A stretch of DNA of 64,000 bases from Nocardiaceae bacterium. Lineage in GTDB: Bacteria > Actinomycetota > Actinomycetes > Mycobacteriales > Mycobacteriaceae. How positions within the stretch are numbered: the first letter of the stretch is position 1; every line of letters begins with the position of its first letter. The notes beneath the pieces are model-generated. The model worked only from the letters and a program-made list of their open reading frames with translations. It searched no databases and was not told where the DNA came from. Below are positions 1 through 64,000 of this stretch, piece after piece. The position numbers and the translations under genes are program-made. The DNA lies in the NCBI GenBank assembly GCA_021372355.1, contig JAJFUQ010000214.1, positions 1 to 64,000 on the forward strand. The letters are read 5' to 3'.

Positions 1-699
1 CAGATCAGCAAACTCAACGTTCCGAGATTTGTGCGCGGCCTGATGCCGGTCGTCATCATCCCGCTGTTCGCGACCCTCATTGCCGGCGGCGCGATGTTCC
101 TCGTGCTCGGACGTCCGCTCGCCGCCCTCACCGAGGGCCTCACGAACTGGCTGAACGGAATGTCCGGCGCCGGTGCGGTCCTGCTCGGCATCATTCTCGG
201 ACTCATGATGTGCTTCGACCTCGGCGGCCCGGTCAACAAGGCGGCCTACGCGTTCGCGGTCGCCGGTCTGTCGGTCACCAACCCGGCGTCGCTGAAGATC
301 ATGGCGGCGGTGATGGCGGCGGGCATGGTTCCGCCGCTCGCGATGGCCCTCGCAACCGTCATCCGACCCAAGCTCTTCACCGAGGCCGAGCGTGAAAACG
401 GCGTCGCCGCCTGGCTGTTGGGTGCGTCGTTCATCTCCGAAGGCGCGATCCCCTTCGCCGCGGCAGATCCGCTGCGGGTCATCCCATCGATGATGGCCGG
501 CGGCGCACTCACCGGGGCGCTCATCATGGCCGAAGGCGTCACGCTGTCGGCGCCGCACGGCGGAATCTTCGTCGCGTTCGCGATCGGCGGAATCCTCAAG
601 TTCATCGTCGCCCTCGCCGCCGGAACGGTTCTCGGAGCGACCGCCGTCGTCGCCGCGAAGTCCCTCACCACCCGTCCAGTCCCCGCACTCGCCAGCTGA
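1..699 (+). CDS. fruA: PTS fructose transporter EIIC domain (3' end of FruA-type protein)
   Basis: Partial: the reading frame is open from the first base, so the 5' part (probably EIIA/EIIB domains) lies upstream. The 232 residues seen are strongly hydrophobic with about six membrane segments. They carry the fructose-family EIIC signature FDLGGPVNKAAY and a later SEGAIPFAAADP loop, both typical of the substrate channel that imports fructose and phosphorylates it to fructose-1-phosphate. HPr lies 31 bases downstream in the same direction, which fits a fru/pts operon. The family is clear. The substrate is inferred from the family. Confidence 0.93.
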   Translation, partial: QISKLNVPRFVRGLMPVVIIPLFATLIAGGAMFLVLGRPLAALTEGLTNWLNGMSGAGAVLLGIILGLMMCFDLGGPVNKAAYAFAVAGLSVTNPASLKIMAAVMAAGMVPPLAMALATVIRPKLFTEAERENGVAAWLLGASFISEGAIPFAAADPLRVIPSMMAGGALTGALIMAEGVTLSAPHGGIFVAFAIGGILKFIVALAAGTVLGATAVVAAKSLTTRPVPALAS

Positions 700-730
700 A
701 TCGACCCCTCAAGAAATCGAAGGAAATCCC

Positions 731-985
731 ATGGCAAGCACCACTGTCGTCGTCGGATCTGCAATCGGATTGCACGCCCGACCGGCCGCGATCATCGCCG
801 AAGCCGCAGGCAAGTACGACGAGGAGATTCTCATCGAATTCGATGGCGAGGAGGCGGACGCCGCGTCAGCGCTCATGATCATGGCGCTCGGTGCCGAAAA
901 CGGAGCCGAGGTGACCGTGACGTCCGACAACGCCGACGCCTTGACGGAGATCGTCGCGCTCGTGGCACAGGACCTCGACGCCTGA
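731..985 (+). CDS. ptsH: Phosphocarrier protein HPr
   Basis: An 84-residue HPr, the usual length. It passes phosphate from enzyme I to the sugar-specific EIIA domains. The active histidine is His15 within GLHARPA. Ser46 is present in the stretch ADAASALMIM, although actinobacteria generally lack HPr kinase, so its use in regulation is doubtful. The ATG follows a GAAGGAAAT ribosome-binding sequence. It is encoded just after the fructose EIIC gene and is presumably co-transcribed with it. No EI (ptsI) gene is visible downstream, so EI must be upstream or elsewhere. Confidence 0.95.
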   Translation: MASTTVVVGSAIGLHARPAAIIAEAAGKYDEEILIEFDGEEADAASALMIMALGAENGAEVTVTSDNADALTEIVALVAQDLDA

Positions 986-1003
986 GCGGCTATCGTCGTT
1001 CTC

Positions 1004-1606
1004 GTGTACGTGAAGATCTGCGGGCTGACCTCGATCGCTGCCGCGGAAACGGCGATCGCCGCCGGGGCCGACGCGATCGGCGTCGTCATGAACAAGACGA
1101 GCCCGCGCCGGCTCGACATCGACGCTGCTCGTGAGATCCTCTCGCTCGCCGGCACGCAGACGGACACCGTTCTCGTGGTCAATGACATGCCCGCCGTCGA
1201 CGCGGCCGAGATCGCTCGCAAGATCGGCGCGGGGGTCGTTCAACTTCACGGCAACTACACCGCGGACGACTTCGCCGCCGCGCTCGCGGTCGGCCCGCGC
1301 GTCTGGCGTGCAACGTCCCTCAAGGCCAACCCGGACCTCACGGTTGGCGCGTTCGGCGAGGAAGTTCTCCTCCTCGACGCCCCGGTACCCGGTTCCGGCG
1401 AGCGCTGGGATCTGTCGGCGCTGGCAACCACCAAGCCCGCGGGTCAGTGGATTCTCGCCGGCGGGCTCACTCCGGAGAACGTGGTGGAGGCGATCCAGGC
1501 GGTTGCTCCGTGGGGCGTCGACGTTTCCAGTGGCGTCGAGGCCAGTCCGGGTGTCAAGGACCTGAAGAAGATCCGTGCCTTCATCGCCGCCGCGCGCAGC
1601 TACTGA
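1004..1606 (+). CDS. trpF: Phosphoribosylanthranilate isomerase (TrpF)
   Basis: A 200-residue single-domain TIM barrel. TrpF isomerises N-(5-phosphoribosyl)anthranilate to the carboxyphenylamino-deoxyribulose phosphate in tryptophan synthesis. Diagnostic pieces are in order: KICGL with catalytic Cys6, TSPRR near 32-36, QLHG at 80-83, LLLD with the expected acid Asp125, LAGGL at 151-155, and DVSSGVE at 173-179. GTG start 18 bases after ptsH, so probably in its operon. It is not near other trp genes. Many actinobacteria have no trpF because bifunctional PriA covers the step, so this copy may be redundant or specialised. Confidence 0.88.
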   Translation: MYVKICGLTSIAAAETAIAAGADAIGVVMNKTSPRRLDIDAAREILSLAGTQTDTVLVVNDMPAVDAAEIARKIGAGVVQLHGNYTADDFAAALAVGPRVWRATSLKANPDLTVGAFGEEVLLLDAPVPGSGERWDLSALATTKPAGQWILAGGLTPENVVEAIQAVAPWGVDVSSGVEASPGVKDLKKIRAFIAAARSY

Positions 1607-1629
1607 ACGCAGCCCAGACTCGTTGCGCT

Positions 1630-1654
1630 GATTCATTACCCACGTCCCGGGTAG
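1630..1654 (+). promoter_or_regulatory. Possible SigF-type promoter (GATT-N15-GGGTAG)
   Basis: GATT at 1630-1633 and GGGTAG at 1649-1654 are 15 bases apart, resembling the actinobacterial SigF pattern GTTT-N15-17-GGGTA with one mismatch in the -35. The start site would fall about five bases before the SDR ATG. Confidence 0.4.
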
Positions 1655-1664
1655 TTCTCACTAC

Positions 1665-2363
1665 ATGGCGGACACAACATCTGGCCGCCTCGGAAATGTT
1701 CTGATCACGGGCGGCGCCTCCGGGCTGGGCGCAGCGACGGTCACCGCAGTGGCCGAGGCCGGCGGAACAGCACTCGTTCTCGATGTCACCGCACCGGCGA
1801 ATGCCGAATTCAGCGCATTGGTCGACGTGGCCGACACCGAATCGGTTCAGCGCGCCGTCGACGATGTCGTGGCTCGCGCCGGCGGCACCCTCGACGCGGT
1901 TTTCACCGCGGCAGGTATCGACGCCGGCGGTGATCTGGACACGGTGGACGCGGACAAGTGGGAGCAAGTGATCAAGGTCAACCTGCTCGGGACGGCCGCG
2001 ACCATCCGAGCGGCACTGCCTTACCTCATCAAATCCCGCGGGCAAGTCGTCACGTGCGCATCGACCTTGGGCCTTCGAGCTTTCCCCGCCGAGACCGCGT
2101 ACTGCGCGTCCGAATTCGGGATCGTGGGTTTCACCCGGGCTCTTGCCGCGGAAACCGCCGGCCGGGTGCGCGTCACGTTGCTTGTCCCGGGGGGCATGGA
2201 CACGAGCATCCTCACCGGGCAGTCGGCTGGCGTGCGGGCGCTGACGGACCTGGCGTCGGTGAAACCCGCGGCGGTTGCGCAGGCCGTGCTGTTCGCACTC
2301 CAGCAACCCGCCGACTGCGACGTACGCGAACTCATCGTCGGGCCGTCGGCCGATCCACGGTGA
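1665..2363 (+). CDS. SDR-family oxidoreductase lacking the catalytic lysine
   Basis: A 232-residue classical short-chain dehydrogenase fold. The cofactor motif TGGASGLG is at 15-22, the structural Asn at 106, Ser133 in CAST and Tyr146 in YCASE. The residue four after the tyrosine, normally the catalytic lysine of YxxxK, is Glu150 (codon GAA). The canonical Asn-Ser-Tyr-Lys tetrad is therefore incomplete and ordinary NAD(P)H-dependent reductase activity is doubtful. A SigF-like promoter ends about 10 bases before the ATG. Substrate unknown. Another possibility is a binding or regulatory role. Confidence 0.82.
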   Translation: MADTTSGRLGNVLITGGASGLGAATVTAVAEAGGTALVLDVTAPANAEFSALVDVADTESVQRAVDDVVARAGGTLDAVFTAAGIDAGGDLDTVDADKWEQVIKVNLLGTAATIRAALPYLIKSRGQVVTCASTLGLRAFPAETAYCASEFGIVGFTRALAAETAGRVRVTLLVPGGMDTSILTGQSAGVRALTDLASVKPAAVAQAVLFALQQPADCDVRELIVGPSADPR

Positions 2364-2402
2364 GCGCTCATCGGAGTTGATCGAGAATTCCGGGCTTTGA
2401 CC

Positions 2403-2427
2403 GTTAGAACACCCGTTGGCCGGGAAC
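2403..2427 (+). promoter_or_regulatory. Weak SigF-like promoter before DUF6131 gene
   Basis: GTTA at 2403-2406 and GGGAAC at 2422-2427 have the 15-base spacing of the stronger sites in this window, but each element has a mismatch to GTTT and GGGTA. Confidence 0.25.
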
Positions 2428-2463
2428 TCAACTCATATGAAATGACGCTGTAGGAGGCCAGTC

Positions 2464-2619
2464 ATGATTGCATTGGGAGTCGTTCTCCTGCTTCTCGGAT
2501 ACCTTCTGGGAGTGCCGTTCCTCTGGACGTTGGGCATCATCGCCATCATCGTCGGAGCGGTCTTCTGGATCATGGGCTCGGCTGGCCGTCCAGTCATGGG
2601 TCGCCGGTACTGGTATTGA
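2464..2619 (+). CDS. DUF6131-type small membrane protein
   Basis: A 51-residue protein with two hydrophobic stretches (about 1-20 and 22-37) and a basic-aromatic tail ending GRRYWY, the layout of the small actinobacterial DUF6131 proteins. A perfect AGGAGG ribosome-binding site precedes the ATG by about six bases, which supports real translation despite the short length. It is 20 bases upstream of the next membrane-protein gene and likely shares its transcript. Function unknown. Its place in a run of stress genes suggests an envelope-stress role, which is inference. Confidence 0.72.
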   Translation: MIALGVVLLLLGYLLGVPFLWTLGIIAIIVGAVFWIMGSAGRPVMGRRYWY

Positions 2620-2639
2620 CCTACCCATGAGTCCTTCAC

Positions 2640-3131
2640 ATGAGTGATTCGACTCAGGAGGACTGGAGCCTCAAAGAGAGGCATGAAACATCCGCTCAGC
2701 GGCTGGACCGCAATTGGTCTAGCCTTCTGCAAGAGCTTCGCGTCGTGCAGACCGGGGTCCAGCTGCTGACCGGGTTTCTCCTCACCCTTCCGTTCCAGCA
2801 ACACTTCGACAGTCTTTCGCCGCTCCTCAAAGGCGTATACCTCGTCGCCGTCGCCGCTTCGGTGATGTCGACGTTGTTGCTTGTCAGCCCCGTTGCGGCA
2901 CACCGCATTCTCTTTCGGCAACGCAAGCTCGAAGCGACCATCATGACCGCGCACCGTTTGGCGCTCGCAGGTCTCGGTCTGCTCGGCGTTGCGTTGGCCG
3001 CAGTCACATTCATCATCTTCGACGTCGTCGCCGGGAACACCTGGGCGGTTGCGGCGTGCGCTGTCGCGATTGCCGGCTTCGTCATCTTCTGGATCATCGT
3101 GCCGACCATTCAGAAGCCCTCCCACGTTTGA
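2640..3131 (+). CDS. DUF6328 family membrane protein
   Basis: A 163-residue protein with a polar N-terminus followed by about four membrane helices. The segment LLQELRVVQTGVQLLTGFLL (about residues 29-48) is the recognisable family signature of actinobacterial DUF6328 proteins. It lies 20 bases after the DUF6131 gene and probably in the same operon. Function unknown. Such proteins are common near stress-response genes. The ATG at 2640 has no strong ribosome-binding site, so translation may be coupled to the upstream gene. Confidence 0.78.
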   Translation: MSDSTQEDWSLKERHETSAQRLDRNWSSLLQELRVVQTGVQLLTGFLLTLPFQQHFDSLSPLLKGVYLVAVAASVMSTLLLVSPVAAHRILFRQRKLEATIMTAHRLALAGLGLLGVALAAVTFIIFDVVAGNTWAVAACAVAIAGFVIFWIIVPTIQKPSHV

Positions 3132-3141
3132 CGACGGAACC

Positions 3142-3166
3142 GTTTACCCATGTCACGTAGGGGTAG
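3142..3166 (+). promoter_or_regulatory. SigF-type promoter for the ChaB gene
   Basis: GTTT at 3142-3145, a 15-base spacer, then GGGTAG at 3161-3166. It matches the mycobacterial SigF consensus. It would give a leader of about 100 bases before the ChaB start. Confidence 0.6.
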
Positions 3167-3276
3167 GCCGATATCTGTACGGGTTTCGTTCCGCTGGAGA
3201 TTTCGATGGCCCGACGAGATTGCGCCGTCGTACGGATTCTTCGCGGTTTACCGAATCAGTGAAAGGAATCGGAACC

Positions 3277-3696
3277 ATGCCGAAGCTCAGCAAGCGCGGG
3301 ACAGTCAGGCAGGACGAGCTCCCCGACACGCTCAAGCGCTCCCCCAAGAAGGCGCAGCGGACGTTTGCGAAAGTTCACGACTCCGCTGCCGAGCAGTACG
3401 GCGAAGGTGAACGCGCACATCGCGTGGCGTTCGCCGCTCTCAAGGACGGGTTCGAGAAGATCGGCGATCACTGGGAGGCAAAGGACCAGCGTGGCCCCTC
3501 CGACGAACGTTCCGAGAGTGGTGGCCCGAACGCCACGGGCCGCGCCGATGAGGGCGTCAACGCGAACTCGACCAAGGAACATCTGTACGAGGTCGCCAAG
3601 AAGTTGGACGTCCACGGGCGTTCGACGATGAGTAAGCGCGAACTCGTCGAGGCGATCAAGAAAGAAAACCGTCGCCGTTCCCGCAAATCCGACTAA
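3277..3696 (+). CDS. ChaB-domain protein with C-terminal SAP/Rho-N-like motif
   Basis: 139 residues. The N-terminal part (about 10-70) has the ChaB pattern LPDTLKRSPKKAQRTFAKVH followed by an amphipathic helix pair. A charged, disordered linker leads to a C-terminal LYEVAKKLDVHGRSTMSKRE segment (about 104-135), like the short helix-turn-helix of SAP/Rho-N nucleic-acid-binding domains. The ATG has GAAAGGAATC upstream. The longer upstream open frame is not used because the SigF-type promoter at 3142 lies inside it. A BON-domain protein follows 27 bases on. A DNA- or RNA-associated stress role is inference. Confidence 0.85.
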   Translation: MPKLSKRGTVRQDELPDTLKRSPKKAQRTFAKVHDSAAEQYGEGERAHRVAFAALKDGFEKIGDHWEAKDQRGPSDERSESGGPNATGRADEGVNANSTKEHLYEVAKKLDVHGRSTMSKRELVEAIKKENRRRSRKSD

Positions 3697-3723
3697 CCCG
3701 ACTGACGTTCACGGGAGCTGTTC

Positions 3724-4536
3724 GTGATTCCGAAGATCGATCGCTGCCTGCATTCATTGACCAAGGCGGCGAATGCGCTCAGTTCCGCCGCCATCCCCTT
3801 CGCGGTCGGCGGCAGTCCGGCGGTCTACGCCCGCGGAGGGCCGGCGACCGCCCAAGCGGTCGACCTGTTCATCAAACGGGAGGACGCCGACAGATCATTC
3901 AACGAAGTTGTCCGGACGGGCATGTACGTCAGCCCCCAACCGGAGGGCCGGGACACAACGCTGTCCGACAACGGAATCCTCGTGAACCTCATCCCCCGGG
4001 CCGACGGCGACGCGATCTTCACACGCGCTTCCTGGATGCGGGTCGGCCCCACGTCGGCATATGTCCTCAGCGGCACCGATCTCATCATCGAGAGTCTGAA
4101 GGTGCTCAATCCCCGCAAGCTCGACTTCTCGGAGTTGCTGCAGGTCGCGCGGTCGTTGCGGGAGCAGGTTGATTGGTCCGCGGTGCGGGCGTTGACGCAC
4201 CAGTCGCCGTACGCGCGCGCCTTTCTCGGTCTGCTCGAGGACTTCCGGATCACCACGCCGACTACCGATCCGGTGCACGAGCACGACCACGAGTTGTCGG
4301 CATACGTCGAAGCCCGCCTGCGCGAAGCCTTCGCGCACGATCCTCGCGCTGGAGAGCTGGGCATTTCGGTTTCCGTCGCCGGCAACCACGTCACCCTCAC
4401 CGGGCTGATCAGCTCGACACTTCGTCGACAGGCGCTCGAAACGATCGTCCGAGAGCATCTTCCCGATGCCGAAATCGACGACCAGGTCGAACTCGTGGAG
4501 ACGCCCGAACCGCACGACCTCGAAGAGATGAGCTGA
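3724..4536 (+). CDS. Nucleotidyltransferase-like protein fused to a BON domain
   Basis: 270 residues, GTG start. The N-terminal half (about 1-150) has the nucleotidyltransferase-fold pattern of AbiEii/MNT-type proteins: an FAVGGSPAVYARGGP segment followed by AVDLFI, where a metal-binding DxD is usual. Only one acidic residue is clear (Asp in VDLF), so activity is uncertain. The C-terminal segment (about 190-262) has the BON pattern ISVSVAGNHVTLTGLISS, a small domain that binds membranes or lipids. Probably co-transcribed with the ChaB gene. The two-domain reading is by eye. The role is unknown. Confidence 0.72.
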   Translation: MIPKIDRCLHSLTKAANALSSAAIPFAVGGSPAVYARGGPATAQAVDLFIKREDADRSFNEVVRTGMYVSPQPEGRDTTLSDNGILVNLIPRADGDAIFTRASWMRVGPTSAYVLSGTDLIIESLKVLNPRKLDFSELLQVARSLREQVDWSAVRALTHQSPYARAFLGLLEDFRITTPTTDPVHEHDHELSAYVEARLREAFAHDPRAGELGISVSVAGNHVTLTGLISSTLRRQALETIVREHLPDAEIDDQVELVETPEPHDLEEMS

Positions 4537-4540
4537 CCCG

Positions 4541-5623
4541 CTACGCCGCGATCGCGAGGTTCGCCGGCGCGACCTTACGCACGAACTCTCCGACCGCGGC
4601 GACCGCCTCGAGCGCGGGGCGGGTCGCGAAGGCCGCAGCCGGGAACGCGTGGATCTGGCCTTTCCACACGTGCAGGTCCACTGGCCGGCCAGCAGCCACC
4701 AGTCGTTGAGTCATGAGTTCGGCATCCTGCAGCAGGAGTTCCTCCGCGCCGGCGTGAATCTGCACCGGAGGCATCGCCGATAGATCGGCATCGACGGGCG
4801 ACTGCAGAGACGTCCACGCCCCATCCTCGGCAAACCGTGCCTGGACCACATGAAGGTGCTCGATGAAGGCTTCGACTGCTTGCAGCGTGAAAAGCGCGCA
4901 CCGGCCGGCGTTGCGGTGCCTCGCCTTGCGCGCGACATCGAGATCGGCCAGCGGCGACATGGCGACGATGCCGGCCGGAGCCGGCAGACCGCTTTTCTGG
5001 AGCGCGAGGGCCGTCATGAACGCCAGGTATCCCCCCGCGGAGTCACCCGCCAGGACAATGCTGTTGAAGCCGCGCGCGTAGAGCCACCGGTAGGCAGCAA
5101 CCGCATCCTCGACCGCGTCAGTCAACGGGTGCAAGGGCAGCATCCGGTATTCGAGGTTGAGCACGACCGAACCCGCGGTCTGGGAGATCCGCGCGGCGAC
5201 CGGTCGGTGCGAATTGAGGCCACACGCCACGAACGCTCCGCCGTGAAGGTAGAGAACGGCTCGGGTCGCAGACCACCGCGGGTTCGACGCGGCGGCTTCG
5301 GTGAAGCCCCGGCTCGCACTGATCAGCTCGGCTCGGCAGTGCGGGACGTGCACGGTCGCGATCGTCGTGCCGCGCGGCAACGGGAAGATTCGCGCGGTGT
5401 CGTCAATCAAACGGAGCGGCCACGCGAAACCTTGCGTTCGGGTCCACACATTGATCGCCGGCCGGAATATCCACCGTGCCGCGGCGGTCGCGATACGGCC
5501 GCTTTCCGCGTTATGGAACGTCACGTGATTGCGGATGTTCGTGGGGAATTCAGCGAGCTCCGCTGGCTTGGCGTCGGTAATCCGACGAACTGGCCAATCC
5601 TTGTTGGTTGCGTAACTTTCCAT
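4541..5623 (-). CDS. Alpha/beta hydrolase of the HSL (family IV) esterase type
   Basis: 360 residues. The family IV oxyanion motif HGGAF is at about 127-131, and the nucleophile elbow GDSAGGY has Ser195. Later an acidic EELLLQDAEL segment and a WKGQIHAFP histidine complete the probable catalytic triad. These enzymes hydrolyse short- to medium-chain acyl esters, and many mycobacterial Lip proteins belong here. The substrate cannot be read from sequence. It converges with the BON gene, four bases apart. A strong SigF-type promoter lies at 5633-5657, which would give an almost leaderless mRNA. Confidence 0.88.
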   Translation of the reverse strand: MESYATNKDWPVRRITDAKPAELAEFPTNIRNHVTFHNAESGRIATAAARWIFRPAINVWTRTQGFAWPLRLIDDTARIFPLPRGTTIATVHVPHCRAELISASRGFTEAAASNPRWSATRAVLYLHGGAFVACGLNSHRPVAARISQTAGSVVLNLEYRMLPLHPLTDAVEDAVAAYRWLYARGFNSIVLAGDSAGGYLAFMTALALQKSGLPAPAGIVAMSPLADLDVARKARHRNAGRCALFTLQAVEAFIEHLHVVQARFAEDGAWTSLQSPVDADLSAMPPVQIHAGAEELLLQDAELMTQRLVAAGRPVDLHVWKGQIHAFPAAAFATRPALEAVAAVGEFVRKVAPANLAIAA

Positions 5624-5632
5624 ATCTAGCGA

Positions 5633-5657
5633 ATACCCTGCTAGTTACCGATAAAAC
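5633..5657 (-). promoter_or_regulatory. SigF-type promoter for the esterase gene
   Basis: On the minus strand GTTT (5657-5654), a 15-base spacer, then GGGTAT (5638-5633). The predicted start of transcription is only about three bases before the esterase ATG. It is back to back with the csbD-like promoter at 5681. Confidence 0.65.
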
Positions 5658-5680
5658 GAGCGCGGATCTCCTCGGGTCAT

Positions 5681-5705
5681 GTTTAGCCCCGCGACTGCCG
5701 GGTAG
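5681..5705 (+). promoter_or_regulatory. SigF-type promoter for the CsbD-family gene
   Basis: GTTT at 5681-5684, a 15-base spacer, and GGGTAG at 5700-5705. The spacing is the same as in the divergent esterase promoter 24 bases away. Confidence 0.65.
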
Positions 5706-5750
5706 GCCTTCTAGTGCAGGGACAACTGCCAACACGGAAGGAAATCCAAC

Positions 5751-5993
5751 GTGACTGACAAGAGCACTGGACCCCGCGAGGGAATCGAAGGCGTCGTCGA
5801 AGGCGTAAAGGGCAAGGCTAAGGAAGCCGCCGGGACCGTCTTCGGCAAGGAAGACCTCAGGGATGAAGGCCGTGCCCAGCAGGACAAGGCTGAAGACCAG
5901 CGTGAGGTCGCCAAGCGCGAAGCACAGGCCGAGAAGGCCCGCGCTGAAGCCGAGACCGACGAGCAGCGCCAGCGCGCACATCAAGAGCGCTGA
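5751..5993 (+). CDS. CsbD family general-stress protein
   Basis: 80 residues, hydrophilic and rich in Lys, Glu and Ala. The N-terminal GVVEGVKGKAKEAAGTVFGK segment is the CsbD family signature, and the rest is a charged helical tail. CsbD proteins are classic members of the general stress (SigB/SigF) regulons, with unknown biochemistry. The GTG start follows GGAAGGAAATC. The SigF-type promoter upstream agrees with the family's usual control. A strong convergent terminator follows. Confidence 0.9.
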   Translation: MTDKSTGPREGIEGVVEGVKGKAKEAAGTVFGKEDLRDEGRAQQDKAEDQREVAKREAQAEKARAEAETDEQRQRAHQER

Positions 5994-6016
5994 CGACTAG
6001 CACGAAACACGAGCAT

Positions 6017-6046
6017 GTGTGGCGCCCCAACGGCGGGGCGCCACAC
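6017..6046. terminator. Bidirectional terminator hairpin
   Basis: A perfect 12-base stem (GTGTGGCGCCCC and its complement) with a six-base loop lies between the convergent CsbD and CDGSH genes. There is no U-tract, as is common in actinobacteria. Confidence 0.7.
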
Positions 6047-6057
6047 CCCTGTCTGGA

Positions 6058-6264
6058 CTACTTTCGTTGCTTCCGTCGATGCGAGGTATCGCACAACGGA
6101 TAGTTCGCGCTTCGGCGGCACATACAGATCGCGACCACGAATCGATCCGAACAAACGTGAGTCCCGTCGGCGAGCACTATGTCCACGGGCCCATCGATCA
6201 GCATCGGACCATCCGCCGTGATGCGGATGCGCCGGTTTGCGTCACTCGGTTGTCTTATCGGCAC
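6058..6264 (-). CDS. CDGSH-type iron-sulfur protein (CDTSH variant)
   Basis: 68 residues. The C-terminal half holds C-M-C-R-R-S-A-N-Y-P-L-C-D-T-S-H, which fits the CDGSH rule CxCx2(S/T)x3PxCDx(S/T)H with three Cys and one His to bind a 2Fe-2S cluster. The Gly of CDGSH is Thr. It is the last gene of a minus-strand operon, and its ATG lies inside the end of the HemK2-like methyltransferase gene (23-base overlap), so translation is probably coupled. Likely an electron- or cluster-transfer protein. Partner unknown. Confidence 0.85.
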   Translation of the reverse strand: MPIRQPSDANRRIRITADGPMLIDGPVDIVLADGTHVCSDRFVVAICMCRRSANYPLCDTSHRRKQRK

Positions 6265-6919
6265 GGATGACCACCAACTCCTCTACGGGGTGCTGACGAG
6301 GCGGGAGGCAGCCACTCGAGTGACGACTCCGGAGCACTGGGCCAAACGGAACCCGCTCTCGTGCAACAACACTCGACGCAAGTCCACGCCGCTCCAGGGC
6401 ATCGAGCGAGGCTCTCTCCCCACTGAACTCCGACTGCACCATCAGCATGAAACCACCGCGCGTCAACAGCGCCGGGGCCGCGTCACACAGCGGATCGAGA
6501 ACAAGCCGGCCGCGTGGGCCGGCGTCCCAATTGCGCGATCGCAGTTCTTCGGTCTCATCGGCGCATGGCACGTAGGGCGGATTACTCAGGACGACGTCGA
6601 ACGGCCCCCGGGCCAGCGCCGCCTCGAGTTGGCCGTGCACGACCTCGATGTCCACGCCATGAATCGCCGCGTTGATCCGCGCAGTCAGCACCGCCCGCCA
6701 GGACAGGTCCACCGCCACGATCGATCGTGGCGCGAATCGCGACGCCGCCAGCGCGAGGACTCCACTTCCGGTGCACATGTCGAGAACGCGCGACCCCGGC
6801 ACGATGGGATTCTCCGCGAGAGAACGGATGAGAAGGAACGAGTCGTCCTGGGGGCGATACACGGTCGGTAACCGGAAGATCCGGTGCTTCCAGATTGGGT
6901 GGGCCAACACCTGGGTCAT
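6242..6919 (-). CDS. HemK2/MTQ2-type protein methyltransferase
   Basis: 225 residues from the ATG at 6919, chosen because GAGG lies eight bases upstream. Class I SAM-dependent fold: DMCTGSGVLAL is the SAM-binding loop, VAVDLS is the acidic end of strand 2, and VLSNPPYVP carries the NPPY motif that orients a glutamine or asparagine side-chain amide. The family methylates Gln in proteins such as release factors. The substrate here is unknown. It sits between an iron-permease-like gene (7-base gap) and the CDGSH gene. Confidence 0.82.
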   Translation of the reverse strand: MTQVLAHPIWKHRIFRLPTVYRPQDDSFLLIRSLAENPIVPGSRVLDMCTGSGVLALAASRFAPRSIVAVDLSWRAVLTARINAAIHGVDIEVVHGQLEAALARGPFDVVLSNPPYVPCADETEELRSRNWDAGPRGRLVLDPLCDAAPALLTRGGFMLMVQSEFSGERASLDALERRGLASSVVARERVPFGPVLRSRHSSGCLPPRQHPVEELVVIRADKTTE

Positions 6920-6926
6920 GAGTGCC

Positions 6927-7304
6927 TCACATCGCGGCGAAAATTGGGCGGTCAGGAACTTTCTCGTCGTTCCAGACCGAGCGAGTCGGCGACTTCGTCG
7001 CACGCATCACGCATTGTTTGATCATCCGGACCAAGATTTTTTCGAAAGGCTGCACGGAATCGAGCAATGCAGTGGCTACCGCATTCAGCTGCTGCAGAAC
7101 AGCAGTATTCAAACGCGATTCGCTATTCTGGAGTAGGACCGCCAGAAGGAATGTGATGATCGTCGTCGCCGTATTGATGACGAGTTGCCAGGTGTCGACA
7201 TTCTGAATAATCGCAATTGACGGTGACCACACCACCACCAGCGTCACAAAAATGGCGAAGAAACACGCCGAGACGACCTCCGACTCATTCATCAGCGTCG
7301 CCAT
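6927..7304 (-). CDS. Low-affinity iron permease family-like small membrane protein
   Basis: About 125 residues from the ATG at 7304. An N-terminal helix pair (FFAIFVTLVVVWSPSIA, then WQLVINTATTIITFLLAVLL) is followed by QNSESRLNTAVLQQLNAV, which resembles the WQL...NT..T..TFL...LQN signature of the PF04120 low-affinity iron permease family. It is shorter than fungal Fet4 and has one repeat. The start was placed here because the SigF-type promoter at 7335-7359 lies inside the longer open frame. Iron transport is not established for bacterial members. Confidence 0.68.
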   Translation of the reverse strand: MATLMNESEVVSACFFAIFVTLVVVWSPSIAIIQNVDTWQLVINTATTIITFLLAVLLQNSESRLNTAVLQQLNAVATALLDSVQPFEKILVRMIKQCVMRATKSPTRSVWNDEKVPDRPIFAAM

Positions 7305-7334
7305 CTCCCTCCGTTGGGGACCAACGAATGGGAC

Positions 7335-7359
7335 GTACCCGCCGAAATCCGCATCAAAC
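7335..7359 (-). promoter_or_regulatory. SigF-type promoter for the iron permease-like/HemK2/CDGSH operon
   Basis: On the minus strand GTTT (7359-7356), a 15-base spacer, and GGGTAC (7340-7335). A start near 7328 gives a leader of about 24 bases with GGAGGGAG before the ATG at 7304. Confidence 0.6.
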
Positions 7360-7452
7360 AGCAGGGTGCTTACCGCACAGCGCGGACGGGTACACAACGT
7401 GCAACACACTGCCGGTGAAGCGGCATGTCACCGATCGGACGTGGAGTTGGTC

Positions 7453-7806
7453 ATGGACGGGTCCCCCGCTTCTCGCCTCGCACATACGATCACCTCGTTT
7501 GCGCGATCAGCGAAGGCGAGCATGGCGGCGGCCGTTCTGGTTGTGGCAGCGCTGACAGCGGGGTTCCTCACTGGCTTTCCCATCTGGTGGCAGACCGTCG
7601 TGAACTCTTCCGGTGCACTCGTCTCGCTGCTCATGCTGTTCGTCATTCAGCACACCTCGCACCAGCACACCAGCGCGATCCTGCTGAAACTCGACGAACT
7701 GATCCGGAGCGACGACGACGCCCGCAACGACGTTCTCCAGGCCGAGGAGCAGAGCGTGGCGGAGCAAGAGGAGATGCACCATCGGCTCCGGAGCCATGAC
7801 GCATAG
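7453..7806 (+). CDS. Low-affinity iron permease family-like small membrane protein (second copy)
   Basis: 117 residues from the ATG at 7453, preceded by GGAG at a six-base spacing. Two membrane helices (about 20-40 and 47-70) are followed by IQHTSHQHTSAILLKLDELI, the family-like QN/T...KLDELI cytoplasmic helix, then an acidic Glu/Gln-rich coiled tail. It is divergent from, and related in layout to, the protein at 6927. Function unproven. Iron transport or membrane-stress roles are both possible. Confidence 0.7.
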   Translation: MDGSPASRLAHTITSFARSAKASMAAAVLVVAALTAGFLTGFPIWWQTVVNSSGALVSLLMLFVIQHTSHQHTSAILLKLDELIRSDDDARNDVLQAEEQSVAEQEEMHHRLRSHDA

Positions 7807-7834
7807 GGGCATCCGAACCGGGTAACCGTCGTCA

Positions 7835-8446
7835 ATGGACGAGATAAAGGCACTTGCTCTCGTGTGCACGTTGACACGATCGCCCGATCCGTCGAGCAGC
7901 GACCTGATCGCGCGCCAAGTCCTCGATGAGCTCGCCAAACACGACGTCGTCGGTCGCGTGATTCGCGTCGTCGATCACAACGTCGAACCGGGTGTCTCGC
8001 GGCGGATGAGCGAGAAGGATGGCTGGCCCGAGATCCTGCGCGAGGTGCTCGCCGCCGACATCATCCTGATCTCGACGCCGATCTGGCTCGGTCACATGTC
8101 GAGCGTCGCGCAACGAGTGTTGGAGCGACTCGATGCCGAATTGTCGGAAACCCGACTGGACGGCTCGCCCACGATGTTCGGGAAGATCGGAATCACCGCG
8201 GTGGTCGGCAACGAAGATGGTGCCCACAAGGTGACGGCCGACCTCATGCAGGCTCTCAACGACGTCGGCGTCACCGTTCCCGCGCAAGGCGGCACCTACT
8301 GGACCGGCGAAGCGATGCAGACAACCGACTACCGGGAACTCGAGAAGACACCGGAAAAGGTCGCATCAGCGAACGCGGTCGTCGCTGCTAATGCGGCGCA
8401 CCTGGCGCGACTGTTGCGAGCCACACCGTTTTCTCCGCCTGAGTAA
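7835..8446 (+). CDS. Flavodoxin-like NAD(P)H-dependent FMN oxidoreductase
   Basis: 203 residues with a flavodoxin/NADPH-dependent FMN reductase fold. An N-terminal ALVCTLTRSPDPSSSD phosphate-binding loop sits where FMN phosphate binds. ADIILISTPIWLGHMSS is the second flavin loop, and AVVGNEDGAHKV is the third. Likely a quinone or flavin reductase in redox balancing. The start at 7835 is 28 bases after the preceding gene. A GGGTAA sequence just upstream lacks a convincing -35 element. The substrate cannot be assigned. Confidence 0.8.
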   Translation: MDEIKALALVCTLTRSPDPSSSDLIARQVLDELAKHDVVGRVIRVVDHNVEPGVSRRMSEKDGWPEILREVLAADIILISTPIWLGHMSSVAQRVLERLDAELSETRLDGSPTMFGKIGITAVVGNEDGAHKVTADLMQALNDVGVTVPAQGGTYWTGEAMQTTDYRELEKTPEKVASANAVVAANAAHLARLLRATPFSPPE

Positions 8447-8450
8447 CCAC

Positions 8451-8660
8451 TCACGGCGAAGGCTGCGGCAATTCCGGCTTCTTGCACTCGCCGACGTGCG
8501 GGTTCAAACCCATGTAGTTCAGTGGGCCCGAGATAACCGTGAGCACGACGGTTCCGATACCTTCGCAGGTGTCGTTTGATTGAGTGAAATACCCTCGTTG
8601 GCCGGCAGCGATCGCACCGATGATCAGCCAGATGAGAATAATTCCCGATCCTATTCGCAT
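8451..8660 (-). CDS. Small membrane protein, uncharacterised actinobacterial family
   Basis: 69 residues from the ATG at 8660. One N-terminal membrane helix, IILIWLIIGAIAAGQRGYF, is followed by an exported-looking tail with two cysteines (CEGIGTVVLTVISGPLNY and GECKKP) and a Pro-rich end. Similar small proteins are widespread in mycobacteria and rhodococci without known function. A long open frame extends upstream, but the ATG at 8660 is only about three bases after the start predicted from the SigF-type promoter at 8670-8695, which supports it. Confidence 0.7.
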   Translation of the reverse strand: MRIGSGIILIWLIIGAIAAGQRGYFTQSNDTCEGIGTVVLTVISGPLNYMGLNPHVGECKKPELPQPSP

Positions 8661-8669
8661 TCCGTTGAT

Positions 8670-8695
8670 ATACCCATTTCTCGAGCTGTTTGAAC
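8670..8695 (-). promoter_or_regulatory. SigF-type promoter for the small membrane protein
   Basis: On the minus strand GTTC (8695-8692), a 16-base spacer, and GGGTAT (8675-8670). Its -35 interleaves with the plus-strand -35 at 8688-8691. Confidence 0.5.
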
Positions 8696-8712
8696 AGGGG
8701 CACCCCGGGTAA
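8688..8712 (+). promoter_or_regulatory. SigF-type promoter for the YbdK-like/redox-enzyme operon
   Basis: GTTT at 8688-8691, a 15-base spacer, and GGGTAA at 8707-8712. The predicted start of transcription is about four bases before the ATG at 8722. Confidence 0.6.
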
Positions 8713-8721
8713 GCGCAGGGC

Positions 8722-9849
8722 ATGAGGGCGCGGCTGTCGAGAATGACCGGATCTACCCTCGGAATCGAAGAGGAGTTCCTTCTCGTCGACGCCGAGGGCA
8801 TCCCGACTCCGCAGAGTTCGGCCCTGTTGGCGAAGTTGCCGTCGACCTTCAAGCCCGAACTGCGGGCCAGCCAGATCGAGGCCGTCACACCGCCCCGCAA
8901 GACACTTGCCGAATTGCGGCAGGATCTACTCGAATCGCGTGAGCACCTTGCGGTTACGGCCCACGAACTGGGTGTCCGAGTGCTTCCGGTCGGCTGTCCG
9001 ATCCGGGCCGACGACACCTTGTCGGACTTGACCGCAACCGATGAACGGCACCGCGGAATTCACGATTTATACGCGGGCTCGCTCCGTGACTACAACGTGT
9101 GCGCGTGCCAGGTACACGTGTGCGTCGAGGACGACGATCTGGCTGTCGCGATCCTGAACCAGGTGCGCGAATGGTTGCCTATTCTCGTGGGCCTCGGCGT
9201 CAACTCGCCATTCGCGCATTCGGTCGACACCGGATTCAGTAGTTGGCGAGTAATTCAACAGTCCCGATTTCCCTGTTCCGGACTTCCGCCATATTCCACG
9301 TCGGCCGACCAATACGAGGATCGCATGTCGGTGCTGACGTCCGTGGGCGCCCTTTTCGACGAACGCACCTCGTTCTGGCTCGCCCGACGCTCCCCGCGCT
9401 ATCCGACGATCGAATTCCGCGTCGCCGACGCGGCGGCGACGGTTGATGATGCGATTCTGCAAGCTTCGCTGTGCCGTGCACTGGTGAAAACCGCCATCGC
9501 GGACCTCGAGCGCGGGCTCACCCCGATCGACTTCGACGATCAATGCGGGTCGGCCGCAGTGTGGACGGCCGCGAGGTACGGATTGACCGGGCCGTCGGTC
9601 GATCCCGTCACCGGAGAAAGCCTCAGTGCCACATCGCGGGCTGCGGAACTGTTCGACTACGTATCGGAGGCACTTGCCGACGCCGGCGACTACGACCTCA
9701 CGGCACAACTGCTCGATGAGGTCGAGATGCATGGCACCGGCGCAGCCCGGCAGCGGAAACTCGCCCAGGGCGGCCTCGACGCGCTGATCGACGGGATCGC
9801 CCTGCCGCTGGGGTCCGAGTCTTGCCAGAGGGGAGAAAAGTCCGCATGA
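8722..9849 (+). CDS. Carboxylate-amine ligase, glutamate-cysteine ligase GCS2 (YbdK) family
   Basis: 375 residues, the usual size of YbdK-type ligases. LGIEEEFLLVD near the N-terminus supplies the metal/ATP-binding glutamates. QVHVCVEDDD corresponds to the family QVHVG-type core strand, and TIEFRVADAAATVDDA to the conserved TVEFRV segment. The family makes gamma-glutamyl peptide bonds or related amide bonds with ATP. The true acceptor in mycothiol-using actinobacteria is unclear. An alternative start is the ATG at 8743. The stop codon overlaps the next ATG (ATGA), so the two proteins are probably made together. Confidence 0.85.
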   Translation: MRARLSRMTGSTLGIEEEFLLVDAEGIPTPQSSALLAKLPSTFKPELRASQIEAVTPPRKTLAELRQDLLESREHLAVTAHELGVRVLPVGCPIRADDTLSDLTATDERHRGIHDLYAGSLRDYNVCACQVHVCVEDDDLAVAILNQVREWLPILVGLGVNSPFAHSVDTGFSSWRVIQQSRFPCSGLPPYSTSADQYEDRMSVLTSVGALFDERTSFWLARRSPRYPTIEFRVADAAATVDDAILQASLCRALVKTAIADLERGLTPIDFDDQCGSAAVWTAARYGLTGPSVDPVTGESLSATSRAAELFDYVSEALADAGDYDLTAQLLDEVEMHGTGAARQRKLAQGGLDALIDGIALPLGSESCQRGEKSA

Positions 9850-10805
9850 CCGCCTGCCTCCCGAGTCCGCGCGGGCCACTCTCGGAACAAGTGATCGACG
9901 TTCTCCGGAACGACAGATCGAGCCCGAAGCTGCCGCGTCCCACCATCGACGACCCGCTCGACGAGGACGTCCAGTTGGCGCTGTACACCTGCTATGAGCT
10001 GCACTACCGCGGATTTGCGGGCGTCTCCGCGGACTGGGAGTGGAACCCGGACCTGATCGGGTGGCGCGGGTATGTGGAAGCCGAATTCCGCCGTTTCCTG
10101 CGATCGGTGACCTCGAACAGCGATGACGCCGAGCACACCATCGACCAGCTGACCGTGGTGCCCAACGAGGAAGTCGGGCTGTCGTTTCATATGCAACGCC
10201 AGGGCACCTGGGACCAGATGCTCGACCTGTTCAAAGCCAGGTCGATGTATCACCTCAAGGAGGCCGACCCGCACGCGTGGGCCATTCCGCGGCTGACCGG
10301 CCAGGCCAAGGCTGCCTTCGTGGCCGTCGAGTTCGACGAATACGGCGGCGGCCGGGGAGAGCGCATGCACTCGGTTCTCTTCGGAGATTTGATGGCGGCG
10401 GCCGGACTGAGCCGCGACTACCTGCACTACATCGACGAGGTGCCCGGCCAGGCATTGGCGAACGTGAACTTCATGTCGATGTGTGGACTGCACCGCGACT
10501 TGCGCGGGGCGATGGTCGGCCTGTTCACCGCCGTGGAAATCGTCAATCCACCGTCGGCCGCGCGCATGGTCGACGCGTTGAAACGGCTCGAAGCGCCATC
10601 CGCCTGCATCCATTTCTATGCCGAACACGTCGAAGCGGACGCGGTGCATGAACAAGTCATGCGTCATGAAGTGCTGCAAGACCTCATCGACCGGGAGCCC
10701 GGGCTCCGCCGCGACGTCGTGTTCGGAGTCGAATCCGCGGGCTACCTCGAGTCTCGCCTGGCAACTCACCTGATCGAAACGTGGGCGTCGAACGCGGCGG
10801 CCTGA
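9846..10805 (+). CDS. Iron-containing redox enzyme family protein (heme-oxygenase-like fold)
   Basis: 319 residues. It matches the actinobacterial iron-containing redox enzyme family with a helical heme-oxygenase-like fold: YELHYRGFAG near the N-terminus, a central HMQRQGTWDQ helix, and a C-terminal FYAEHVEADAVHEQVM helix with the Glu/His residues expected to bind a di-iron centre. The reaction is unknown. Relatives oxidise small amines or acids. The start overlaps the ligase stop by four bases, so ligase and oxidase may act in sequence. In other actinobacteria this family neighbours CDGSH genes, as it does loosely here. Confidence 0.82.
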   Translation: MTACLPSPRGPLSEQVIDVLRNDRSSPKLPRPTIDDPLDEDVQLALYTCYELHYRGFAGVSADWEWNPDLIGWRGYVEAEFRRFLRSVTSNSDDAEHTIDQLTVVPNEEVGLSFHMQRQGTWDQMLDLFKARSMYHLKEADPHAWAIPRLTGQAKAAFVAVEFDEYGGGRGERMHSVLFGDLMAAAGLSRDYLHYIDEVPGQALANVNFMSMCGLHRDLRGAMVGLFTAVEIVNPPSAARMVDALKRLEAPSACIHFYAEHVEADAVHEQVMRHEVLQDLIDREPGLRRDVVFGVESAGYLESRLATHLIETWASNAAA

Positions 10806-10832
10806 CAATCGGCCGCCGCGACGCGCCGGAAG

Positions 10833-11735
10833 CTAATCCTCGACCGACGCGCGGTCCCGAAGGAACTGCAGTGTGCGAGCCAGCATGCGCGAGATCTGCA
10901 TCTGCGAGCAACCCAGTCTGGTGGCGATCTGCGACTGCGTCATCTCATCGAAGAACCGCATCTTCAGCACGGCTCGTTGCTCATCGGACAGGAGCGCCAG
11001 CAGCGGCTTCACGCTGAGGAATTGGTCGACGAACTCGAAGCCGGTGTCATCGACGGCCAGCTGATCGGCCATCGTCCGTTCGTCGTCAGAGCCGGCATGT
11101 GACGCATCGATCGACTCCGGGGTGTGTGCGAATCCCGCCAGCAAGGCGTCGTTGACCGCCTCCCGGCCCAGGCCGATCTCGTTGGCGATCTCATCGATTG
11201 TCGGCGCTCGACCGAGCCGTGAAGTCAGGTCCTCGACCGCCGGACCGATGCGCAGATGGTTCTCCTTGGCGGCGCGCGGAACCGACACCGACCAGCTTCG
11301 ATCTCGGAAGTACCGGCGAATTTCGCCCATCATCGTCGGGATCGCGAACGACAGGAACGACGAACCTTTGGACGGGTCGAATCTGTTGACGGCGTTCACG
11401 AGCCCGATGCGGGCTACCTGTTCGAGGTCCTCGATCGCTTCTCCCCTGCCCTTGAACCGCAGCGCAATGTGCTTGGCGAGCGGCAGGCAGATGGTGATGA
11501 TGCGAGACTCGAGTCTTTTACGAACGGAGTCGCCGTCCACGAGCGAATTGAGCGTGAGGAGAAGCGGATCGACGTCGCGGTAGGTGACGGTCTCCCGCCC
11601 CGGCTTCTCGACTCCGTTTGGCGCACGACGCGGACGAGCGGTGCGCGTACCGGGGATGGCCCCCGGGCATCTCTCGCTCGAGAGCACTGCGGTCTCGACG
11701 GGTTGCTGGACTGACTGTTGAGTGGTCGGGGACAT
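10833..11735 (-). CDS. sigF: Alternative sigma factor of the SigB/SigF/SigG group
   Basis: 300 residues with a longer N-terminus than typical. Region 2 holds EDLEQVARIGLVNAVNRFDP and the -10-reading helix FAIPTMMGEIRRYFRDRSWS. Region 3 is DLTSRLGRAPTIDEIANEIG. Region 4 ends in TQSQIATRLGCSQMQISRML, the -35-reading helix-turn-helix. This is a general-stress sigma factor like mycobacterial SigF, directing RNA polymerase to GTTT/GGGTA promoters such as those in this window. GGAGGTG (11751-11745) supports the start. No anti-sigma (RsbW/UsfX) gene adjoins it, unlike the mycobacterial sigF locus. Confidence 0.92.
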   Translation of the reverse strand: MSPTTQQSVQQPVETAVLSSERCPGAIPGTRTARPRRAPNGVEKPGRETVTYRDVDPLLLTLNSLVDGDSVRKRLESRIITICLPLAKHIALRFKGRGEAIEDLEQVARIGLVNAVNRFDPSKGSSFLSFAIPTMMGEIRRYFRDRSWSVSVPRAAKENHLRIGPAVEDLTSRLGRAPTIDEIANEIGLGREAVNDALLAGFAHTPESIDASHAGSDDERTMADQLAVDDTGFEFVDQFLSVKPLLALLSDEQRAVLKMRFFDEMTQSQIATRLGCSQMQISRMLARTLQFLRDRASVED

Positions 11736-11805
11736 TGGGTTCTACACCTCCGTGGCGATGGCAAGTGCAGCGAGGAACTTCCTCAGAAGCCGATCACTTG
11801 ACGAA

Positions 11806-11819
11806 ACAGACAAGTCTGT
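11806..11819. promoter_or_regulatory. Inverted repeat, probable TetR operator 1
   Basis: ACAGAC-AA-GTCTGT, perfect six-base arms. It shares the CAGAC-N2-GTCTG core with the site at 11888. It lies in the predicted sigF leader, just downstream of the sigF promoter. Confidence 0.6.
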
Positions 11820-11840
11820 CTCGTTCGCCTCTAGTGTTTG

Positions 11841-11867
11841 GTACCCCGAGACCCGGACACGTTAAAC
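11841..11867 (-). promoter_or_regulatory. Possible SigF-type (autoregulatory) promoter of sigF
   Basis: On the minus strand GTTT (11867-11864), a 17-base spacer, then GGGTAC (11846-11841), about 105 bases before the sigma factor start. Confidence 0.45.
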
Positions 11868-11887
11868 CTGATTTCCACTCGAAGATT

Positions 11888-11899
11888 CAGACCGGTCTG
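11888..11899. promoter_or_regulatory. Palindrome, probable TetR operator 2
   Basis: CAGACCGGTCTG is a perfect 12-base palindrome 32 bases before the tetR ATG. It sits in the spacer before a GGGTAG (11905-11910), where a bound repressor would block transcription. Confidence 0.6.
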
Positions 11900-11931
11900 T
11901 CTCTGGGTAGCCTGGAATTAAGAGGAGTGAT

Positions 11932-12531
11932 ATGGCAGACGACGACAGCCCCACCCTCGACCCCAACGGCCGGACAGCATCCGTTCGCGAACGCATCCTT
12001 CAGGTGGCTTACGAGCTCTTCACCAGGCGCGGCATTCGCGATGTCGGGATCGACGAGCTCATCGCGCGCGCAAGAGTCGCGAAGGCGAGCTTCTACCGCA
12101 ACTTCCCGTCCAAGAACGACCTCATCCTGGAAGTGCTGCAGCGCCGCGAACAGTTATGGACGCGCGGCCTGGTCGAAAGGCAGTCCCAGGAGCGTGGCGC
12201 TACCCCAGAAGAGCGACTGATCGCGATTTTCGACGTCTTCCACGACTGGTTCCATCACCGTGAAGCGTTCGATGGCTGCTCGTTCATCAACGTGCTCCTT
12301 GAAATGGGCGCATCCCACCCGGCCGGCAAGGCCAGCATCACGTACCTCGAAAACATCCGAGCGATGGTGCGGGACCGTGCAGAACAGGCCGGCCTACGCG
12401 ACACCGACGATTTCGCCCGGTCGTTCCACATTCTGATGAAGGGCTCGATCATTTCCGCGACCGAGGGCGACCTTCTCGCCGCCCAGCGCGCCAAGGCGAT
12501 GGCTCGGTCTTTGATTCAAGCTCACCGCTGA
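11932..12531 (+). CDS. TetR/AcrR family transcriptional regulator
   Basis: 199 residues. The N-terminal helix-turn-helix spans about 18-65 (RERILQVAYELFTRRGIRDV, then ARVAKASFYRNFPSKNDLIL), the standard TetR DNA-binding domain. The rest is an all-helical ligand-binding and dimer domain. AAGAGGAGTGAT precedes the ATG. It is divergent from sigF, and the shared intergenic region has two CAGAC-N2-GTCTG inverted repeats, so it probably represses itself and may control sigF. The ligand is unknown. It converges with a WS/DGAT gene. Confidence 0.92.
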   Translation: MADDDSPTLDPNGRTASVRERILQVAYELFTRRGIRDVGIDELIARARVAKASFYRNFPSKNDLILEVLQRREQLWTRGLVERQSQERGATPEERLIAIFDVFHDWFHHREAFDGCSFINVLLEMGASHPAGKASITYLENIRAMVRDRAEQAGLRDTDDFARSFHILMKGSIISATEGDLLAAQRAKAMARSLIQAHR

Positions 12532-12537
12532 CGAGAG

Positions 12538-13887
12538 TCAGAGCCCGACGGCCATCTCCAGCTCATCGAGCGCGGAATCGATGTCGACGGTGATCTCGGC
12601 CGGCTCCGGCACGACGTCACTCGCCGCGGTGAGACCCACGCTGATGCGGTCACACTGGCTGACGCACGTGATGTTGAGGGCAAGTCCGGAAACCGGTATC
12701 GACAACGGGTGAATCTCTTCGAGCAGCGCACCGTTCCAGTACAGCGGCTCAGTCGGGCCCGGAATGTTCGAGATCACGACGTTGAATGGCGGACTGACCA
12801 ACAGATTCCGGCCGAGCATCACCATCGGCGCCAGGCCGGACAGGCCGGCCGCACTCGTGACCAGGTTCTGGGTGGCGTTGTGACTGGCGATGAAGTGCTT
12901 CCCCTCCCGCATCCGCCGACTGACGTGCAGTAAGCGCTCGCGTGCATCCGGGATGTCGGTACCAAGGCTGCACGCCAGCACGCCAACCTGGTTGCCCACC
13001 GTCGCGTCATCGGACTTCGGGCGCATCGACACCGGCACCATCGCGACGAGTGACTTGCGCGGCAACTCCCCCATCTCGATGAGGAATTCGCGCAGCCCGC
13101 CGGCACACATCGTCAGAACGACGTCATTCACTGTGCAGTCCGCGAATTTGGCGATCATGCGCAGCCTCTCCAGCGGCCACGACTTGGCGGCATAGGCGCG
13201 CTCTTCGGAAATCTCCTGGGCGAATATCGTTTTCGGTGCAGAGATCGACAGCGGACCACCGCGCGACGTGAGCGACCGCAGAGTCATGTCAGCGAGCGCG
13301 GGCGCGGGCGACACTCCCTCCTTGACGAGAGAAACGAGTGACCGAAGCGGTCCGGGGCCGCTATGCGACGGCTGTTCGTCCGGCGCCGCGTCCACCCACG
13401 GAGCGGGCATCTCCCGAATGTCCGGGTCTTCGGAGAGTCGACTCCGCAGCAGCGACAGCGCCGCAACGCCGTCGGCGACGCTGTGGTGGATCTTGGCGTA
13501 CAACGCGAACCGGTCCAGCGGCAGACCCTCGATGACGTGGATCTCCCACAATGGGCGCGAGCGGTCGAGACGCTCCGAATGAAGCTGCGCACACAGGGCC
13601 AGCAGGTCACCTTCGGCCGCGCCCGGAGGCAGTTGGTGTCGTTTGACGTGTTGATCGAAGTCGATGTCGGCATCGTGACGCCAGGTCCATGCAGCTCCGG
13701 CAAACTGCGGCTCTGCGACATTACGGAGGAAGTCGGAGACCCGCCGGTCCTCGAGTGCCCGATCAATGAGGTCGGAAGACGTTGAATCCTCCGGTGCACC
13801 GAAGATGAGAAGTCCGCCGACATGCATCGGCTGTTTGTCGGTCTCGGTCAGCAAGAACAGCGAGTCGGTCGGCGACATGAAAGCCAC
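12538..13887 (-). CDS. Wax ester synthase/diacylglycerol acyltransferase (WS/DGAT)
   Basis: 449 residues, the normal length. The catalytic HHxxxDG motif is HHSVADG at 134-140. PLWEIHVIEGL comes just before it, and NVVISNIPGP near 370 is the second family motif. The enzyme transfers an acyl group from acyl-CoA to diacylglycerol or a fatty alcohol, forming storage triacylglycerol or wax ester. N-terminal SPTDSLFLLTE is the usual family opening. A SigF-type promoter at 13977-14000 suggests stress induction. Glycerolipid versus wax specificity cannot be read from sequence. Confidence 0.94.
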   Translation of the reverse strand: MAFMSPTDSLFLLTETDKQPMHVGGLLIFGAPEDSTSSDLIDRALEDRRVSDFLRNVAEPQFAGAAWTWRHDADIDFDQHVKRHQLPPGAAEGDLLALCAQLHSERLDRSRPLWEIHVIEGLPLDRFALYAKIHHSVADGVAALSLLRSRLSEDPDIREMPAPWVDAAPDEQPSHSGPGPLRSLVSLVKEGVSPAPALADMTLRSLTSRGGPLSISAPKTIFAQEISEERAYAAKSWPLERLRMIAKFADCTVNDVVLTMCAGGLREFLIEMGELPRKSLVAMVPVSMRPKSDDATVGNQVGVLACSLGTDIPDARERLLHVSRRMREGKHFIASHNATQNLVTSAAGLSGLAPMVMLGRNLLVSPPFNVVISNIPGPTEPLYWNGALLEEIHPLSIPVSGLALNITCVSQCDRISVGLTAASDVVPEPAEITVDIDSALDELEMAVGL

Positions 13888-13976
13888 GGCATAGTCCTTT
13901 TCTTCGGGTGAAAAGTGAATCCCGGGCGGACGACGACGACGGCGATTTCCCAGAAGGCGGACCTATCGACTGTTCG

Positions 13977-14000
13977 TACCCCGAGTTCCCAGTGACAAAC
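13977..14000 (-). promoter_or_regulatory. SigF-type promoter for the WS/DGAT gene
   Basis: On the minus strand GGTTT (ending 13997), a 15-base spacer, then GGGTA (13981-13977). It gives a leader of about 80 bases. Confidence 0.6.
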
Positions 14001-14117
14001 CGACACGAGCAAACAATTCGAGAAACGCCATGGCGAGTGTTTGCACGCGATCCGGCTGGGAACGCTCCGAAAAACTCCCCGGGAATTCCAACTCTCCGAG
14101 AAAGCCCCTGCCAATCC

Positions 14118-14504
14118 ATGCACTCATCGACCAAGGATCAGCACCGCGACGCCGTTGTCCGCGCACCGCTGGACCTGCCTGCTAGCCACGACCGTCCGGC
14201 ACCCACCGACGAACCCGCCGACGACGAGATCGACCTTCCACTCGCGGTGGTCTTCCCCGGTTCGGAATGTGTTCTCGTCCTCGGACGCTCACGAGTGTGC
14301 CTACTCGACTCGATTCCCTTCGAAACCGCGGGTAATCGTGCGGTCTTCTCGCTCCCGCACGCCACCGCGATTCTCCACAAGGCCGGCTGGACCCAGCTCG
14401 GCGACTGGCGGCTCATTCCTCCGCCCTCGCCCGAAGTCCGTCGCCTCGGCATACCCCCGCACGCGACCGCGGCACCCGTCACTCGGATGCTCTTCCCGCA
14501 TTAG
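14118..14504 (+). CDS. Hypothetical protein
   Basis: 128 residues from the ATG at 14118. The first 35 residues are polar and probably disordered. The rest, including LPLAVVFPGSECVLVLGRSR and SLPHATAILHKAGWTQLGDW, has the alternating pattern of a folded beta-rich domain. No family recognised. A longer frame opens at 13908, but its N-terminal part looks like random translation. It is divergent from the WS/DGAT gene. The gene call is moderate, resting on protein-like composition rather than homology. Confidence 0.5.
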   Translation: MHSSTKDQHRDAVVRAPLDLPASHDRPAPTDEPADDEIDLPLAVVFPGSECVLVLGRSRVCLLDSIPFETAGNRAVFSLPHATAILHKAGWTQLGDWRLIPPPSPEVRRLGIPPHATAAPVTRMLFPH

Positions 14505-14593
14505 CGTGAGCTCAGCGATCTGCGGGGTCGATGTCGACGTTGGTCCCGATCGGATTGAGCGCCGTCGACAGGCGGTGGCAAAGGTAACGCGTA

Positions 14594-14613
14594 AAGGTGC
14601 CTGAGGTCCCTCA
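14594..14613. promoter_or_regulatory. Weak DosR-like box before the MgtE-like gene
   Basis: AAGGTGCCTGAGGTCCCTCA agrees with about 12 of 20 positions of the mycobacterial DosR box TTSGGGACTWWAGTCCCSAA, best in the right half-site. Confidence 0.3.
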
Positions 14614-14646
14614 TCCGCATTCGGGGCAGCCGGAAGGATTCTTCAT

Positions 14647-15624
14647 GTGTCTGAGAAGGACGAGGACGTCGCCGTAGGTACCGCCGCGGCGCACGCGACG
14701 GCCGATGTCCCCGTGGCGAGCCCGGACGAACCGGTCGACGAATTCATCGAACGAATTCGCGGTAGACGATTCACGTGTGCGTCCGTCGCCGCGGTGTGCA
14801 GAGGCGACACATTGGTCGGCTTGATCACGATGGAACGCCTTCTCAACGCGTCTCCCGGAGCCCTCGCGAAAGACGTGATGGATTCCGATCCACCGACCGT
14901 GATCGCGCACCACGCACAAGAGATCGCAGTGTGGAAAGCACTGCAGCACGATGAACCTGGACTTGCCGTTGTCGATGACGCCGGGAAGTTCGTCGGTCTC
15001 GTCCCGCCTCAGCGTCTCCTGACGGTCTTACTCGAGGAACACGACCAGGACATCGCTCGGATCTCCGGCTATCTGGCGTCCGCTGCCGGCGCCCGTACGG
15101 CAAGCGAGGAACCTGTCCCGCTGCGCCTGTGGCATCGGTTGCCCTGGCTTCTCGTGGGCACGATCGGCGCGATGATCGCAGCAGTGGTCATCGACGCATT
15201 TCAGGCCCAGCTCGAACGTCAGGTTCTGATCGCCTTCTTCATTCCAGGCATCGTGTACCTCGCCGATGCCGTGGGCACCCAAACCGAAGCGCTGGTCATC
15301 CGCGGACTGTCGGTCGGCGTCACCGTTCGCCGCGTCGCTTTCCGCGAGTGGATCACCGGGCTCGTGATCGGAGCGTTGATCGCGCTCGTCCTCTATCCAG
15401 CCACCGTCATCATCTGGGGCAACGCCGAAGTGGCGCTGTCGGTGGCCATTGCGGTATTCGCCGCGTGCGCCATCGCAACTCTCGTTGCGATGGGTCTGCC
15501 GTGGATCTTCTCGCTGGCAAACATCGATCCGGCTTACGGTTCGGGCCCACTCGCGACGGTGATTCAGGACATTCTGTCCATCTTCGTCTACCTGCTGGTG
15601 GCTTCGGCTGTCGTCGGAATTTGA
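14647..15624 (+). CDS. MgtE-like magnesium transporter, short form
   Basis: 325 residues, GTG start after GGAAGGA. A CBS-domain pair spans about 28-140 (GDTLVGLITMERLL and GKFVGLVPPQRLLTVL). It is followed by about five membrane helices with the MgtE pore signature GTQTEALVIRGL and YGSGPLATVIQDILS. The usual N-terminal superhelical MgtE_N domain (about 120 residues) is absent, so magnesium gating would rely on the CBS pair alone. Probably a Mg2+ or other divalent-ion channel. Upstream of the USP operon. Confidence 0.85.
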   Translation: MSEKDEDVAVGTAAAHATADVPVASPDEPVDEFIERIRGRRFTCASVAAVCRGDTLVGLITMERLLNASPGALAKDVMDSDPPTVIAHHAQEIAVWKALQHDEPGLAVVDDAGKFVGLVPPQRLLTVLLEEHDQDIARISGYLASAAGARTASEEPVPLRLWHRLPWLLVGTIGAMIAAVVIDAFQAQLERQVLIAFFIPGIVYLADAVGTQTEALVIRGLSVGVTVRRVAFREWITGLVIGALIALVLYPATVIIWGNAEVALSVAIAVFAACAIATLVAMGLPWIFSLANIDPAYGSGPLATVIQDILSIFVYLLVASAVVGI

Positions 15625-15715
15625 CGTTCGACGTACCGCGGATGGCCAATTCCGGGCCCGACTGTCCCGTGCACGCCGTACTCGTCCCGGGAAAGTGCTC
15701 CGTTTGACCCAGACG

Positions 15716-15735
15716 TCGGTGACCAACGTCCGTAG
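15716..15735. promoter_or_regulatory. DosR-like box before the USP/USP/DUF2267 operon
   Basis: TCGGTGACCAACGTCCGTAG matches about 13 of 20 positions of the DosR box. It shares the GTGACC-WW-CGTCC core with the site at 28163. It lies 66 bases before the USP start. Confidence 0.5.
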
Positions 15736-15800
15736 CCGCCGAACCCCTGCATTTCGAAGATAGAGGTACAGCCACCATCGACCTGATTGCAGGACAACAC

Positions 15801-16754
15801 ATGACATCGAAACCACCGGAACGGGCATTGACCCTGCCGGACTACGAGGTCATCGTCGGGGTCGACGACTCCCGCCACACTGAAACTGCAGTTCGTTGGG
15901 CAGCTCGGACCGCATCAGAACGCGGGCGACCATTGCGCATCGTTCATGCGCAGGACATCGGTTGCGCCGATCCAGTGCTGGGGGTGCGCTACCCCGACGT
16001 GTCCGAAGCTCTCGAAAGAGTTCGTGTTCGGGGAGAGGACGCCCTCGCCAGGGCAGTCCGGACAGCACACGCCGTGAACCCGAAACTGAGTGTGGAAACC
16101 GAGATTGCGAGCGGCTCCGCCGCCCAGACATTGGTCCGGTGTTCGGAGTCCGCGTACGAGTTGGTTCTCGCCGCCGGCAGTGTGGGCGAATCCGGCTCCG
16201 GAACCATCGGATCAACGACCGCAGCGGTCGCGAGCCGGTCGCATTGTCCGGTCGTCATCGTCCGCGGCAGCACGGCCCGAGATGTCACGACACCGGGGCC
16301 GATCCTCCTCGGAATGGACACGAGCACTGCCGTCGACGGTGCGGTTGCCGCAGCGTTCGATGAAGCGTCGTTGCGCGGCGCAAGCCTGATCGTCGTCCAC
16401 GCGTGGAGCGACCTGCGTCTTGGCGCAGTCGCGTCGCGCCACGAATTGCTCACGCCCCCAGCGGAGTTCCAGAAGTGCGAAGGCGCAGCCATCGCCGAAC
16501 TCCTGGCACCGTGGCGAGAGAAGTACCCCGACGTGCAGGTGAGCATCAAGGTCTATCTCGACGGACCTCGCGAACATCTCCTGCGCTGGTCCCAGCGAGC
16601 GCAACTGGTGGTCATCGGCGCGCGCGGACGCGGCGGACTAGACGGACTGTCGCTCGGATCCACCACGACCGCACTGATCCAGCAAGCGCGCTGTCCGGTC
16701 ATGGTGGTGCGCCCTCGAACCATTACCGCAACAGATATCGGAGTCAGGACATGA
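15801..16754 (+). CDS. Universal stress protein, two USP domains
   Basis: 317 residues with two tandem USP folds (about 15-155 and 170-310). Domain 2 has the ATP-binding loop GARGRGGLDGLSLGST, which fits G-x2-G-x9-G-S/T. Domain 1 has a weaker GSVGESGSGTIGSTT loop, so nucleotide binding there is less sure. Two-domain USPs are characteristic of the mycobacterial dormancy regulon. First gene of an operon: its stop overlaps the next USP start by four bases (ATGA). A DosR-like box lies upstream. Confidence 0.9.
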   Translation: MTSKPPERALTLPDYEVIVGVDDSRHTETAVRWAARTASERGRPLRIVHAQDIGCADPVLGVRYPDVSEALERVRVRGEDALARAVRTAHAVNPKLSVETEIASGSAAQTLVRCSESAYELVLAAGSVGESGSGTIGSTTAAVASRSHCPVVIVRGSTARDVTTPGPILLGMDTSTAVDGAVAAAFDEASLRGASLIVVHAWSDLRLGAVASRHELLTPPAEFQKCEGAAIAELLAPWREKYPDVQVSIKVYLDGPREHLLRWSQRAQLVVIGARGRGGLDGLSLGSTTTALIQQARCPVMVVRPRTITATDIGVRT

Positions 16755-17623
16755 ACCCTCCTTCCCCCATCGTCGTCGGCGTCGACGCATCGCCGTCAGC
16801 TATGCAGGCGGTGCGCTGGGCAGCTGCAGATGCAGCACGTCACGACGTGGAACTTCTGCTGGTCAATGTTCTGCCCGCCCCAGACCTCTACGTGCCGGGG
16901 CTCTCGTACCCGCAAATCAACCTCGAACCCCAGGAGCGCGCCGGACACGACCTTCTCCGGACCGCCACCGTCGCCGCAAACGAGGAAGCCGAACCGCTCG
17001 GCGGTGTCGTGGTATCGACCAAGGTCGCGCGCGGCCCGGTGGTCGCGACGCTGCTGGACATGTCGAAGGACGCGCGGATGGTCGTGGTCGGCAGTCAAGG
17101 CTTGGGCGCGCTCGGTCGCGGACTGCTCGGCTCGGTGAGCACCGCACTGGCGCGGCACGCGCACTGTCCCGTGGCTGTCATTCATGACCAAGGTGCCGCA
17201 TCGAGCCAAGGACGCGTCGTCGTCGGAGTCGACGGTACCGAGAACAGCGTGCCGGCCATCGGAATCGCATTCGACGAAGCGTCGACCAGAGGCGCCGAAC
17301 TCGTCGCAGTGCACGCCTGGCACGACTTCACCGACGCGTTCGACTACCGCTTCGAGTGGCCGGACGTCGAGCAGTCTGAACACGCCGTACTGGCCGAAAA
17401 CCTCGCCGGATGGTCGGAGCAGTACCCGGACGTAGCCGTACGTCGGCTCGTGGTGGCCGACCGTGCAACGCGCCGAATCCTCGAAGAGTCCACACATGCC
17501 GACCTGGTTGTCGTGGGCAGCCATGGCCGCGGCGGCTTCGCCGGCATGATGCTCGGCTCGACGAGTGAGGCATTACTCCACAGCGTCGACTGTCCGATCA
17601 TCATCGTTCGCGGCGACAACTGA
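16751..17623 (+). CDS. Universal stress protein, two USP domains
   Basis: 290 residues from the ATG at 16751, which overlaps the upstream stop codon. The start sequence PIVVGVDASPSAMQAVRWAA is the canonical USP first strand and helix. Both domains have complete ATP loops: GSQGLGALGRGLLGSVS and GSHGRGGFAGMMLGSTS. It is closely similar to the USP at 28238 (shared AHCPVA, VVVGVDGT and FAGM-LGSTS-ALLHSV segments), so the two are likely duplicates. A longer frame upstream is a shadow of the previous gene. Confidence 0.92.
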   Translation: MNPPSPIVVGVDASPSAMQAVRWAAADAARHDVELLLVNVLPAPDLYVPGLSYPQINLEPQERAGHDLLRTATVAANEEAEPLGGVVVSTKVARGPVVATLLDMSKDARMVVVGSQGLGALGRGLLGSVSTALARHAHCPVAVIHDQGAASSQGRVVVGVDGTENSVPAIGIAFDEASTRGAELVAVHAWHDFTDAFDYRFEWPDVEQSEHAVLAENLAGWSEQYPDVAVRRLVVADRATRRILEESTHADLVVVGSHGRGGFAGMMLGSTSEALLHSVDCPIIIVRGDN

Positions 17624-17646
17624 CAGCACGAAAAAGGACGACGACA

Positions 17647-18315
17647 ATGAACACGAGTCAGCACCACACGGATCCCTTCGCAGCTGCGGTGACCACGGCA
17701 CAAACGTGGATGAACCGAATCTCCGAGGAACTCGACACCGAGGACCCGACCTTTGCATACCGGGCGACGCGCGCTTGGCTGCACGCGGTCCGCGACCAGC
17801 TCCCCGTGTCGAATGCAGTGCGGTTCAGCGCACAGCTGCCAGAACTCTTGCGGGGTGTGTTTTTCGAAGGCTGGAAAGTGAGTCAGGTGCCGCGTAGTCA
17901 CGACACCAGGAAGTTCGTGGCCAGCTTCGCGAAGCAAGCCGGTGTGGCGCCGCTCGATGTCGCCGACGTCGCCAGTGCGATCACTGCAGCATTCGACGAT
18001 CTCCTGTCGCCCGGGCAGTTCAGCACGGTATTTCGCGTGCTGCCGGAAGAGATGGGCAAGCTACTGCGCGGCGGTGTGGTGATCGAAGACTTCGTCGAGG
18101 ACGTGCTTTTTCTCGACGACAAGCCGGCCAAGACGGACCGTGTCGAGGCCCTCGAAGAACGTGTCGCGGCATTGACCGACGCGGTGACCGTTCTGGTCAA
18201 GGGGCTGGAAGAGCTACCGACCGACTCCACACCTCGGGGTGCGCGCGCAGCACAGGAAGCACACCGGATCTTGATCGCCGAAAATGCCGGTGTGGGACCG
18301 GCGGCGAGAGCGTAA
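17647..18315 (+). CDS. DUF2267 domain protein
   Basis: 222 residues. The DUF2267 domain occupies about 12-145, with the pattern TWMNRISEELDTEDPTFAYR, then ATRAWLHAVRDQLP and VFRVLPEEMGKLL. A coiled segment follows (RVEALEERVAALTDAVTVLV), then a short tail. Function unknown. The domain is often found beside USPs and other stress genes. It is 23 bases behind the USP gene, so it is in that operon and probably shares the DosR-like control. Confidence 0.85.
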   Translation: MNTSQHHTDPFAAAVTTAQTWMNRISEELDTEDPTFAYRATRAWLHAVRDQLPVSNAVRFSAQLPELLRGVFFEGWKVSQVPRSHDTRKFVASFAKQAGVAPLDVADVASAITAAFDDLLSPGQFSTVFRVLPEEMGKLLRGGVVIEDFVEDVLFLDDKPAKTDRVEALEERVAALTDAVTVLVKGLEELPTDSTPRGARAAQEAHRILIAENAGVGPAARA

Positions 18316-18418
18316 AGCGAAGGCTCGGATTGACGTACGTGCGGCAGCACCGCGCCGAGACTGCGTAGTTCACTTCGTGCGTTCGACGCTGCACCGCAAA
18401 ACTCTCAGCAAGCCGAGG

Positions 18419-18432
18419 TACCCCCGGGGGTA
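18419..18432. promoter_or_regulatory. CsoR/RicR-like copper operator before the multicopper oxidase
   Basis: TACCCCCGGGGGTA is a perfect palindrome (TACCC-N4-GGGTA) 53 bases before the oxidase start. It is the type of G-tract inverted repeat bound by CsoR-family copper sensors. Confidence 0.6.
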
Positions 18433-18485
18433 TATTGGTCCTATCGCCGAACGCGACGATCCCGAGCAAGCGAGCGGACAGATTC

Positions 18486-20027
18486 ATGCAAGAACGCAAT
18501 CCTCTTCTGGGTAGAAAAATGTCGCGGCGAGCAATGCTGTCGGCGTCTCTCGTCGGCGGGCTGGCGTTGACCGCATGCGGTCGGTCAGGCTCGTCATCGA
18601 GCGCTGGACCGGTTGCTCCGATCAACCCGCCGGCGATCGCTGCCGCCGAAGCCGCACGACCTCATACGGGCCGGACTGTGGCCGCAACGCTCGTTCCGGA
18701 GAGCCGGGCGATCGATCTTGGTGGGATCACCGTCCACACCCTCACCTACAGCGACACGATCCCCACACCGGTGATCCGCGCCAACATCGGCGATGACCTG
18801 GCCGTCGCCGTCACCAACCGCCTCGACCATGCAACCTCGGTCCATTGGCATGGCATCGCGCTACGCAACGACATGGACGGCGCGTCCCCCGCGACCCCTG
18901 ATATCGACCCCGGCAAGCAATTCACGTACCGCTTCTCGGTTCCCCACTCGGGTACCTATTGGGCGCACCCGCACACCGGCCTCGACACCGATTTCGGCCT
19001 GTACGTGCCGATCGTCGTCGATGACCCCAAAGACTCGGGTAACTACGACACCGAGTGGATCGTCGTTCTCGACGACTGGACTGACGGAGTCGGAAAGTCT
19101 CCTCAGCAGCTCTACGATGACCTGCGATCCCGGCGCGGCATGGGCGATATGGGCGGGATGGGAGGAATGGGCGGGCCAGGCTCCGGCATGGGCGGAATGG
19201 GCGGCGTTGGCAGCAGTCCACTGCTCGGTGGGGACGCCGGCGACATCAGCTACCCCTACTATCTGGTCAACGGCCGCATTTCCACCGCGCCGTCGACGTT
19301 CACCGCCACCCCCGGTCAACGCATCCGTTTGCGCATCATCAACGCCGGCGCCGACACGGCGTTCCGGGTCGCGTTGGCTGGGCACACGATGACCGTGACG
19401 CACACCGACGGATTCCCCGTGACCCCCACCGAAACTGACGCGGTGCTGCTCGGCATGGGTGAACGTTATGACGTGATCGTCACCGCCCAAGACGGGGTGT
19501 TCCCTCTCGTTGCGGTGGCTGAAGGCAAAGAAGCCAGTGCGCGGGCACTCTTGTCTACCGGCGCCGGGACAGCCCCTGATCCCGCATTCCAGCCGACCGA
19601 ACTCAACGGTCGCGTGGCCACTGTCGAGACGCTGACCGCCACTGATGCCGTGCGGATGAACATTGGCACTCCGGATGTGCGGATGACCGTGAATCTCACC
19701 GGCGGGATGATGCGCTACGACTGGGCGATCAACGACGGCCCGTACCCGAACAACACGGCGTTATCGATCAAGCAGGGCCAGCGTGCGCGCCTCGAGTTCC
19801 AAAACTCGAGCATGATGTGGCACCCGATGCACTTACATGGGCACACTTTTCAAGTCCTGCGGTCCGACGGCACACTCGGCCCTCGCAAGGACACCGTCAT
19901 CGTCCAACCCATGACAGCGCTGTCGGTCGACCTGATCGCTGACAACCCCGGCGACTGGATGCTGCACTGCCACAACGGTTACCACATGGAGGCCGGACTG
20001 ATGACGCGCCTGGACTACCGCACCTGA
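18486..20027 (+). CDS. Multicopper oxidase, Tat-exported lipoprotein
   Basis: 513 residues from the ATG at 18486. The N-terminus has a twin-arginine motif (MSRRAML) and a lipobox ending LTAC, so it is probably exported folded and lipid-anchored. Copper-site motifs are all present: HWHG near 120, AHPH near 160, HPMHLHGH near 446 and HCHNGYHMEAGLM near 494. A Met/Gly-rich loop (about 218-240) resembles the copper-binding methionine loops of CueO-type cuprous oxidases. It probably oxidises Cu(I) outside the membrane. The CsoR-like operator upstream agrees with copper control. Confidence 0.92.
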   Translation: MQERNPLLGRKMSRRAMLSASLVGGLALTACGRSGSSSSAGPVAPINPPAIAAAEAARPHTGRTVAATLVPESRAIDLGGITVHTLTYSDTIPTPVIRANIGDDLAVAVTNRLDHATSVHWHGIALRNDMDGASPATPDIDPGKQFTYRFSVPHSGTYWAHPHTGLDTDFGLYVPIVVDDPKDSGNYDTEWIVVLDDWTDGVGKSPQQLYDDLRSRRGMGDMGGMGGMGGPGSGMGGMGGVGSSPLLGGDAGDISYPYYLVNGRISTAPSTFTATPGQRIRLRIINAGADTAFRVALAGHTMTVTHTDGFPVTPTETDAVLLGMGERYDVIVTAQDGVFPLVAVAEGKEASARALLSTGAGTAPDPAFQPTELNGRVATVETLTATDAVRMNIGTPDVRMTVNLTGGMMRYDWAINDGPYPNNTALSIKQGQRARLEFQNSSMMWHPMHLHGHTFQVLRSDGTLGPRKDTVIVQPMTALSVDLIADNPGDWMLHCHNGYHMEAGLMTRLDYRT

Positions 20028-20156
20028 CCATCGTCCTCGGTCGTCAGGCTGCGGGAGCTGTTGCCGAGCACCCAAGGCAACGAGGAAGGTGTGACCTTGT
20101 CCCCTAGGTATTCCACCGCGCGAGTTCGACGATGACGGTATGAAGCCGGTGTCGTC

Positions 20157-21296
20157 ATGAGTGGTTCGCGTATTTCGGTGGGCCTTCAGCTCGGGACACA
20201 GCCTCCACTGAGCGCCTTGCGGACGGTCCTGCTCGTTGCGCGGGCAATGCGACTCGATTCCGCTATGGTCATCGACCATTTTCAGAACGTCTTCCCGACC
20301 GCCGTCTGGGACAAGGACCTCACCTGGATGGCCGCCCAGCACCCGTCACCGCACGAGTTCTTCGACTACCAGGTGATGCTTGGATTCCTGTCGTCCCGTG
20401 TGGGGCGCTTACGCCTGGGTGTCGGCGTGACTGAGCCGATCCGGCGGCATCCCGTCCTGATCGCACAGGCGATGATGACGCTGTCCCACCTGACCAAACG
20501 CGCGCCCATCCTCGGCATCGGAGCTGGCGAGTGGATGAATCTCGACCCCTACGGACTCGACGCCTCCGAACCGGTGGCTCGCCTCGAGGAAGCCCTGCAG
20601 ATCATCCGGATGTGCATGTCGGAACCCGGTCCAATCAATTTCTCCGGCAAACACTTTCAGCTCAACAACGCGACGATGGACCTCAAGCCGGCGCCGGGCA
20701 GGATGCCCGAGATATGGGTCGCGGGGCACGGACCGCGCATGCTGCGATTGACCGGACAATATGGCGACGGGTGGTATCCGACCATGGTCGCGACACCGCA
20801 GGAGTATGCATCCAAGCTGGCCGTGATTCACTCAGCGGCTGCCGCGGCGGGCCGAAGCCCGGACTCAATCACTCCCGCACTACATCGCTTCCTGGTCGTG
20901 GGCGCTTCGGAGCAGGAAGCGCGCGCGATGCTCGATACGAAGGTCGTCCGGGCCTTCGGACTGATGGCTTCCGCCGAACTCTGGCGCCAGGCCGGTTCGG
21001 TTCACCCGCTCGGTGAGAACTTCAATCCGCTGGTCGACTTCATGCCGGACCGCTACGACCGCGAAACGATCGAAGCGGCTATCGCTGCCGTGCCCGACGC
21101 CGTACTGACCGAGGGACCGTTGCTGTGGGGCGATCCGGACCAGGTGACCGCCAAGCTTGCCGCGTTCGGCGACGCCGGCCTCCGCCACGTCGTGCTCGCA
21201 CCGATCTCTGGACTTGTCTCCAAACGTGCGGCCCTCTACGCGTTCCGGGCAATCGGACGAATCGCTCACTCGTTGTCGGGCAAGACCGCCAGCTGA
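20157..21296 (+). CDS. LLM-class (F420-dependent type) oxidoreductase
   Basis: 379 residues, a luciferase-like TIM barrel. LGVGVTEPIRRHPVLIAQAM, then ILGIGAGEWMNLDPYGLDAS and PEIWVAGHGPRMLRLTGQYG are the cofactor-binding segments typical of actinobacterial F420-dependent enzymes, such as the hydroxymycolic acid dehydrogenase or phthiodiolone reductase relatives. F420 rather than FMN use is inferred from these. The substrate is unknown. It converges with a CDF transporter gene. A GTGACCTTGTCCCC stretch upstream resembles a DosR box but with one base missing. Confidence 0.85.
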   Translation: MSGSRISVGLQLGTQPPLSALRTVLLVARAMRLDSAMVIDHFQNVFPTAVWDKDLTWMAAQHPSPHEFFDYQVMLGFLSSRVGRLRLGVGVTEPIRRHPVLIAQAMMTLSHLTKRAPILGIGAGEWMNLDPYGLDASEPVARLEEALQIIRMCMSEPGPINFSGKHFQLNNATMDLKPAPGRMPEIWVAGHGPRMLRLTGQYGDGWYPTMVATPQEYASKLAVIHSAAAAAGRSPDSITPALHRFLVVGASEQEARAMLDTKVVRAFGLMASAELWRQAGSVHPLGENFNPLVDFMPDRYDRETIEAAIAAVPDAVLTEGPLLWGDPDQVTAKLAAFGDAGLRHVVLAPISGLVSKRAALYAFRAIGRIAHSLSGKTAS

Positions 21297-21324
21297 ATTT
21301 CAGCAGCTCGACTGTTCGCAGCGG

Positions 21325-22269
21325 CTACCGCTTGGATTCCGTGGCGTGCGGTTCGACGTGAATGAATGTTTCAGATTGTGGAAGCACCGCTGCGATGTCC
21401 GCCTCGATCCGAACGGTCAGCTCGTGCGCTGCCCGGACAGTCCAACATCCCGGCACGTTCATGACGACGAATATCTGGCGTTGACGTCCCGACTCGATAG
21501 TCCGAGGTGAAGCAAACTCGACCGGGTAATCGCGGCAGTATCTTTCGAGCACCGCATTGATCTGAGCCTGGTCGCCTGCTGGCAGGGCAGCGCTCAATAG
21601 TCCGTTGACCGATCCCCGCAACAGCCGGTACCCGGTCCACAAGATATTCACCCCCACCAGCAGGGCTACGACAGGATCGAGTCGCTCCCAACCGGTCAGA
21701 GCGACGATGCCAATCCCAACGATGACGCCGGCGGTCGTCCATACATCCGTCATGAGGTGTTTCGCGTCGGCGATCAGCGTGATCGACCGATGCTGCTTCC
21801 CCACTCGTTGCAGGGCGATAGCAACAGAAAGGTTGACGAGCGCGGCCCCGATGGAGATCGCCAGACCGATCCCAGGCAGGTGCAAGGGCTGCGGAGCGAT
21901 AAGCCGATCGATCGAGGTCCAGACGATGCCGGAAGCGGCAAAGAAGATCGCGGCACCTTCGACCAGAGCGGAGAAATACTCAGCCTTTCCGTGGCCGAAG
22001 TGATGGCGGCCGTCGGGCGGCCGCGCCGCTACCGTGAGGGCGATGAGCGCGACGACCGCCGCGACGAGATTGGCACCGGACTCGAGCGCATCGGAGAGAA
22101 ATCCGACCGACCCGGTGATCAGCGCTGCACTTGCCTTCAGCGCAATGGTCACGACCGCCGCCGCAAGCGACAGCAACATGAACCGGAACAGCAGACGGCT
22201 CTGCTGGCCCAGATCTTGCGATGACGTATGTCCTCGTTGGTTCGCCCCGGGTGGGCCAAGGCTCAGCAT
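21325..22269 (-). CDS. Cation diffusion facilitator (CDF) metal exporter
   Basis: 314 residues with six membrane helices and a cytoplasmic C-terminal domain ending FIHVEPH. Helix 2 has SDALESGANLVAA, where most family members carry DxxxD or HxxxD, so the first metal-site residues here are Asp, Glu and Asn. Helix 5 keeps the HxxxD site (ADAKHLMTDVWTT). RPPDGRHHFGHGKAEYFSAL is the family loop before helix 3. The exported metal (Zn, Fe, Mn or Co) cannot be decided. A DosR-like box lies 55-75 bases upstream. Confidence 0.9.
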   Translation of the reverse strand: MLSLGPPGANQRGHTSSQDLGQQSRLLFRFMLLSLAAAVVTIALKASAALITGSVGFLSDALESGANLVAAVVALIALTVAARPPDGRHHFGHGKAEYFSALVEGAAIFFAASGIVWTSIDRLIAPQPLHLPGIGLAISIGAALVNLSVAIALQRVGKQHRSITLIADAKHLMTDVWTTAGVIVGIGIVALTGWERLDPVVALLVGVNILWTGYRLLRGSVNGLLSAALPAGDQAQINAVLERYCRDYPVEFASPRTIESGRQRQIFVVMNVPGCWTVRAAHELTVRIEADIAAVLPQSETFIHVEPHATESKR

Positions 22270-22324
22270 GACTAAAGCGTGCCTCGCTCATCCCCCGGCG
22301 GAAGAGAGGAAGGCGTCCACATCT

Positions 22325-22344
22325 CGCGGGACCTACGCCCCTCA
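22325..22344. promoter_or_regulatory. DosR-like box before the CDF transporter
   Basis: CGCGGGACCTACGCCCCTCA agrees with about 13 of 20 positions of the DosR box, including the complete GGGAC left half-site. Confidence 0.5.
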
Positions 22345-22485
22345 TCGTCGTTTTCGGATTGTCAAAGACTGACTCCTAGGTTCGCGCATTTCAGGAGGTC
22401 TGCATGTCCCGCCGTGACGCTGCCGACTGCGCCGACCACCACCCCGCGGCGACAGCGACGTTGCAGGGCAGCAGTAGCGGCGGAT

Positions 22486-22848
22486 TCATCGAGTCTTCGC
22501 GGCGACTTCGCGCCGTACCGCGTCCATGTCGACCTGGCGGGCCTTGGCAATCAGCTGCTCGAGTCCTGCCTCGTTCAGTGCGCCCGGCTGCGCGTACAGC
22601 ACGACCCCGTCCCGAATGATCATGAGAGTCGGAATCGACGAGATCCGGAACGACGCGGCGAGCGCCTGCTCTGCCTCGGTGTCCACTTTGCCGAACACGA
22701 TGTCCGGATGCTTGGCCGAAACCCGGTCGTAGACCGGTGAGAACATGCGGCACGGGCCGCACCAGGCCGCCCAGAAGTCGACGATCACAAACGGCGAGTT
22801 CGCGATCACGTCATTGAAGTTGGCGGTGGTGAGTGTCTTGGTTGTCAT
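22486..22848 (-). CDS. trxA: Thioredoxin
   Basis: 120 residues, thioredoxin fold. The active site WCGPC follows FVIVDFWAAW, and the cis-proline loop is ISSIPTLMII. The C-terminal 15 residues are an extra charged helix. It reduces disulfides with electrons from thioredoxin reductase, which is not in the window. GGGAGGA precedes the ATG. A CsoR/CstR-type operator (22867-22884) lies directly upstream, hinting at control by copper or reactive sulfur rather than by the usual oxidative-stress regulators. Confidence 0.95.
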   Translation of the reverse strand: MTTKTLTTANFNDVIANSPFVIVDFWAAWCGPCRMFSPVYDRVSAKHPDIVFGKVDTEAEQALAASFRISSIPTLMIIRDGVVLYAQPGALNEAGLEQLIAKARQVDMDAVRREVAAKTR

Positions 22849-22866
22849 GGGTCATCCTCCCGGTCG

Positions 22867-22884
22867 TATACCCCTACGGGTATA
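22867..22884. promoter_or_regulatory. CsoR/CstR-like operator before thioredoxin
   Basis: TATACCC-CTAC-GGGTATA, perfect seven-base arms with a four-base centre. The TACCC-N4-GGGTA layout is the same as at 18419. It would overlap the promoter, 19 bases before the ATG. Confidence 0.6.
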
Positions 22885-22956
22885 TAAACGTGGTGTGCCG
22901 CGAAACATTCCCCACCCATTCGGGCAGCACGTGCGACATGCTCTTGGACCCGCTGA

Positions 22957-22976
22957 CCGATGACGAAGGGCCCTGT
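22957..22976. promoter_or_regulatory. DosR-like box before the USP at 23009
   Basis: CCGATGACGAAGGGCCCTGT contains GAC-N-AA-GG-CCC, matching the core of known DosR sites at about half of all positions. It ends 32 bases before the USP ATG. Confidence 0.4.
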
Positions 22977-23008
22977 GAACGCCGATCGCGCCACGACAGG
23001 CTGAGGAC

Positions 23009-23875
23009 ATGACTCTCGCAGACAGAACATCGATCGTCGCGGGCGTAGACGGCTCTGAAACGTCCGTCGACGCCGCACTTTGGGCCGCCGACATCGCCCA
23101 CCGCTTGCACGTACCGCTCGTCCTTGCGCACGCGGTCACGGACGCGGCGTACTTCTACACGAGCGCCGCTGTGATGGTCCAGTATCCACTCGGTGAATCT
23201 GAGCGCGAGGCCGCGCACGAGTGCTTGAGTTCCGCGCGCGACGCCGTCGCGAGAAGGTACCCCGACCTGCCACTTTCGACGTGGAGTCAGCGTGGCCCAG
23301 CCGATCTGGCGCTGATCGCCTTGAGCCGCAAAGCGCAGCTGATCGTCGTCGGTGCGCACAAGAACGTGTCCGCGGATTCGCTGTTACTCGGTACCACCGC
23401 AAGTCGGGTCGTCAACCACAGCGAATGCCCGGTCGCGGTATGGCGCGGGACAGTGGGCAACGGGCCGGTGGTCGTCGGCGTCGACGGCAGCCCGCTCAGT
23501 TCGCTGGCGGTCGAGCACGCATTCGAACTGGCGAGCGCTTTCGGGACCGGTGTGCGAGCTGTCCACTCATGGATCCCCGGGGTAACGAGTGATCTCGAGA
23601 AGGACAGCACCGAGCACGAAGCCCTGCTCTCGGAGAGCTTGGCCGGATGGACCGAGAAGTATCCCGACGTCCCGGTCGAGCGGATCGTGGCACCCGTGGA
23701 CGCGGAACAGTCGATTCCGCTTTACGCGGCGGCAAATGCCCGCCTGGTGGTCGTCGGTAGCCACGGACGAGGACGGGCTTCGTCTCTGCTGCTCGGTTCG
23801 ACGAGTCGCTATCTGATCAAGCACTGCCCCTGCCCGGTGCTCGTCTGCCGCAGCGCGATCCACGAACACGCGTGA
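23009..23875 (+). CDS. Universal stress protein, two USP domains
   Basis: 288 residues. Opening MTLADRTSIVAGVDGSETSV is nearly the same as in the USPs at 24901 and 41766, so the three form one paralogous set. Domain 1 has GAHKNVSADSLLLGTTA as its nucleotide loop (the second Gly of G-x2-G is replaced). Domain 2 has the complete GSHGRGRASSLLLGSTS. Probably a cytoplasmic ATP-binding stress protein. A cyclase-fold protein gene follows 10 bases later in the same operon. Confidence 0.91.
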   Translation: MTLADRTSIVAGVDGSETSVDAALWAADIAHRLHVPLVLAHAVTDAAYFYTSAAVMVQYPLGESEREAAHECLSSARDAVARRYPDLPLSTWSQRGPADLALIALSRKAQLIVVGAHKNVSADSLLLGTTASRVVNHSECPVAVWRGTVGNGPVVVGVDGSPLSSLAVEHAFELASAFGTGVRAVHSWIPGVTSDLEKDSTEHEALLSESLAGWTEKYPDVPVERIVAPVDAEQSIPLYAAANARLVVVGSHGRGRASSLLLGSTSRYLIKHCPCPVLVCRSAIHEHA

Positions 23876-23885
23876 CGTTCTGGCC

Positions 23886-24821
23886 GTGCCGTCGCTGATC
23901 GACCCCGCAGTCATTCGATGGCTGCTCGATGGCGATGTCGCAGTGCAGTTCCAGACCAAACGGGACCTGCTGGGCATCGTAGATGCAGAGTTGGGGCACC
24001 GCGTCTCCACCGAGGGGCGCGGAGCCGCACTTCTCGCCGCTCGCGTTCCGTCCGGACACTGGGGTCGCGGCTTCTATCAGCCGAAATGGACGTCGAGTCA
24101 CTACACGTTGCTCGAGCTGAAGAACCTCGCGGTCGATCGCCACAACGAACTCGCACGGGACACTGTCGAACTCATTCTGCAGAACGAGAAGGGCACTGAC
24201 GGCGGCCTCAACCCTGCGCGGCAACCGATGCCCAGCGACGCATGCGTGAACGGCATGGCGCTGAACTACTCGGCATACTTCGGCGGCGACCCCGAACGAC
24301 TCGGCAGCGTTGTCGATTTCATTCTTCGACAACAACTCTCGGACGGCGGTTTCAACTGCCGATACAACCGTTCGGGTGCCCGGCATTCATCGGTGCACAC
24401 GACGGTGAACATCATCGAGGGGATCACCGAATACGCCCGCAGCGGCTACCGATATCGCATGGACAGACTGCTCGAAGCACGTGGAGCCGCCATCGAGTTC
24501 CTCCTCCGGCACCGGCTGTATCGCAGCGAACGGACCGGTGCCCCGATGAGTCCCGAATTCACTCGGCTACACCATCCGGCGCGATGGCACTTCGATGTCC
24601 TCCGCGGGCTCGATGCACTCGCCGACGCCGGCGTGGCATTCGACGACCGGATGAAGGACGCCCTCACCGTGCTCGCGGGGCGACAGAGACCGGATGGACT
24701 GTGGGCAGCCAATCGAGGCTATCCCGGCGCCACGCATGTACCGCTGGAGGCGCCCGGACAGCCGAGTCGATGGATAACCCTGACGGCGCTGCGGGTTCTC
24801 CGTCGCTACCCGCAGAACTAG
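23886..24821 (+). CDS. Terpenoid-cyclase-fold (prenyltransferase/squalene oxidase repeat) protein
   Basis: 311 residues, GTG start. It contains repeats of the alpha/alpha-toroid type: EKGTDGGLNP, RQQLSDGGFNCR and RQRPDGLWAANRG, each a QxxDGGW/F-like turn. There is no DxDD or DCTAE cyclase motif, so it is probably not an active triterpene cyclase. Similar proteins of unknown role occur in actinobacteria. It lies in an operon with a USP (10-base gap), so a stress-linked role is inferred. No signal peptide. Confidence 0.7.
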   Translation: MPSLIDPAVIRWLLDGDVAVQFQTKRDLLGIVDAELGHRVSTEGRGAALLAARVPSGHWGRGFYQPKWTSSHYTLLELKNLAVDRHNELARDTVELILQNEKGTDGGLNPARQPMPSDACVNGMALNYSAYFGGDPERLGSVVDFILRQQLSDGGFNCRYNRSGARHSSVHTTVNIIEGITEYARSGYRYRMDRLLEARGAAIEFLLRHRLYRSERTGAPMSPEFTRLHHPARWHFDVLRGLDALADAGVAFDDRMKDALTVLAGRQRPDGLWAANRGYPGATHVPLEAPGQPSRWITLTALRVLRRYPQN

Positions 24822-24900
24822 CAACAGAGCCGCGAAAGGTCACTTCAACAGAGGCGATTCGACCCTATGGACATGCCGCGACAACGACGACAGTCAGGTC

Positions 24901-25758
24901 ATGACTCTTGCCGACAAAACCTCGATCGTCGCGGGTGTGGACGACTCGCAGACTTCCATTTCCGCGGCGTTGTGGGGCGCTGATCTGGCGCACCGTATGC
25001 ACGTGCCACTCGTCCTTGTGCACGCGGTGATGCTTCCCTCGTACTACGTGGCCAATGCGGCCGACCTCCCGATCGAGGACATGCAGGGCGTGAATGCTTC
25101 GAACGAGGCGAAGGAGCATCTCCACGCAGCGGAAGCGGCTGTCCGGTCCGCATTCCCCGACATCGAGCTCTCCACCTGGGGGCAATATGGCATGGCTGAC
25201 CTCGCGCTCGTCGGATGGAGCCGGCGCGCGCAGATGATCGTCGTCGGCGCGCATCGGCACACCTCCGCCAGTTCGCTCGTGTTCGGATCGACGACCGCGC
25301 GCGTGGTCAATCACAGCGAGTGCCCGGTGGTGGTATGGCGCGGGACAGTGGGCAGCGGGCCGGTGCTCGTCGGAGTGGACGGCAGCCCGTTGAGCGCACT
25401 TGCGGTCGAGCGGGCATTCGAGTTGGCGAGCTGGTACGGATGCCGTTTGCACGCGGTGCATGCGTGGGGCGCGGGGGTAGAAGGAGCCAGCCGAGATGCG
25501 GCCGAAGCCCTGCTCGCGGAGAGCCTCGCCGGCTGGCAGGAGAAGTATCCGGACGTCGAAGTCACGCAGTTGGCCGCCGCCCTGCGACCGGCTGACGCCT
25601 TCCTGGAGTACTCGCACCAGGCTCGGCTCATCGTCGTCGGCAGCCACGGTCGCGGACGTGCATCATCGCTGGTCCTGGGTTCGACGAGCCGCTTCTTGGT
25701 GCGCCACAGCCCGTGCCCAGTCATGGTGTGCCGCAGCGAAATCGACGGTCTGGCTTAA
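24901..25758 (+). CDS. Universal stress protein, two USP domains
   Basis: 285 residues, of the same subgroup as the USPs at 23009 and 41766 (opening MTLADKTSIVAGVDDSQTSI). Domain 1 loop is GAHRHTSASSLVFGSTT and domain 2 has the complete GSHGRGRASSLVLGSTS with G-x2-G-x9-G-S. Domain 2 begins GPVLVGVDGSPLSALAVERA. A P-type ATPase gene follows 19 bases downstream and is probably co-transcribed. Confidence 0.91.
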   Translation: MTLADKTSIVAGVDDSQTSISAALWGADLAHRMHVPLVLVHAVMLPSYYVANAADLPIEDMQGVNASNEAKEHLHAAEAAVRSAFPDIELSTWGQYGMADLALVGWSRRAQMIVVGAHRHTSASSLVFGSTTARVVNHSECPVVVWRGTVGSGPVLVGVDGSPLSALAVERAFELASWYGCRLHAVHAWGAGVEGASRDAAEALLAESLAGWQEKYPDVEVTQLAAALRPADAFLEYSHQARLIVVGSHGRGRASSLVLGSTSRFLVRHSPCPVMVCRSEIDGLA

Positions 25759-25777
25759 CACGAAGGGATGCTGACAG

Positions 25778-28141
25778 GTGTCTGAAGCAGTCGCTGTCGC
25801 CGAATCTCGAGACTTCGGCCGTACACGCCGATTCGCCAAATTCCTGCGCACGCCGAGCGCCGCGCTGCTGGTTTTGACGATCTCCGCGCTGTTCCTCGGC
25901 ATCGCGCTCAGCGCGGCGGGATGGACCACCGGCGCGCACTGGAGTTGGGCCGTCGCCACGATCGTGGCGACGGTGCGTGCGGTGTGGTGGGTGGTCGACG
26001 CCGTCCGGGGCGGCAAGGTGGGAGTGGATGCCGTCGCGGTCCTCGCTCTCGTCGGAACGCTGTTGGTCGGCGAGTACCTCGCCGGCGCGCTGATCGCGAC
26101 GATGCTGGCCACTGGCCGAGCGCTCGATTCTGCCGCCAGCCGCCGGGCGAACCGAGATCTCCGTGCGTTGCTCGATCGAGCGCCGAGGTCTGCCCGACGA
26201 ATTTCCGCGGCCGGCATTGAAACGGTCCCGATCGGTGACGTGCGGCCCGGCGACCTCCTTGCGGTCGGACCGGGCGAAACGATTCCCGTCGATGGCGAGA
26301 TCACCTCTCCGCTGGCCGTTCTCGACGAATCAGCGCTGACTGGCGAGCCGCTGCACACGCGTCTCGCCGAGGGCAGTCGCGCACGCTCGGGGGCGATCAA
26401 TGCCGGTTCGGCGTTCGAATTGCGGGCGTTGGTGACCGCGAACGAGAGCACCTATGCCGGGATTGTCCGGCTCGCGAAGGAGGCGGGCGCCGAGAGCGCT
26501 CCGGTCGTACGTCTCGCCGATCGGATGGCTGCCTGGTTCCTGCCGCTCTCGCTCGGCGTTGCGGGTCTCGCATGGCTCGTCACCGGCGATCCGATTCGGG
26601 CCGTCGCGGTACTGGTCGTCGCGACCCCTTGCCCGCTCCTGCTCGCTGTACCTGTCGCGATCGTCTCCGGACTCTCGCGGGCGTCACGGCTCGGTGTCGT
26701 GGTCCGCGGCGGCGGAACGCTCGAGCGACTTGGACACGCAACGACGCTGGTGATGGACAAAACCGGCACCCTCACCACCGGTCACCCGGGTGACGCCGAG
26801 GTCATCGCTGCACCCGGCCACGACCCCGGCGAGTTGCTGCGTATCGCGGCGAGCGCGGAACAGATGTCGCCGCACGTCATCGCCGGAGCGATCGTGCGCG
26901 AGGCGCACAAGCGCAACCTTCGGCTTTCGATGCCCGCCGCGGTCGACGAGGACCACGGCATCGGTGCGGCGGCCACCGTCGACGGCCACCGCATCACGGT
27001 GGGCGCCCTCGATCTACCGGCCGGCGCGCCCGCCTGGGCGCAGGCCATTCTCGAGCAGGCGGAACTGGACAACGCCGCCATCGCCTGGGTCACGATCGAT
27101 GGTTCGCTGGCGGGAGCCGTCCTTCTCCGTGATCCGCTGCGCACCGACGCCGCACACACCCTGCGCCGGCTTCGCTCGGCCGGGCTGACCCGCATGGTCA
27201 TGCTCACCGGCGACCGCACGGCACCAGCCGAAGAGATCGGACTGCGGCTCGGCCTCGATGTCGTCCGCGCGCATCAGACTCCCGCCGACAAGGTCGCCGG
27301 CGTGCGCGAAGAGTCGCTCCACGGCGTCACGGTGATGGTGGGAGACGGAGTCAACGACGCTCCCGCCTTGGCCGCCGCAGACGTCGGAGTCGCACTCGGA
27401 GCGCGGGGATCGACCGCGAGCTCGGAAGCGGCGGACATCGTGTTGACGAGCGAGCGAATCGATCGGCTCGCGGACGCCATGGACATCGCACGGCACTCGC
27501 GGCGAATTGCCCTTCAATCCGCCACCGTCGGGATGGGGCTGTCGCTGGTCGCGATGGTTTTCGCCGCCTTCGGATTTCTGCCGCCGGCACCCGGTGCGCT
27601 GCTGCAAGAGGGCATCGACGTGGCAGTCATCCTCAACTCGCTGCGCGCGATCCGGGGGCGGAGCCGGGCCACCGCCGCGCCCGTGCCGACCACCACGGTC
27701 GCCTTACTGCGGCAGTTCTCTCATGAGCACGAGAGTCTGCGCGAAAAGTTGAGCCTCCTGCCGGAGGCCGCGCGGGCCATCAGCCACAGAAGTTCCGGCG
27801 CGCTCTCAGCCTTGCTGGCCGCAGACACGTTCCTCGTCCAGGAGTTGCTCCCCCACGAGGACGCTGAAGAGACCGCGCTTTATCCGGAACTTGCCGCCCC
27901 GCTCGGCAGTGGTGAGGCCACGACGGCCATGAGTGGCACTCATGTCGAGATGGCTCGCTTGGCCCGCCGCATCCACGCCCACCGGAAAGCCGCCGAAGCC
28001 GCCGGCACAATCCGGCAGAGCCAGGTCGACGATCTCGTTGCGACCCTCTACGGACTTCATGCGCTGGCGCGCCTGCACTTCGCACAAGAGGAAGAGAACT
28101 ACTTCGTTCTCGCACTCGAGGATGAAGCGTCGAACGCTTGA
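25778..28141 (+). CDS. Heavy-metal-type P-type ATPase fused to a C-terminal hemerythrin domain
   Basis: 787 residues, GTG start. Residues 1-640 form a P1B-like metal ATPase without an N-terminal HMA domain: TGEP actuator motif, ion-site TPCPLLLA in a membrane helix near 285, phosphorylation site DKTGTLT with Asp near 327, and GDGVNDAP near 523. After the last helices, residues about 645-780 form a hemerythrin-type helical bundle with ordered His/Glu ligands (SHEHESL, LPHEDAEE, HVEM, HALARLHFAQEEEN), expected to bind a di-iron centre that senses O2 or NO. The transported ion is unknown. In an operon with the USP upstream. Confidence 0.88.
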   Translation: MSEAVAVAESRDFGRTRRFAKFLRTPSAALLVLTISALFLGIALSAAGWTTGAHWSWAVATIVATVRAVWWVVDAVRGGKVGVDAVAVLALVGTLLVGEYLAGALIATMLATGRALDSAASRRANRDLRALLDRAPRSARRISAAGIETVPIGDVRPGDLLAVGPGETIPVDGEITSPLAVLDESALTGEPLHTRLAEGSRARSGAINAGSAFELRALVTANESTYAGIVRLAKEAGAESAPVVRLADRMAAWFLPLSLGVAGLAWLVTGDPIRAVAVLVVATPCPLLLAVPVAIVSGLSRASRLGVVVRGGGTLERLGHATTLVMDKTGTLTTGHPGDAEVIAAPGHDPGELLRIAASAEQMSPHVIAGAIVREAHKRNLRLSMPAAVDEDHGIGAAATVDGHRITVGALDLPAGAPAWAQAILEQAELDNAAIAWVTIDGSLAGAVLLRDPLRTDAAHTLRRLRSAGLTRMVMLTGDRTAPAEEIGLRLGLDVVRAHQTPADKVAGVREESLHGVTVMVGDGVNDAPALAAADVGVALGARGSTASSEAADIVLTSERIDRLADAMDIARHSRRIALQSATVGMGLSLVAMVFAAFGFLPPAPGALLQEGIDVAVILNSLRAIRGRSRATAAPVPTTTVALLRQFSHEHESLREKLSLLPEAARAISHRSSGALSALLAADTFLVQELLPHEDAEETALYPELAAPLGSGEATTAMSGTHVEMARLARRIHAHRKAAEAAGTIRQSQVDDLVATLYGLHALARLHFAQEEENYFVLALEDEASNA

Positions 28142-28162
28142 GGTCGGATCGTCCGGAGCCGG

Positions 28163-28182
28163 GCAGTGACCTTCGTCCTGTT
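28163..28182. promoter_or_regulatory. DosR-like box before the USP at 28238
   Basis: GCAGTGACCTTCGTCCTGTT shares GTGACC-WW-CGTCC with the site at 15716 and lies 55 bases before the USP start. Confidence 0.45.
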
Positions 28183-28237
28183 GGTGGTCGACAAGCGACC
28201 CTCTGCAGCCTGGTCGCGACGCGAGAGCCTGTAGTCC

Positions 28238-29110
28238 ATGGGAACCAATGCACCAATCATCGTCGCTGTTGACGGCTCCGCGGCGAGCGAATCGGCGGCC
28301 CGGTGGGCGGCTCGCGAGGCTGCGCTGCACGCATCGCCACTGCGAATGGTCTACGTCGTCGACCGATCGGAGTACTTCATTCCGGGGTTCGGCAACCTCA
28401 GCTCGGGCATCGAATATGAGGACCCTTCCCGCGAAATCCTCGAGTCAGCGGCGGCGATCGCAACCGAATCCGCTGCCGGGATCCGCGCGATCGACATCAG
28501 CACCGAATCACTCGCCGGTTCCGTCGTCCCAAGCCTGCTGACGGAGTCCGCGACCGCCCGGATCATCGTCGTGGGCAACCGCGGACACGGCACCTTCTCG
28601 AGCGCGCTTCTGGGGTCGGTCAGTTCGGCTCTCGCGAGGCACGCCCACTGCCCGGTCGCGATCGTTCACGCGACAAAGTCGACGGAGGATCGCGGACCCA
28701 TCGTCGTCGGCGTCGACGGCACCGCCAACAGCGAACCGGCGATCGCAGTGGCCTTCGAGGAAGCCTCGCACCGCACGGCGCCACTTCTTGCCGTACACGC
28801 CTGGAGTGACGTCAGTGGGTCGCTTTCTTTCCGTCTCGATTGGTCCGCCGTCTCCACTGCGGAAGATCTCGTGTTGGCCGAGAGTCTCGCGGGGTGGCAG
28901 GAGAAGTTCCCGGATGTCACGGTTCAACGCGAGGTCGTCAAACACCAGCCTGCCCATGAGCTCTACAAGCGCTCCTTGAATGCTCAGTTGGTTGTCGTGG
29001 GCAGCCACGGTCGAGGTGGATTCGCGGGCATGCTGCTCGGCTCGACGAGTCAAGCACTGCTGCACTCAGTGGAGTGTCCGATCCTGATCGTCCGTGGTCC
29101 GGTCAACTGA
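28238..29110 (+). CDS. Universal stress protein, two USP domains
   Basis: 290 residues. Both nucleotide loops are complete: GNRGHGTFSSALLGSVS and GSHGRGGFAGMLLGSTS. It is a close paralogue of the USP at 16751, also of 290 residues. It stands alone between the ATPase-hemerythrin gene (96-base gap containing a DosR-like box) and a strong terminator, so it is probably its own transcription unit. Confidence 0.92.
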   Translation: MGTNAPIIVAVDGSAASESAARWAAREAALHASPLRMVYVVDRSEYFIPGFGNLSSGIEYEDPSREILESAAAIATESAAGIRAIDISTESLAGSVVPSLLTESATARIIVVGNRGHGTFSSALLGSVSSALARHAHCPVAIVHATKSTEDRGPIVVGVDGTANSEPAIAVAFEEASHRTAPLLAVHAWSDVSGSLSFRLDWSAVSTAEDLVLAESLAGWQEKFPDVTVQREVVKHQPAHELYKRSLNAQLVVVGSHGRGGFAGMLLGSTSQALLHSVECPILIVRGPVN

Positions 29111-29121
29111 AGACTGACAAA

Positions 29122-29150
29122 GCAAAGGGCCGGTCTAGCCGGCCCTTTGC
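29122..29150. terminator. Strong bidirectional terminator
   Basis: A perfect 12-base stem (GCAAAGGGCCGG and its complement) with a five-base loop, directly after the USP stop and facing the convergent DUF1918 gene. Both flanks of the stem carry A or T triplets. Confidence 0.8.
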
Positions 29151-29160
29151 GCTGTCTGGA

Positions 29161-29436
29161 TCACTGAATGTGGGCGGCTCGCCGCGCCGCGATTTCGGCC
29201 TGGACCGCGGCTGCACGCGCTACCGCGGCAGCCTCCTGCTGTTCCAGCTCTTCGCTGGTCAGTACGTGCGCACCGGGACCTGGGTACATCAGCACTTCAT
29301 GCCCGGAGTCCGTCCAGCGGACGACATACGGCGGCGTGCCATCCGTGGAGTGCACCTCCTCGATCAACGCTCGCCGCGGGTGTTCTCCGACGCTGTGGCT
29401 TTCGACGATCAACCAATCACCAGGCTTCGCTTTCAT
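29161..29436 (-). CDS. DUF1918 domain protein
   Basis: 91 residues from the ATG at 29436, chosen for AAAGGA seven bases upstream. The DUF1918 SH3-like domain fills about 1-60: MKAKPGDWLIVESHSVGEHP, then RALIEEVHSTDGTPPYVVRW and VLMYPGPGAHVL. A Glu/Ala-rich helix closes the protein. Family function is unknown, although members occur in mycobacterial hypoxia-induced gene sets. A DosR-like box lies about 75-90 bases upstream. Confidence 0.85.
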   Translation of the reverse strand: MKAKPGDWLIVESHSVGEHPRRALIEEVHSTDGTPPYVVRWTDSGHEVLMYPGPGAHVLTSEELEQQEAAAVARAAAVQAEIAARRAAHIQ

Positions 29437-29507
29437 CGCATGTCCTTTCATCGTGGCGTACGGCCCGTTCATCCGAATTCATGATCTGGCTGACCGCCGT
29501 TGTGGGC

Positions 29508-29527
29508 TTAGGGGCGAAAGTCATCGA
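29508..29527. promoter_or_regulatory. DosR-like box before the DUF1918 gene
   Basis: TTAGGGGCGAAAGTCATCGA repeats the first 15 bases of the strong box at 42644 exactly. Its last half-site is degenerate. Confidence 0.5.
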
Positions 29528-29538
29528 ATCGGCCGCCT

Positions 29539-30423
29539 TCAGTAGCGCACGCCCGTGATTGCGAAGCGCTCGACCGGCGCGATGTGGCCACCTGCGGAGA
29601 CGACGATCACGAGCGTTCGTCCCGACTCCGCGGAGAACGGCACTGACGCCGACCACGGCGACATGTCACCGCCGGCCGAGATGCCCGAAACAACACCGGC
29701 ATGCGATTCGGAGTTGGTCTTGACTTCGACCTTCAGGCTCTCGTCGACACCCGAGATTCGACCTCCGACCTGCACGGGTGAGGACACCTTGACGCCGTAT
29801 CGAGGGGTCGTGATCGTGAGTGTCGTGTCCTCTGTTCCGACGACTTCCCACGGCGCATCGTCATCGGCGCCGATCCGCACCAGATGGAGCTCGGCGGACG
29901 TGACTGGAGCTCCGTTGGGATTGGTGAAACCGACCGTCACCCAAGCCTGGCGGGTCCCCGATCGCACGCCGAGGACGGTGTCAACGTTCGTGAACCCCAG
30001 GAAATGCTGCGTGAAGTTCAACGCCACCTGACGGGCGTCGAGGTGCCACGGCTGATGGCCGCCCGCGGCGTACTCCTTCTGCCACTGCTGTGCGTCCGAA
30101 ACGCTGGCGAACGGCCACAGCGGTTGGTAGCCGAAGCTCGGCGCTTCGGCCGCGACACCTGTGCTCGTCGACGGGCCTGCGGTCGGCGGCGGCGGCGAAA
30201 TCCACCGGGACGACCCCGCGATCGTCGTGGCTTGGTCGACGGACGGGGCGATCGGCTGCGCCGCGTTCTGGTCATCGTCGAGGGCCAACACGAGCGCCAC
30301 GAATCCGAAAAGCGCCAGCACAACCACGACGCCGAAGAACAGCACGAGGCCGACTTTGCGATCGCGTTGCGCTACCGGATCGTGTGTCGGGGTTTCGGTG
30401 ATCACCAGGACTCCATTTCGCAT
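29539..30423 (-). CDS. Membrane-anchored protein with a C-terminal Gmad2-like domain
   Basis: 294 residues from the ATG at 30423. A short cytoplasmic N-terminus leads into one membrane helix (about 24-46, VGLVLFFGVVVVLALFGFVA). A Pro/Thr linker and an exported domain with SVSDAQQWQKEYAAGG follow. The last 80 residues (SPVQVGGRISGVDESLKVEV to FAITGV) look like the Gmad2 immunoglobulin-like fold of spore-germination proteins, also found in actinobacterial envelope proteins. Function unknown. The upstream part of the open frame is rejected as composition-biased. Confidence 0.68.
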   Translation of the reverse strand: MRNGVLVITETPTHDPVAQRDRKVGLVLFFGVVVVLALFGFVALVLALDDDQNAAQPIAPSVDQATTIAGSSRWISPPPPTAGPSTSTGVAAEAPSFGYQPLWPFASVSDAQQWQKEYAAGGHQPWHLDARQVALNFTQHFLGFTNVDTVLGVRSGTRQAWVTVGFTNPNGAPVTSAELHLVRIGADDDAPWEVVGTEDTTLTITTPRYGVKVSSPVQVGGRISGVDESLKVEVKTNSESHAGVVSGISAGGDMSPWSASVPFSAESGRTLVIVVSAGGHIAPVERFAITGVRY

Positions 30424-30556
30424 CAGTGGTTCGGGTCCTGAGCATCCATCTCGGAAGTTGCTCTTGAAGAGGGCCGAATGAGCCCTCGCGCAGGGTCTTT
30501 CGTCCCTCCCGTCCAGTGCGGGAATCGTTGGTGAGACGGCATCAACGCGTGACACC

Positions 30557-30576
30557 CACAAGACTGAGGCCCTTCG
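30557..30576. promoter_or_regulatory. Weak DosR-like box before the flavodoxin gene
   Basis: The segment includes AAGACTGAGGCCCTT, similar to the GACT-N3-GGCCCT form of some DosR sites. It is weaker than the others listed here. Confidence 0.25.
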
Positions 30577-30638
30577 CCCTCGAAACACGGAGGCTTTTCG
30601 CACTGTGGTGATCCGGTCCGCGACGCCAAACTCGCGGC

Positions 30639-31142
30639 ATGTCGAAGATTCTTGTTGCGTACGCGTCCGCCGGTGGCACCACTGCGGAGGTCGCGGCCGC
30701 GGTCGGGCAGCGACTGACCGTCCTCGGCCTGGCCACCGACGTCGTCGATATCAACTCCCACCCCGACCCGAGTCCGTACGACGCCGTGATCATCGGGAGT
30801 GCGATTCACAACGGCGCGCTGTTACCCGAGGCTGTCGCCTGGGTGCAAACCTGGAAGCCGGTCCTCGAAACCCGTCGGACCTGGCTGTTCAGTCTGGGCT
30901 TTGGTCCGGTACTCCACGGGCCCATCGGCAGCATCTTCCGGCGAATGATCCCGCCCGCAATCGCATCCGTTCGGGACGCGGTGAAGGCCGAGGAGTACCA
31001 CCCGTTTGCCGGCGCGTTCTCTCCCCCACCCGAGCGTCGACTGCGCGTTCTCATCTGGCTGATGGGAGCCAGTTACGGCGATCACCGCGACTGGATCCAG
31101 ATCAACGACTGGGCAGATTCGATTGCCGCTCGAGTCGGGTGA
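30639..31142 (+). CDS. Flavodoxin-domain protein (HemG-like)
   Basis: 167 residues. ILVAYASAGGTTAEVAAAVG is the FMN phosphate-binding loop, and YDAVIIGSAIHNGALLPEAV the second flavin loop. The overall length and the SYGDHRDW end resemble menaquinone-dependent protoporphyrinogen oxidase HemG-type flavodoxins. In actinobacteria this subgroup is mostly of unknown substrate. It is likely an FMN protein for low-potential electron transfer. It starts just upstream of the SDR/KAS III operon but has its own intergenic region. Confidence 0.82.
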   Translation: MSKILVAYASAGGTTAEVAAAVGQRLTVLGLATDVVDINSHPDPSPYDAVIIGSAIHNGALLPEAVAWVQTWKPVLETRRTWLFSLGFGPVLHGPIGSIFRRMIPPAIASVRDAVKAEEYHPFAGAFSPPPERRLRVLIWLMGASYGDHRDWIQINDWADSIAARVG

Positions 31143-31178
31143 CGGCACTGCGCGTTGACGGGGCTTTAGGCGCCCGGA

Positions 31179-31198
31179 TCAGGGACTATCGCCTCTCA
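31179..31198. promoter_or_regulatory. DosR-like box before the SDR/KAS III/WS-DGAT operon
   Basis: TCAGGGACTATCGCCTCTCA keeps the complete left half-site GGGACT and matches about 13 of 20 consensus positions. It lies 75-94 bases before the SDR start. Confidence 0.5.
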
Positions 31199-31272
31199 TC
31201 TCAGACCCCTCGAATTCGTAGCCTCGACCTCACACGTTGAAACAGGCCATTCATTGGTCCGAGGAGGATGCC

Positions 31273-32046
31273 ATGTCGAAGTACACCGGCAGAAGTGCCG
31301 TTGTCACGGGCGGAGCGCGCGGCATCGGCGCCGCGGTCGTCCGGGCCCTGGCAAAGGAGGGCCTCGGCGTGGTCATTGCGGACATCCGAGAAGCCGAAGG
31401 CGTTCGGTTGGCCTACGAACTGGGCGGCGACGTCTCGTTCCAGCACCTCGACGTCACCATGGAACACGACTGGACTCGAGTCCTGGAGGCCGCCGAAAGC
31501 GAATACGGTCCGTTGGCGGTTCTCATCAACAACGCCGGCATTCTCGACCTGGGCGGCGTCGCGGAGGTGCACCGGCCGATCTTCCGGCACGTCCTGGACG
31601 TGAATCTGTATGGCTCGTGGCTCGGAATCCACTCCGCGGCACCGCTGCTCGCCCGGGCAGGCGGCGGCGTCATCGTCAACGTCTCGTCCACCGCCGGCCT
31701 GATGGGCTACTCGGGACTCGCGGCCTACGTGACCAGCAAGTGGGGTCTACGGGGGCTCACCAAGGCGGCGGCCTTGGACCTCGCGCCCTCGGGAATTCGG
31801 GTGTGCTCGGTGCATCCGGGCCCCATCCGCACTCCGATGACTGCCGGGCTCGACGACAGTGTCGTTGCCGGTCAACCGATTCCGCGATTCGGAGAGCCGG
31901 ACGAGGTCGCAGCGATGATCCGGTTCGTGGCGATCGAGGCGACGTATTCCACTGGCTCGGAGTTCGTGGTCGACGGCGGCGCGACCACCGGCGCCGCGAT
32001 CCTCACGACGCCTAGCGCCGCCACGGACTTCCCCGTCGGTCTCTGA
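31273..32046 (+). CDS. SDR-family dehydrogenase (FabG / 3-alpha-hydroxysteroid dehydrogenase-like)
   Basis: 257 residues from the ATG at 31273 after a GAGGAGG ribosome-binding site. Complete classical SDR: TGGARGIG at the N-terminus, NNAGIL, Ser in VNVSSTAGL, and YVTSK with the catalytic Tyr and Lys. PGPIRTPM and VDGGATTG are the usual end motifs. Probably reduces a beta-keto or oxidises a hydroxyl group. First gene of an operon with two KAS III-like proteins and a WS/DGAT, so a keto-acyl substrate made by those enzymes is a reasonable inference. Confidence 0.88.
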   Translation: MSKYTGRSAVVTGGARGIGAAVVRALAKEGLGVVIADIREAEGVRLAYELGGDVSFQHLDVTMEHDWTRVLEAAESEYGPLAVLINNAGILDLGGVAEVHRPIFRHVLDVNLYGSWLGIHSAAPLLARAGGGVIVNVSSTAGLMGYSGLAAYVTSKWGLRGLTKAAALDLAPSGIRVCSVHPGPIRTPMTAGLDDSVVAGQPIPRFGEPDEVAAMIRFVAIEATYSTGSEFVVDGGATTGAAILTTPSAATDFPVGL

Positions 32047-32083
32047 TCACCGCCGCAGTTGACACCTTGAATCGAGGCACACC

Positions 32084-33187
32084 ATGACGAAGCAATGGCT
32101 GGTGATGGAGAGCGAGCGCAACCAGGCCCGTTCGCCCTATCGCACGAGAATCGCCGGAATCGGGCGCCACTTGCCGCCGACCCGCTTGACCACCGCGGAC
32201 CTGATGGCGTCGACGGCGCATACGACGCACGTCGACCTCGAGCGCCTCACCGGAATTCACGAGCGCCGGGTGTCCGTCGGCGACGAGGACTCGTTGAGTC
32301 TGGCGACGGCAGCGGCACTGGATTGCCTCCGGCACGCCGGGCGTGCGGGGGCCGATGTCGAGGTCGTGATCAATTGCAGCATCACCAAGTTCCGTGGCGG
32401 TTTGACCCACTGGCTGGAGCCGACCACCAGCATCGCGATCGCGGAAGCCATCGGCGCCCACGGCGCGATGACTTTCGACGTCTCGAACGCCTGCGCCGGG
32501 ATGCTGACCGGCGTGTCCATCCTCAACAATTGGATCCGTCAGGGCGTCGTCAAGAACGGCCTGGTGGTGAGCGGCGAATACATCTCGCAGGTCAGCCGCA
32601 ACGCCGCCAAGCACGTACACACGATCTTGAGCAAGGAACTCGCGTCCCTGACCGTTGGCGACGCTGGTGCAGCGATGCTCCTCGAGCGCGCCACTCCTGA
32701 CTCCGGCTCCATCACCGTGGCGGGCTTCACCACCATCGCCGATCACAGCCGCTTATGCCTCGCTTACCCGACGGGTGACGACCCGGGCGCACGGATGTTC
32801 ACGGATTCACGTGGGATCCACAAGGTCGCGATCGCGGACACCCCGATCCTGCTCGAGGAGGTCCTCGAGACCGCCGGGCTGGCGTTGCACGACATCGACC
32901 ACGTCGTCACCCACCAGACTTCAGCGCGCGCCATCCGGAAAGGCATGGCGGAATTGACCGCGAAGTTCGGCGATGCACCGGTCCATGACGCCGTCATCAC
33001 TGTCGACCGCTACGGCAACACGGCGTCCACCACGCACACCGTCGCGTTGGTCGAGGAATTCGAAGCTCACCGCATCCAGCCCGGCGAGACAGTGGCACTT
33101 GTCGCGCTCGCGTCCGGCCTCGAAATCGGTGTAGTTCTCTTCAATCCGGATAAGGAGTTGCTGGACAGCTATGGGAACGATCATTGA
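32084..33187 (+). CDS. 3-oxoacyl-ACP synthase III-like (KAS III) enzyme
   Basis: 367 residues, thiolase superfamily. The catalytic triad is complete: Cys137 in SNACAGM, His277 in THQTS and Asn312 in RYGNTAS. KAS III enzymes condense an acyl-CoA with malonyl-ACP or another acyl thioester. The length is slightly above FabH (about 320-335), nearer to the OleA/HMG synthase-like members. GAGG precedes the ATG. Its end overlaps the next gene by 17 bases, suggesting translational coupling and perhaps a complex with the KAS III-like half of that protein. Confidence 0.85.
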   Translation: MTKQWLVMESERNQARSPYRTRIAGIGRHLPPTRLTTADLMASTAHTTHVDLERLTGIHERRVSVGDEDSLSLATAAALDCLRHAGRAGADVEVVINCSITKFRGGLTHWLEPTTSIAIAEAIGAHGAMTFDVSNACAGMLTGVSILNNWIRQGVVKNGLVVSGEYISQVSRNAAKHVHTILSKELASLTVGDAGAAMLLERATPDSGSITVAGFTTIADHSRLCLAYPTGDDPGARMFTDSRGIHKVAIADTPILLEEVLETAGLALHDIDHVVTHQTSARAIRKGMAELTAKFGDAPVHDAVITVDRYGNTASTTHTVALVEEFEAHRIQPGETVALVALASGLEIGVVLFNPDKELLDSYGNDH

Positions 33188-35435
33188 GCAGGTCAGCGTT
33201 GCGAAACCCCACTGGCGCACTCCTAGCGCGCTGAGCCTCGCGGTCAGTGCCGCCCGGGATTGCCTGCGCGAAGCACACCGGGCACCCGACGATGTCGACC
33301 TCCTTGTCAACACTGGCCTTTACCGCGACCGCAACCTCGGTGAGCCTGCTCTTGCCGCGCTGATCCAAGAGGACGTCGGCGCTCATCCCGAAGATCCACA
33401 TGCGGGCTCGCACGGGACGTTCTCTTTCGACATCGGCAACGGAATATGCGGAGTTCTGACGGCCGCGCAGATCGCCGATGGATTTCTGCGGTCCGGCGCC
33501 ATACAGCGGGCACTTGTCGTGGCCAGCGACGCCGATCCGGGCTCGGGAATGAGCGACGACTTCCCGTTCGCTCCCGCGGGCGGCGCCATGCTGTGCACCT
33601 GGACTGAGCACGATCACGGGTTCGGAAAGTTCTACTGGGCGTCGAGGCCCGACAACGGTGACGCCTTTCGCGCGACCGTCGGGCTCCATGACGGCCACAA
33701 CGTCCTCCGTTTCGCCGGAAACGGCACGAAGGCCTCGGCGTATGCCGCCGTGGCTGCCGACGCGGTCGCGAAGTGCCTCGAGTCCGAGAACCTCCGCATC
33801 AATGACATCGACGTCATCGTGGCCGCGCCCGACGACCCGGATTTTCGGGCTGCTCTCGCCGACCGGATCGGTGCCCGACCGGAGTTCCTCGTTGGTGCAG
33901 GCCACAGTGCGCATACAGCGTCCCTGCTCTTCGGCATCGATTCGGTCATCGAATCCCTTACGCCCCACTCGACGGTCCTTTTCGTGGCCGCCGGCGCAGG
34001 CGTGACGGCGGGCGCAGTCCTCTATCGGACCGGGCCACTGACCGAGAAGACGCATCACGATCGAGAAGCGGCGGCGGCGGACCGTTTGTCACCGCTGGAT
34101 GCGGCGTTCCTGGAGATGGAGGATGCCGATCGGCACGTGAGCCTGGCGATCGGCGGTGTCACCATCGTTTCCGGGCCGGTGCCCGACAACGACGAGGTGA
34201 TGGAACTCCTCCCCAAGCGAATCGTGTCGATTCCGCGGTACCGCCAGCGACTGCGGTTCACCTCGCTCGATCTCGGAGCGCCCGAGTGGATCGAGGACAC
34301 GAATTTCGATTTCTCGCATCACATCCACCGCATCGCACTGCCCGCCCCGGGCGATGACGCCGCACTGTTCGACTTCGTCGCGGAGAACATGACGCATCGC
34401 CTCGACCGCGATCGGCCGCTGTGGGAGTGCTGGGTCATCGAAGGCTTGTCGAACGACCGTTGGGCGATCTTTGTCAAGCTCCACCACTGCATCGCGGACG
34501 GCATCTCGGCAGCGCATGCCTTGGCCAGCCTGTGTGACGAGGGCGAAGCCGAATCATTCGCGAATCGCATCCACCGAGACCCCACCTCGCATGCGCCACA
34601 TCTGCCCAGCCTCAATCCGCTCCGTTGGCCGGGTGAAGTGGTCCATGGGTCGCTCGGCGCAACCGCGGCGGTGTTCCGCGCGGCGACCGGGGCTGCCGAG
34701 ATCGCGACGAGCATCCTGTGGCCGTCGGCGAAGTCGACCCTGAATGGGCCGATCGCCAAGCAGCGCCGCTTCGCTGCCGCGCGAACGTCGCTCACCGACA
34801 TCGCCGAAGTGCAACGCGCATTCGGTGTGACGATCAACGATGTCGCGCTCGCCGCAATCACCGAGGCATACCGCGAATTCCTCCTGCGCCGGCACCAAGC
34901 ACCACACCCGGACATGCTGCGCACGCTGGTACCGGTGTCGATCCGTTCCACCGATGCTGCCGACGACCTCGGCAACCGCGTGTCGCTGATGATGCCGCTG
35001 CTGCCGGTCGACATCGCCGATCCGCTCGACCGGCTGAAGGCGGTGCATTCTCGCCTGCAACGCGCGAAGTCGTCAGGTCAGAGCGAGGCCGGCAGCTCCA
35101 TCCTCGACGCCACGCATTTCATCCCGTTCATGCTCACGGCACAAGCCGTTCGATTCCTCACCCACCTGCCGCAACGCGGCGTGGTCGCACTCGCGACGAA
35201 CGTGCCCGGCCCCAGCCGAACGCTGCACGTTCACGGCCGCGAAGTGATCGAAATGCTTCCGGTTCCGCCGATCGCGATGCGACTGCGAACGGGCATCGCG
35301 ATGCTCAGCTACACCGACACCCTCGGTTTCGGAATCACCGCTGACCACGACGCCGCGCCGGACGTCACCGAGTTCGCGGCCGACATCGAACGGGCGGTGG
35401 AACGTCTCGTCGCTCTCAGTCGCACGAAATCCTGA
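33171..35435 (+). CDS. Degenerate KAS III domain fused to wax ester synthase/DGAT
   Basis: 754 residues. Residues 1-290 have a KAS III/thiolase fold: FDIGNGICGVLTAAQ holds Cys93, but the histidine segment is AAPDD (219-222 region) and the asparagine segment is GHSAHTAS (244-251), so His and Asn are missing. A charged linker (about 291-303) joins a complete WS/DGAT domain beginning LSPLDAAFLEMED, with catalytic HHCIADG at 438-444 and NVPGPSRTLHV near 680. One uninterrupted frame. It probably works with the preceding complete KAS III and then esterifies the product. Confidence 0.88.
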   Translation: MGTIIEQVSVAKPHWRTPSALSLAVSAARDCLREAHRAPDDVDLLVNTGLYRDRNLGEPALAALIQEDVGAHPEDPHAGSHGTFSFDIGNGICGVLTAAQIADGFLRSGAIQRALVVASDADPGSGMSDDFPFAPAGGAMLCTWTEHDHGFGKFYWASRPDNGDAFRATVGLHDGHNVLRFAGNGTKASAYAAVAADAVAKCLESENLRINDIDVIVAAPDDPDFRAALADRIGARPEFLVGAGHSAHTASLLFGIDSVIESLTPHSTVLFVAAGAGVTAGAVLYRTGPLTEKTHHDREAAAADRLSPLDAAFLEMEDADRHVSLAIGGVTIVSGPVPDNDEVMELLPKRIVSIPRYRQRLRFTSLDLGAPEWIEDTNFDFSHHIHRIALPAPGDDAALFDFVAENMTHRLDRDRPLWECWVIEGLSNDRWAIFVKLHHCIADGISAAHALASLCDEGEAESFANRIHRDPTSHAPHLPSLNPLRWPGEVVHGSLGATAAVFRAATGAAEIATSILWPSAKSTLNGPIAKQRRFAAARTSLTDIAEVQRAFGVTINDVALAAITEAYREFLLRRHQAPHPDMLRTLVPVSIRSTDAADDLGNRVSLMMPLLPVDIADPLDRLKAVHSRLQRAKSSGQSEAGSSILDATHFIPFMLTAQAVRFLTHLPQRGVVALATNVPGPSRTLHVHGREVIEMLPVPPIAMRLRTGIAMLSYTDTLGFGITADHDAAPDVTEFAADIERAVERLVALSRTKS

Positions 35436-35482
35436 CGTTCCACCCCGACACCTGAATCCGTCAACGACTCGGCGACCGCACG

Positions 35483-35507
35483 GTTACCTCTGGGTGATCG
35501 CGGGTAA
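35483..35507 (+). promoter_or_regulatory. SigF-type promoter (GTTA-N15-GGGTAA)
   Basis: GTTA at 35483-35486 and GGGTAA at 35502-35507 with a 15-base spacer. It shows that the next gene must start downstream of about 35513, ruling out the GTG at 35494. Confidence 0.5.
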
Positions 35508-35553
35508 CGCAGTTCTGCCCGACGACGACGGTCTCCGAAAGGCAGGTGGCAGT

Positions 35554-36210
35554 GTGGGCACGTCACCACCCCGCGGGCAGTCCGATTCGGCACCGCTGTT
35601 GAGTGGGCCGCAGTCCGCGCCGCGGGTGCGGAACATTGCAATGGGCCTCGCTGATGTGAAATTCCGCGCCGCCGTGACACCGCAGATGATCGCCTCGATC
35701 TATGTCCTGTTCATCGGAGCAGTGCTGATGTTCTGCGTTTCCCTCGCGGTGGAACGATCCGAACCCGGAGTGAAGAACATCGTCGGCCTCGTGCTCATCG
35801 TGCCCGCGATCTTCATCGGGGCTGTGGTCTCGGCGCGGGTCGTTCTCGAGTTCGTGTTGACCATGTTTCTGCTCCGCGATCGCGTGGAGGAAATGCGCGA
35901 GTCGATCGAGTCGGTTCCACGTCTCGCCGACCAGATGACCGAACTCGTGGACAAGATCGCCGTCATGGCTGACACGATCTCGAAGGTCGGCGACAACATG
36001 GCCGGGATGGCTCACCAGATCGAGGATCTCACTGACCAGATGTCGTCGGTCACCGCGACGATCGAGAAGCTTGACGAGCAACTACCGGCCATCGTCGAAA
36101 ACACGACGAACATTCCCGCTCAGATCGGCGGTCTGCCATTTGACCAGCTCAAGCGCGGGTGGCGGACCATTCGTGGAAAGGTCCCGGAATCTGACGGCGA
36201 CGGCCGGTGA
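35554..36210 (+). CDS. Membrane protein with cytoplasmic coiled coil
   Basis: 218 residues from the GTG at 35554, chosen because of AAAGGCAGG upstream and the promoter position. Two membrane helices (about 45-67 and 78-102) are followed by a long helical heptad region: ESIESVPRLADQMTELVDKI through QMSSVTATIEKLDEQL. The layout is like a small chemoreceptor or scaffold without a signalling tip. No family recognised. The gene is convergent with GH15. A stress-induced membrane scaffold is only inference. Confidence 0.7.
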   Translation: MGTSPPRGQSDSAPLLSGPQSAPRVRNIAMGLADVKFRAAVTPQMIASIYVLFIGAVLMFCVSLAVERSEPGVKNIVGLVLIVPAIFIGAVVSARVVLEFVLTMFLLRDRVEEMRESIESVPRLADQMTELVDKIAVMADTISKVGDNMAGMAHQIEDLTDQMSSVTATIEKLDEQLPAIVENTTNIPAQIGGLPFDQLKRGWRTIRGKVPESDGDGR

Positions 36211-36222
36211 ACCCCGTTCCAG

Positions 36223-38001
36223 CTAGGACGCGGTTTCCTTGTCCATCGGATCGAGATCCGCGAGCCGCACTGCTGACTCCAACATGACCGCATGCACGAA
36301 CGCCTGTGGCAGATTGCCGCGCAACGTCCGTTGGTCGACGTCGTACTCCTCGGTGAACAGTCCGGCGGCACCGCACGCGGCACGATTGCGCTCGAACAGT
36401 CGGAGAGCCTCCACATCGTTCCCACACTGGTGTGTCACCCAGGCCATCGTGTAGCCGCACACCAGGAATGCGCCCTCGGCGTCAGCCAGCGGACGCGGGT
36501 CGACGCGGAAGCGGTACACGTAGCCATCGACGCACAGTTCGCTGCGTACGGCGTCGAGCGTGGCGCGGGTGCGCGGATCTCCGGCGGGAACGGCGCCGCG
36601 GGCGAGCGGCACCAAGAGCGCCGCGTCGACGCGCGGATCCTGTGGCGCACGTTGCCACCGACCGGTCGCGTGCAGGCAGTCGGTGGAGGTGTCGGCGACG
36701 ATCTTGTCGGCCAGGCTGTTCCATGCCGCCGCTTGCGGCGCGGGTGCGACAAGTCCCACCGAACGCAGACCAGCTGCGCAATTGAGCCGAGAGTGCGCCC
36801 ACCGATCGTTGTGGAGCTCCCAGATTCCACCATCTGGCTCCTGCCAGCGCTTTTCGATAACCGACACCGTCGTTTCGACCGCACGCCAGTCGACGGTGTC
36901 GAGCATGTCCAAGGGGGCCGCCGCGGCGAAGAGCAAGAGGGCATCGCCGAGTGCATCGAGTTGGAATTGTTCGTTGATCCAGTTGCCGGACTTGGGTCGG
37001 CCGCCTGGATACCCCGGCAGATCGATGTACTTCTCGGCCGGCACGCCATTCCCCGATGCCGTATACGCGGGTTGCATGTCGGGTCCGTCGGTGAGCACCC
37101 GTTCGGTGACGAAATGGACCAGGTCGGCGAGCAGTTGACCCTCGCCAACCGCCGCGACGGCTTGTCCCGCGTAGCACTGATCGCGTATCCAGGCGTACCG
37201 GTAGTCATAGTTTCGGTTCCGGCCGGACCGTTCGGGAAGAGACATCGTCGGAGCGGCGACCATGCCTCCGCTGTTGCTGGTCAAGCCCCGCACGACGGCG
37301 TAAGCCTGCTCCGCATCCCGATCGGCCAAACTGCCGGTCATCCGCGGTACCGCCCGGTTCCAGGAATGTTCGGTTGCGTGCCACGCGGGGCTGGGTTCCA
37401 CGGGCGCATCGGACAACTCGTTCTCCGCGATTTCCAGAACGATGTCGTGATAATCGCCCTCTCGGACGTCGACCATTGCACGCAGTTCTCCGGCTGCGTT
37501 GATCCGACCCTTTCGAGCGCCGGACAGCCGAACATGAAGCGCGCCGGAGCGCATCGTCCAGATGCCGTCGTTCTTGGCGATGTGCGTCATTCGGTGCTTT
37601 CCGAAGTTGGCACGTACGTCGAGAATCACCTCGACCTGGGCATCTCCTTCGGTGGCGATGATGCGCCGCATGAGTACCGCTCGGCGCGGGTCTCCGGGGT
37701 ACGCCAACGCTTCCCGGACGGTGACGACGCCGTCATCGCAGATCCATCGGTTCCGCCAGATCATCGAACGTTCTTCGTAGCTGCCGCCCCACACGAATCG
37801 CGACGAGTTGGGCTTCACTGCGAAGACGCCCGGACCACCGAGGAGTCCCGCGAAACACGCGTCGGACTCCCATCGGGGGGCGCACATCCAGGCGACGTTG
37901 CCCGTGGAGCCCAGCATTGCGCCGCGCTCGCCGTCGGCGATTGCCGAGTACGACCGCAGGGTCTGCGGGTGCTGAAACTCCCGGGCACGTTTCCTGGGCA
38001 T
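36223..38001 (-). CDS. Glycoside hydrolase family 15 protein (glucoamylase/trehalase-like)
   Basis: 592 residues from the ATG at 38001, with AAGGAGA nine bases upstream. Beta-rich N-terminal domain with the family opening YSAIADGERGAMLGSTGNVA, then an (alpha/alpha)6 barrel. NYDYRYAWIRDQCYAGQA is the conserved substrate-binding segment. GGIWELHNDRW supplies the probable general acid region, and TEEYDVDQRTLRGNLPQAFV the probable general base region. Mycobacterial relatives are trehalases, so trehalose hydrolysis is likely, but glucan substrates cannot be excluded. Confidence 0.87.
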   Translation of the reverse strand: MPRKRAREFQHPQTLRSYSAIADGERGAMLGSTGNVAWMCAPRWESDACFAGLLGGPGVFAVKPNSSRFVWGGSYEERSMIWRNRWICDDGVVTVREALAYPGDPRRAVLMRRIIATEGDAQVEVILDVRANFGKHRMTHIAKNDGIWTMRSGALHVRLSGARKGRINAAGELRAMVDVREGDYHDIVLEIAENELSDAPVEPSPAWHATEHSWNRAVPRMTGSLADRDAEQAYAVVRGLTSNSGGMVAAPTMSLPERSGRNRNYDYRYAWIRDQCYAGQAVAAVGEGQLLADLVHFVTERVLTDGPDMQPAYTASGNGVPAEKYIDLPGYPGGRPKSGNWINEQFQLDALGDALLLFAAAAPLDMLDTVDWRAVETTVSVIEKRWQEPDGGIWELHNDRWAHSRLNCAAGLRSVGLVAPAPQAAAWNSLADKIVADTSTDCLHATGRWQRAPQDPRVDAALLVPLARGAVPAGDPRTRATLDAVRSELCVDGYVYRFRVDPRPLADAEGAFLVCGYTMAWVTHQCGNDVEALRLFERNRAACGAAGLFTEEYDVDQRTLRGNLPQAFVHAVMLESAVRLADLDPMDKETAS

Positions 38002-38156
38002 GAATAATCGTCTCCTTCCGCGGGTGTCTCGCTGACGTCGGAAACTGCAGCCCGATCCAGGTGAGCCGCATCGCATGTTTGCCGTTAATTCACCGGTGCC
38101 CGACGCGGAACGAAGTCAAACGTGGCGAATTCCGGCTGGTGAGGGGCAAAGCCATT

Positions 38157-38182
38157 GATTCAAGTCCGGCACGTTCGGGTAG
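38157..38182 (+). promoter_or_regulatory. Possible SigF-type promoter before the DUF445 gene
   Basis: GATT at 38157-38160, a 16-base spacer, and GGGTAG at 38177-38182. The same GATT variant occurs at 1630. Confidence 0.35.
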
Positions 38183-38298
38183 GAGAACTTGAACAGGCCG
38201 TTGAACCGTCAAGCGGAAAGCCATTGCTTCCACGCGGCCTTCGGACCCGCGTTTTCCGTGTGGTCGCGCATCGTGATCTGGCGGAAGTTGAGGGAACC

Positions 38299-39576
38299 GT
38301 GCAAGAAATCGTCGACGACTTCCTTACTGAATGGCATTGGATTCCGTATCTGTCCGTCATCGCGATCGCCGGCCTGGTCGGTTATCTGACCAAAGTCGCG
38401 GCCATCGAGATGATGTTCAAGCCCATCGATTTCTGGGGCTTTCACCTCGGCAAGATTCCGGTGGGTTGGCAGGGAATCATTCCGTTGCGGGCCGCGCATA
38501 TGACGAGCGTGGCCACGAACAAGATCGTCGCTGACCTTCTCACCCCCGAGGAGGTCTGGTCGAAGATCAGCCCGGACGAGATGATCGCGGAGATTCAGGA
38601 GCCGCTCGAGAAATCCATCGACGCCATCGCTCAATCGGTGGCGATGTCGACGGCACCTGAGGTGTGGGGCAACATGCCCGCAGCGGCAAAAGACGCGATC
38701 CTGGCGCGAATTCGCAGCCGCGCACCCGCGGTGCTGCGCGACGTCATGGCCGACGTCGGGGAGAACGTCGACGAAATTCTCGACTTGAAGGCCCTGACGA
38801 CTCGCAGTCTGGTCTACGACAAGCGCCTGTTGCAGCGCGTTTTTCGAAAAGCCGGCAAGCGGGAGTGGCGGTTCATCCGAGCGTTCGGCGGGTTCGCGGG
38901 ACTCGCCATCGGAGTCATCCAGCTGGTGCTCTATTTGATCCTGCACATCCCTCTGATCAACCCCATCATGGGCGCCCTCAACGGGTTCCTCACGGACTGG
39001 TTCTGTATCAAGTTCCTTCTGTTCGAGCCCAAGAAGCCCAAGAAATACTTCGGTATGTTCACGTGGCAGGGACTCTTCCTCAAGTATCAGAAGGAAGCGT
39101 CCGCCGAACTCGCCAACATCGTTGCGGACAAAGTGATCACCGGCCATGCCGTCATCGACGTCATCGCGCGGGGTCCACGGGCGGATCGATTTTTCTTGAT
39201 CGTCGAGAATCGAATCGGCCGCATGATCGACGAGGAACTCGGATTCACTGCGCCCGCGGTCAAGGTCCTTGTCGGCACGGCCAATATCGAAAAGGTCAAG
39301 ACCCTGATGGCCGAAGAAGTGATGGCCACGCTGCCCGACCTGATGCGTCACGCCAGCGACTACATCGAAAAGACCCTCGACATCCGCAATGTCCTGTCGC
39401 AGCGCTTGGCCGATCTGCCGCCGGAGGAATTCGAAGGCGTTCTGCGTCCGGCGTTTCATCAAGACGAGTGGACCCTCATCGGCACTGGATTCGCCTTGGG
39501 CGCGGTTGCCGGATTCCTCCAGGACGGGGTGTTGCTGGCCAGCGGGATCAGCTGCCTCGACCTCAAATGCAAGTAG
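38299..39576 (+). CDS. DUF445 family membrane protein
   Basis: 425 residues from the GTG at 38299, with TTGAGGG upstream. An earlier TTG at 38155 would lie above the predicted promoter. Typical DUF445 layout: an N-terminal helix (WIPYLSVIAIAGLVGYLTKV), the family motif KPIDFWGFHLGKIPVGWQGI, a long cytoplasmic helical region, two central helices (GLAIGVIQLVLYLILHIPL), a second WQGLF repeat, and a C-terminal helix. Function unknown. It is followed 12 bases later by an Abi-alpha-like gene, probably in the same operon. Confidence 0.85.
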   Translation: MQEIVDDFLTEWHWIPYLSVIAIAGLVGYLTKVAAIEMMFKPIDFWGFHLGKIPVGWQGIIPLRAAHMTSVATNKIVADLLTPEEVWSKISPDEMIAEIQEPLEKSIDAIAQSVAMSTAPEVWGNMPAAAKDAILARIRSRAPAVLRDVMADVGENVDEILDLKALTTRSLVYDKRLLQRVFRKAGKREWRFIRAFGGFAGLAIGVIQLVLYLILHIPLINPIMGALNGFLTDWFCIKFLLFEPKKPKKYFGMFTWQGLFLKYQKEASAELANIVADKVITGHAVIDVIARGPRADRFFLIVENRIGRMIDEELGFTAPAVKVLVGTANIEKVKTLMAEEVMATLPDLMRHASDYIEKTLDIRNVLSQRLADLPPEEFEGVLRPAFHQDEWTLIGTGFALGAVAGFLQDGVLLASGISCLDLKCK

Positions 39577-39588
39577 GAAGGAACGAGA

Positions 39589-40521
39589 GTGAGCAGACCG
39601 TCCGGTGGCCCACATGAGCTGCAACCCCTGCCGCCGATCGCGCTGATACGCCGAATGGCGCGACAAGCCGCGTACACGTCCAACCGGCTACGCCACTTCC
39701 CCATCGAGAGCCTGGAATTCGCCGCACGGCTGAGCCCGTTCGCGACGGTGCGCACCTCGTTGGCGGTGACCGAAGCCTTGATGCGCCGGGCCTTGGGGGT
39801 GGCCGGGAATTCTGGGGAGACGGTCGCACCCCGCCTGTACCCCGGCGCGCGGGAGGGGCAGGACCGAGAGGCCTTCACCGCACCGCCCGATGCTCGGATG
39901 TCGGTTCATGCGATGGCGACGGAGTTGCTGGACCGGTCGGTTCGGCAGAGCCCGCGCCAAGCGGTCGAGGCGAACCAGAAGCGACTGCTGCTCCAATTGG
40001 TTCCGGATGAAGCCCGCATTCTGCACGTCATGGCGGATGGGAAGCCTCGTGTCATGGAATACGTCGGGCCGGGAACCATCGGACTTTCGATGGATCAGGT
40101 TCTGCTGCGATATGCCTCGCCGGTCGGCACGGAGGCCGGCGTTCGCTGCCTCGACGCGGTACCCGAGTACATCGAGCATCTGGTGAAGCTGAACCTCATC
40201 GACGTCGGTCCCGAAGACGAATCACTTCGCGAGCAGTACGAGATTCTCGACACCTTCGACGCGATCGAGGCCGCGGAGACGCGGTCCAAAGAGGCGTCCA
40301 CATCGATCGGCAAGAGGCTGAAATTGAAGACGGCCCGAATCGAGCGACACACGATCACCATCAGCGAACGCGGCAGAGACCTCTGGGAGGCGGCAAATCC
40401 CGATACCCACCGGTACGTCAAGGCCGAACAGTGGGAAGAACCCGACATCGACATGAGTAGGGACCTCCCGCCCGAGCCCGACAACGAAGGTGGGCAAACC
40501 GAAGAGCCGTCAAGGTCGTGA
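39589..40521 (+). CDS. Abi-alpha/DUF4393-like protein
   Basis: 310 residues, GTG start after AAGGAACGAGA. The middle part (about 115-235) has the DUF4393 pattern LLLQLVPDEARILHVMADGK with LVKLNLIDVGPED, seen in proteins annotated Abi-alpha. The N-terminal 100 residues are basic, and the tail is acidic and Pro-rich. Despite the abortive-infection name, no phage-defence partner is nearby. Its partner is the DUF445 membrane protein. Function unproven. Confidence 0.72.
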   Translation: MSRPSGGPHELQPLPPIALIRRMARQAAYTSNRLRHFPIESLEFAARLSPFATVRTSLAVTEALMRRALGVAGNSGETVAPRLYPGAREGQDREAFTAPPDARMSVHAMATELLDRSVRQSPRQAVEANQKRLLLQLVPDEARILHVMADGKPRVMEYVGPGTIGLSMDQVLLRYASPVGTEAGVRCLDAVPEYIEHLVKLNLIDVGPEDESLREQYEILDTFDAIEAAETRSKEASTSIGKRLKLKTARIERHTITISERGRDLWEAANPDTHRYVKAEQWEEPDIDMSRDLPPEPDNEGGQTEEPSRS

Positions 40522-40597
40522 ACTGGTCGCTTCGGGCAACAATCGCCATCGGTCGCACGACCGGTGCGATCGGCGACGAGGCATTAGGCTCGCACCG

Positions 40598-41758
40598 GTG
40601 AGCGAAACTGACGTGACGACGCCAGAATCCACTGACCGCGAGGCCGATCGCGGCACCTACATCGGCAAGGGTCTGATGTGGGTCGCCAAGTGGTGCGCCG
40701 CCCTGCTGGTGATCGCTGGCGCCCTGTGGGTGCTCGGCCTGGTCGTGGCAAAGCTGTGGTCCATCATTCTTCCCATCGTGCTGGCCGCGATCGTGGCCAC
40801 CGTTCTATGGCCGGTGGTGAAGCTTCTCGTCCGATTCAAAGTGCCATCCGGCGCGGCCGCAGCTGTGGCCACGCTCGGTTTCATCGGAGTGCTCGTCGGC
40901 GTCGTCGCCTTGATCGTTCCCTCGGTCGTCGATCAGGCGCCCGAGCTTGCCAACAAGGCAGCGGGCGGAATCGCGAAGATCCAGGACTGGCTGCACGGTC
41001 CGCCGCTCAACCTGGACGACAGTCAGTTGTCGACCTATACCGACGCGATCGTCGACAAGTTGCAGTCGAGCGCGAGCCAGATCGCCTCGGGGGTGTTCAG
41101 CGGCGTCGGCGCCGTGACATCGGCGCTGGTCAATCTCGTTGTCGTGCTGTTCTTGGCATTCTTCTTCGTCAAAGACGGACCGCGATTCCTGCCGTGGTTG
41201 CACTCGGTCGTCGGGTCCGGGTCAGGCGCTCATTTCGAGGTCGTGCTGTACCGCATCTGGAACGCGCTCGGCGGATTCATTCGAACGCAAGCGGTCGTGA
41301 GCTTCATCGACGCGGTCATGATCGGGCTCGGCCTGGTGATTCTGGACGTCCCGTTGGCGCTGGCCCTGACGGTGATCACGTTCCTCGGTGGGTTCGTGCC
41401 GATCGTCGGTGCTTTGGTCGCCGGGGCGCTCGCGGCTCTGGTTGCGCTCGTCGCCAACGGGCTCACGACGGCACTCATCGTGCTGGCGATCATCGCGGCG
41501 GTTCAGCAGATCGAAGGCAACGTGCTGCAGCCGATTCTGCAGAGTCGCTCGCTCAACCTGCACGCGGCCATCGTTCTGCTTGCGGTCACAGCCGGCGGTT
41601 CGCTCTGGGGAATCATCGGAGTGTTCCTCGCGGTCCCGGCCGCCTCGGTCGCCGCGGTCATCCTGCGTTACCTCGGCGAGCAACTCGACAAGCGAGCGGC
41701 TCCGCCGCCGCCACTGGAGAGCGAGCCGGAACTCGAGGATGTGGCCGCCGCGACCTGA
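40598..41758 (+). CDS. AI-2E family transporter (PerM-like)
   Basis: 386 residues from the GTG at 40598. About seven membrane helices with the PF01594 layout: two N-terminal helices (LWSIILPIVLAAIVATVLWP), an extended middle region, LAFFFVKDGPRFLPWL, and the C-terminal signature LNLHAAIVLLAVTAGGSLWG with IGVFLAVPAASV. Family members are exporters or permeases of varied small molecules. AI-2 itself is not implied in this lineage. The last 25 residues are acidic and cytoplasmic. Confidence 0.88.
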   Translation: MSETDVTTPESTDREADRGTYIGKGLMWVAKWCAALLVIAGALWVLGLVVAKLWSIILPIVLAAIVATVLWPVVKLLVRFKVPSGAAAAVATLGFIGVLVGVVALIVPSVVDQAPELANKAAGGIAKIQDWLHGPPLNLDDSQLSTYTDAIVDKLQSSASQIASGVFSGVGAVTSALVNLVVVLFLAFFFVKDGPRFLPWLHSVVGSGSGAHFEVVLYRIWNALGGFIRTQAVVSFIDAVMIGLGLVILDVPLALALTVITFLGGFVPIVGALVAGALAALVALVANGLTTALIVLAIIAAVQQIEGNVLQPILQSRSLNLHAAIVLLAVTAGGSLWGIIGVFLAVPAASVAAVILRYLGEQLDKRAAPPPPLESEPELEDVAAAT

Positions 41759-41765
41759 GTAGCGT

Positions 41766-42611
41766 TCAGGAACCGCGGCACACCATCACCGGGCACGGTG
41801 CGTGCTTGATGAGGTGCGCACTGACGGAACCGAGGATGAGTGCCCCGGCCCGCCCCCTGCCGTGACTGCCGACGACGACCAATCGCGCATTCGTCGCCAT
41901 CTCGGACAGGAGGTCGCGTGGGTCCCCAGGGGTCGAGACGGACTTGACGTGGACGTCAGGGTACTTCTCAGACCAACCGGCGAGGCTCTCCGAAAGGAGC
42001 GCCTTGTTTTCCTGAGCGAACTTTTCCTCTTCCCAGATACGGCTCTCGCTCCAGGCGTGTACCGCTTCGAGTTCCGCGCCGAACCAGCTCGCGAACTCGA
42101 ACGCGTGCTCGACTGCTGCTTCGCTGAGCGGGCTTCCATCGACTCCGACGACAACCCGCCGGTGGCCGGCGCCGGGCCGCCAGATCACGACCGGACACGG
42201 CGCGTGGTTGGCGACAAGCGATGCCGTCGACCCGACCATGAGCGACTGGGCAGTTGCGGTGCGGTGTGCACCGACGACCAGGAGCCGTGCTTTGCCGCTC
42301 AACGCAATGAGCATCAGGTCCGCGGGCCCCGGCTTGATCACGGTGTGAATTTCCAGTTCGGGATGCTGTTCGGCAACCTCTTCACGGATGCGCGTCACGA
42401 GCCGCTCCGCCGCTTCTTCCGCCTGCGCGATCGAGGGCGTCGCGAGTAACGATGCCTCGCTGAGGTACCAGCCGGGGATGGTCACACCGTGCGCGATCAC
42501 CAGTGGCGCATTCATTTGTTGTGCAACGTCGGCGGCCCAGAAAGTCGCTCGCATTGCCGTGTGCGAGTTGTCGACACCGACGACGACTGACGTGGAATCT
42601 ACAAGAGTCAT
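41766..42611 (-). CDS. Universal stress protein, two USP domains
   Basis: 281 residues of the MTL-D-TS-V-GVD subgroup also seen at 23009 and 24901, but transcribed on the opposite strand. Domain 1 loop is GAHRTATAQSLMVGSTA and domain 2 has GSHGRGRAGALILGSVS with the complete G-x2-G-x9-G-S. The strongest DosR-like box of the window (42644-42663) lies 33 bases upstream. Converges with the AI-2E transporter gene. Confidence 0.91.
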   Translation of the reverse strand: MTLVDSTSVVVGVDNSHTAMRATFWAADVAQQMNAPLVIAHGVTIPGWYLSEASLLATPSIAQAEEAAERLVTRIREEVAEQHPELEIHTVIKPGPADLMLIALSGKARLLVVGAHRTATAQSLMVGSTASLVANHAPCPVVIWRPGAGHRRVVVGVDGSPLSEAAVEHAFEFASWFGAELEAVHAWSESRIWEEEKFAQENKALLSESLAGWSEKYPDVHVKSVSTPGDPRDLLSEMATNARLVVVGSHGRGRAGALILGSVSAHLIKHAPCPVMVCRGS

Positions 42612-42643
42612 GAACTCACAGTGATCTGTCGTGGCTCGCCGGC

Positions 42644-42663
42644 TTAGGGGCGAAAGTCCCCAG
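42644..42663. promoter_or_regulatory. DosR-like box before the USP at 41766 (best in window)
   Basis: TTAGGGGCGAAAGTCCCCAG is near-palindromic (GGGG-C-GAAAGT-CCCC) and matches about 16 of 20 positions of the DosR consensus, with the right half-site AGTCCC complete. Confidence 0.65.
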
Positions 42664-42797
42664 ATCTACTTGGATCGCGTTTGCCTCGCGCCTCGGCGTT
42701 GGGGCCAATTACCCATCGACGCAACGACCTTCGACTCTCTTTCGCACCTTCGGACCTGCCGAGGATGGGGGTAACAACACTAGAAGGAGACTGTGCC

Positions 42798-43691
42798 GTG
42801 CCCGATCCAGTAATCGCGGTTCGACAGCTCGTGAAGAACTTCGGTTCCGCACGAGCCCTTGATGGGTTAGACCTCGTCGTACAGCGGGGTGAGATACACG
42901 GCTTTCTGGGCCCGAACGGATCGGGGAAATCGACAACCCTTCGAGCCCTGCTCGGCCTGATCCGAACCAACGGCGGTACCGCACAAGTATTTGGACTCGA
43001 CCCCTGGAAGGACGCCGTCGCGATCCATCGGCGCCTTGCATACGTGCCGGGTGACGTTGCGCTGTGGCCGAACCTGACGGGCGGCGAGACGATCGATCTG
43101 CTTCTCCGCCTTCGTGGCATCGAGCCCGGCAAGTCCGCGCGCGATGATCTGATCAGCCAATTCGAGCTCGACCCGACAAAGAAGGGTCGCGCGTATTCCA
43201 AGGGCAACCGGCAGAAGATCGCGCTTGTGGCGGCCTTTGCGACGCCCGTCGAGTTGTTACTGCTGGATGAGCCCACGAGCGGGCTCGATCCGCTGATGGA
43301 GCAGGTCTTCAACAAGCTGATCGCCGAAGCGAAGACCAATGGAACGACCGTGCTGCTGTCGAGTCACATCCTGAGCGAGGTCGAGCACCTCGCGGATCAC
43401 GTCACGATCATTCGAGCCGGTAAGAGCGTCGAGACCGGTGCGTTGGCCGACATGCGCCACCTCCGACGGACGGTCATTCGTGCCGACTTGGTGGGGCTTC
43501 CGACCGACCTCGGGTCACTCCCCGGTGTTCACGACGTCCGATTCGAAGGTTCGACCGTGCAGTGCTCGGTTGATGGCCCCGGACTCAACCGCGTACTGAC
43601 GGTCCTGAGCGAGGTCGGCGTTCACTCGCTGTCGTGCACCGAGCCCTCCCTCGAAGAACTGTTCCTCGACGCTTATCGGAGGCAGTCGTGA
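42798..43691 (+). CDS. ABC transporter ATP-binding protein
   Basis: 297 residues from the GTG at 42798, after AGAAGGAGA. Walker A is GPNGSGKST, the signature is YSKGNRQKIA (a common variant in this exporter subfamily) and Walker B is LLLLDEPTSGLDP. Its partner permease overlaps the stop codon (GTGA). The pair resembles actinobacterial exporters annotated for tetronasin or polyketide antibiotics, so drug or lipid export is probable. The substrate is unknown. Confidence 0.92.
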   Translation: MPDPVIAVRQLVKNFGSARALDGLDLVVQRGEIHGFLGPNGSGKSTTLRALLGLIRTNGGTAQVFGLDPWKDAVAIHRRLAYVPGDVALWPNLTGGETIDLLLRLRGIEPGKSARDDLISQFELDPTKKGRAYSKGNRQKIALVAAFATPVELLLLDEPTSGLDPLMEQVFNKLIAEAKTNGTTVLLSSHILSEVEHLADHVTIIRAGKSVETGALADMRHLRRTVIRADLVGLPTDLGSLPGVHDVRFEGSTVQCSVDGPGLNRVLTVLSEVGVHSLSCTEPSLEELFLDAYRRQS

Positions 43692-45247
43692 GCTCGGACA
43701 TTGCCCTGCTGACCCGGCAGGCGCTCCGTCGCGACCGGGTCATGGCAAGTGCGTGGACCGCGATGCTCGTCCTGATGGTCTATGCCTCGGCGGCGGCCAC
43801 CCCAGGCATCTACGACTCGGTTGAATCCCGTGTCCACGCGGCACAAGCGATCGGCACCAGTCCGGCAACCGTGGCTCTGTACGGCCCGATCCTCGACCCG
43901 TCCAGCCTTGGAGAGCTGGCGATGATCAAGATGACGGTCTTGTACGCGGTGTTCGTCTCGTTGATGTTCATCATGCTCGTACGCCGTCACACGCGCCTCG
44001 ACGAAGAGCGCGGACTCTCCGAGTTGACCGAGAGTGCCCCGGTGAATCGGAACGCCCCGTACGCCGCAGCCTTGGTCGAGGCGATGCTGCTCGTCGCCGT
44101 GCTGGGAGTGGGCACCGTCCTCGCCAACGTCGCCGGTGGACTACCGATCGGCGGCTCAGTGTTGTTTGCGCTGTCGTGGGTGGGCACAGCGCTCGTCGCG
44201 ACCGGGATCGGAGCGGTGGCCGTGCAGCTGTCGACCAGCGCGCGGACGTGCGCCGCGATCGCTGCGGCCACGATCATGGTGCTGTATGTCATTCGCGCGG
44301 TCGGCGACGTCGGCTGGCATTGGCTGAGCTGGTTGTCCCCCTTCGGCTGGAACACGCAGCTTCGGCCGTGGTCCGAACCCCGGCTGTGGGTCCTCGTGCT
44401 CTACGTCTTACTCACGCTCGTGCTGCTCACCATTGCCGGCGTGCTGCGGCACCGCCGTGATCTCGGCAGCGGCGTCTTCCCCGATCGGCGTGGGCCTGCA
44501 GTCGGCGCCACGTCACTGAGCAACCCGTTCGCACTGGCGTGGAGATTGCACCGCACCACCGTGCTGATCTGGACCGTCAGCTCGGCCGTGCTCGGCTTGT
44601 TGCTCGGTGCGATCGCGCCGATTGCCAAGGATCTGTTGGACAGCGAAATGGCACAGGAGATGTTCCGCAGGCTCGGCGGACCGGGAGCAGTCGAGAATGC
44701 CCTATTGGCCGCGGAGTTGAGCGTCGCCGCAATCGTCGTGACGTGTTTCGGAATCAGTGTCACCATGCACAGCGCTGAAGACGAGCGTGCAGGGCTCAGT
44801 GAAAACGTCAGCGCCACAGCAGCTTCCCGCCGTGCCATGTGGTGGTCGACGGCAAGCGTCGCGCTTGTGGGCGGAGCGTGGCTCATGCTCATCACGGGAT
44901 TCGCGGCCGCGGTCGGATCCGGTGCCGGCGTCGTGCGGATCACCGCTGCATCGCTGGCGCATGTTCCGGCGGTCTGGGCCGCCACGGCCGTGGGATTGGC
45001 CGCGTTCGGATTGGGCGCCCGCTTTGCCGTTGGTGGATGGGTCGCTCTCGGCGGTTTCCTGGTCCTGGGCGTCGTCGGAGATCTCCTCGCGCTTCCGGGG
45101 TGGGTCACCGGCCTGTCCCCCTTCCAGCACGTTCCGTTGCTGCCCTCCACCGACTTCCGATGGCAACCCGAGGCTTGGCTGCTGGCAGTCGCCGCCGCAA
45201 TCGTCCTGTTCGGCTGGGCCCGGTACGAGCGTCGCGACACCGCATGA
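43688..45247 (+). CDS. ABC transporter permease (polyketide/tetronasin exporter type)
   Basis: 519 residues from the GTG at 43688, overlapping the ATPase stop. About 12 membrane helices in two similar halves (starts near 20 and 285; each begins with a helix like SAWTAMLVLMVYASAAATPG). The first-half loop RRHTRLDEERGLSELTESAP and second-half loop EDERAGLSENVSATAASRRA are the matched cytoplasmic coupling segments of this family. Works with the ATPase as an exporter. A DosR-like box and the Acg-type nitroreductase follow. Confidence 0.87.
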   Translation: MSSDIALLTRQALRRDRVMASAWTAMLVLMVYASAAATPGIYDSVESRVHAAQAIGTSPATVALYGPILDPSSLGELAMIKMTVLYAVFVSLMFIMLVRRHTRLDEERGLSELTESAPVNRNAPYAAALVEAMLLVAVLGVGTVLANVAGGLPIGGSVLFALSWVGTALVATGIGAVAVQLSTSARTCAAIAAATIMVLYVIRAVGDVGWHWLSWLSPFGWNTQLRPWSEPRLWVLVLYVLLTLVLLTIAGVLRHRRDLGSGVFPDRRGPAVGATSLSNPFALAWRLHRTTVLIWTVSSAVLGLLLGAIAPIAKDLLDSEMAQEMFRRLGGPGAVENALLAAELSVAAIVVTCFGISVTMHSAEDERAGLSENVSATAASRRAMWWSTASVALVGGAWLMLITGFAAAVGSGAGVVRITAASLAHVPAVWAATAVGLAAFGLGARFAVGGWVALGGFLVLGVVGDLLALPGWVTGLSPFQHVPLLPSTDFRWQPEAWLLAVAAAIVLFGWARYERRDTA

Positions 45248-45295
45248 CGACCTGCACCGCTCCGGCCTCGGAGCGGTGCCAAAAGGTCCTCCTAC

Positions 45296-45315
45296 CCGGT
45301 GACCTCCGGCCCCTG
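45296..45315. promoter_or_regulatory. DosR-like box before the Acg-type nitroreductase
   Basis: CCGGTGACCTCCGGCCCCTG has the GGTGACC...GGCCCC core and lies 64 bases before the nitroreductase start. About 11 of 20 consensus positions agree. Confidence 0.4.
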
Positions 45316-45378
45316 TCCTGCCGGCCGCCGAAACCTAACGTCAAATCCATCAGCAGTACGCAATTTCAAGGAGTCACG

Positions 45379-46362
45379 ATGACGCTCACGGCGCCGGACA
45401 CCGATCTGATCACCCACGCGGTGGCGCTGGCTTCCCGCGCACCGTCGCTCCACAACAGCCAGCCTTGGCGTTGGCGCTACGACAAGACCGGCCTCAATCT
45501 GTATGCGGACCCGAGCCGCCTCGTTTCGGCGACCGACCCGGCCGGACGCGAGCTCCTGCTGAGCTGCGGTGCGGTGCTGAATCACCTCGAGGCCGCGCTG
45601 TCGGGTATCGGATACAAGGCGCTTGTCGAGCGGTTTCCCGACCCGAACAACTCTCGGTTCCTCGCGCACATCGAGTTCGCCCACGTGACGTTCGTGACCG
45701 ATGCGCAGAAGGCCAGGCGCGAGGCAATTCGCGACCGCTACAGCGACCGGTTGCCTCTCGAGTCCCCCACCGGCTGGGACGCGTTCGAGACCATTCTGCG
45801 GCAGACACTCCGCGATGACGTCGAGCTGACCGTTCTCCCCGAGACCGCGCGCGCTGGACTCGAAGAGGCGTCCCAACTCGTCGAGGGCATGCGTCGCTAC
45901 GACTCGAGGTATCACGCTGAACTGCATTGGTGGGCGGGCCACACAGTGAATTCGACGGGCGTTCCGCGCGAGTTGCTGCCGTCGCCGGACGAGAGCGAGC
46001 GAGTAGGCGTGGGCCGCACGTTCCCACGACAGGAACAGCAGCAGGGACGCCGAGCCGACGTTGCCGAAGACAAGGCAGTAGTGGTGGTTCTGTCGACCGA
46101 CACCGACACCCCGCGCGACCTTCTTCGGTGTGGCGAGGCGCTGTCCACCGTGCTGTTGGAGGCGACGATGGCGAACTATGCCACGTGCACCTTGACGCAC
46201 GTCGTCGAGCATCCGAGCAGCCGAGCCATCATCCAGAAGATGGTCGGCGGCGATCGCAAGCCCCAGGTGCTCGTCCGCATCGGAGACGCGCCGGCAACCG
46301 GCCTACCTCTTGTCCAGACGCCTCGACGCGACGTCCACGACACTCTCGAGATCAGGATCTGA
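45379..46362 (+). CDS. Acg-family nitroreductase-fold protein
   Basis: 327 residues from the ATG at 45379, after AAGGAG. Opening ALASRAPSLHNSQPWRWRYD with YADPSRLVSATDPAGREL is the hallmark of the Acg family (Rv2032, Rv3131 and Rv3127 in M. tuberculosis, all DosR-controlled). The fold is that of an FMN nitroreductase. The mycobacterial Acg lid blocks the active site, and Acg is thought to sequester flavin rather than reduce nitro groups. Family recognition is strong and the function is inferred from Acg. Confidence 0.9.
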   Translation: MTLTAPDTDLITHAVALASRAPSLHNSQPWRWRYDKTGLNLYADPSRLVSATDPAGRELLLSCGAVLNHLEAALSGIGYKALVERFPDPNNSRFLAHIEFAHVTFVTDAQKARREAIRDRYSDRLPLESPTGWDAFETILRQTLRDDVELTVLPETARAGLEEASQLVEGMRRYDSRYHAELHWWAGHTVNSTGVPRELLPSPDESERVGVGRTFPRQEQQQGRRADVAEDKAVVVVLSTDTDTPRDLLRCGEALSTVLLEATMANYATCTLTHVVEHPSSRAIIQKMVGGDRKPQVLVRIGDAPATGLPLVQTPRRDVHDTLEIRI

Positions 46363-46365
46363 CCG

Positions 46366-46653
46366 ATGACACACACGACGGCCGTGGACGCGGTTCTCCT
46401 GGCGTTTGGGGCTGCGTGCTTTGCCGGCGGTCTCCGGATACTCCGCGTAGATGGTTGCCGCCGGCGTCGAGCCGCTGCCCGGGCAATCCATCCCGCAGTC
46501 TGGGCCACGATGCCGGGCGCCGACCGAGCCGACCTTCTCGTCGAAGCAGGTCTGGCTCGTCGTCGACTCGCGGGCGAGATCGACCAAGCCACCTACCAGC
46601 GTGGGATGTCCGAGCTGGCGGCGCACCGCGGTGCGACCGAGCTGTTGGCGTAA
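46366..46653 (+). CDS. Small protein with N-terminal helix and SHOCT-like end
   Basis: 95 residues starting three bases after the nitroreductase stop. One hydrophobic N-terminal helix (VDAVLLAFGAACFAGGLRIL) is followed by an Arg-rich stretch. The C-terminus, LARRRLAGEIDQATYQRGMS, resembles the short SHOCT-type oligomerisation motif. Function unknown. The tight spacing and downstream terminator suggest it closes the nitroreductase operon. Confidence 0.6.
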   Translation: MTHTTAVDAVLLAFGAACFAGGLRILRVDGCRRRRAAARAIHPAVWATMPGADRADLLVEAGLARRRLAGEIDQATYQRGMSELAAHRGATELLA

Positions 46654-46663
46654 GCGACGCGAC

Positions 46664-46706
46664 AAAACGATGGTCCCGAGCTCATTGAGTTCGGGACCAT
46701 CGTTTT
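46664..46706 (+). terminator. Rho-independent-type terminator
   Basis: A 16-base perfect stem (AAAACGATGGTCCCGA and its complement) with an 11-base loop, ending in a TTTT run. It ends the nitroreductase operon. The stem A/T ends would work in both directions. Confidence 0.85.
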
Positions 46707-46721
46707 CCATGACGGGAAAAG

Positions 46722-46793
46722 TGGGCGCGGAGGGTTTCGAACCCCCGACCGCTGGTGTGTAAGACCAGAGCTCTACCACTGAGCTACACGCCC
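46722..46793 (-). tRNA. tRNA-Val (anticodon TAC)
   Basis: On the minus strand the sequence opens GGGCGTGTAGCTCAGTGGTA with the D-stem and D-loop. The anticodon arm is CTGGT-CTTACAC-ACCAG with anticodon TAC, reading valine GTA codons. The T-arm is GGGGGTTCGAAACCC-type. The seven-base acceptor stem pairs GGGCGTG with CGCGCCC (one G-T pair) and A is the discriminator. CCA is not encoded. Confidence 0.95.
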
Positions 46794-46857
46794 TGACGCG
46801 ATTCGTGACGGTTGGCCTGCACTCAGCGCGGGCTAATCGTCACGATTCGCAAATGCC

Positions 46858-47328
46858 CTAAGACGATAGCGCGGCGAGCGCATTCTCCCAAGCTGACTGG
46901 TCACGAGGTTGTCCCGGCTGGTTCATCTCGGCCCAGCGGATGACACCGGCCTTGTCGATGACGAACGTGCCGCGGTTGGGCGTGCCGTTGTCCGCGTTGA
47001 GTACGCCGTACTCGTCCGCGACGGCCCCGTGCGGCCAGAAGTCCGACAGGATCGGGAACAGGTAGCCGTTCTGCGCCGACCAGATCTTGTGCGTCACGCT
47101 CGGTCCGACGGAGATCCCGATTGTCTCGACGTCGTCGTTCTGGAACTTCGGAAGTTCGTCGCGGACCGCAGCGAATTCGCTGGTGCAGATGCCGGTGAAG
47201 GCAAGCGGGAAGAATACGAGCAGAACGTTCTTGACACCGCGGTACGACGACAGCGTCACCGGTTGGTTGTTCTGATCTTTGAGTGTGAAGTCCGGTGCTT
47301 CGGTCCCGACGGCAAGCGGCATACCCAT
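46858..47328 (-). CDS. ahpE: Peroxiredoxin AhpE
   Basis: 156 residues from the ATG at 47328. One-cysteine-type peroxiredoxin: AVGTEAPDFTLKDQNNQPVT is the family opening, PLAFTGICTSEF holds the peroxidatic Cys in its Thr-containing pocket, and the C-terminal FVIDKAGVIRWAEM is conserved. It reduces organic peroxides and peroxynitrite, recycled by mycothiol/mycoredoxin in relatives. Gene order with DUF3052 and aceE matches the Rv2238c-Rv2241 region of M. tuberculosis. It lies downstream of the DUF3052 gene, 17 bases apart. Confidence 0.94.
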   Translation of the reverse strand: MGMPLAVGTEAPDFTLKDQNNQPVTLSSYRGVKNVLLVFFPLAFTGICTSEFAAVRDELPKFQNDDVETIGISVGPSVTHKIWSAQNGYLFPILSDFWPHGAVADEYGVLNADNGTPNRGTFVIDKAGVIRWAEMNQPGQPRDQSAWENALAALSS

Positions 47329-47345
47329 GACCCTAGCCAGAGGCT

Positions 47346-47774
47346 CTAGCGCTTGGGCACCCGGGACTTCGGTTGTACGAGTCGGCTGCCGATCCACGAG
47401 CCCAGATTGACCGCCGAGGTCTGCGTGAGACCGGCGGTCGGAGCGGATTCTGCGATCTCGCTCGGGGCGACATGTCCGTCATGTCCGGTTTTGGGGGTGA
47501 GAACCCAGATGATGCCGTCGTCGGCAAGCGGTCCGATGGCGTCCATCAGAGCGTCGACGAGGTCGCCGTCGCCGTCACGCCACCAGAGAACGACGACGTC
47601 GATGACTTCGTCGGAGTCGTCGTCGAGCATTTCCTCGCCGATGGCATCCTCGACGTCCGCGCGGAGCTCATCGTCCGTGTCGTCGTCCCACCCGAGCTCC
47701 TGCACCACCATTCCTTTGGAGATACCGAGCTTCTGCGCATAGTTCGTCTGGTCCGACGCCGACGCCACGGTCAT
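47346..47774 (-). CDS. DUF3052 family protein
   Basis: 142 residues. Acidic protein with family segments QTNYAQKLGISKGMVVQELG, then IDVVVLWWRDGDGDLVDALM and GIIWVLTPKTGHDGHV. It is widely conserved in actinobacteria, usually beside aceE and ahpE as here (Rv2239c position). The fold resembles small RNA- or ligand-binding domains, but no function is established. GGGAG and GGAGGA precede the ATG. Probably co-transcribed with ahpE. Confidence 0.88.
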   Translation of the reverse strand: MTVASASDQTNYAQKLGISKGMVVQELGWDDDTDDELRADVEDAIGEEMLDDDSDEVIDVVVLWWRDGDGDLVDALMDAIGPLADDGIIWVLTPKTGHDGHVAPSEIAESAPTAGLTQTSAVNLGSWIGSRLVQPKSRVPKR

Positions 47775-47861
47775 TCCTCCGCTCCCTGGTGTGCACTGGT
47801 GCTGGACAAAAGCGAACCTTGTTACGCGCGTGTGCGCAAGAGAATGGCGAGAATTGCCCAG

Positions 47862-48374
47862 TTAATAGGGCGCACAAGCTTCTTGAGCGGCATCCGCGGC
47901 CTGGTTAAGGGCATCGCCCTTGGGATTCAGCGCATCCGCCTCATCCCGGCGCTTAAGACTATCTGATACCTCGCCGGCCGCTTTACGCCAGGCCTCGAGA
48001 GCGGTTTTGATCTCCGGTTTGACCTCCGGAACGAGAGATCGTCCGACGGTGCCGGTCCACTTGTCGATCGTCTCGAGGGCGGTGGTGAGCTTCGGCCCGG
48101 CCGTCGCCCCGTCGTAGCCGTGCTCGGTGTTGTAGGCGTCCACGAAGTCGTTGAGGGCTCGGATCACCTGTATGCGACCGTCCCGGAAGTCCTGACATGC
48201 CTTCACCGTGACGTCGTGGATGTGCTGCTGGCGAACCTCGGCTTGGTGGGCCGCAAGATCACTGGGATTCGCCCTCCCGGTGCCGTCGATCGATGCTGAA
48301 CAGCCGGATACCAAGGCGGGAGCGAGAGCGGCGAACATAATGAACAGGACAGCTCTACCAGTTCTTTTCGCCAC
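47862..48374 (-). CDS. Putative lipoprotein, helical
   Basis: 170 residues from the GTG at 48374 (AGGGG upstream; the TTG one codon earlier is less likely). Signal peptide with lipobox VSGC near residue 24, then a mature helical domain with two cysteines ([10 protein letters not shown] and QEACAPY) that could form a disulfide. It occupies the position of Rv2240c. It resembles in plan the two lipoproteins on the other side of aceE (51358, 51906): lipobox, Thr/Gly-rich tether, four-helix-like domain, paired Cys. Function unknown. Confidence 0.75.
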
Positions 48375-48484
48375 CAAAATCCCCTAGGTTAGGAATTGCG
48401 CCGTCCCACAAGACGGACCCCAATATCGTCCCACGACGCACCCATCGCGGGACAAGGATGCATCACCCTACGAGGAGAATGACC

Positions 48485-51262
48485 TTGGCAGCTCCGGCGA
48501 ATCACGATCCGGAAACCACCCGCGGCGGTCGCGTTCATGTCATCCGCGACGGCGTTGCTTCGTACTTGCCCGATATCGATCCCGAGGAAACCGAAGAGTG
48601 GCTGGAATCCTTTGACCAGCTGTTGGATCGGTCGGGCTCGGTCCGCGCGCGGTACCTGATCCTGCGGATGCTCGAACGCGCACGCGAGAAGCGAGTCGCG
48701 ATCCCCGCACTGACGTCGACTGACTACGTCAACACGATCCCCACCGAGAACGAACCCTGGTTCCCCGGCGACGAAGAGATCGAACGCCGCTACCGCGCGT
48801 ACATTCGCTGGAACGCCGCGATCATGGTGCATCGCGCCCAGCGCCCGGGCGTCGGCGTCGGCGGCCACATCTCGACGTACGCATCGTCCGCAGCCCTCTA
48901 CGAGGTCGGCTTCAACCACTTCTTCCGCGGCAAGAACCACCCCGGCGGCGGCGACCACATCTTCATCCAGGGCCACGCCTCCCCCGGCATCTACGCGCGC
49001 GCCTTCCTCGAAGGCCGGCTCACCACCAACCAACTCGACGGGTTCCGCCAGGAGCACTCGCACGCCGGCCTCGGCGGTGGTCTGCCCTCCTACCCGCACC
49101 CGCGGCTGATGCCCGATTTCTGGGAGTTCCCCACCGTCTCCATGGGCCTCGGACCCATGAACGCGATCTACCAGGCTCGGTTCAACCACTACCTCAACGA
49201 CCGCGGCATCAAGGACACCACCGACCAGCACGTGTGGGCGTTCCTGGGCGACGGCGAAATGGACGAGCCCGAATCGCGTGGTCTCATCCAGGTCGCCGCG
49301 AACGAAGGCCTGGACAACCTCACGTTCGTCATCAACTGCAACCTGCAGCGCCTCGACGGGCCCGTCCGCGGCAACGGCAAGATCATTCAGGAACTCGAGT
49401 CGTTCTTCCGTGGCGCGGGCTGGAACGTCATCAAGGTCGTCTGGGGCCGCGAATGGGATGCCCTGCTGCACGCCGACAAAGACGCTGCGCTGGTCAATCT
49501 CATGAACACCACGCCGGACGGGGACTACCAGACCTACAAGGCCAATGACGGCGCGTTCGTCCGCGAGCACTTCTTCGGGCGCGACCCGCGCACAAAGGAA
49601 CTGGTCAAGAACCTCTCCGACACCGACATCTGGAACCTCAAGCGCGGCGGCCACGACTACCGCAAGGTCTATGCCGCGTACCACGCTGCGATGGCCCACA
49701 AGGGCCAGCCCACGGTCATCCTCGCCAAGACGATCAAGGGCTACACGCTCGGTCAGCACTTCGAAGGCCGGAACGCGACTCACCAGATGAAGAAGCTGAC
49801 GCTCGACGATCTCAAGGACTTCCGCGACGTCACCCGCGTCCCGATCAGCGACGCCCAGCTCGAGGAGAACCCGAAGCTCCCGCCGTACTTCCACCCCGGC
49901 TCGGACGCCCCCGAGATCCAGTACATGCTCGAACGCCGGCAGAACCTCGGCGGCTTCCTGCCCAGCCGCCGGAACCACTGCAAGGTGCTGAAGCTGCCCG
50001 GCGACGACGTCTACAAGCCGCTGCTCAAGGGTTCAGGCAAGCAGGTCATCGCGACCACGATGGCGTTCGTCCGCACCATGAAGGAACTGCTCCGCGACCC
50101 GGATATCGGCAAGCGCATCGTGCCGATCATCCCCGACGAAGCCCGCACGTTCGGCATGGACTCGTGGTTCCCGTCGCTGAAGATCTACAACCGACTCGGC
50201 CAGCTCTACACGTCGGTCGACGCCGATCTCTTCCTCGCCTACAAGGAGTCCGAAGTCGGACAGATCCTGCACGAAGGCATCAACGAAGCCGGCTCCACCA
50301 GCTCGTTCACCGCTGTCGGAACGTCGTACTCGACCCACGACGAACCGATGATCCCGCTGTACATCTTCTACTCGATGTTCGGTTTCCAGCGGACCGGCGA
50401 CGGCTTCTGGGCGGCCGCGGACCAGATGGCGCGCGGCTTCGTGCTCGGCGCCACTGCCGGACGCACGACGCTCACCGGGGAAGGCCTTCAGCACGCCGAC
50501 GGACATTCTCAGATGCTCGCGGCGCTGAACCCCGCGTGCCTCGCGTACGACCCGGCGTGGGCCTTCGAGATCGCGCACATCGTCAAAGACGGGCTTCGCC
50601 GGATGTACGGCGAAAACTCGGAGAACGTCTTCTACTACATCACCCTCTACAACGAGCCGTACCAACAGCCCGCCGAGCCCGAAGACCTCGACGTCGAAGG
50701 CCTCGTGAAGGGTATCTACCGCTTCAAGGCGGCACCCGACGGCGACGGACCGACGGCTCAGATCCTCGTCTCTGGAGTCACCGTCCCGGACGGGCTCAGA
50801 GCGCAGCAGCTGCTCGCGGAAGACTGGGGCGTGCGCGCCGACGTCTGGTCGGTGACTTCGTGGAGCGAGCTGGCCCGCGACGGCATGGCGTGTGACAAGG
50901 AGGCACTGCACCACCCCGGCGACACCCCACCGATCCCGTACATCGAGAAGGTGTTCCAGAACGTCGGTGGCCCGTTCATCGCCGCGTCGGACTGGGTGCG
51001 GGCCGTCCCCAACCAGATCCGCGAATGGATCCCGGGCGAATACATCGCTCTCGGGACCGACGGCTTCGGCTTCTCCGACACCCGATCGGCCGCGCGCCGC
51101 GTCTTCAATGTCGACGCCCAGTCGATCGCCGTGGCAGTGCTCATGGGACTTGTCCGCGAAGGCGAGCTCGAACCATCGGTCGCGGAGAGCGCGGCCCACA
51201 AGTACGCCATCGACGACGTCAACGCCGCACCGATTTCCACGGCCGATCCGGGCTCGGCTTAG
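48485..51262 (+). CDS. aceE: Pyruvate dehydrogenase E1 component (homodimeric AceE)
   Basis: 925 residues from the TTG at 48485, which is seven bases after GAGGAG. ATGs at 48458 and 48479 are possible. Thiamine diphosphate-binding segment [12 protein letters not shown] with the later [20 protein letters not shown] is the GDG...NCN motif. [14 protein letters not shown] and [20 protein letters not shown] are typical of AceE. It decarboxylates pyruvate and feeds acetyl-CoA synthesis. A family mark is that actinobacterial AceE works with E2 shared with 2-oxoglutarate dehydrogenase. Adjacent to FAS-II genes, its product supplies fatty-acid synthesis. Confidence 0.97.
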
Positions 51263-51271
51263 GTCTCGCAA

Positions 51272-51313
51272 AAAGCGGCTTGTACGAAACACGTGTTTCG
51301 TACAAGCCGCTTT
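51272..51313. terminator. Terminator, perfect 42-base palindrome
   Basis: Two perfect 21-base arms (AAAGCGGCTTGTACGAAACAC and its complement split at 51292/51293) with no spacer, starting ten bases after the aceE stop. A/T ends make it usable in both directions between convergent aceE and the lipoprotein gene. Confidence 0.85.
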
Positions 51314-51357
51314 GAAAGAGAACGGTCACCCCGGAGTGACGCACGCTCCGCAGCACG

Positions 51358-51807
51358 CTACTCACGCTCGGCGCAGGCGTCCTCGGCGTCCTTCAGCGTG
51401 TCGAAGTACTTGTCGATGATCTTGTCGCCACCTTCTTCGAAGGTGCGGAAAGCACGTGCCATGTCCGCGGCCGCGGTGACGTATTGCTCCATGACCGGAC
51501 GCAGGTCGTCCGGCACCTTCGGGGTCAGCGCCTTCTTGACGCTGTCGCTGGCGTTCTGAATCGCATCAGCCAACTCGGGCGACGGCGCCTTACGGTCGAG
51601 GGCCGCCGAGATTCCAGCATGTCCGGTGGTCACGGCGTCACATACCGCCGTCGCCGCCTTGTCCGCGGCCTCGGCCTGGACGGCCTTGACGTCCGCGGCA
51701 TTCTCCCGCGGTGAGCCCGTCACGGCGTTCGAGCAACCGCCGAGCACACCGATCGAGGCAACCAGGGTGATCATGGAAAGCGCGGCTCTTGTGCGTCGAC
51801 CGATCAC
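51358..51807 (-). CDS. Putative lipoprotein, helical
   Basis: 149 residues from the GTG at 51807, which has AGAGGG six bases upstream. The ATG at 51822 has no ribosome-binding site. Signal peptide with lipobox LGGC. The mature part contains the segment ENAADVKAVQAEAADKAATA and AVCDAVTTGHAGISAAL, then a C-terminal DAEDACAERE cysteine. It is clearly paralogous to the next gene (51906): both read VxGxxxENxADVxAV and AVCDAVxTG. Function unknown. Confidence 0.75.
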   Translation of the reverse strand: MIGRRTRAALSMITLVASIGVLGGCSNAVTGSPRENAADVKAVQAEAADKAATAVCDAVTTGHAGISAALDRKAPSPELADAIQNASDSVKKALTPKVPDDLRPVMEQYVTAAADMARAFRTFEEGGDKIIDKYFDTLKDAEDACAERE

Positions 51808-51905
51808 GAGAAGCCCTCTCATTCAGGACGAATGGCCGAAATGCGACGGAATCCATCGTGGCACGCAAGGCCGAGGTTCGACGGTGAATGCGAATCGCCG
51901 GACGG

Positions 51906-52361
51906 TTACACGCCGTGGGTGCTGCAAGCGGTTCGTATCTGTCGCAACGCGGCGAAGTAGTCGTCGACGAGAGCCTTGCTGTCCCCATTGCCGGTGCGAA
52001 TGTAGGTCGCCATCTTCTCGGTCGCATCGATGAACGCGGTCGCCGGCGTCTTCACCGATGGCGGCACGTCCTTGTTCAGGGTCGCCTGGACATCCCGGAC
52101 CATGTCGTCCAAGACCTGCAACCCCTCGGCTCCCGTCGAGTCCTTCTTGGCGACGACATCGGAGAAGTTCTTGTTTCCGGTTTCGACCGCATCACACACC
52201 GCATCGGCCGCCGCCATCCGAACCGAGGTCACCACCGCGGCGACATCTGCCTTGTTCTCGACTGCGGTTCCCTGAACAGTGGTGGAGCACGCAACCAGGA
52301 GGGTGATCGCACCGATCAGTGTGGCCAGAGAAACCGCTGGACCTACGTTCCGAGCACGCAT
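51906..52361 (-). CDS. Putative lipoprotein, helical
   Basis: 151 residues, ATG after GAGGGGG. Lipobox LVAC follows a typical signal helix. The mature domain has ENKADVAAVVTSVRMAAADA and AVCDAVETGNKNFSDVV, then a second cysteine near the C-terminus (RTACSTHGV). A tandem paralogue of the protein at 51358, probably from gene duplication. Two cysteines at matching places suggest a disulfide. Function unknown. It is divergent from the MabR-type regulator gene. Confidence 0.75.
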   Translation of the reverse strand: MRARNVGPAVSLATLIGAITLLVACSTTVQGTAVENKADVAAVVTSVRMAAADAVCDAVETGNKNFSDVVAKKDSTGAEGLQVLDDMVRDVQATLNKDVPPSVKTPATAFIDATEKMATYIRTGNGDSKALVDDYFAALRQIRTACSTHGV

Positions 52362-52543
52362 GATTTGGCCCCCTCACGTGCGGAAACGATCGGGAATTGA
52401 TGCCATATGAAGCGTAACCCTGGAGTCCATGCTCGCGCACCACGTCGGTCGATCCCCAGGGACGTTCGTCCCCATTGGGCAAACGAGCGGCATACCGGTT
52501 CGGGAACAGGGCACACGCCCGTTGCAGTGGCATAGTTGCTGAC

Positions 52544-53905
52544 ATGTCCTCCGGATCCAGCGACGCTCCCCGGGCGCAGCGCACAACCGCGCAGCCGACC
52601 GACTCTCCGCGGGACCGGGCCGCGACACGCCGCCGCCGCCCGGAGCACGAGGTCCACCTCGGTACGGAAACCCTCGTTCCGCAGCGCAAGCACAAGGAAG
52701 ACCTGCCCGACGCCCTGCTGCGCCGGGTGAAGCAGTACTCGGGTCGCCTGTCGATCGAAGCCGTCAAGCTCATGGACAACCGGCTCGACTTCTTCGCCGA
52801 ACTCGACGCGTCGCAGCGTGCATCTGTTCAGATGCTGACCCAGACCGCGCTCATCAACTTCCTCGATTGGCTCGAGGACCCCGACATGGACATCACGTTC
52901 AGTTTCGATGCGTTCAATGCCCCACAAGAGATCGCACGCCAACTGACGCTGCGGCAGACCGTCGACATGGTCCGCGTCGCCATGGACTTCTTCGAGCAGT
53001 GGCTGCCGGCTCTCGCGTGGGACGATCGACAGCTGACCGTCCTCACTCAAGCGGTGCTCCGCTATGGCCGCGAACTCGGTTTCGCCGCCGCCGGTGTGTA
53101 TGCGAGCGCCGCCGAGTCCCGAAGTGCGTGGGACACCCGACTCGAGGCACTCGTCGTCGACGCCGTCGTGCGGGGCGACACCGGACCCGACATGTTGTCG
53201 CGCGCGGCAACCCTCAACTGGGACGCCGGCGCTCCCGCGACCGTCGTGGTCGGCTCGCCGCCGTCCGATCAAGGAGTCCCGGCGGTCGCGCGCATCCACA
53301 CGATCGCCGAACAGCGCGGCCGCTCCGCGCTCGCCGTCATTCAGGGCTCACGCGTCGTCGCGGTTCTCAGCGGCCAACTCGATGGCGTCTTCGTCAACGA
53401 ACTTCTCGGCGCGTTCTCGAACGGCCCGGTCGTCATCGGGCCGACGATGCCCTCTCTCACCGCCGCGCACACGAGTGCCAGCGAAGCGCTCGCCGGCATC
53501 GGCGCCGTCGCCGGGTGGCGCACCGCGCCGCGTCCGGTCCATGCCTCGGATCTGCTGCCGGAACGCGCGCTCCTCGGAGACACGGGCGCGATCGCCGCGC
53601 TCAGCAATCAGATCGTCGAACCGCTCGAGCGTGCTGGCGGAACTCTCGCCGACACCCTCGATGCTTACCTCGACTGTGGCGGTGCCGTCGAGAACTGTGC
53701 ACGGCAGTTGTACATTCACCCAAATACGGTCCGATACCGCCTCAAGCGGATCGCTGAAATCACCCGTCTCGATCCTCTCAATCCGCGCGATGCGTACGTT
53801 CTGCGGACCGCTACGACTGTTGGTCGACTGCTACGAATTGATAACGAAGCGCATCAAATGCCCACGCCTACCTCTGATAACCCATATCGCGAGGTAGGCG
53901 CCTAA
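52544..53905 (+). CDS. mabR: PucR/CdaR-type transcriptional regulator (MabR-like)
   Basis: 453 residues from the ATG at 52544. The long N-terminal and middle parts are sensory. The C-terminal helix-turn-helix CARQLYIHPNTVRYRLKRIA is of the PucR type. It has the position and layout of M. tuberculosis Rv2242 (MabR), which controls the FAS-II operon that follows. A TTTTGT-N9-ACAAAA inverted repeat just upstream of fabD is the likely operator. The long-chain acyl-CoA effector is assumed from MabR. Confidence 0.86.
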   Translation: MSSGSSDAPRAQRTTAQPTDSPRDRAATRRRRPEHEVHLGTETLVPQRKHKEDLPDALLRRVKQYSGRLSIEAVKLMDNRLDFFAELDASQRASVQMLTQTALINFLDWLEDPDMDITFSFDAFNAPQEIARQLTLRQTVDMVRVAMDFFEQWLPALAWDDRQLTVLTQAVLRYGRELGFAAAGVYASAAESRSAWDTRLEALVVDAVVRGDTGPDMLSRAATLNWDAGAPATVVVGSPPSDQGVPAVARIHTIAEQRGRSALAVIQGSRVVAVLSGQLDGVFVNELLGAFSNGPVVIGPTMPSLTAAHTSASEALAGIGAVAGWRTAPRPVHASDLLPERALLGDTGAIAALSNQIVEPLERAGGTLADTLDAYLDCGGAVENCARQLYIHPNTVRYRLKRIAEITRLDPLNPRDAYVLRTATTVGRLLRIDNEAHQMPTPTSDNPYREVGA

Positions 53906-53945
53906 GAAGGCCCTCTCCGGCCCACCGTGCACGAGTTGAGACCTC

Positions 53946-53966
53946 TTTTGTAGGGTTCCTACAAAA
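53946..53966. promoter_or_regulatory. Inverted repeat before fabD, probable MabR operator
   Basis: TTTTGTAGG-GTT-CCTACAAAA, perfect nine-base arms, 51 bases before the fabD start. It fits the TTTTGT-N9-ACAAAA form remembered for mycobacterial MabR sites. Confidence 0.65.
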
Positions 53967-54016
53967 CACGGTTGTAAGCTTCATGGTGGCGAACATCATT
54001 GAAACCGGAGTTGCGG

Positions 54017-54949
54017 GTGTTTTCTTTTAGCGTGATCGCATTGCTTGCTCCCGGACAGGGTTCTCAAACGCCAGGAATGCTCGCCCCTTGGCTCGAGTTG
54101 GAAGGCGCGCGCGAACGGCTGGAAAGCTGGTCGGACGCGTCGCGACTCGACCTCGTTCGCCTCGGTACCGAGGCGGATGCGGACGAGATCGCCGACACGG
54201 CGGTGACGCAGCCCCTCGTGGTGGCTGCGGCCCTTCTGGCGTTCGAAGAAATGCGCTCGCGCGGTCTCGCACCGAGTACGGGAGTCGTCGCCGGACACTC
54301 GGTCGGCGAGCTGGCCGCAGCGGCCGTCGCCGGCGTGCTCACGAGCGACCAGGCGGTCACCCTCGCTGCCATCCGTGGCGCGGAGATGGCGAAAGCGTGC
54401 GCCCTCACACCCACCGGCATGTCGGCATTGCTGGGTGGCGACGAGGCCGAGGTGCTCGCACGCCTCGACGAACTCGGACTCATCCCCGCCAACCGCAACG
54501 CCGTCGGTCAGATCGTCGCTGCCGGCCCCCTGGATGCCCTGGCGGCCCTTGCGGCGGAACCACCGGCAAAGGCACGCGTTCGGGCCCTCAAGGTCGCAGG
54601 CGCCTTCCACACGGCCTTCATGCAGCCCGCTCAGGATGCGGTCACCGCCGCTGCCGCGAAGATCACTCCTGCTGAGCCGGAACTGACGCTGCTGTCGAAC
54701 TTCGACGGTCAGCCGGTCACCTCGGGCGCTGATACGCTCGCGAAGATCGCCGCTCAGGTCACGCGCCCCGTGCGCTGGGACCTGTGCAGCCAGGCAATGC
54801 GCGATGCGTCGGTCACCGTCGTTGCCGAACTTCCCCCCGCGGGCACCCTCGCCGGCATCGCCAAGCGCGAACTACCGGGCACGACGATCCTCGCCCTCAA
54901 GACTCCCGACAATCTGACCGCTCTGGCCGAACTGGCCGGATCAGTCTGA
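54017..54949 (+). CDS. fabD: Malonyl CoA-acyl carrier protein transacylase (FabD)
   Basis: 310 residues from the GTG at 54017, six bases after GGAG. N-terminal LLAPGQGSQTPGML and the nucleophile motif GHSVGELAAAAVAGVL with the catalytic Ser are diagnostic. The expected His is in the VAGAFHTAFM segment. It transfers malonyl from CoA to ACP for FAS-II elongation of mycolic-acid precursors. First gene of fabD-acpM-kasA. A TTG at 53999 is in frame but lacks a ribosome-binding site. Confidence 0.94.
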   Translation: MFSFSVIALLAPGQGSQTPGMLAPWLELEGARERLESWSDASRLDLVRLGTEADADEIADTAVTQPLVVAAALLAFEEMRSRGLAPSTGVVAGHSVGELAAAAVAGVLTSDQAVTLAAIRGAEMAKACALTPTGMSALLGGDEAEVLARLDELGLIPANRNAVGQIVAAGPLDALAALAAEPPAKARVRALKVAGAFHTAFMQPAQDAVTAAAAKITPAEPELTLLSNFDGQPVTSGADTLAKIAAQVTRPVRWDLCSQAMRDASVTVVAELPPAGTLAGIAKRELPGTTILALKTPDNLTALAELAGSV

Positions 54950-55037
54950 TTTCACCGCCGGCGCTCAGGGAGAACTCGCGCCGGCAGCTGTCGCTGTTCC
55001 GAAGTTGTTGTACGACAAAGAAGAAGGGAGCCACATC

Positions 55038-55340
55038 GTGGCCACTCAGGAAGAAATCATCGCCGGTCTTGCGGAGATCATCGAGGAAGTGACCGGCATC
55101 GAGCCGTCTGAGGTCACTGTCGAGAAGTCCTTCGTTGACGACCTCGACATCGACTCGCTGTCGATGGTCGAGATCGCCGTCCAGACTGAGGACAAGTACG
55201 GCGTCAAGATTCCGGACGAGGACCTTGCTTCGCTGCGCACGGTCGGTGACGCCGTCAACTACATCCTCAAGCTCGAGTCCGAGGACACCGAGGTCGCCGC
55301 AGCGGTTCGTGCAAAGTTCGAAGCCGGCCAGGAAGGCTAG
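55038..55340 (+). CDS. acpM: Acyl carrier protein (AcpM)
   Basis: 100 residues from the GTG at 55038 after GAAGGGAG. The phosphopantetheine-attachment motif is DIDSLSM with the modified Ser. The C-terminal extension (about 20 residues past a normal [19 protein letters not shown]) is typical of mycolic-acid-type AcpM. It carries growing meromycolate chains between FAS-II enzymes. It sits between fabD and kasA. Confidence 0.96.
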
Positions 55341-55347
55341 TCGAGAA

Positions 55348-56598
55348 ATGAGCATTCCTTCCACTCGGAGTGGAAACTTCCCCAACGTCGTCGTGACCAG
55401 CTTGGCGGCGTCGACAGCAATCGCGGGTGACGTCGACGCCACGTGGAAGGGCCTGCTCAACGGCGAGAGCGGCATCGAGACGCTCGAAGACGAGTTCATC
55501 ACCAAGTACGACCTGCCGGTCCGCATCGGTGGGCACCTCAAGGTGCACCCCGAGACCTTGCTGACTCGGCTCGAGAACCGCCGGATGTCCTTCGTCGAGC
55601 AGCTCGCGTGCGTTCTCGGACGCGAGGTGTGGCGAAACGCCGGCAGTCCCGAGGTCGATCACGATCGTCTTGCCGTCTCACTCGGCACCGGCATCGGTGG
55701 CGCCGAGCGACTCATCGAAGCCGTGGACACCATTCACACCGCGGGCTACCGCAAGGTTTCACCGCTCGCGGTGCAGATGGTGATGCCAAACGGTCCAGCG
55801 GGCGTGCTGGCGCTGGAGTTGGGTGCCCGAGCCGGCGCGAGCACTGCGGTCTCCGCATGCTCCTCGGGCAATGAGGCGATCGCCAACGCGTGGCGGATGA
55901 TCGCCATGGGCGACGCCGACATGGTCATCACTGGAGGAGTCGACTCGTTCATCCACGAGTTGGCGATCTCGACGTTCTCGGTGATGCGGGCGCTGAGCAC
56001 GCGTAACGACGAACCGAAGCGCGCTTCTCGCCCGTTCGACCGGGACCGCGACGGCTTCGTCTTCGGCGAAGCGGGAGCGCTCATGACGGTCGAGACCGAA
56101 GAGCACGCGTTGGCACGCGGCGCCACGATCCACGCTCGGCTCCTCGGAGCCGGCATCACGTCCGACGCGTACCACCTGGTCGCGCCGGACCCGGATGGCA
56201 CCGGTGCGGCGCGGGCGATGACTCGGGCGGTGCAAGCCGCGGGTCTCCAGCCGCGGGACATCGACCACGTCAATGCTCACGCCACATCCACGGGCCTTGG
56301 TGACTTGGCGGAGTCCAAGGCGATCAACAAGGCCCTCGGAAACCACGTTTCGGTGTACGCACCGAAATCGGCACTGGGTCACTCGATCGGCGCCGTTGGT
56401 GCACTCGAGTCGGTTCTCACGGTGCTCAGCGTTCGCGATGGAATCGTGCCGCCGACGCTCAACCTGGAGAACCAGGACCCCGAGATCGACCTCGACGTCG
56501 TTCACGGCACTGCCCGCGAACAAAAGATCGAGTACGCGCTCAACAACTCGTTCGGTTTCGGTGGCCACAATGTGGCTGTCGCCTTCGGACGGTACTGA
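55348..56598 (+). CDS. kasA: Beta-ketoacyl-ACP synthase KasA
   Basis: 416 residues from the ATG at 55348, GAAGG at the ACP end. KAS I/II catalytic residues are present: Cys in [10 protein letters not shown], His in [11 protein letters not shown], Lys in PKSALGHS and the second His that follows it. It elongates acyl-AcpM with malonyl-AcpM. In mycobacteria kasB and accD6 follow. Here the operon ends in a terminator 14 bases after the stop, so elongation probably relies on one KAS. Confidence 0.96.
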
Positions 56599-56611
56599 CG
56601 GGCAACGCATT

Positions 56612-56652
56612 CGCTTACTCGGTCGTTCCCAACGGGAGCGACCGAGTAAGCG
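56612..56652 (+). terminator. Strong terminator after kasA
   Basis: A 14-base perfect outer stem (CGCTTACTCGGTCG and its complement), extended by an inner paired stretch to about 19 base pairs with a three-base loop. Confidence 0.85.
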
Positions 56653-57140
56653 GTTAGCGCGCTAAGCGCAATGCAACTAGTACGCCTGTGCTGGTCAGCA
56701 CGGTGCGCAGTGTCTTCAGCACAGGCCGCCGCCGGCCTCGGCGAGCATCAAGCGGCGCTTCAACATCTGGAACCGTTTTCCCTGCCGCCCCACTCGTGTC
56801 ACAACGTCGAAGATCGATCATGCCTCGCGGTTTAGAAATTCACAGGGGCCAACACCCACGTATCGGCGAGTACGAACCGACCGCGTGCACGGTTTGACCG
56901 TCGTGCCTCCGTCCGCAGCCAAGTAAGAATCTGGCAAGCATCATCTTGTCCGCGTGTCGGCACGCACGAGAAGTAGAGGATGTGCCGCCAATCACTTGAG
57001 CTCTTTTCTGTTCCGTTTACTCCGACTGATCCGGACTGAAACGGGCTACGATTCCTCGGCAGTACCAACCGCCACCATTGCCGGCGGATTTCACATCACA
57101 GCGTAACTGCAATCGCCACGACGATCGGGGGTCTCCACAC
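56653..57140. other. Gene-less stretch between kasA and the surface locus
   Basis: About 490 bases with no convincing gene on either strand. It holds a 12-base palindrome (TTAGCGCGCTAA, 56654-56665) just behind the terminator. Composition drops in GC here, and the following genes keep that lower level. No tRNA, repeat array or insertion-sequence end was seen. Confidence 0.5.
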
Positions 57141-58958
57141 GTGCCAAAGCACAGTATGGGGCGTCAGGGGTACCGAATCCGCCGGAGTCATCACTCGCCC
57201 CTACGGCGGCGTTGGAAACGCGTTGTCAGGAAGTTCCGTAAACATCGGATTGCATACATATCTTTGCTTGTCGCAATCCCATGCGGCACCATCCTGTGGG
57301 GAATCGCGTGCGACGCACTTGCCGCGCGACACCTCGCCGAGGCAAACTCTCACGTCGAACTCGCACGTTCGGCCGTTTTGCGCCTCGAAAGCAACGAAGC
57401 AGACACTCAATTGGCTAATGCTCGCGAGCGTTCCCGGTCAGCGGAGAAACTTACCGAGCAATTCGGTCCAGCATTGCTCGCCAAAATTCCGGTCGCGGGT
57501 AGGCCCTTCCTGGCGGTACAGGACATGGCAAAGGTTGCGGTGCACCTCACGAGCAAGGTGCTCCCACCAGCCGTTAAGGCAAGTGAGCTCGTTGCTACGC
57601 AGGGGCTGAGAAATGGCATCGGAGTGAACCTAGCGGTCATATCCCAGGCGCGCGACGGTGCCCACGAAGCAGCTGCCGAAGCCAGCCGCGCCACCGCGAT
57701 GGCGAAGGCGATTCCCACGACCCGACTGAAATTCATCGACGACAGGGTGACCATCGTTCGTCGCAAACTCGAAGAGATCGGTCGCCAAACTACCTTTGTC
57801 GACAGCGCAGCTCAATTACTCCCGCGCATGCTCGGTGCCAACGGTCCGCGTTCGTACTTCATTGGCTTCCAAACCAATTCGGAAGCCCGCGGAACCGGAG
57901 GACTCGTTGGCGGCGGAGCCATAGCGCGCTTCGACGACGGGCGAATGGAGATTGACAATGCGGCCAGCCGGACCGCATTCACCGACACTCAGAACCCCAT
58001 CGGTCTCGGGCCAGATTTCGAATCCCTGTACGGCGATTTCGACCCAACACAGTACTGGGTGAACTCAAATCTGAGTCCACACTTTCCATACGCAGGTGCC
58101 ATTTGGCAACACCTTTGGCAGGAGCAGTCCGGTGAGCGGGTCGACGGCTCAATAGCCGTTGACCCGGTCGCTCTTAGCTACATTTTGCAGGTCATTGGGC
58201 CGGTCACACTTGGCAGCGGCGAGGTTGTATCGGCGGACAATGTCGTTGCACTGACCGAATCCGAGGAATACTTTCGATTCGGCGACGACGTCGTAGGACG
58301 GAAGGCATTCCTCAGCGAGATAGCCGGCGCCGTCGCGATCAAGGTTGGACGCTTGGAAGCCCCCGTCCCACCGCTTCTCAACGCGCTGGGACGGGGTGTA
58401 AGCGAGGGACGAATTGCCGTCTGGAGCGACCACAGTGACGAGCAAGTGATCATCATGAACACTCCCCTCGCACACGCAGTGCCATATTCCCCGGCGCCTT
58501 ACGCGAACATCGTGATCAACAACTCCGGCGGAAATAAGCTTGACTATTACCTGGAGAGACAGCTGTCTTACAGCGGCGGTGACTGCGACGGAACAACCCG
58601 GGAAACAACCGCAAGCGTGCAGTTACTGAACACGGCCCCAAACGGCCTGCCCGACTCAATTATCGGCCCACAGTTTCTTGGCACCAGGGAACGGGGTACA
58701 CATCGTGTGACGGTTGCGGTGATCGCGACGTGGGGTGCTGAATTGCGGTCGGCGGAGGTTAACGGCCAGGCAGTGAGAGGTCGAGCCGGGCGCGAAATGG
58801 GACACCCTGTTTTCGAGGTTGACGTTGAAGTTCCCCAAGGGAATCCGGTGAACGTAGCCTTCCACCTAGTCGAGCCCGTAATGAGCGGACCTCCCTCTCT
58901 TCCAGTTCAGCCTCTGGTCGCGAAAACAACATCAACTTTGGCGCTTCGAGAATGCTGA
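57141..58958 (+). CDS. DUF4012 domain envelope protein
   Basis: 605 residues from the GTG at 57141 (the ATG at 57156 is an alternative). A very basic N-terminal tail (RRSHHSPLRRRWKRVVRKFR) precedes one membrane helix (about 42-62). A helical region and then the DUF4012 domain follow: YFIGFQTNSEARGTGGLVGG, then FDPTQYWVNSNLSPHFPYAG and the DGSIAVDPVALSYILQVIGP stretch. DUF4012 proteins are extracellular, often encoded beside sugar transferases of exopolysaccharide loci, as here. Exact role unknown. Codon use is less GC-biased than upstream. Confidence 0.82.
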   Translation: MPKHSMGRQGYRIRRSHHSPLRRRWKRVVRKFRKHRIAYISLLVAIPCGTILWGIACDALAARHLAEANSHVELARSAVLRLESNEADTQLANARERSRSAEKLTEQFGPALLAKIPVAGRPFLAVQDMAKVAVHLTSKVLPPAVKASELVATQGLRNGIGVNLAVISQARDGAHEAAAEASRATAMAKAIPTTRLKFIDDRVTIVRRKLEEIGRQTTFVDSAAQLLPRMLGANGPRSYFIGFQTNSEARGTGGLVGGGAIARFDDGRMEIDNAASRTAFTDTQNPIGLGPDFESLYGDFDPTQYWVNSNLSPHFPYAGAIWQHLWQEQSGERVDGSIAVDPVALSYILQVIGPVTLGSGEVVSADNVVALTESEEYFRFGDDVVGRKAFLSEIAGAVAIKVGRLEAPVPPLLNALGRGVSEGRIAVWSDHSDEQVIIMNTPLAHAVPYSPAPYANIVINNSGGNKLDYYLERQLSYSGGDCDGTTRETTASVQLLNTAPNGLPDSIIGPQFLGTRERGTHRVTVAVIATWGAELRSAEVNGQAVRGRAGREMGHPVFEVDVEVPQGNPVNVAFHLVEPVMSGPPSLPVQPLVAKTTSTLALREC

Positions 58959-58992
58959 TTTCGGGCCATAATTCGATCACCTGCCTGTTACC

Positions 58993-59412
58993 ATGGCGGT
59001 ACCTATGAACCGAGGAACGATGATGCGCAATAGGATTCGGGCAACGATACTCGGCGGCGGCATCAGCACAGCTGTGGCGCTTGGTGCCATTTCGGCGTCG
59101 ATTGGGACTGCCTCAGCGGTTCCCTACCCACCGATTATCTTTAATGGTGGCAGCATTAGCTGGAATGTAAATGTCGGCCCAATTATCTTTGCGCCCGGCG
59201 GGGGTGGAGCACCGGGCGGTCACGCACCAGGGCAGCCGGGGGCCGCACCGGCTCCGGCCTACATCGCCCCGGGCAGCTACCCAATGCAGTCAAGGACTGG
59301 TCAAACATCAGACCAACCCAACGACTTCGTTGCCGGTTTCGGGTTAGCAGCAATGACCGTCGTTGCCGCTGGCTCTGGAATGTACCTTCGTGCCCGTGCG
59401 CGGCGCACGTAG
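58993..59412 (+). CDS. Secreted or wall-associated protein, possible sortase-linked substrate
   Basis: 139 residues. Signal peptide ends ASA (about residue 42), followed by an aromatic/Gly segment (PPIIFNGGSISWNVNVGP) and a Pro/Gly/Ala-rich tether. The C-terminus is a hydrophobic helix and a positive tail (RARARRT), the shape of a sorting signal. No LPXTG pentapeptide precedes it; SYPMQSRTGQ is the nearest segment. It overlaps the sortase-like gene by up to 23 bases. An unusual sorting motif is inference only. Confidence 0.65.
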   Translation: MAVPMNRGTMMRNRIRATILGGGISTAVALGAISASIGTASAVPYPPIIFNGGSISWNVNVGPIIFAPGGGGAPGGHAPGQPGAAPAPAYIAPGSYPMQSRTGQTSDQPNDFVAGFGLAAMTVVAAGSGMYLRARARRT

Positions 59413-60046
59413 AACGCAACATGCAGCCGCCATCTGCCTCGCCGTACTAATTGCGGTCGGTGGTTGCAGTAATTCCCCGAGCCGCAGAATTCCACCTGGC
59501 AACTCTGCCGCGATGGAGCGGCCACAGTCGGCTGCAGACTTCGTACCGGCCGATTTCGACCGAGCAATCGAGCCAGGCCAGTTGTACATTCCGGCGCTGA
59601 ATGTGAACACTCGAATTCTCAGCTTGCCCACGACAATGGAGCCCGATCCGTTCTTGGGCGGGCAGGTCGTGTCGAGTTTCGGCGTCCCACCGGACCTCGC
59701 TCAGACTGCATGGTGGGCCGATGGGCCGGCGCTTGGTGGCCCTGGCATGGCGGTGATCACCGGACACTCGAGCGGCACTAGCGAACAGGCAGTGTTCAAT
59801 CGACTGGTTGATCTAAAACCGGGCGACGTGATCCTCGCCGAGTCTCCTGACGGTGCGATTCGCATCCGGTACGCCGTAATCCAGGTCGTAAAGGGAATCT
59901 CAAAGTCTGACCCGTCGGCTCTTCAGACCACGCTATCCACTCATCCGGACAATGCGCGGCTAGCGCTGTTGACGTGCGATGGCCCTGTTGACGGCGACAT
60001 CGGCGAGAGTCCCGACAACACCGTGGTGTTTGCGTCCAGATCCTGA
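59390..60046 (+). CDS. Class F sortase-like lipoprotein with a non-canonical active site
   Basis: 218 residues from the GTG at 59390 (59396 also possible). Signal peptide with lipobox-like VGGC at 23-26. Sortase core: LYIPALNVNTRI, catalytic His in AVITGHSSG, and catalytic Cys in LALLTCDG. In class F/E sortases the motif after the Cys normally reads Y-R-D-N; here it is S-P-D-N, so the usual active-site Arg is missing. Activity is therefore uncertain. Partner of the preceding secreted protein by gene overlap. Confidence 0.75.
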   Translation: MPVRGARRTQHAAAICLAVLIAVGGCSNSPSRRIPPGNSAAMERPQSAADFVPADFDRAIEPGQLYIPALNVNTRILSLPTTMEPDPFLGGQVVSSFGVPPDLAQTAWWADGPALGGPGMAVITGHSSGTSEQAVFNRLVDLKPGDVILAESPDGAIRIRYAVIQVVKGISKSDPSALQTTLSTHPDNARLALLTCDGPVDGDIGESPDNTVVFASRS

Positions 60047-60300
60047 TCGGGGATATGAAGTGCCCCCTGTCAAGAGGCATCGCGAGACGCCGTCTCGGAG
60101 CGCGAGTAACGCCTCTGTGTTCAATAGCCGTTGCTGGCAACGCACGGTCACGCTGGTTTGCCGGATTGGATACCGCAAGGACCGCCGGCTGGAGCCGGTT
60201 TCGCTTTGCCCCTGAAATCGACGTGCGGCAAGCAGGTCCGGATCGTGTCCGTGCGGGGTCCGACCGGCGACCACAGCAGGTGGCCGCCGCCTCGAACAAG

Positions 60301-61845
60301 TCAGTAGGCGCCCTTCCCGTTGAGCACCACAAGAATGGTCTTCACGATTATCAAGAGGTCATTCCACATGGACCAGTTCTCGACATACATGATGTCGAGA
60401 CGTCGCGCTTCCTCCCAGCTGAGATCCGAGCGCCCACTGACCTGCCACAACCCGGAGATGCCGGGATTGACGAGGAGACGCCGTGCAGTGTGACCGTCGT
60501 AGGTCGCCACCTCTGAGGCCAATGGTGGCCGCGGACCGATAATGCTCATGTCACGTGTCAGGACGTTGAAAAACTGCGGAAGCTCATCGAGGCTGTGTTT
60601 ACGCAAGAATCTTCCGACAGGGGTAATGCGCGGGTCGGCGTGAATCTTGAAGAGCGGACCTGCAGCCTCGTTGAGCTGAGTGACCGACGCCAACTGTCGC
60701 TCGGCGTCGTTCACCATGGTCCGGAACTTGTACATGGTGAACGGCCGACCTTCAAAACCAATCCGCTCGGACCGGTAGATGATGGGTCCGCGACTCGTGA
60801 CCTTGATCGCGACAGCCGCCGCGATGAGGACCGGCGCGGTGAGGAGAATCGCGATCGTGGCAAAAAGTATGTCGAAAACCGCTTTGCTGACTCTCTGGGA
60901 TCGCCGATATGTCGGCCGCTCCACATGGATCAACGGCAATCCGCCGACTGGACGCATCACCAGTCTCTCGGTAGCGATATCTGCGATTCCGGGTGCAAGT
61001 ACAAGGTCGATGCCATGTGGTTCGAGCGCCCATACGAGGCGTTGAAGTCCATCCTGGCCAATGCTATCCGTTGCGGAAACGGCAACGGTGTCTGCTCCGC
61101 ACATCCGTGCGGCCTCGACGATTCCAAAGTCGGTGGACACCACAGGGATTGAATGTCCATCTGCGATGAGCGACGTCCCTCGGGCAATTTCGCGACCCGG
61201 AACACAGGCACCAACAATTCGTATGCCCTGACTGCTATCCCGACCGAATGTGCGAGCGAGGTCGATCGCGGCACGTTCGCTTCCGACCACCATCACGAAC
61301 GTTTGCAGGAGACCCGCCCGCCGCCGAGCAACAATGACCTTGCGCCACAGCCACCGACTCAAAAGCAAGAACGCCAGGCCCAACGGTAGAACGATGGCGA
61401 GGAATCCGCGGGCGAGCGCTACCTGTAGACCGAGGGACAGAATTGCGATGAAACCGAAAAGATAGAGGGTCGCCGAGATGATCCGTCGATATTCTTCGAT
61501 TCCGCCGCCGAGCACGCGTGGAGACCGCGTGGAGAAAACGGACAATGCCGCCATCCAGGCCACCGCTAACGTGACGGACACCCACCAATAACTGACCAAG
61601 TGGTCACCATCGACAACGGTGCTCGGGACGTCCCGGCCAAGCCGAATAAGATGTCCGACACCGACCGCCCCGCAGATCGCGGCGGCATCCGATAGGCGGA
61701 TAAGAAGGACTAATGCCCATTCCCAGTCGCGACGCGACCCCTTCAGCCCGCTGACGGTACTCTCGAATACGTCGCTTTCCGCATCGATTTCCTCGTCGAA
61801 CACATGCGCACGTTGTCCACCGGTAAACAACGTACCAACCTCCAT
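60301..61845 (-). CDS. Polyprenyl-phosphate sugar phosphotransferase (exopolysaccharide priming enzyme)
   Basis: 514 residues. N-terminal membrane helices (about 45-180) and a Rossmann-like middle (MVVGSERAAIDLARTFGRDS) lead to a C-terminal catalytic domain of the WbaP/CpsE type: KAVFDILFATIAILLTAPVL helix, IIYRSERIGFEGRPFTMYKF, then KHSLDELPQFFNVLTRDMSI and GPRPPLASEV. It places the first sugar phosphate on undecaprenyl or decaprenyl phosphate to start a repeat unit. The sugar is unknown (glucose or galactose are usual). Confidence 0.92.
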   Translation of the reverse strand: MEVGTLFTGGQRAHVFDEEIDAESDVFESTVSGLKGSRRDWEWALVLLIRLSDAAAICGAVGVGHLIRLGRDVPSTVVDGDHLVSYWWVSVTLAVAWMAALSVFSTRSPRVLGGGIEEYRRIISATLYLFGFIAILSLGLQVALARGFLAIVLPLGLAFLLLSRWLWRKVIVARRRAGLLQTFVMVVGSERAAIDLARTFGRDSSQGIRIVGACVPGREIARGTSLIADGHSIPVVSTDFGIVEAARMCGADTVAVSATDSIGQDGLQRLVWALEPHGIDLVLAPGIADIATERLVMRPVGGLPLIHVERPTYRRSQRVSKAVFDILFATIAILLTAPVLIAAAVAIKVTSRGPIIYRSERIGFEGRPFTMYKFRTMVNDAERQLASVTQLNEAAGPLFKIHADPRITPVGRFLRKHSLDELPQFFNVLTRDMSIIGPRPPLASEVATYDGHTARRLLVNPGISGLWQVSGRSDLSWEEARRLDIMYVENWSMWNDLLIIVKTILVVLNGKGAY

Positions 61846-62053
61846 GCCACTCGAAATTTGTGCCGAACAGAGAGCGTTGCTTCACGCGAATGGTACCGAT
61901 GCTCAGATCTCTGGTCCCGAGTTTTCCCGAATCGGCATGGCAACCTCCACGCGGCCGAACGAAGATCGACGATCGCACCCTATCCTGACGACCGTTGAAT
62001 TTATATGCATGGATTGCCGCTGTTTGAACAGGACAGCGGGTACCTTTGCGGTC

Positions 62054-62827
62054 GTGACATCTGGCTACGTCCCATCTGAAGCGACTCTCCGCTACTACCC
62101 CGAGGCGGTCGTCGGAGGATTCCCCCACACTGACGGCGAGATGGAGTTCTACTCGCGCGTCGGCGCATTGGTCGACTCGGAGAGCCGCGTCCTCGATCTT
62201 GGGGCCGGACGCGGACACTGGGCGGTCGAAGCGGCGCCCCGCGCCCGCCGAGATGTCCGGTTGTTGAAAGGACGCGTCCGAGAGGTAGTCGGTAGCGATG
62301 TGGACCCGGCCGTTCTCGATAATCCGACGCTCGACCGGGCGGTGATCACCGAGGTGGGCAGCAAGCTTCCATTCGACGACGGCTACTTCGATCTGGTTAT
62401 CGCGGACTGGGTACTCGAGCATGTGGCTGACGTCGACGTGGATTCGTTCGTCGCCGAGGTACTGCGTGTTCTTGCGCCGGGCGGCTGGTTCGCCGCCCGC
62501 ACGCCGAACAAATGGGGGCTGACGGGACTGGGCGCCCGCGCCGTGCCGAATCGCTGGCATGTGCGCATGCTCGCCAAGCTGCAACCAGGCCGCAAAGCCG
62601 AGGACGTGTTCCCCACGAGGTACGCGATGAACACCCGTCGCCAATTGCGCCGGCACTTTGCTGGACACTCAGTTTATGTATATGGCCACGACGCAGTCCC
62701 GACCTACTTCGAGCAGTATCCGGTTGCGTGGTACGCGGCATCTGCCTTCCGCCGGCTCACTCCTCGTTCGATGACAGCCACGCTCAACGTGTTCGTCCAG
62801 AAGGCGTCCGTCGGCACCCAGCTTTAG
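62054..62827 (+). CDS. Class I SAM-dependent methyltransferase
   Basis: 257 residues from the GTG at 62054 (the ATG at 62009 is an alternative). SAM motif VLDLGAGRGHWAVEA, motif II VVGSDVDP, and the post-I acidic segment FDLVIADWVLEHVADVD are typical Methyltransf_11-type features. Divergent from the sugar transferase gene, with which it shares the intergenic region, so glycan or lipid modification in the same locus is likely. Substrate unknown. GC content is moderate. Confidence 0.82.
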   Translation: MTSGYVPSEATLRYYPEAVVGGFPHTDGEMEFYSRVGALVDSESRVLDLGAGRGHWAVEAAPRARRDVRLLKGRVREVVGSDVDPAVLDNPTLDRAVITEVGSKLPFDDGYFDLVIADWVLEHVADVDVDSFVAEVLRVLAPGGWFAARTPNKWGLTGLGARAVPNRWHVRMLAKLQPGRKAEDVFPTRYAMNTRRQLRRHFAGHSVYVYGHDAVPTYFEQYPVAWYAASAFRRLTPRSMTATLNVFVQKASVGTQL

Positions 62828-63287
62828 ATGCCGACGTGGCTCCGATCAACTGAACGGTCCCGCGTCACGCGCCAGAGCGAAGTCGTGGTGGCAAGTGCAC
62901 CTTAATCGACCTGGTTACTTTCATCGGTGGACGATGCCCGAAAGTTGAACCGCAGCCCATCTCACCGCGTCGTAGGCAAACGATGCCGCGGAGGTTCTGC
63001 TATCCAAATCCTGGTCTTCGACGCCCGCTCGTTGTCTTCTGGTCAACACGCTCACCGGTCAGGGGCACGACGCACGGAACCCAATCCCCGGGTCCCGTCC
63101 ACGCTCGGCATCGACGGTCAAACGACCTACTTGGCGGACTTCAACCCAACCGAAGCCCGGGAACGGCCGATTGTCGCGTCGCTCGGCGATCGCCTGCGCT
63201 GGCAATGGCCGAGTTACCGTCAATCACGCAGCCACCCTCGGACCGACCAGCCCGAGGGTTCTCTTCGATAATTCTTGCGGCGAAGGC
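62828..63287. other. Stretch without a recognisable gene
   Basis: About 460 bases between the methyltransferase and the FkbM-type gene. Open frames at 62927-63271 and 62983-63489 overlap each other and have Arg/Pro/Ser-rich, non-protein-like translations. They lack clear ribosome-binding sites. It may be a regulatory or degraded region. No insertion-sequence ends were seen. Confidence 0.4.
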
Positions 63288-64000
63288 TCAAGCCGGGAGG
63301 TCGACGTCGTTCCCAGTACGCCGAGCGACGCCCGCGCGGAGAGTCTCCACAAGCGAACGATGGTGGGGCGCGACCGCAAGGACATCCCAGTACGCGACGG
63401 GTCCCGTTGACCCCAGTTTTGCAGCGCTCTCCACCAAGTCCGCAGACGTGACGTTGAAGGTGCCAACGAGATCACCGAAGTTCGAGTAGACCAGGGCCGT
63501 CTCATATCCAAGATTGCCGAGCTCTTCGAAAACGTCAACTGGCGTGCGCCCGCCGGCACGCTCTGTCAGAGTCGGATCGAACTCAAAAAATAGCGCGGGC
63601 CGATGTATCCTCAGAAAGTCGGCGGCACCGCGGATGATCCCAACGTCGTGGCCATCGGTGTCAATCTTGATGAGATCCGGCGCATTGAAGGAACCGTACG
63701 ATTCGACAATCTCGGCGAGTCCTCGAACCGCGAGATTCCCCCCCGGCTGGGGCTCACCTGTAACGATGTGCGCCGTCCCAGCCAGCCGTGTGACCGCGCC
63801 GGACGCAAGGTCCGCATCTGATGAGGCGACGTAGCACTCGGCTGTCTCGATAGCGCCGATCACGCCGACGTTCTCCGCAAGATAGGGAAGGAAGTCGGGA
63901 TCTCCTTCAATACACAGCACGCGTGCGTCCGAGCGTCCGCGAATGATGGCGGCTGAGTCCCCAATATTCGCACCGATATCAATGACCGAGATCTGGCGAC
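63288..64000 (-). CDS. FkbM family methyltransferase (partial, 5' end beyond window)
   Basis: About 237 codons are visible. The open frame continues to the window edge, so the N-terminus is missing. Near the edge VIDIGANIGDSAAIIRG is the SAM-binding motif and VLCIEGDPDFLPYLAENV its partner. APDLIKIDTDGHDVGIIRGA and PALFFEFDPTL are the other FkbM family signatures. These enzymes O-methylate sugars or lipids, consistent with a polysaccharide or glycolipid locus. Confidence 0.88.
   Translation of the reverse strand, partial: RQISVIDIGANIGDSAAIIRGRSDARVLCIEGDPDFLPYLAENVGVIGAIETAECYVASSDADLASGAVTRLAGTAHIVTGEPQPGGNLAVRGLAEIVESYGSFNAPDLIKIDTDGHDVGIIRGAADFLRIHRPALFFEFDPTLTERAGGRTPVDVFEELGNLGYETALVYSNFGDLVGTFNVTSADLVESAAKLGSTGPVAYWDVLAVAPHHRSLVETLRAGVARRTGNDVDLPA

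Follow-up and report, generated by a model that had tools for sequence, protein, structure and literature searches.

Two kinds of KAS III heterodimer are relevant to the locus described here. PqsBC is a KAS III heterodimer in which one of the subunits has no catalytic triad. LstAB, which acts in lipstatin biosynthesis in Streptomyces toxytricini, is composed of LstA, with the triad C128/H271/N305, and LstB; the two form an obligate heterodimer and are soluble only if co-expressed (PMC12141560). LstAB condenses two acyl-CoAs without decarboxylation, and the E60A substitution in LstB abolishes the activity (PMC12141560). A third enzyme, OleA, catalyses the head-to-head condensation of acyl-CoAs in olefin biosynthesis; the base in the active site of one subunit is a Glu supplied by the other, and Glu-Pro at that place is a hallmark of almost all enzymes of OleA type (PMC7064751).

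The locus lies in a 64-kb stretch of DNA from a member of the Nocardiaceae, the whole of which was analysed and is called the window below. It is comprised of the following features:

23009 to 29110, plus strand: surrounding DosR-type island that encodes universal stress proteins and a hemerythrin-domain P-type ATPase (Pfam), syntenic in the sister genome G001 at 73-85%
31179 to 31198, plus strand: DosR-like box TCAGGGACTATCGCCTCTCA, found with a held-out DosR matrix, about 75-78 bp before the ATG of the SDR gene
31273 to 32046, plus strand: SDR, a FabG-like classical short-chain dehydrogenase (Pfam PF13561/PF00106, adh_short/adh_short_C2)
32084 to 33187, plus strand: KASA, an LstA-type KAS III (Pfam ACP_syn_III and ACP_syn_III_C, NCBIfam) with Cys137-His277-Asn312 and an OleA-type Glu112
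33171 to 35435, plus strand: KASB::WS/DGAT, a single open reading frame of 754 residues in which WS_DGAT_cat and WS_DGAT_C come after a weak KAS III domain
33171 to 34040, plus strand: KASB domain, an LstB-type KAS III without the triad, the first ~290 residues of the fusion, with Glu58 (equivalent to LstB Glu60) and a shifted Cys93
34086 to 35435, plus strand: WS/DGAT domain, residues 306-754 of the fusion (TIGR02946), with the motif HHCIADG at residues 438-444

The three genes follow each other closely, with a gap of 37 bases between the SDR and KASA genes and an overlap of 17 bases between the KASA and KASB reading frames. This arrangement had been reported, at the same positions, in a preliminary description of the locus, which had also recognized one KAS III with a full Cys-His-Asn triad and a second, degenerate one. 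Both assignments agree with the alignments: Cys137, His277 and Asn312 were located in KASA, and all three triad residues are missing from the KASB domain.

Whole-protein profile searches assign KASA and KASB to KAS III and to no finer family. When plasmids were searched by tblastn with the KASB domain as query, a match was obtained in a Streptomyces lipstatin-like cluster, which is called lipstatin-type on its gene content: a KAS III, a hypothetical protein, a CoA ligase, an SDR of the NAD-dependent epimerase/dehydratase family, an NRPS and a formyltransferase. KASA is 37% identical to the KAS III of this cluster over 343 residues, KASB is 34% identical to the adjacent hypothetical protein, and the closest full-length match tested for KASA is LstA. 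By sequence, KASA and KASB are thus related to LstA and LstB, the two subunits of LstAB. The likeness comprises adjacent genes, a large subunit with Cys-His-Asn and a small subunit that has no triad and carries the Glu essential in LstB. The locus differs from that of LstAB in having no CoA ligase, NRPS or formyltransferase, in its DosR-type context, in the fusion of the small subunit to WS/DGAT and in its separate clade.

The residues that are retained and lost in the two subunits follow a strict pattern. Glu112, Cys137, His277 and Asn312 are kept in all 74 aligned KASA sequences; Glu112 aligns with Glu117 of OleA, and the KASA Cys with OleA Cys143. In KASB, the canonical Cys site is occupied by T, A, S, P or I in 75 of 75 sequences and the His and Asn sites are unaligned or absent, whereas Glu58 and Pro59 are invariant (75/75). 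Glu58 aligns both with LstB Glu60 and with Glu112 of KASA, so that the OleA-type Glu-Pro is invariant in both subunits. Since KASB has lost its own triad but has an invariant Glu58, it is read as a partner that would donate this Glu, and is most likely a catalytic partner rather than a dead subunit. The residues shared with OleA stand beside clear differences: OleA is a homodimer, whereas there are two specialised subunits here and no oleBCD. A further conserved position is Cys93 of KASB (33447-33449 of the window), one residue past the lost catalytic Cys, which is present in 75 of 75 KASB sequences and also in the LstB-like protein.

In a tree of 36 sequences, the A and B subunits are split with a support of 100/100, and the lipstatin-type and Nocardia-type beta-lactone pairs fall on both sides. 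The pairing is therefore older than the DosR-linked group, the A subunits of which form a clade of their own (100/98). The preliminary description had compared the locus with PqsBC as a pair of an active and an inactive KAS III. The pair itself is borne out, and PqsBC does resemble it in being a KAS III heterodimer with a triad-less subunit; it has a different substrate chemistry, however, and PqsC is only distantly similar in sequence. LstAB, in which the catalytic Glu comes from the small subunit, is the appropriate comparison.

The second half of the fusion is an acyltransferase of the WS/DGAT family. In the profile search the WS/DGAT domain scores 415 bits against TIGR02946 (cut-off 310), and the catalytic motif HHxxxDG is intact as HHCIADG. 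The fusion does not result from a frameshift error, because the sister genome, which belongs to the same genus and was assembled separately, has the same fusion in a single open frame at 72% identity. Among 401 genomes of the family, no fusion was found outside these two; in the others that have close relatives, KASB is a separate protein, mostly of ~290-320 residues. The WS/DGAT domain shares 53-54% identity with mycobacterial WS/DGATs linked to the KAS pair, and two other WS/DGATs encoded by this genome match it at 29-41%. Besides the fused gene, the window carries another for a WS/DGAT (12538-13887), the product of which is only 29% identical to the fused domain. AlphaFold models, of modest confidence (mean pLDDT 68-69), confirm the thiolase and WS/DGAT folds and nothing further, and were kept out of the argument for a heterodimer.

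The unfused pair is present in Rhodococcus (qingshengii, opacus, wratislaviensis, globerulus and koreensis), Antrihabitans, Hoyosella and many Mycobacterium species, and the 17-base overlap recurs in most of the Rhodococcus and Mycobacterium loci. Its neighbourhood was compared, in 68 loci of ~20 kb, with 20 control regions taken from genomes within the same family. Neighbours of DosR type (universal stress proteins, DosR/DosS, Acg-type nitroreductases or an Hsp20 protein) occur in 59 of the 68 loci and in none of the controls. A WS/DGAT with an identity of 45% or more accompanies the pair in 36 of the 68 loci and is seen in 0 of the 20 controls, and a KAS-linked WS/DGAT within 10 kb was detected in only about half of the loci. 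These counts are not independent, the species being phylogenetically related, although gene orders and orientations differ widely. The unfused pair comes without the ligase and ketoreductase that are found in beta-lactone clusters. In four mycobacterial loci (L136, L146, L168 and L174) KASA, KASB and WS/DGAT are unfused and in tandem, which is likely to be the arrangement that preceded the fusion. The link between the KAS pair and WS/DGAT that had been proposed on the single locus thus recurs, as a fusion in two genomes and as a related neighbouring gene in many of the others. Judged by homology and context, an LstAB-type enzyme has been recruited to hypoxia islands of Rhodococcus and mycobacteria, with a fusion to WS/DGAT in this genus. 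A head-to-head condensing enzyme of this type had been known from natural-product pathways.

The genome encodes a DosR orthologue, 74% identical to that of R. wratislaviensis, and a DosS-type kinase 86% identical to that of the sister genome. Together with the neighbours of the pair in other genomes, these proteins uphold the DosR-type setting assumed for the locus at the outset. The box upstream of the SDR gene, with the core GGGACTATCGCCTC beginning at 31182, reaches a score of 13.9 under a DosR matrix derived from other genomes, with the KAS upstream regions left out of the training. It ranks fourth among all sites in the 64 kb, and its score was reached by 5 of 4000 simulated 130-bp stretches. 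The SDR orthologue of the sister genome has a near-identical box, TCAGCGACTATCGCCCCTGA, at the same position. In other genomes, a DosR-like box upstream of KASA exceeds the 95% level of random stretches at 48 of 80 loci, mostly 60-130 bp before the start codon. A scan with a simple DosR consensus did not separate the KAS upstream regions from shuffled sequence or chance, whereas the trained held-out matrix did. By consensus, a further box at 31157, 22 bp ahead of the first, seemed to make up a tandem site; the first trained matrix gave it a score of only 2.6, and it was dropped. Further DosR-like sites in the window are at 42644, 52456, 30490, 22957 and 28163. At least those at 22957, 28163 and 42644 are directly upstream of universal stress protein genes. 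As a whole, the window resembles an extensive DosR-type island, and the gene set is probably part of a DosR-type response that would be induced in hypoxia. The searchable literature, outside which most subscription papers lie, yielded no DosR regulon study that names these KAS III genes. The P-type ATPase of the island (25778-28141), which has its hemerythrin domain at the C-terminus, is 84% identical to that of the sister genome.

The association of the SDR with the pair is of a different kind. Its orthologue in the sister genome (86% identity), which is also preceded by a flavodoxin-like gene, is located ~18 kb from KASA and the fusion, and there these two sit behind two universal stress proteins. 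The junction between the SDR and KASA genes is therefore particular to the genome described here. The box belongs to the SDR, and the genes that precede the KAS cassette are not the same in the two species. The preliminary description had rightly seen a DosR-like box ahead of the operon, one that is conserved and scores better than chance, but had ascribed to the operon a box that the SDR retains where it is far from the KAS genes. The three-gene order is conserved neither in the sister genome nor in the other loci examined. From the SDR to the next universal stress protein gene the distance is ~0.8 kb in the sister genome and ~9.7 kb here (32084-41758 of the window). The ~9.7-kb stretch contains the KAS cassette and genes of DUF4282, GH15, DUF445, Abi_alpha and AI-2E type, which suggests an insertion or relocation.

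From the family membership, the residues, the fusion, the context and the box, we infer the heterodimer, its chemistry, its product and its induction. The explanation that probably holds is that a heterodimer of LstAB type carries out a non-decarboxylating condensation, the product of which is esterified by WS/DGAT as part of the hypoxia response. KASA and the KASB domain would pair as LstA and LstB do. Cys137 of KASA would take one acyl chain, and Glu58 of KASB, reaching into the KASA active site, would act as general base and take a proton from the alpha carbon of the second acyl-CoA. A Claisen condensation without decarboxylation would give an alpha-alkyl beta-keto acid, which could either lose its carboxyl group to become a long-chain ketone or undergo reduction, whether by the SDR or by a different reductase. 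The hydroxyl product would then most likely be esterified by the WS/DGAT domain, held beside the condensing enzyme by the fusion; esterification is the likely fate of this compound because the operon has no beta-lactone ligase. The fusion suggests a direct hand-over from the condensing enzyme to the acyltransferase, the acceptor specificity of which is not readable from sequence; relatives may simply make triacylglycerol. The scheme makes a sharp prediction: one Glu of an apparently dead enzyme should be essential. More tentatively, many non-tuberculous mycobacteria and rhodococci may make an undescribed class of storage or membrane lipids in hypoxia, in which head-to-head condensates of fatty acids, formed independently of polyketide-synthase condensation, are esterified by a dedicated WS/DGAT. 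The condensates might be alpha-alkyl beta-hydroxy acids, similar to mycolic acids of short chain length, or else long-chain ketones or secondary alcohols. Such a lipid, if it is made, would be a dormancy lipid class beyond triacylglycerol.

The scheme shares much with the dedicated dormancy lipid pathway of the preliminary description, in which the KAS pair makes a beta-keto chain, the SDR reduces it and WS/DGAT esterifies it at once. The KAS pair, the link to WS/DGAT and the DosR-type context of that proposal stand; the SDR as a dedicated step is weakened. The operon spacing in this genome and the ketoreductase step that follows LstAB in lipstatin biosynthesis speak for such a step, as do SDRs with identities of 42% or more in the vicinity of the pair, which in L136, L146 and L168 lie downstream of WS/DGAT. 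They occur, however, in only 5 of 68 loci compared with 0 of 20 controls, which is not significant (p=0.27), the sister-genome SDR has its own box at a distance of ~18 kb, and the family of the SDR differs from the epimerase/3beta-HSD-type reductases of beta-lactone clusters. The three-gene pathway is rather unlikely on this balance; the SDR is weakly supported as a member and may serve the pathway, for which the operon is poor evidence. Tgs1 of M. tuberculosis resembles the fused domain at the family level, as a WS/DGAT in a DosR-type island; it is not fused, and no KAS III pair has been described with it. That this DosR-controlled enzyme is a triglyceride synthase (PMC11876180), and that KASB and WS/DGAT are separate genes of varied orientation in the same island in most species, would be in keeping with a WS/DGAT domain that makes ordinary triacylglycerol in hypoxia, with KASB as a tether or regulator and the KAS pair engaged in a separate step. 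The fusion in two species of this genus, the tandem genes of several mycobacteria and the retention of the predicted catalytic Glu in the fused KASB make this unlikely.

The remaining two alternatives concern the chemistry of the pair. For whole KASA the top scores are those of general KAS III/FabH profiles and of FabH structures, as would be expected if the enzyme performed a decarboxylative condensation or plain acyl transfer, like FabH or PqsBC, with KASB purely structural; with LstA as the closest full-length match tested and the OleA-type Glu-Pro invariant in both subunits, this is improbable. Still less credence is given to a beta-lactone pathway of the nocardiolactone or lipstatin type with its ligase and reductase elsewhere in the genome. 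Relatives of the pair in Nocardia and Rhodococcus, 32-37% identical and in the same gene order, do adjoin an AMP-binding ligase and a 3beta-HSD-type SDR. These nocardiolactone-like clusters have a ligase, a reductase and MmpL, whereas WS/DGAT and dormancy genes are found here. The operon encodes neither an LstC/OleC-type AMP-forming ligase nor an LstD/OleD-type ketoreductase, a genome-wide search for the ligase and reductase of the lipstatin cluster gave best matches of no more than 28-30% identity, located on other contigs, and the separate clade of the DosR-linked A subunits also argues against such a pathway.

Two observations were made among the more distant relatives. In one beta-lactone-type cluster of Nocardia (L098, 14022-15206), a 395-residue protein with no Pfam match is encoded between the reductase and MmpL genes and could be a diverged acyltransferase. 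At two other loci (L218, 5767-11109; L219, 6887-12109), from genomes of this family, proteins of ~1750 residues combine condensation, adenylation and carrier domains with a pair of KAS III-type regions in a single chain; KASB is matched at ~30% by the second of these regions, so that a KAS III pair is found within an NRPS-like module.

Follow-up and report, generated by a model that had tools for sequence, protein, structure and literature searches.

In the window, i.e., the whole stretch of 64,000 nucleotides analysed here from a Nocardiaceae bacterium, a KAS III-fold domain without a catalytic triad is fused to a WS/DGAT. This domain is probably the LstB-type small subunit of a heterodimeric OleA/LstAB-like enzyme, formed with the KAS III encoded at 32084 and carrying out a head-to-head condensation. 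For an apparently dead domain, this yields a specific catalytic prediction: Glu58 would act in the active site of the partner. LstAB-type chemistry would also be extended from natural-product clusters to a stress-type island of many nontuberculous mycobacteria and rhodococci. Such pairs are annotated only as 3-oxoacyl-ACP synthases, and their natural fusion, suggestive of an ester as the product, offers a handle on what they do.

The open reading frame at 33171-35435 (forward strand) is uninterrupted and encodes 754 aa (Table 1). Its WS/DGAT part (residues 306-749) is intact. The match to TIGR02946 is strong (415 bits), and WS_DGAT_cat, WS_DGAT_C and the HHxxxDG motif were all found, which places it among the WS/DGAT enzymes. 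The N-terminal part gave weak KAS III matches (Pfam below the cut-off; NF006829 at 54 bits). In a structure comparison of the AlphaFold model, residues 1-290 have the KAS III fold, with PqsD, FabH, BioZ and OleA at Z 30-34 (OleA at about 31), and the Foldseek matches of the fusion model are WS/DGAT and KAS III structures. The whole-chain model has a mean pLDDT of 73; the first domain is mostly well predicted, residues 292-324 are unreliable, and the Glu58 loop (53-59) has low confidence in the monomer model. The monomer model of the partner is poor (pLDDT 66), so no geometry was drawn from it. As for the initial annotation, which described a KAS III domain with a retained Cys ahead of an acyltransferase, the fold, the reading frame and the fusion to a WS/DGAT are all borne out, but the catalytic Cys is not.

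Table 1 Features of the fusion gene and its upstream neighbours (window coordinates)
Feature	Position	Strand	Basis or remark
Short-chain dehydrogenase/reductase (SDR), ending 37 bp before the partner gene	31273-32046	+	Pfam adh_short; open from TTG 31237, ATG 31273
LstA-like KAS III partner, 367 aa; Cys137-His277-Asn312 and Glu112-Pro113 intact	32084-33187	+	67-90% identity among close relatives
LstB-like triad-less KAS III domain, fusion residues 1-292	33171-34046	+	17 bp overlap with the partner gene
Glu58 codon, opposite OleA Glu117; proposed base in the partner active site	33342-33344	+	OleA alignment, invariance
Ile92 codon, catalytic Cys position (OleA Cys143)	33444-33446	+	FabH, OleA and family-profile alignments
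Cys93 codon, residue chosen in the initial annotation, one past the nucleophile position	33447-33449	+	Alignments
Ala219 codon, catalytic His position	33825-33827	+	Alignment
Ser246-Ala247-His248 codons, at the catalytic Asn position or next to it	33906-33914	+	Alignments
Interdomain linker, residues 293-305	34047-34085	+	Domain limits; model unreliable over 292-324
WS/DGAT domain including stop codon; HHCIADG motif at 34482-34502	34086-35435	+	Pfam/TIGR02946 matches, Foldseek

The alignments place none of the three catalytic residues in the N-terminal domain, which sets it apart from canonical FabH/KAS III enzymes. AAPDD (218-222) replaces the His-Gln motif, with Ala219 at the His position. 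GHSAHTAS (244-251) replaces Gly-Asn-Thr; depending on the alignment register, the Asn position corresponds to Ser246 or His248, and Asn occurs in neither. The losses of His and Asn had been recognized before, and the earlier conclusion that the domain alone would not perform decarboxylative condensation agrees with the loss of the triad. The claim that Cys is kept, in the form of Cys93, did not hold. The stretch FDIGNG-I92-C93-G stands, ungapped, opposite FDISAA-C-S-G of Aquifex FabH and FDVANA-C-L-A of Xanthomonas OleA, and the family profile alignment gives the same register; the nucleophile position is thus Ile92. This position is T/A/S/P in 80 close relatives and A/S/T/G/I in the 37-row family alignment, never Cys in either set.

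It had further been suggested that Cys93 carries an acyl chain and hands it to the WS/DGAT domain. The residue does not vary among the 80 close relatives, and the fusion would put it near the acyltransferase. However, it lies one residue past the nucleophile position, unfused close relatives keep it equally, and it is dispensable in the wider family, where 9 of the 37 rows have Val or Thr instead. WS/DGAT enzymes, moreover, use acyl-CoA directly. A role of Cys93 as an acyl-holding nucleophile is therefore very improbable.

The partner gene (32084-33187) was found directly upstream of the triad-less domain in every locus examined (41/41 and 80/80), which indicates that the presence of this domain is not due to chance. 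The overlap between the two genes is usually 17 bp, and it is kept in most close relatives of the window's pair. The partner triad is intact in all 41 loci and in every row of the further partner alignments, i.e., the domain adjoins an LstA-type KAS III that has its own Cys, His and Asn. A comparable arrangement is known from lipstatin biosynthesis in Streptomyces toxytricini, where the adjacent KAS III-like proteins LstA and LstB are soluble only when together, and LstB E60A is inactive (PMC12141560). In OleA, each subunit lends its Glu117 to the opposite one (PMC7064751). Sequence alignment with OleA puts Glu58-Pro59 of the domain opposite Glu117-Pro, and both residues are invariant in the close relatives (80/80) and in the family rows (37/37). 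The likeness of Glu58 to LstB Glu60 comes from this OleA alignment together with the published description of LstB. Based on the OleA alignment, the operon context and the phylogeny, the domain is most likely of the LstB type.

Alternatively, the domain could be a purely structural pseudo-subunit which, as PqsB does for PqsC, shapes or stabilizes the partner site and gives no catalytic residue. PqsB, the subunit that PqsC pairs with, likewise has none of the three triad residues (PMC4807248), and the domain has a weak sequence match to PqsB (E 0.034). The retention of Glu-Pro in the partner, too, fits such a role; given the partner's own invariant Glu112-Pro113, the motif may also be structural. 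Nevertheless, Glu58 stands opposite OleA Glu117 and is constant in 80 relatives, and distant relatives of the domain occur in operons of the lst type, in which the corresponding residue, Glu60 of LstB, is required; an exclusively structural function is improbable. In a heterodimer, the partner's Glu-Pro, which does not vary within the close branch, would lie opposite the dead site. Support of the partner KAS III had already been considered in the initial annotation. The domain probably does work with this protein, but a catalytic role, lending Glu58, is favoured over a merely supporting one.

The assignment to the LstB type is also consistent with the distribution of the pair. In the tree, the triad-less domains form one clade (100/99) and the partners another (99/97), and each splits into the same two branches, A and B, so the KAS III pair has probably travelled as a cassette. 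The close branch was found in Rhodococcus, Mycobacterium/Mycolicibacterium, Hoyosella, Antrihabitans and Smaragdicoccus, the nearest named genome being Smaragdicoccus niigatensis (L082; 74% identity over the domain). Distant relatives of the domain (28-39% identity) always adjoin a KAS III. Some of them, at 31-34% identity, belong to operons of the lst type, found on a Streptomyces and a Rhodococcus plasmid, and the small subunits from such operons (L080, L081) fall in the clade of the triad-less domains. The operons contain genes for a fatty acid CoA ligase, an epimerase/3beta-HSD, an NRPS and a formyltransferase, the same set of genes that makes up the lst cluster for lipstatin. In two further genomes (G186, G156; loci L067:8698-14094 and L068), an ORF of about 1800 aa encodes condensation-adenylation-carrier NRPS domains followed by LstA-like and LstB-like domains. 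It is a natural fusion of LstA-LstB to an NRPS module, and an epimerase-type gene lies downstream.

By analogy with LstAB and OleA, we infer that the two proteins form a dimer and catalyze a head-to-head reaction. The partner would take an acyl chain on Cys137. Glu58 would cross the dimer interface and form the enolate, the part played by Glu117 in OleA and probably by Glu60 in LstB, and a second acyl-CoA would be joined head to head without decarboxylation to give a 2-alkyl-3-keto acid, which may lose CO2 to form a long-chain ketone. The missing Cys, His and Asn would thereby be supplied by the partner protein, and not from elsewhere in the domain, the possibility that the initial annotation had raised against its own reading for His and Asn. 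More speculatively, the condensation product would be reduced and then esterified by the WS/DGAT domain. The SDR encoded upstream of the partner is a possible ketoreductase, as a candidate at the window locus only. As a conserved pathway partner it was rejected, since at other loci the pair seldom has a close homolog of it nearby, and the S. niigatensis locus has none; no conserved ketoreductase for an ester product was found.

A beta-lactone or olefin pathway was also considered for the close branch and rejected. An LstC-like protein (E <= 1e-30) is absent from 14 of the 15 branch genomes searched, including that of the window, which thus has no ligase for a lipstatin-type beta-lactone pathway. 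LstD-like proteins gave only distant matches outside G121, the one genome with an LstC-like protein. In G121, gene sets similar to lst-type operons occur as a separate cluster.

As for the acyltransferase, we more weakly infer that the fused WS/DGAT esterifies the reduced (hydroxy) product or taps the same acyl-CoA pool, thereby linking condensation to neutral lipid. The condensation product may plausibly be converted to an ester. Only two genomes, both of Smaragdicoccus, showed the fusion, and as their proteins share 74% (first domain) and 71% (WS/DGAT) identity, an assembly error as its source is unlikely. No description of a KAS III-WS/DGAT fusion was found in the titles and abstracts searched. 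Of 13 genomes in which the genes are unfused, 11 have a WS/DGAT with 41-56% identity to the fused domain no farther than about 30 kb from the pair (p about 3e-20 if placement were random, a value that is overstated since the island itself is clustered). Within the 80-locus set, 34 unfused loci have a WS/DGAT above 350 bits within about 6 kb. On a plasmid of Rhodococcus sp. WAY2 (L079), LstA, LstB, WS/DGAT and alcohol dehydrogenase genes follow in this order; the KAS III pair there sits between two wax ester synthase genes. The genome of the window has 22 WS/DGAT matches. Among its WS/DGAT genes, a second, standalone one lies in the window itself at 12538-13887, about 20 kb off on the opposite (-) strand, and another, in a different part of the genome (G000:C280:1505-3271), adjoins a distant match of the 3beta-HSD/epimerase type.

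The neighbourhood of the pair is a stress-type island. Universal stress protein, nitroreductase, PEP synthase, PfkB, hydrogenase and Hsp20 genes recur across loci. In group A loci (e.g., L133, L147), from many nontuberculous mycobacteria, the pair lies amid universal stress proteins, nitroreductase, kinase/AAA, PEP synthase and PfkB genes. A 20-mer DosR box had no match in the window with up to three mismatches allowed, and in relatives the regions preceding the KAS III gene contained no strong site, the best one having 14/20 matches.

This setting allows a more modest view of the acyltransferase, compatible with an LstB-type domain, in which the stress island simply contains an ordinary triacylglycerol/wax ester synthase and the fusion arose because the genes overlap, with no shared pathway. 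We give this view close to an even chance. Close WS/DGAT relatives also occur in genomes without a detected close relative of the pair (e.g., G019, G146, G051), and the island gathers many unrelated stress genes. In five Mycobacterium loci, furthermore, the ORFs of the triad-less domain and the WS/DGAT overlap in different frames, so that a small change suffices for fusion. The retention of the fusion in two genomes at the identities given above, the proximity in 11 of 13 unfused genomes and the gene row on the Rhodococcus plasmid nonetheless argue for a closer link. Tentatively, and with a somewhat less than even chance, many mycobacteria and rhodococci would combine LstAB-type head-to-head joining with a dedicated WS/DGAT, fused in Smaragdicoccus, that esterifies the reduced product. 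The products of this so far undescribed pathway, encoded in a stress island, would be branched or secondary-alcohol wax esters rather than beta-lactones or olefins.

Among the known systems, LstAB is similar in its adjacent KAS III pair, in which one subunit has Cys-His-Asn and the smaller one does not, in the conserved Glu of the small subunit, and in the occurrence of the domain's family in lst-type operons. In contrast to lipstatin biosynthesis, the genome of the window has no LstC-like ligase, neither an NRPS nor a formyltransferase lies beside the pair, and the small subunit, whose gene lies in a stress-type island, continues into a WS/DGAT. OleA of Xanthomonas campestris, which performs head-to-head condensation of acyl-CoA, shares the fold and the Glu-Pro motif, and its base is likewise proposed to come from the other subunit. 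However, OleA is a homodimer with the full triad and Glu117-Pro in each chain, whereas here the domain has Glu-Pro without a triad and the functions are divided between two proteins. PqsBC of Pseudomonas aeruginosa is a heterodimer of an active and a triad-less KAS III, a pairing that is predicted here; it differs in its substrates, octanoyl-CoA and 2-aminobenzoylacetate, and is not fused. Finally, the WS/DGAT enzymes of Marinobacter (6chj) and Acinetobacter (7nxg) have the same catalytic and C-terminal domains, with HHxxxDG intact in the fusion, to which the protein of the window adds an N-terminal LstB-like domain.
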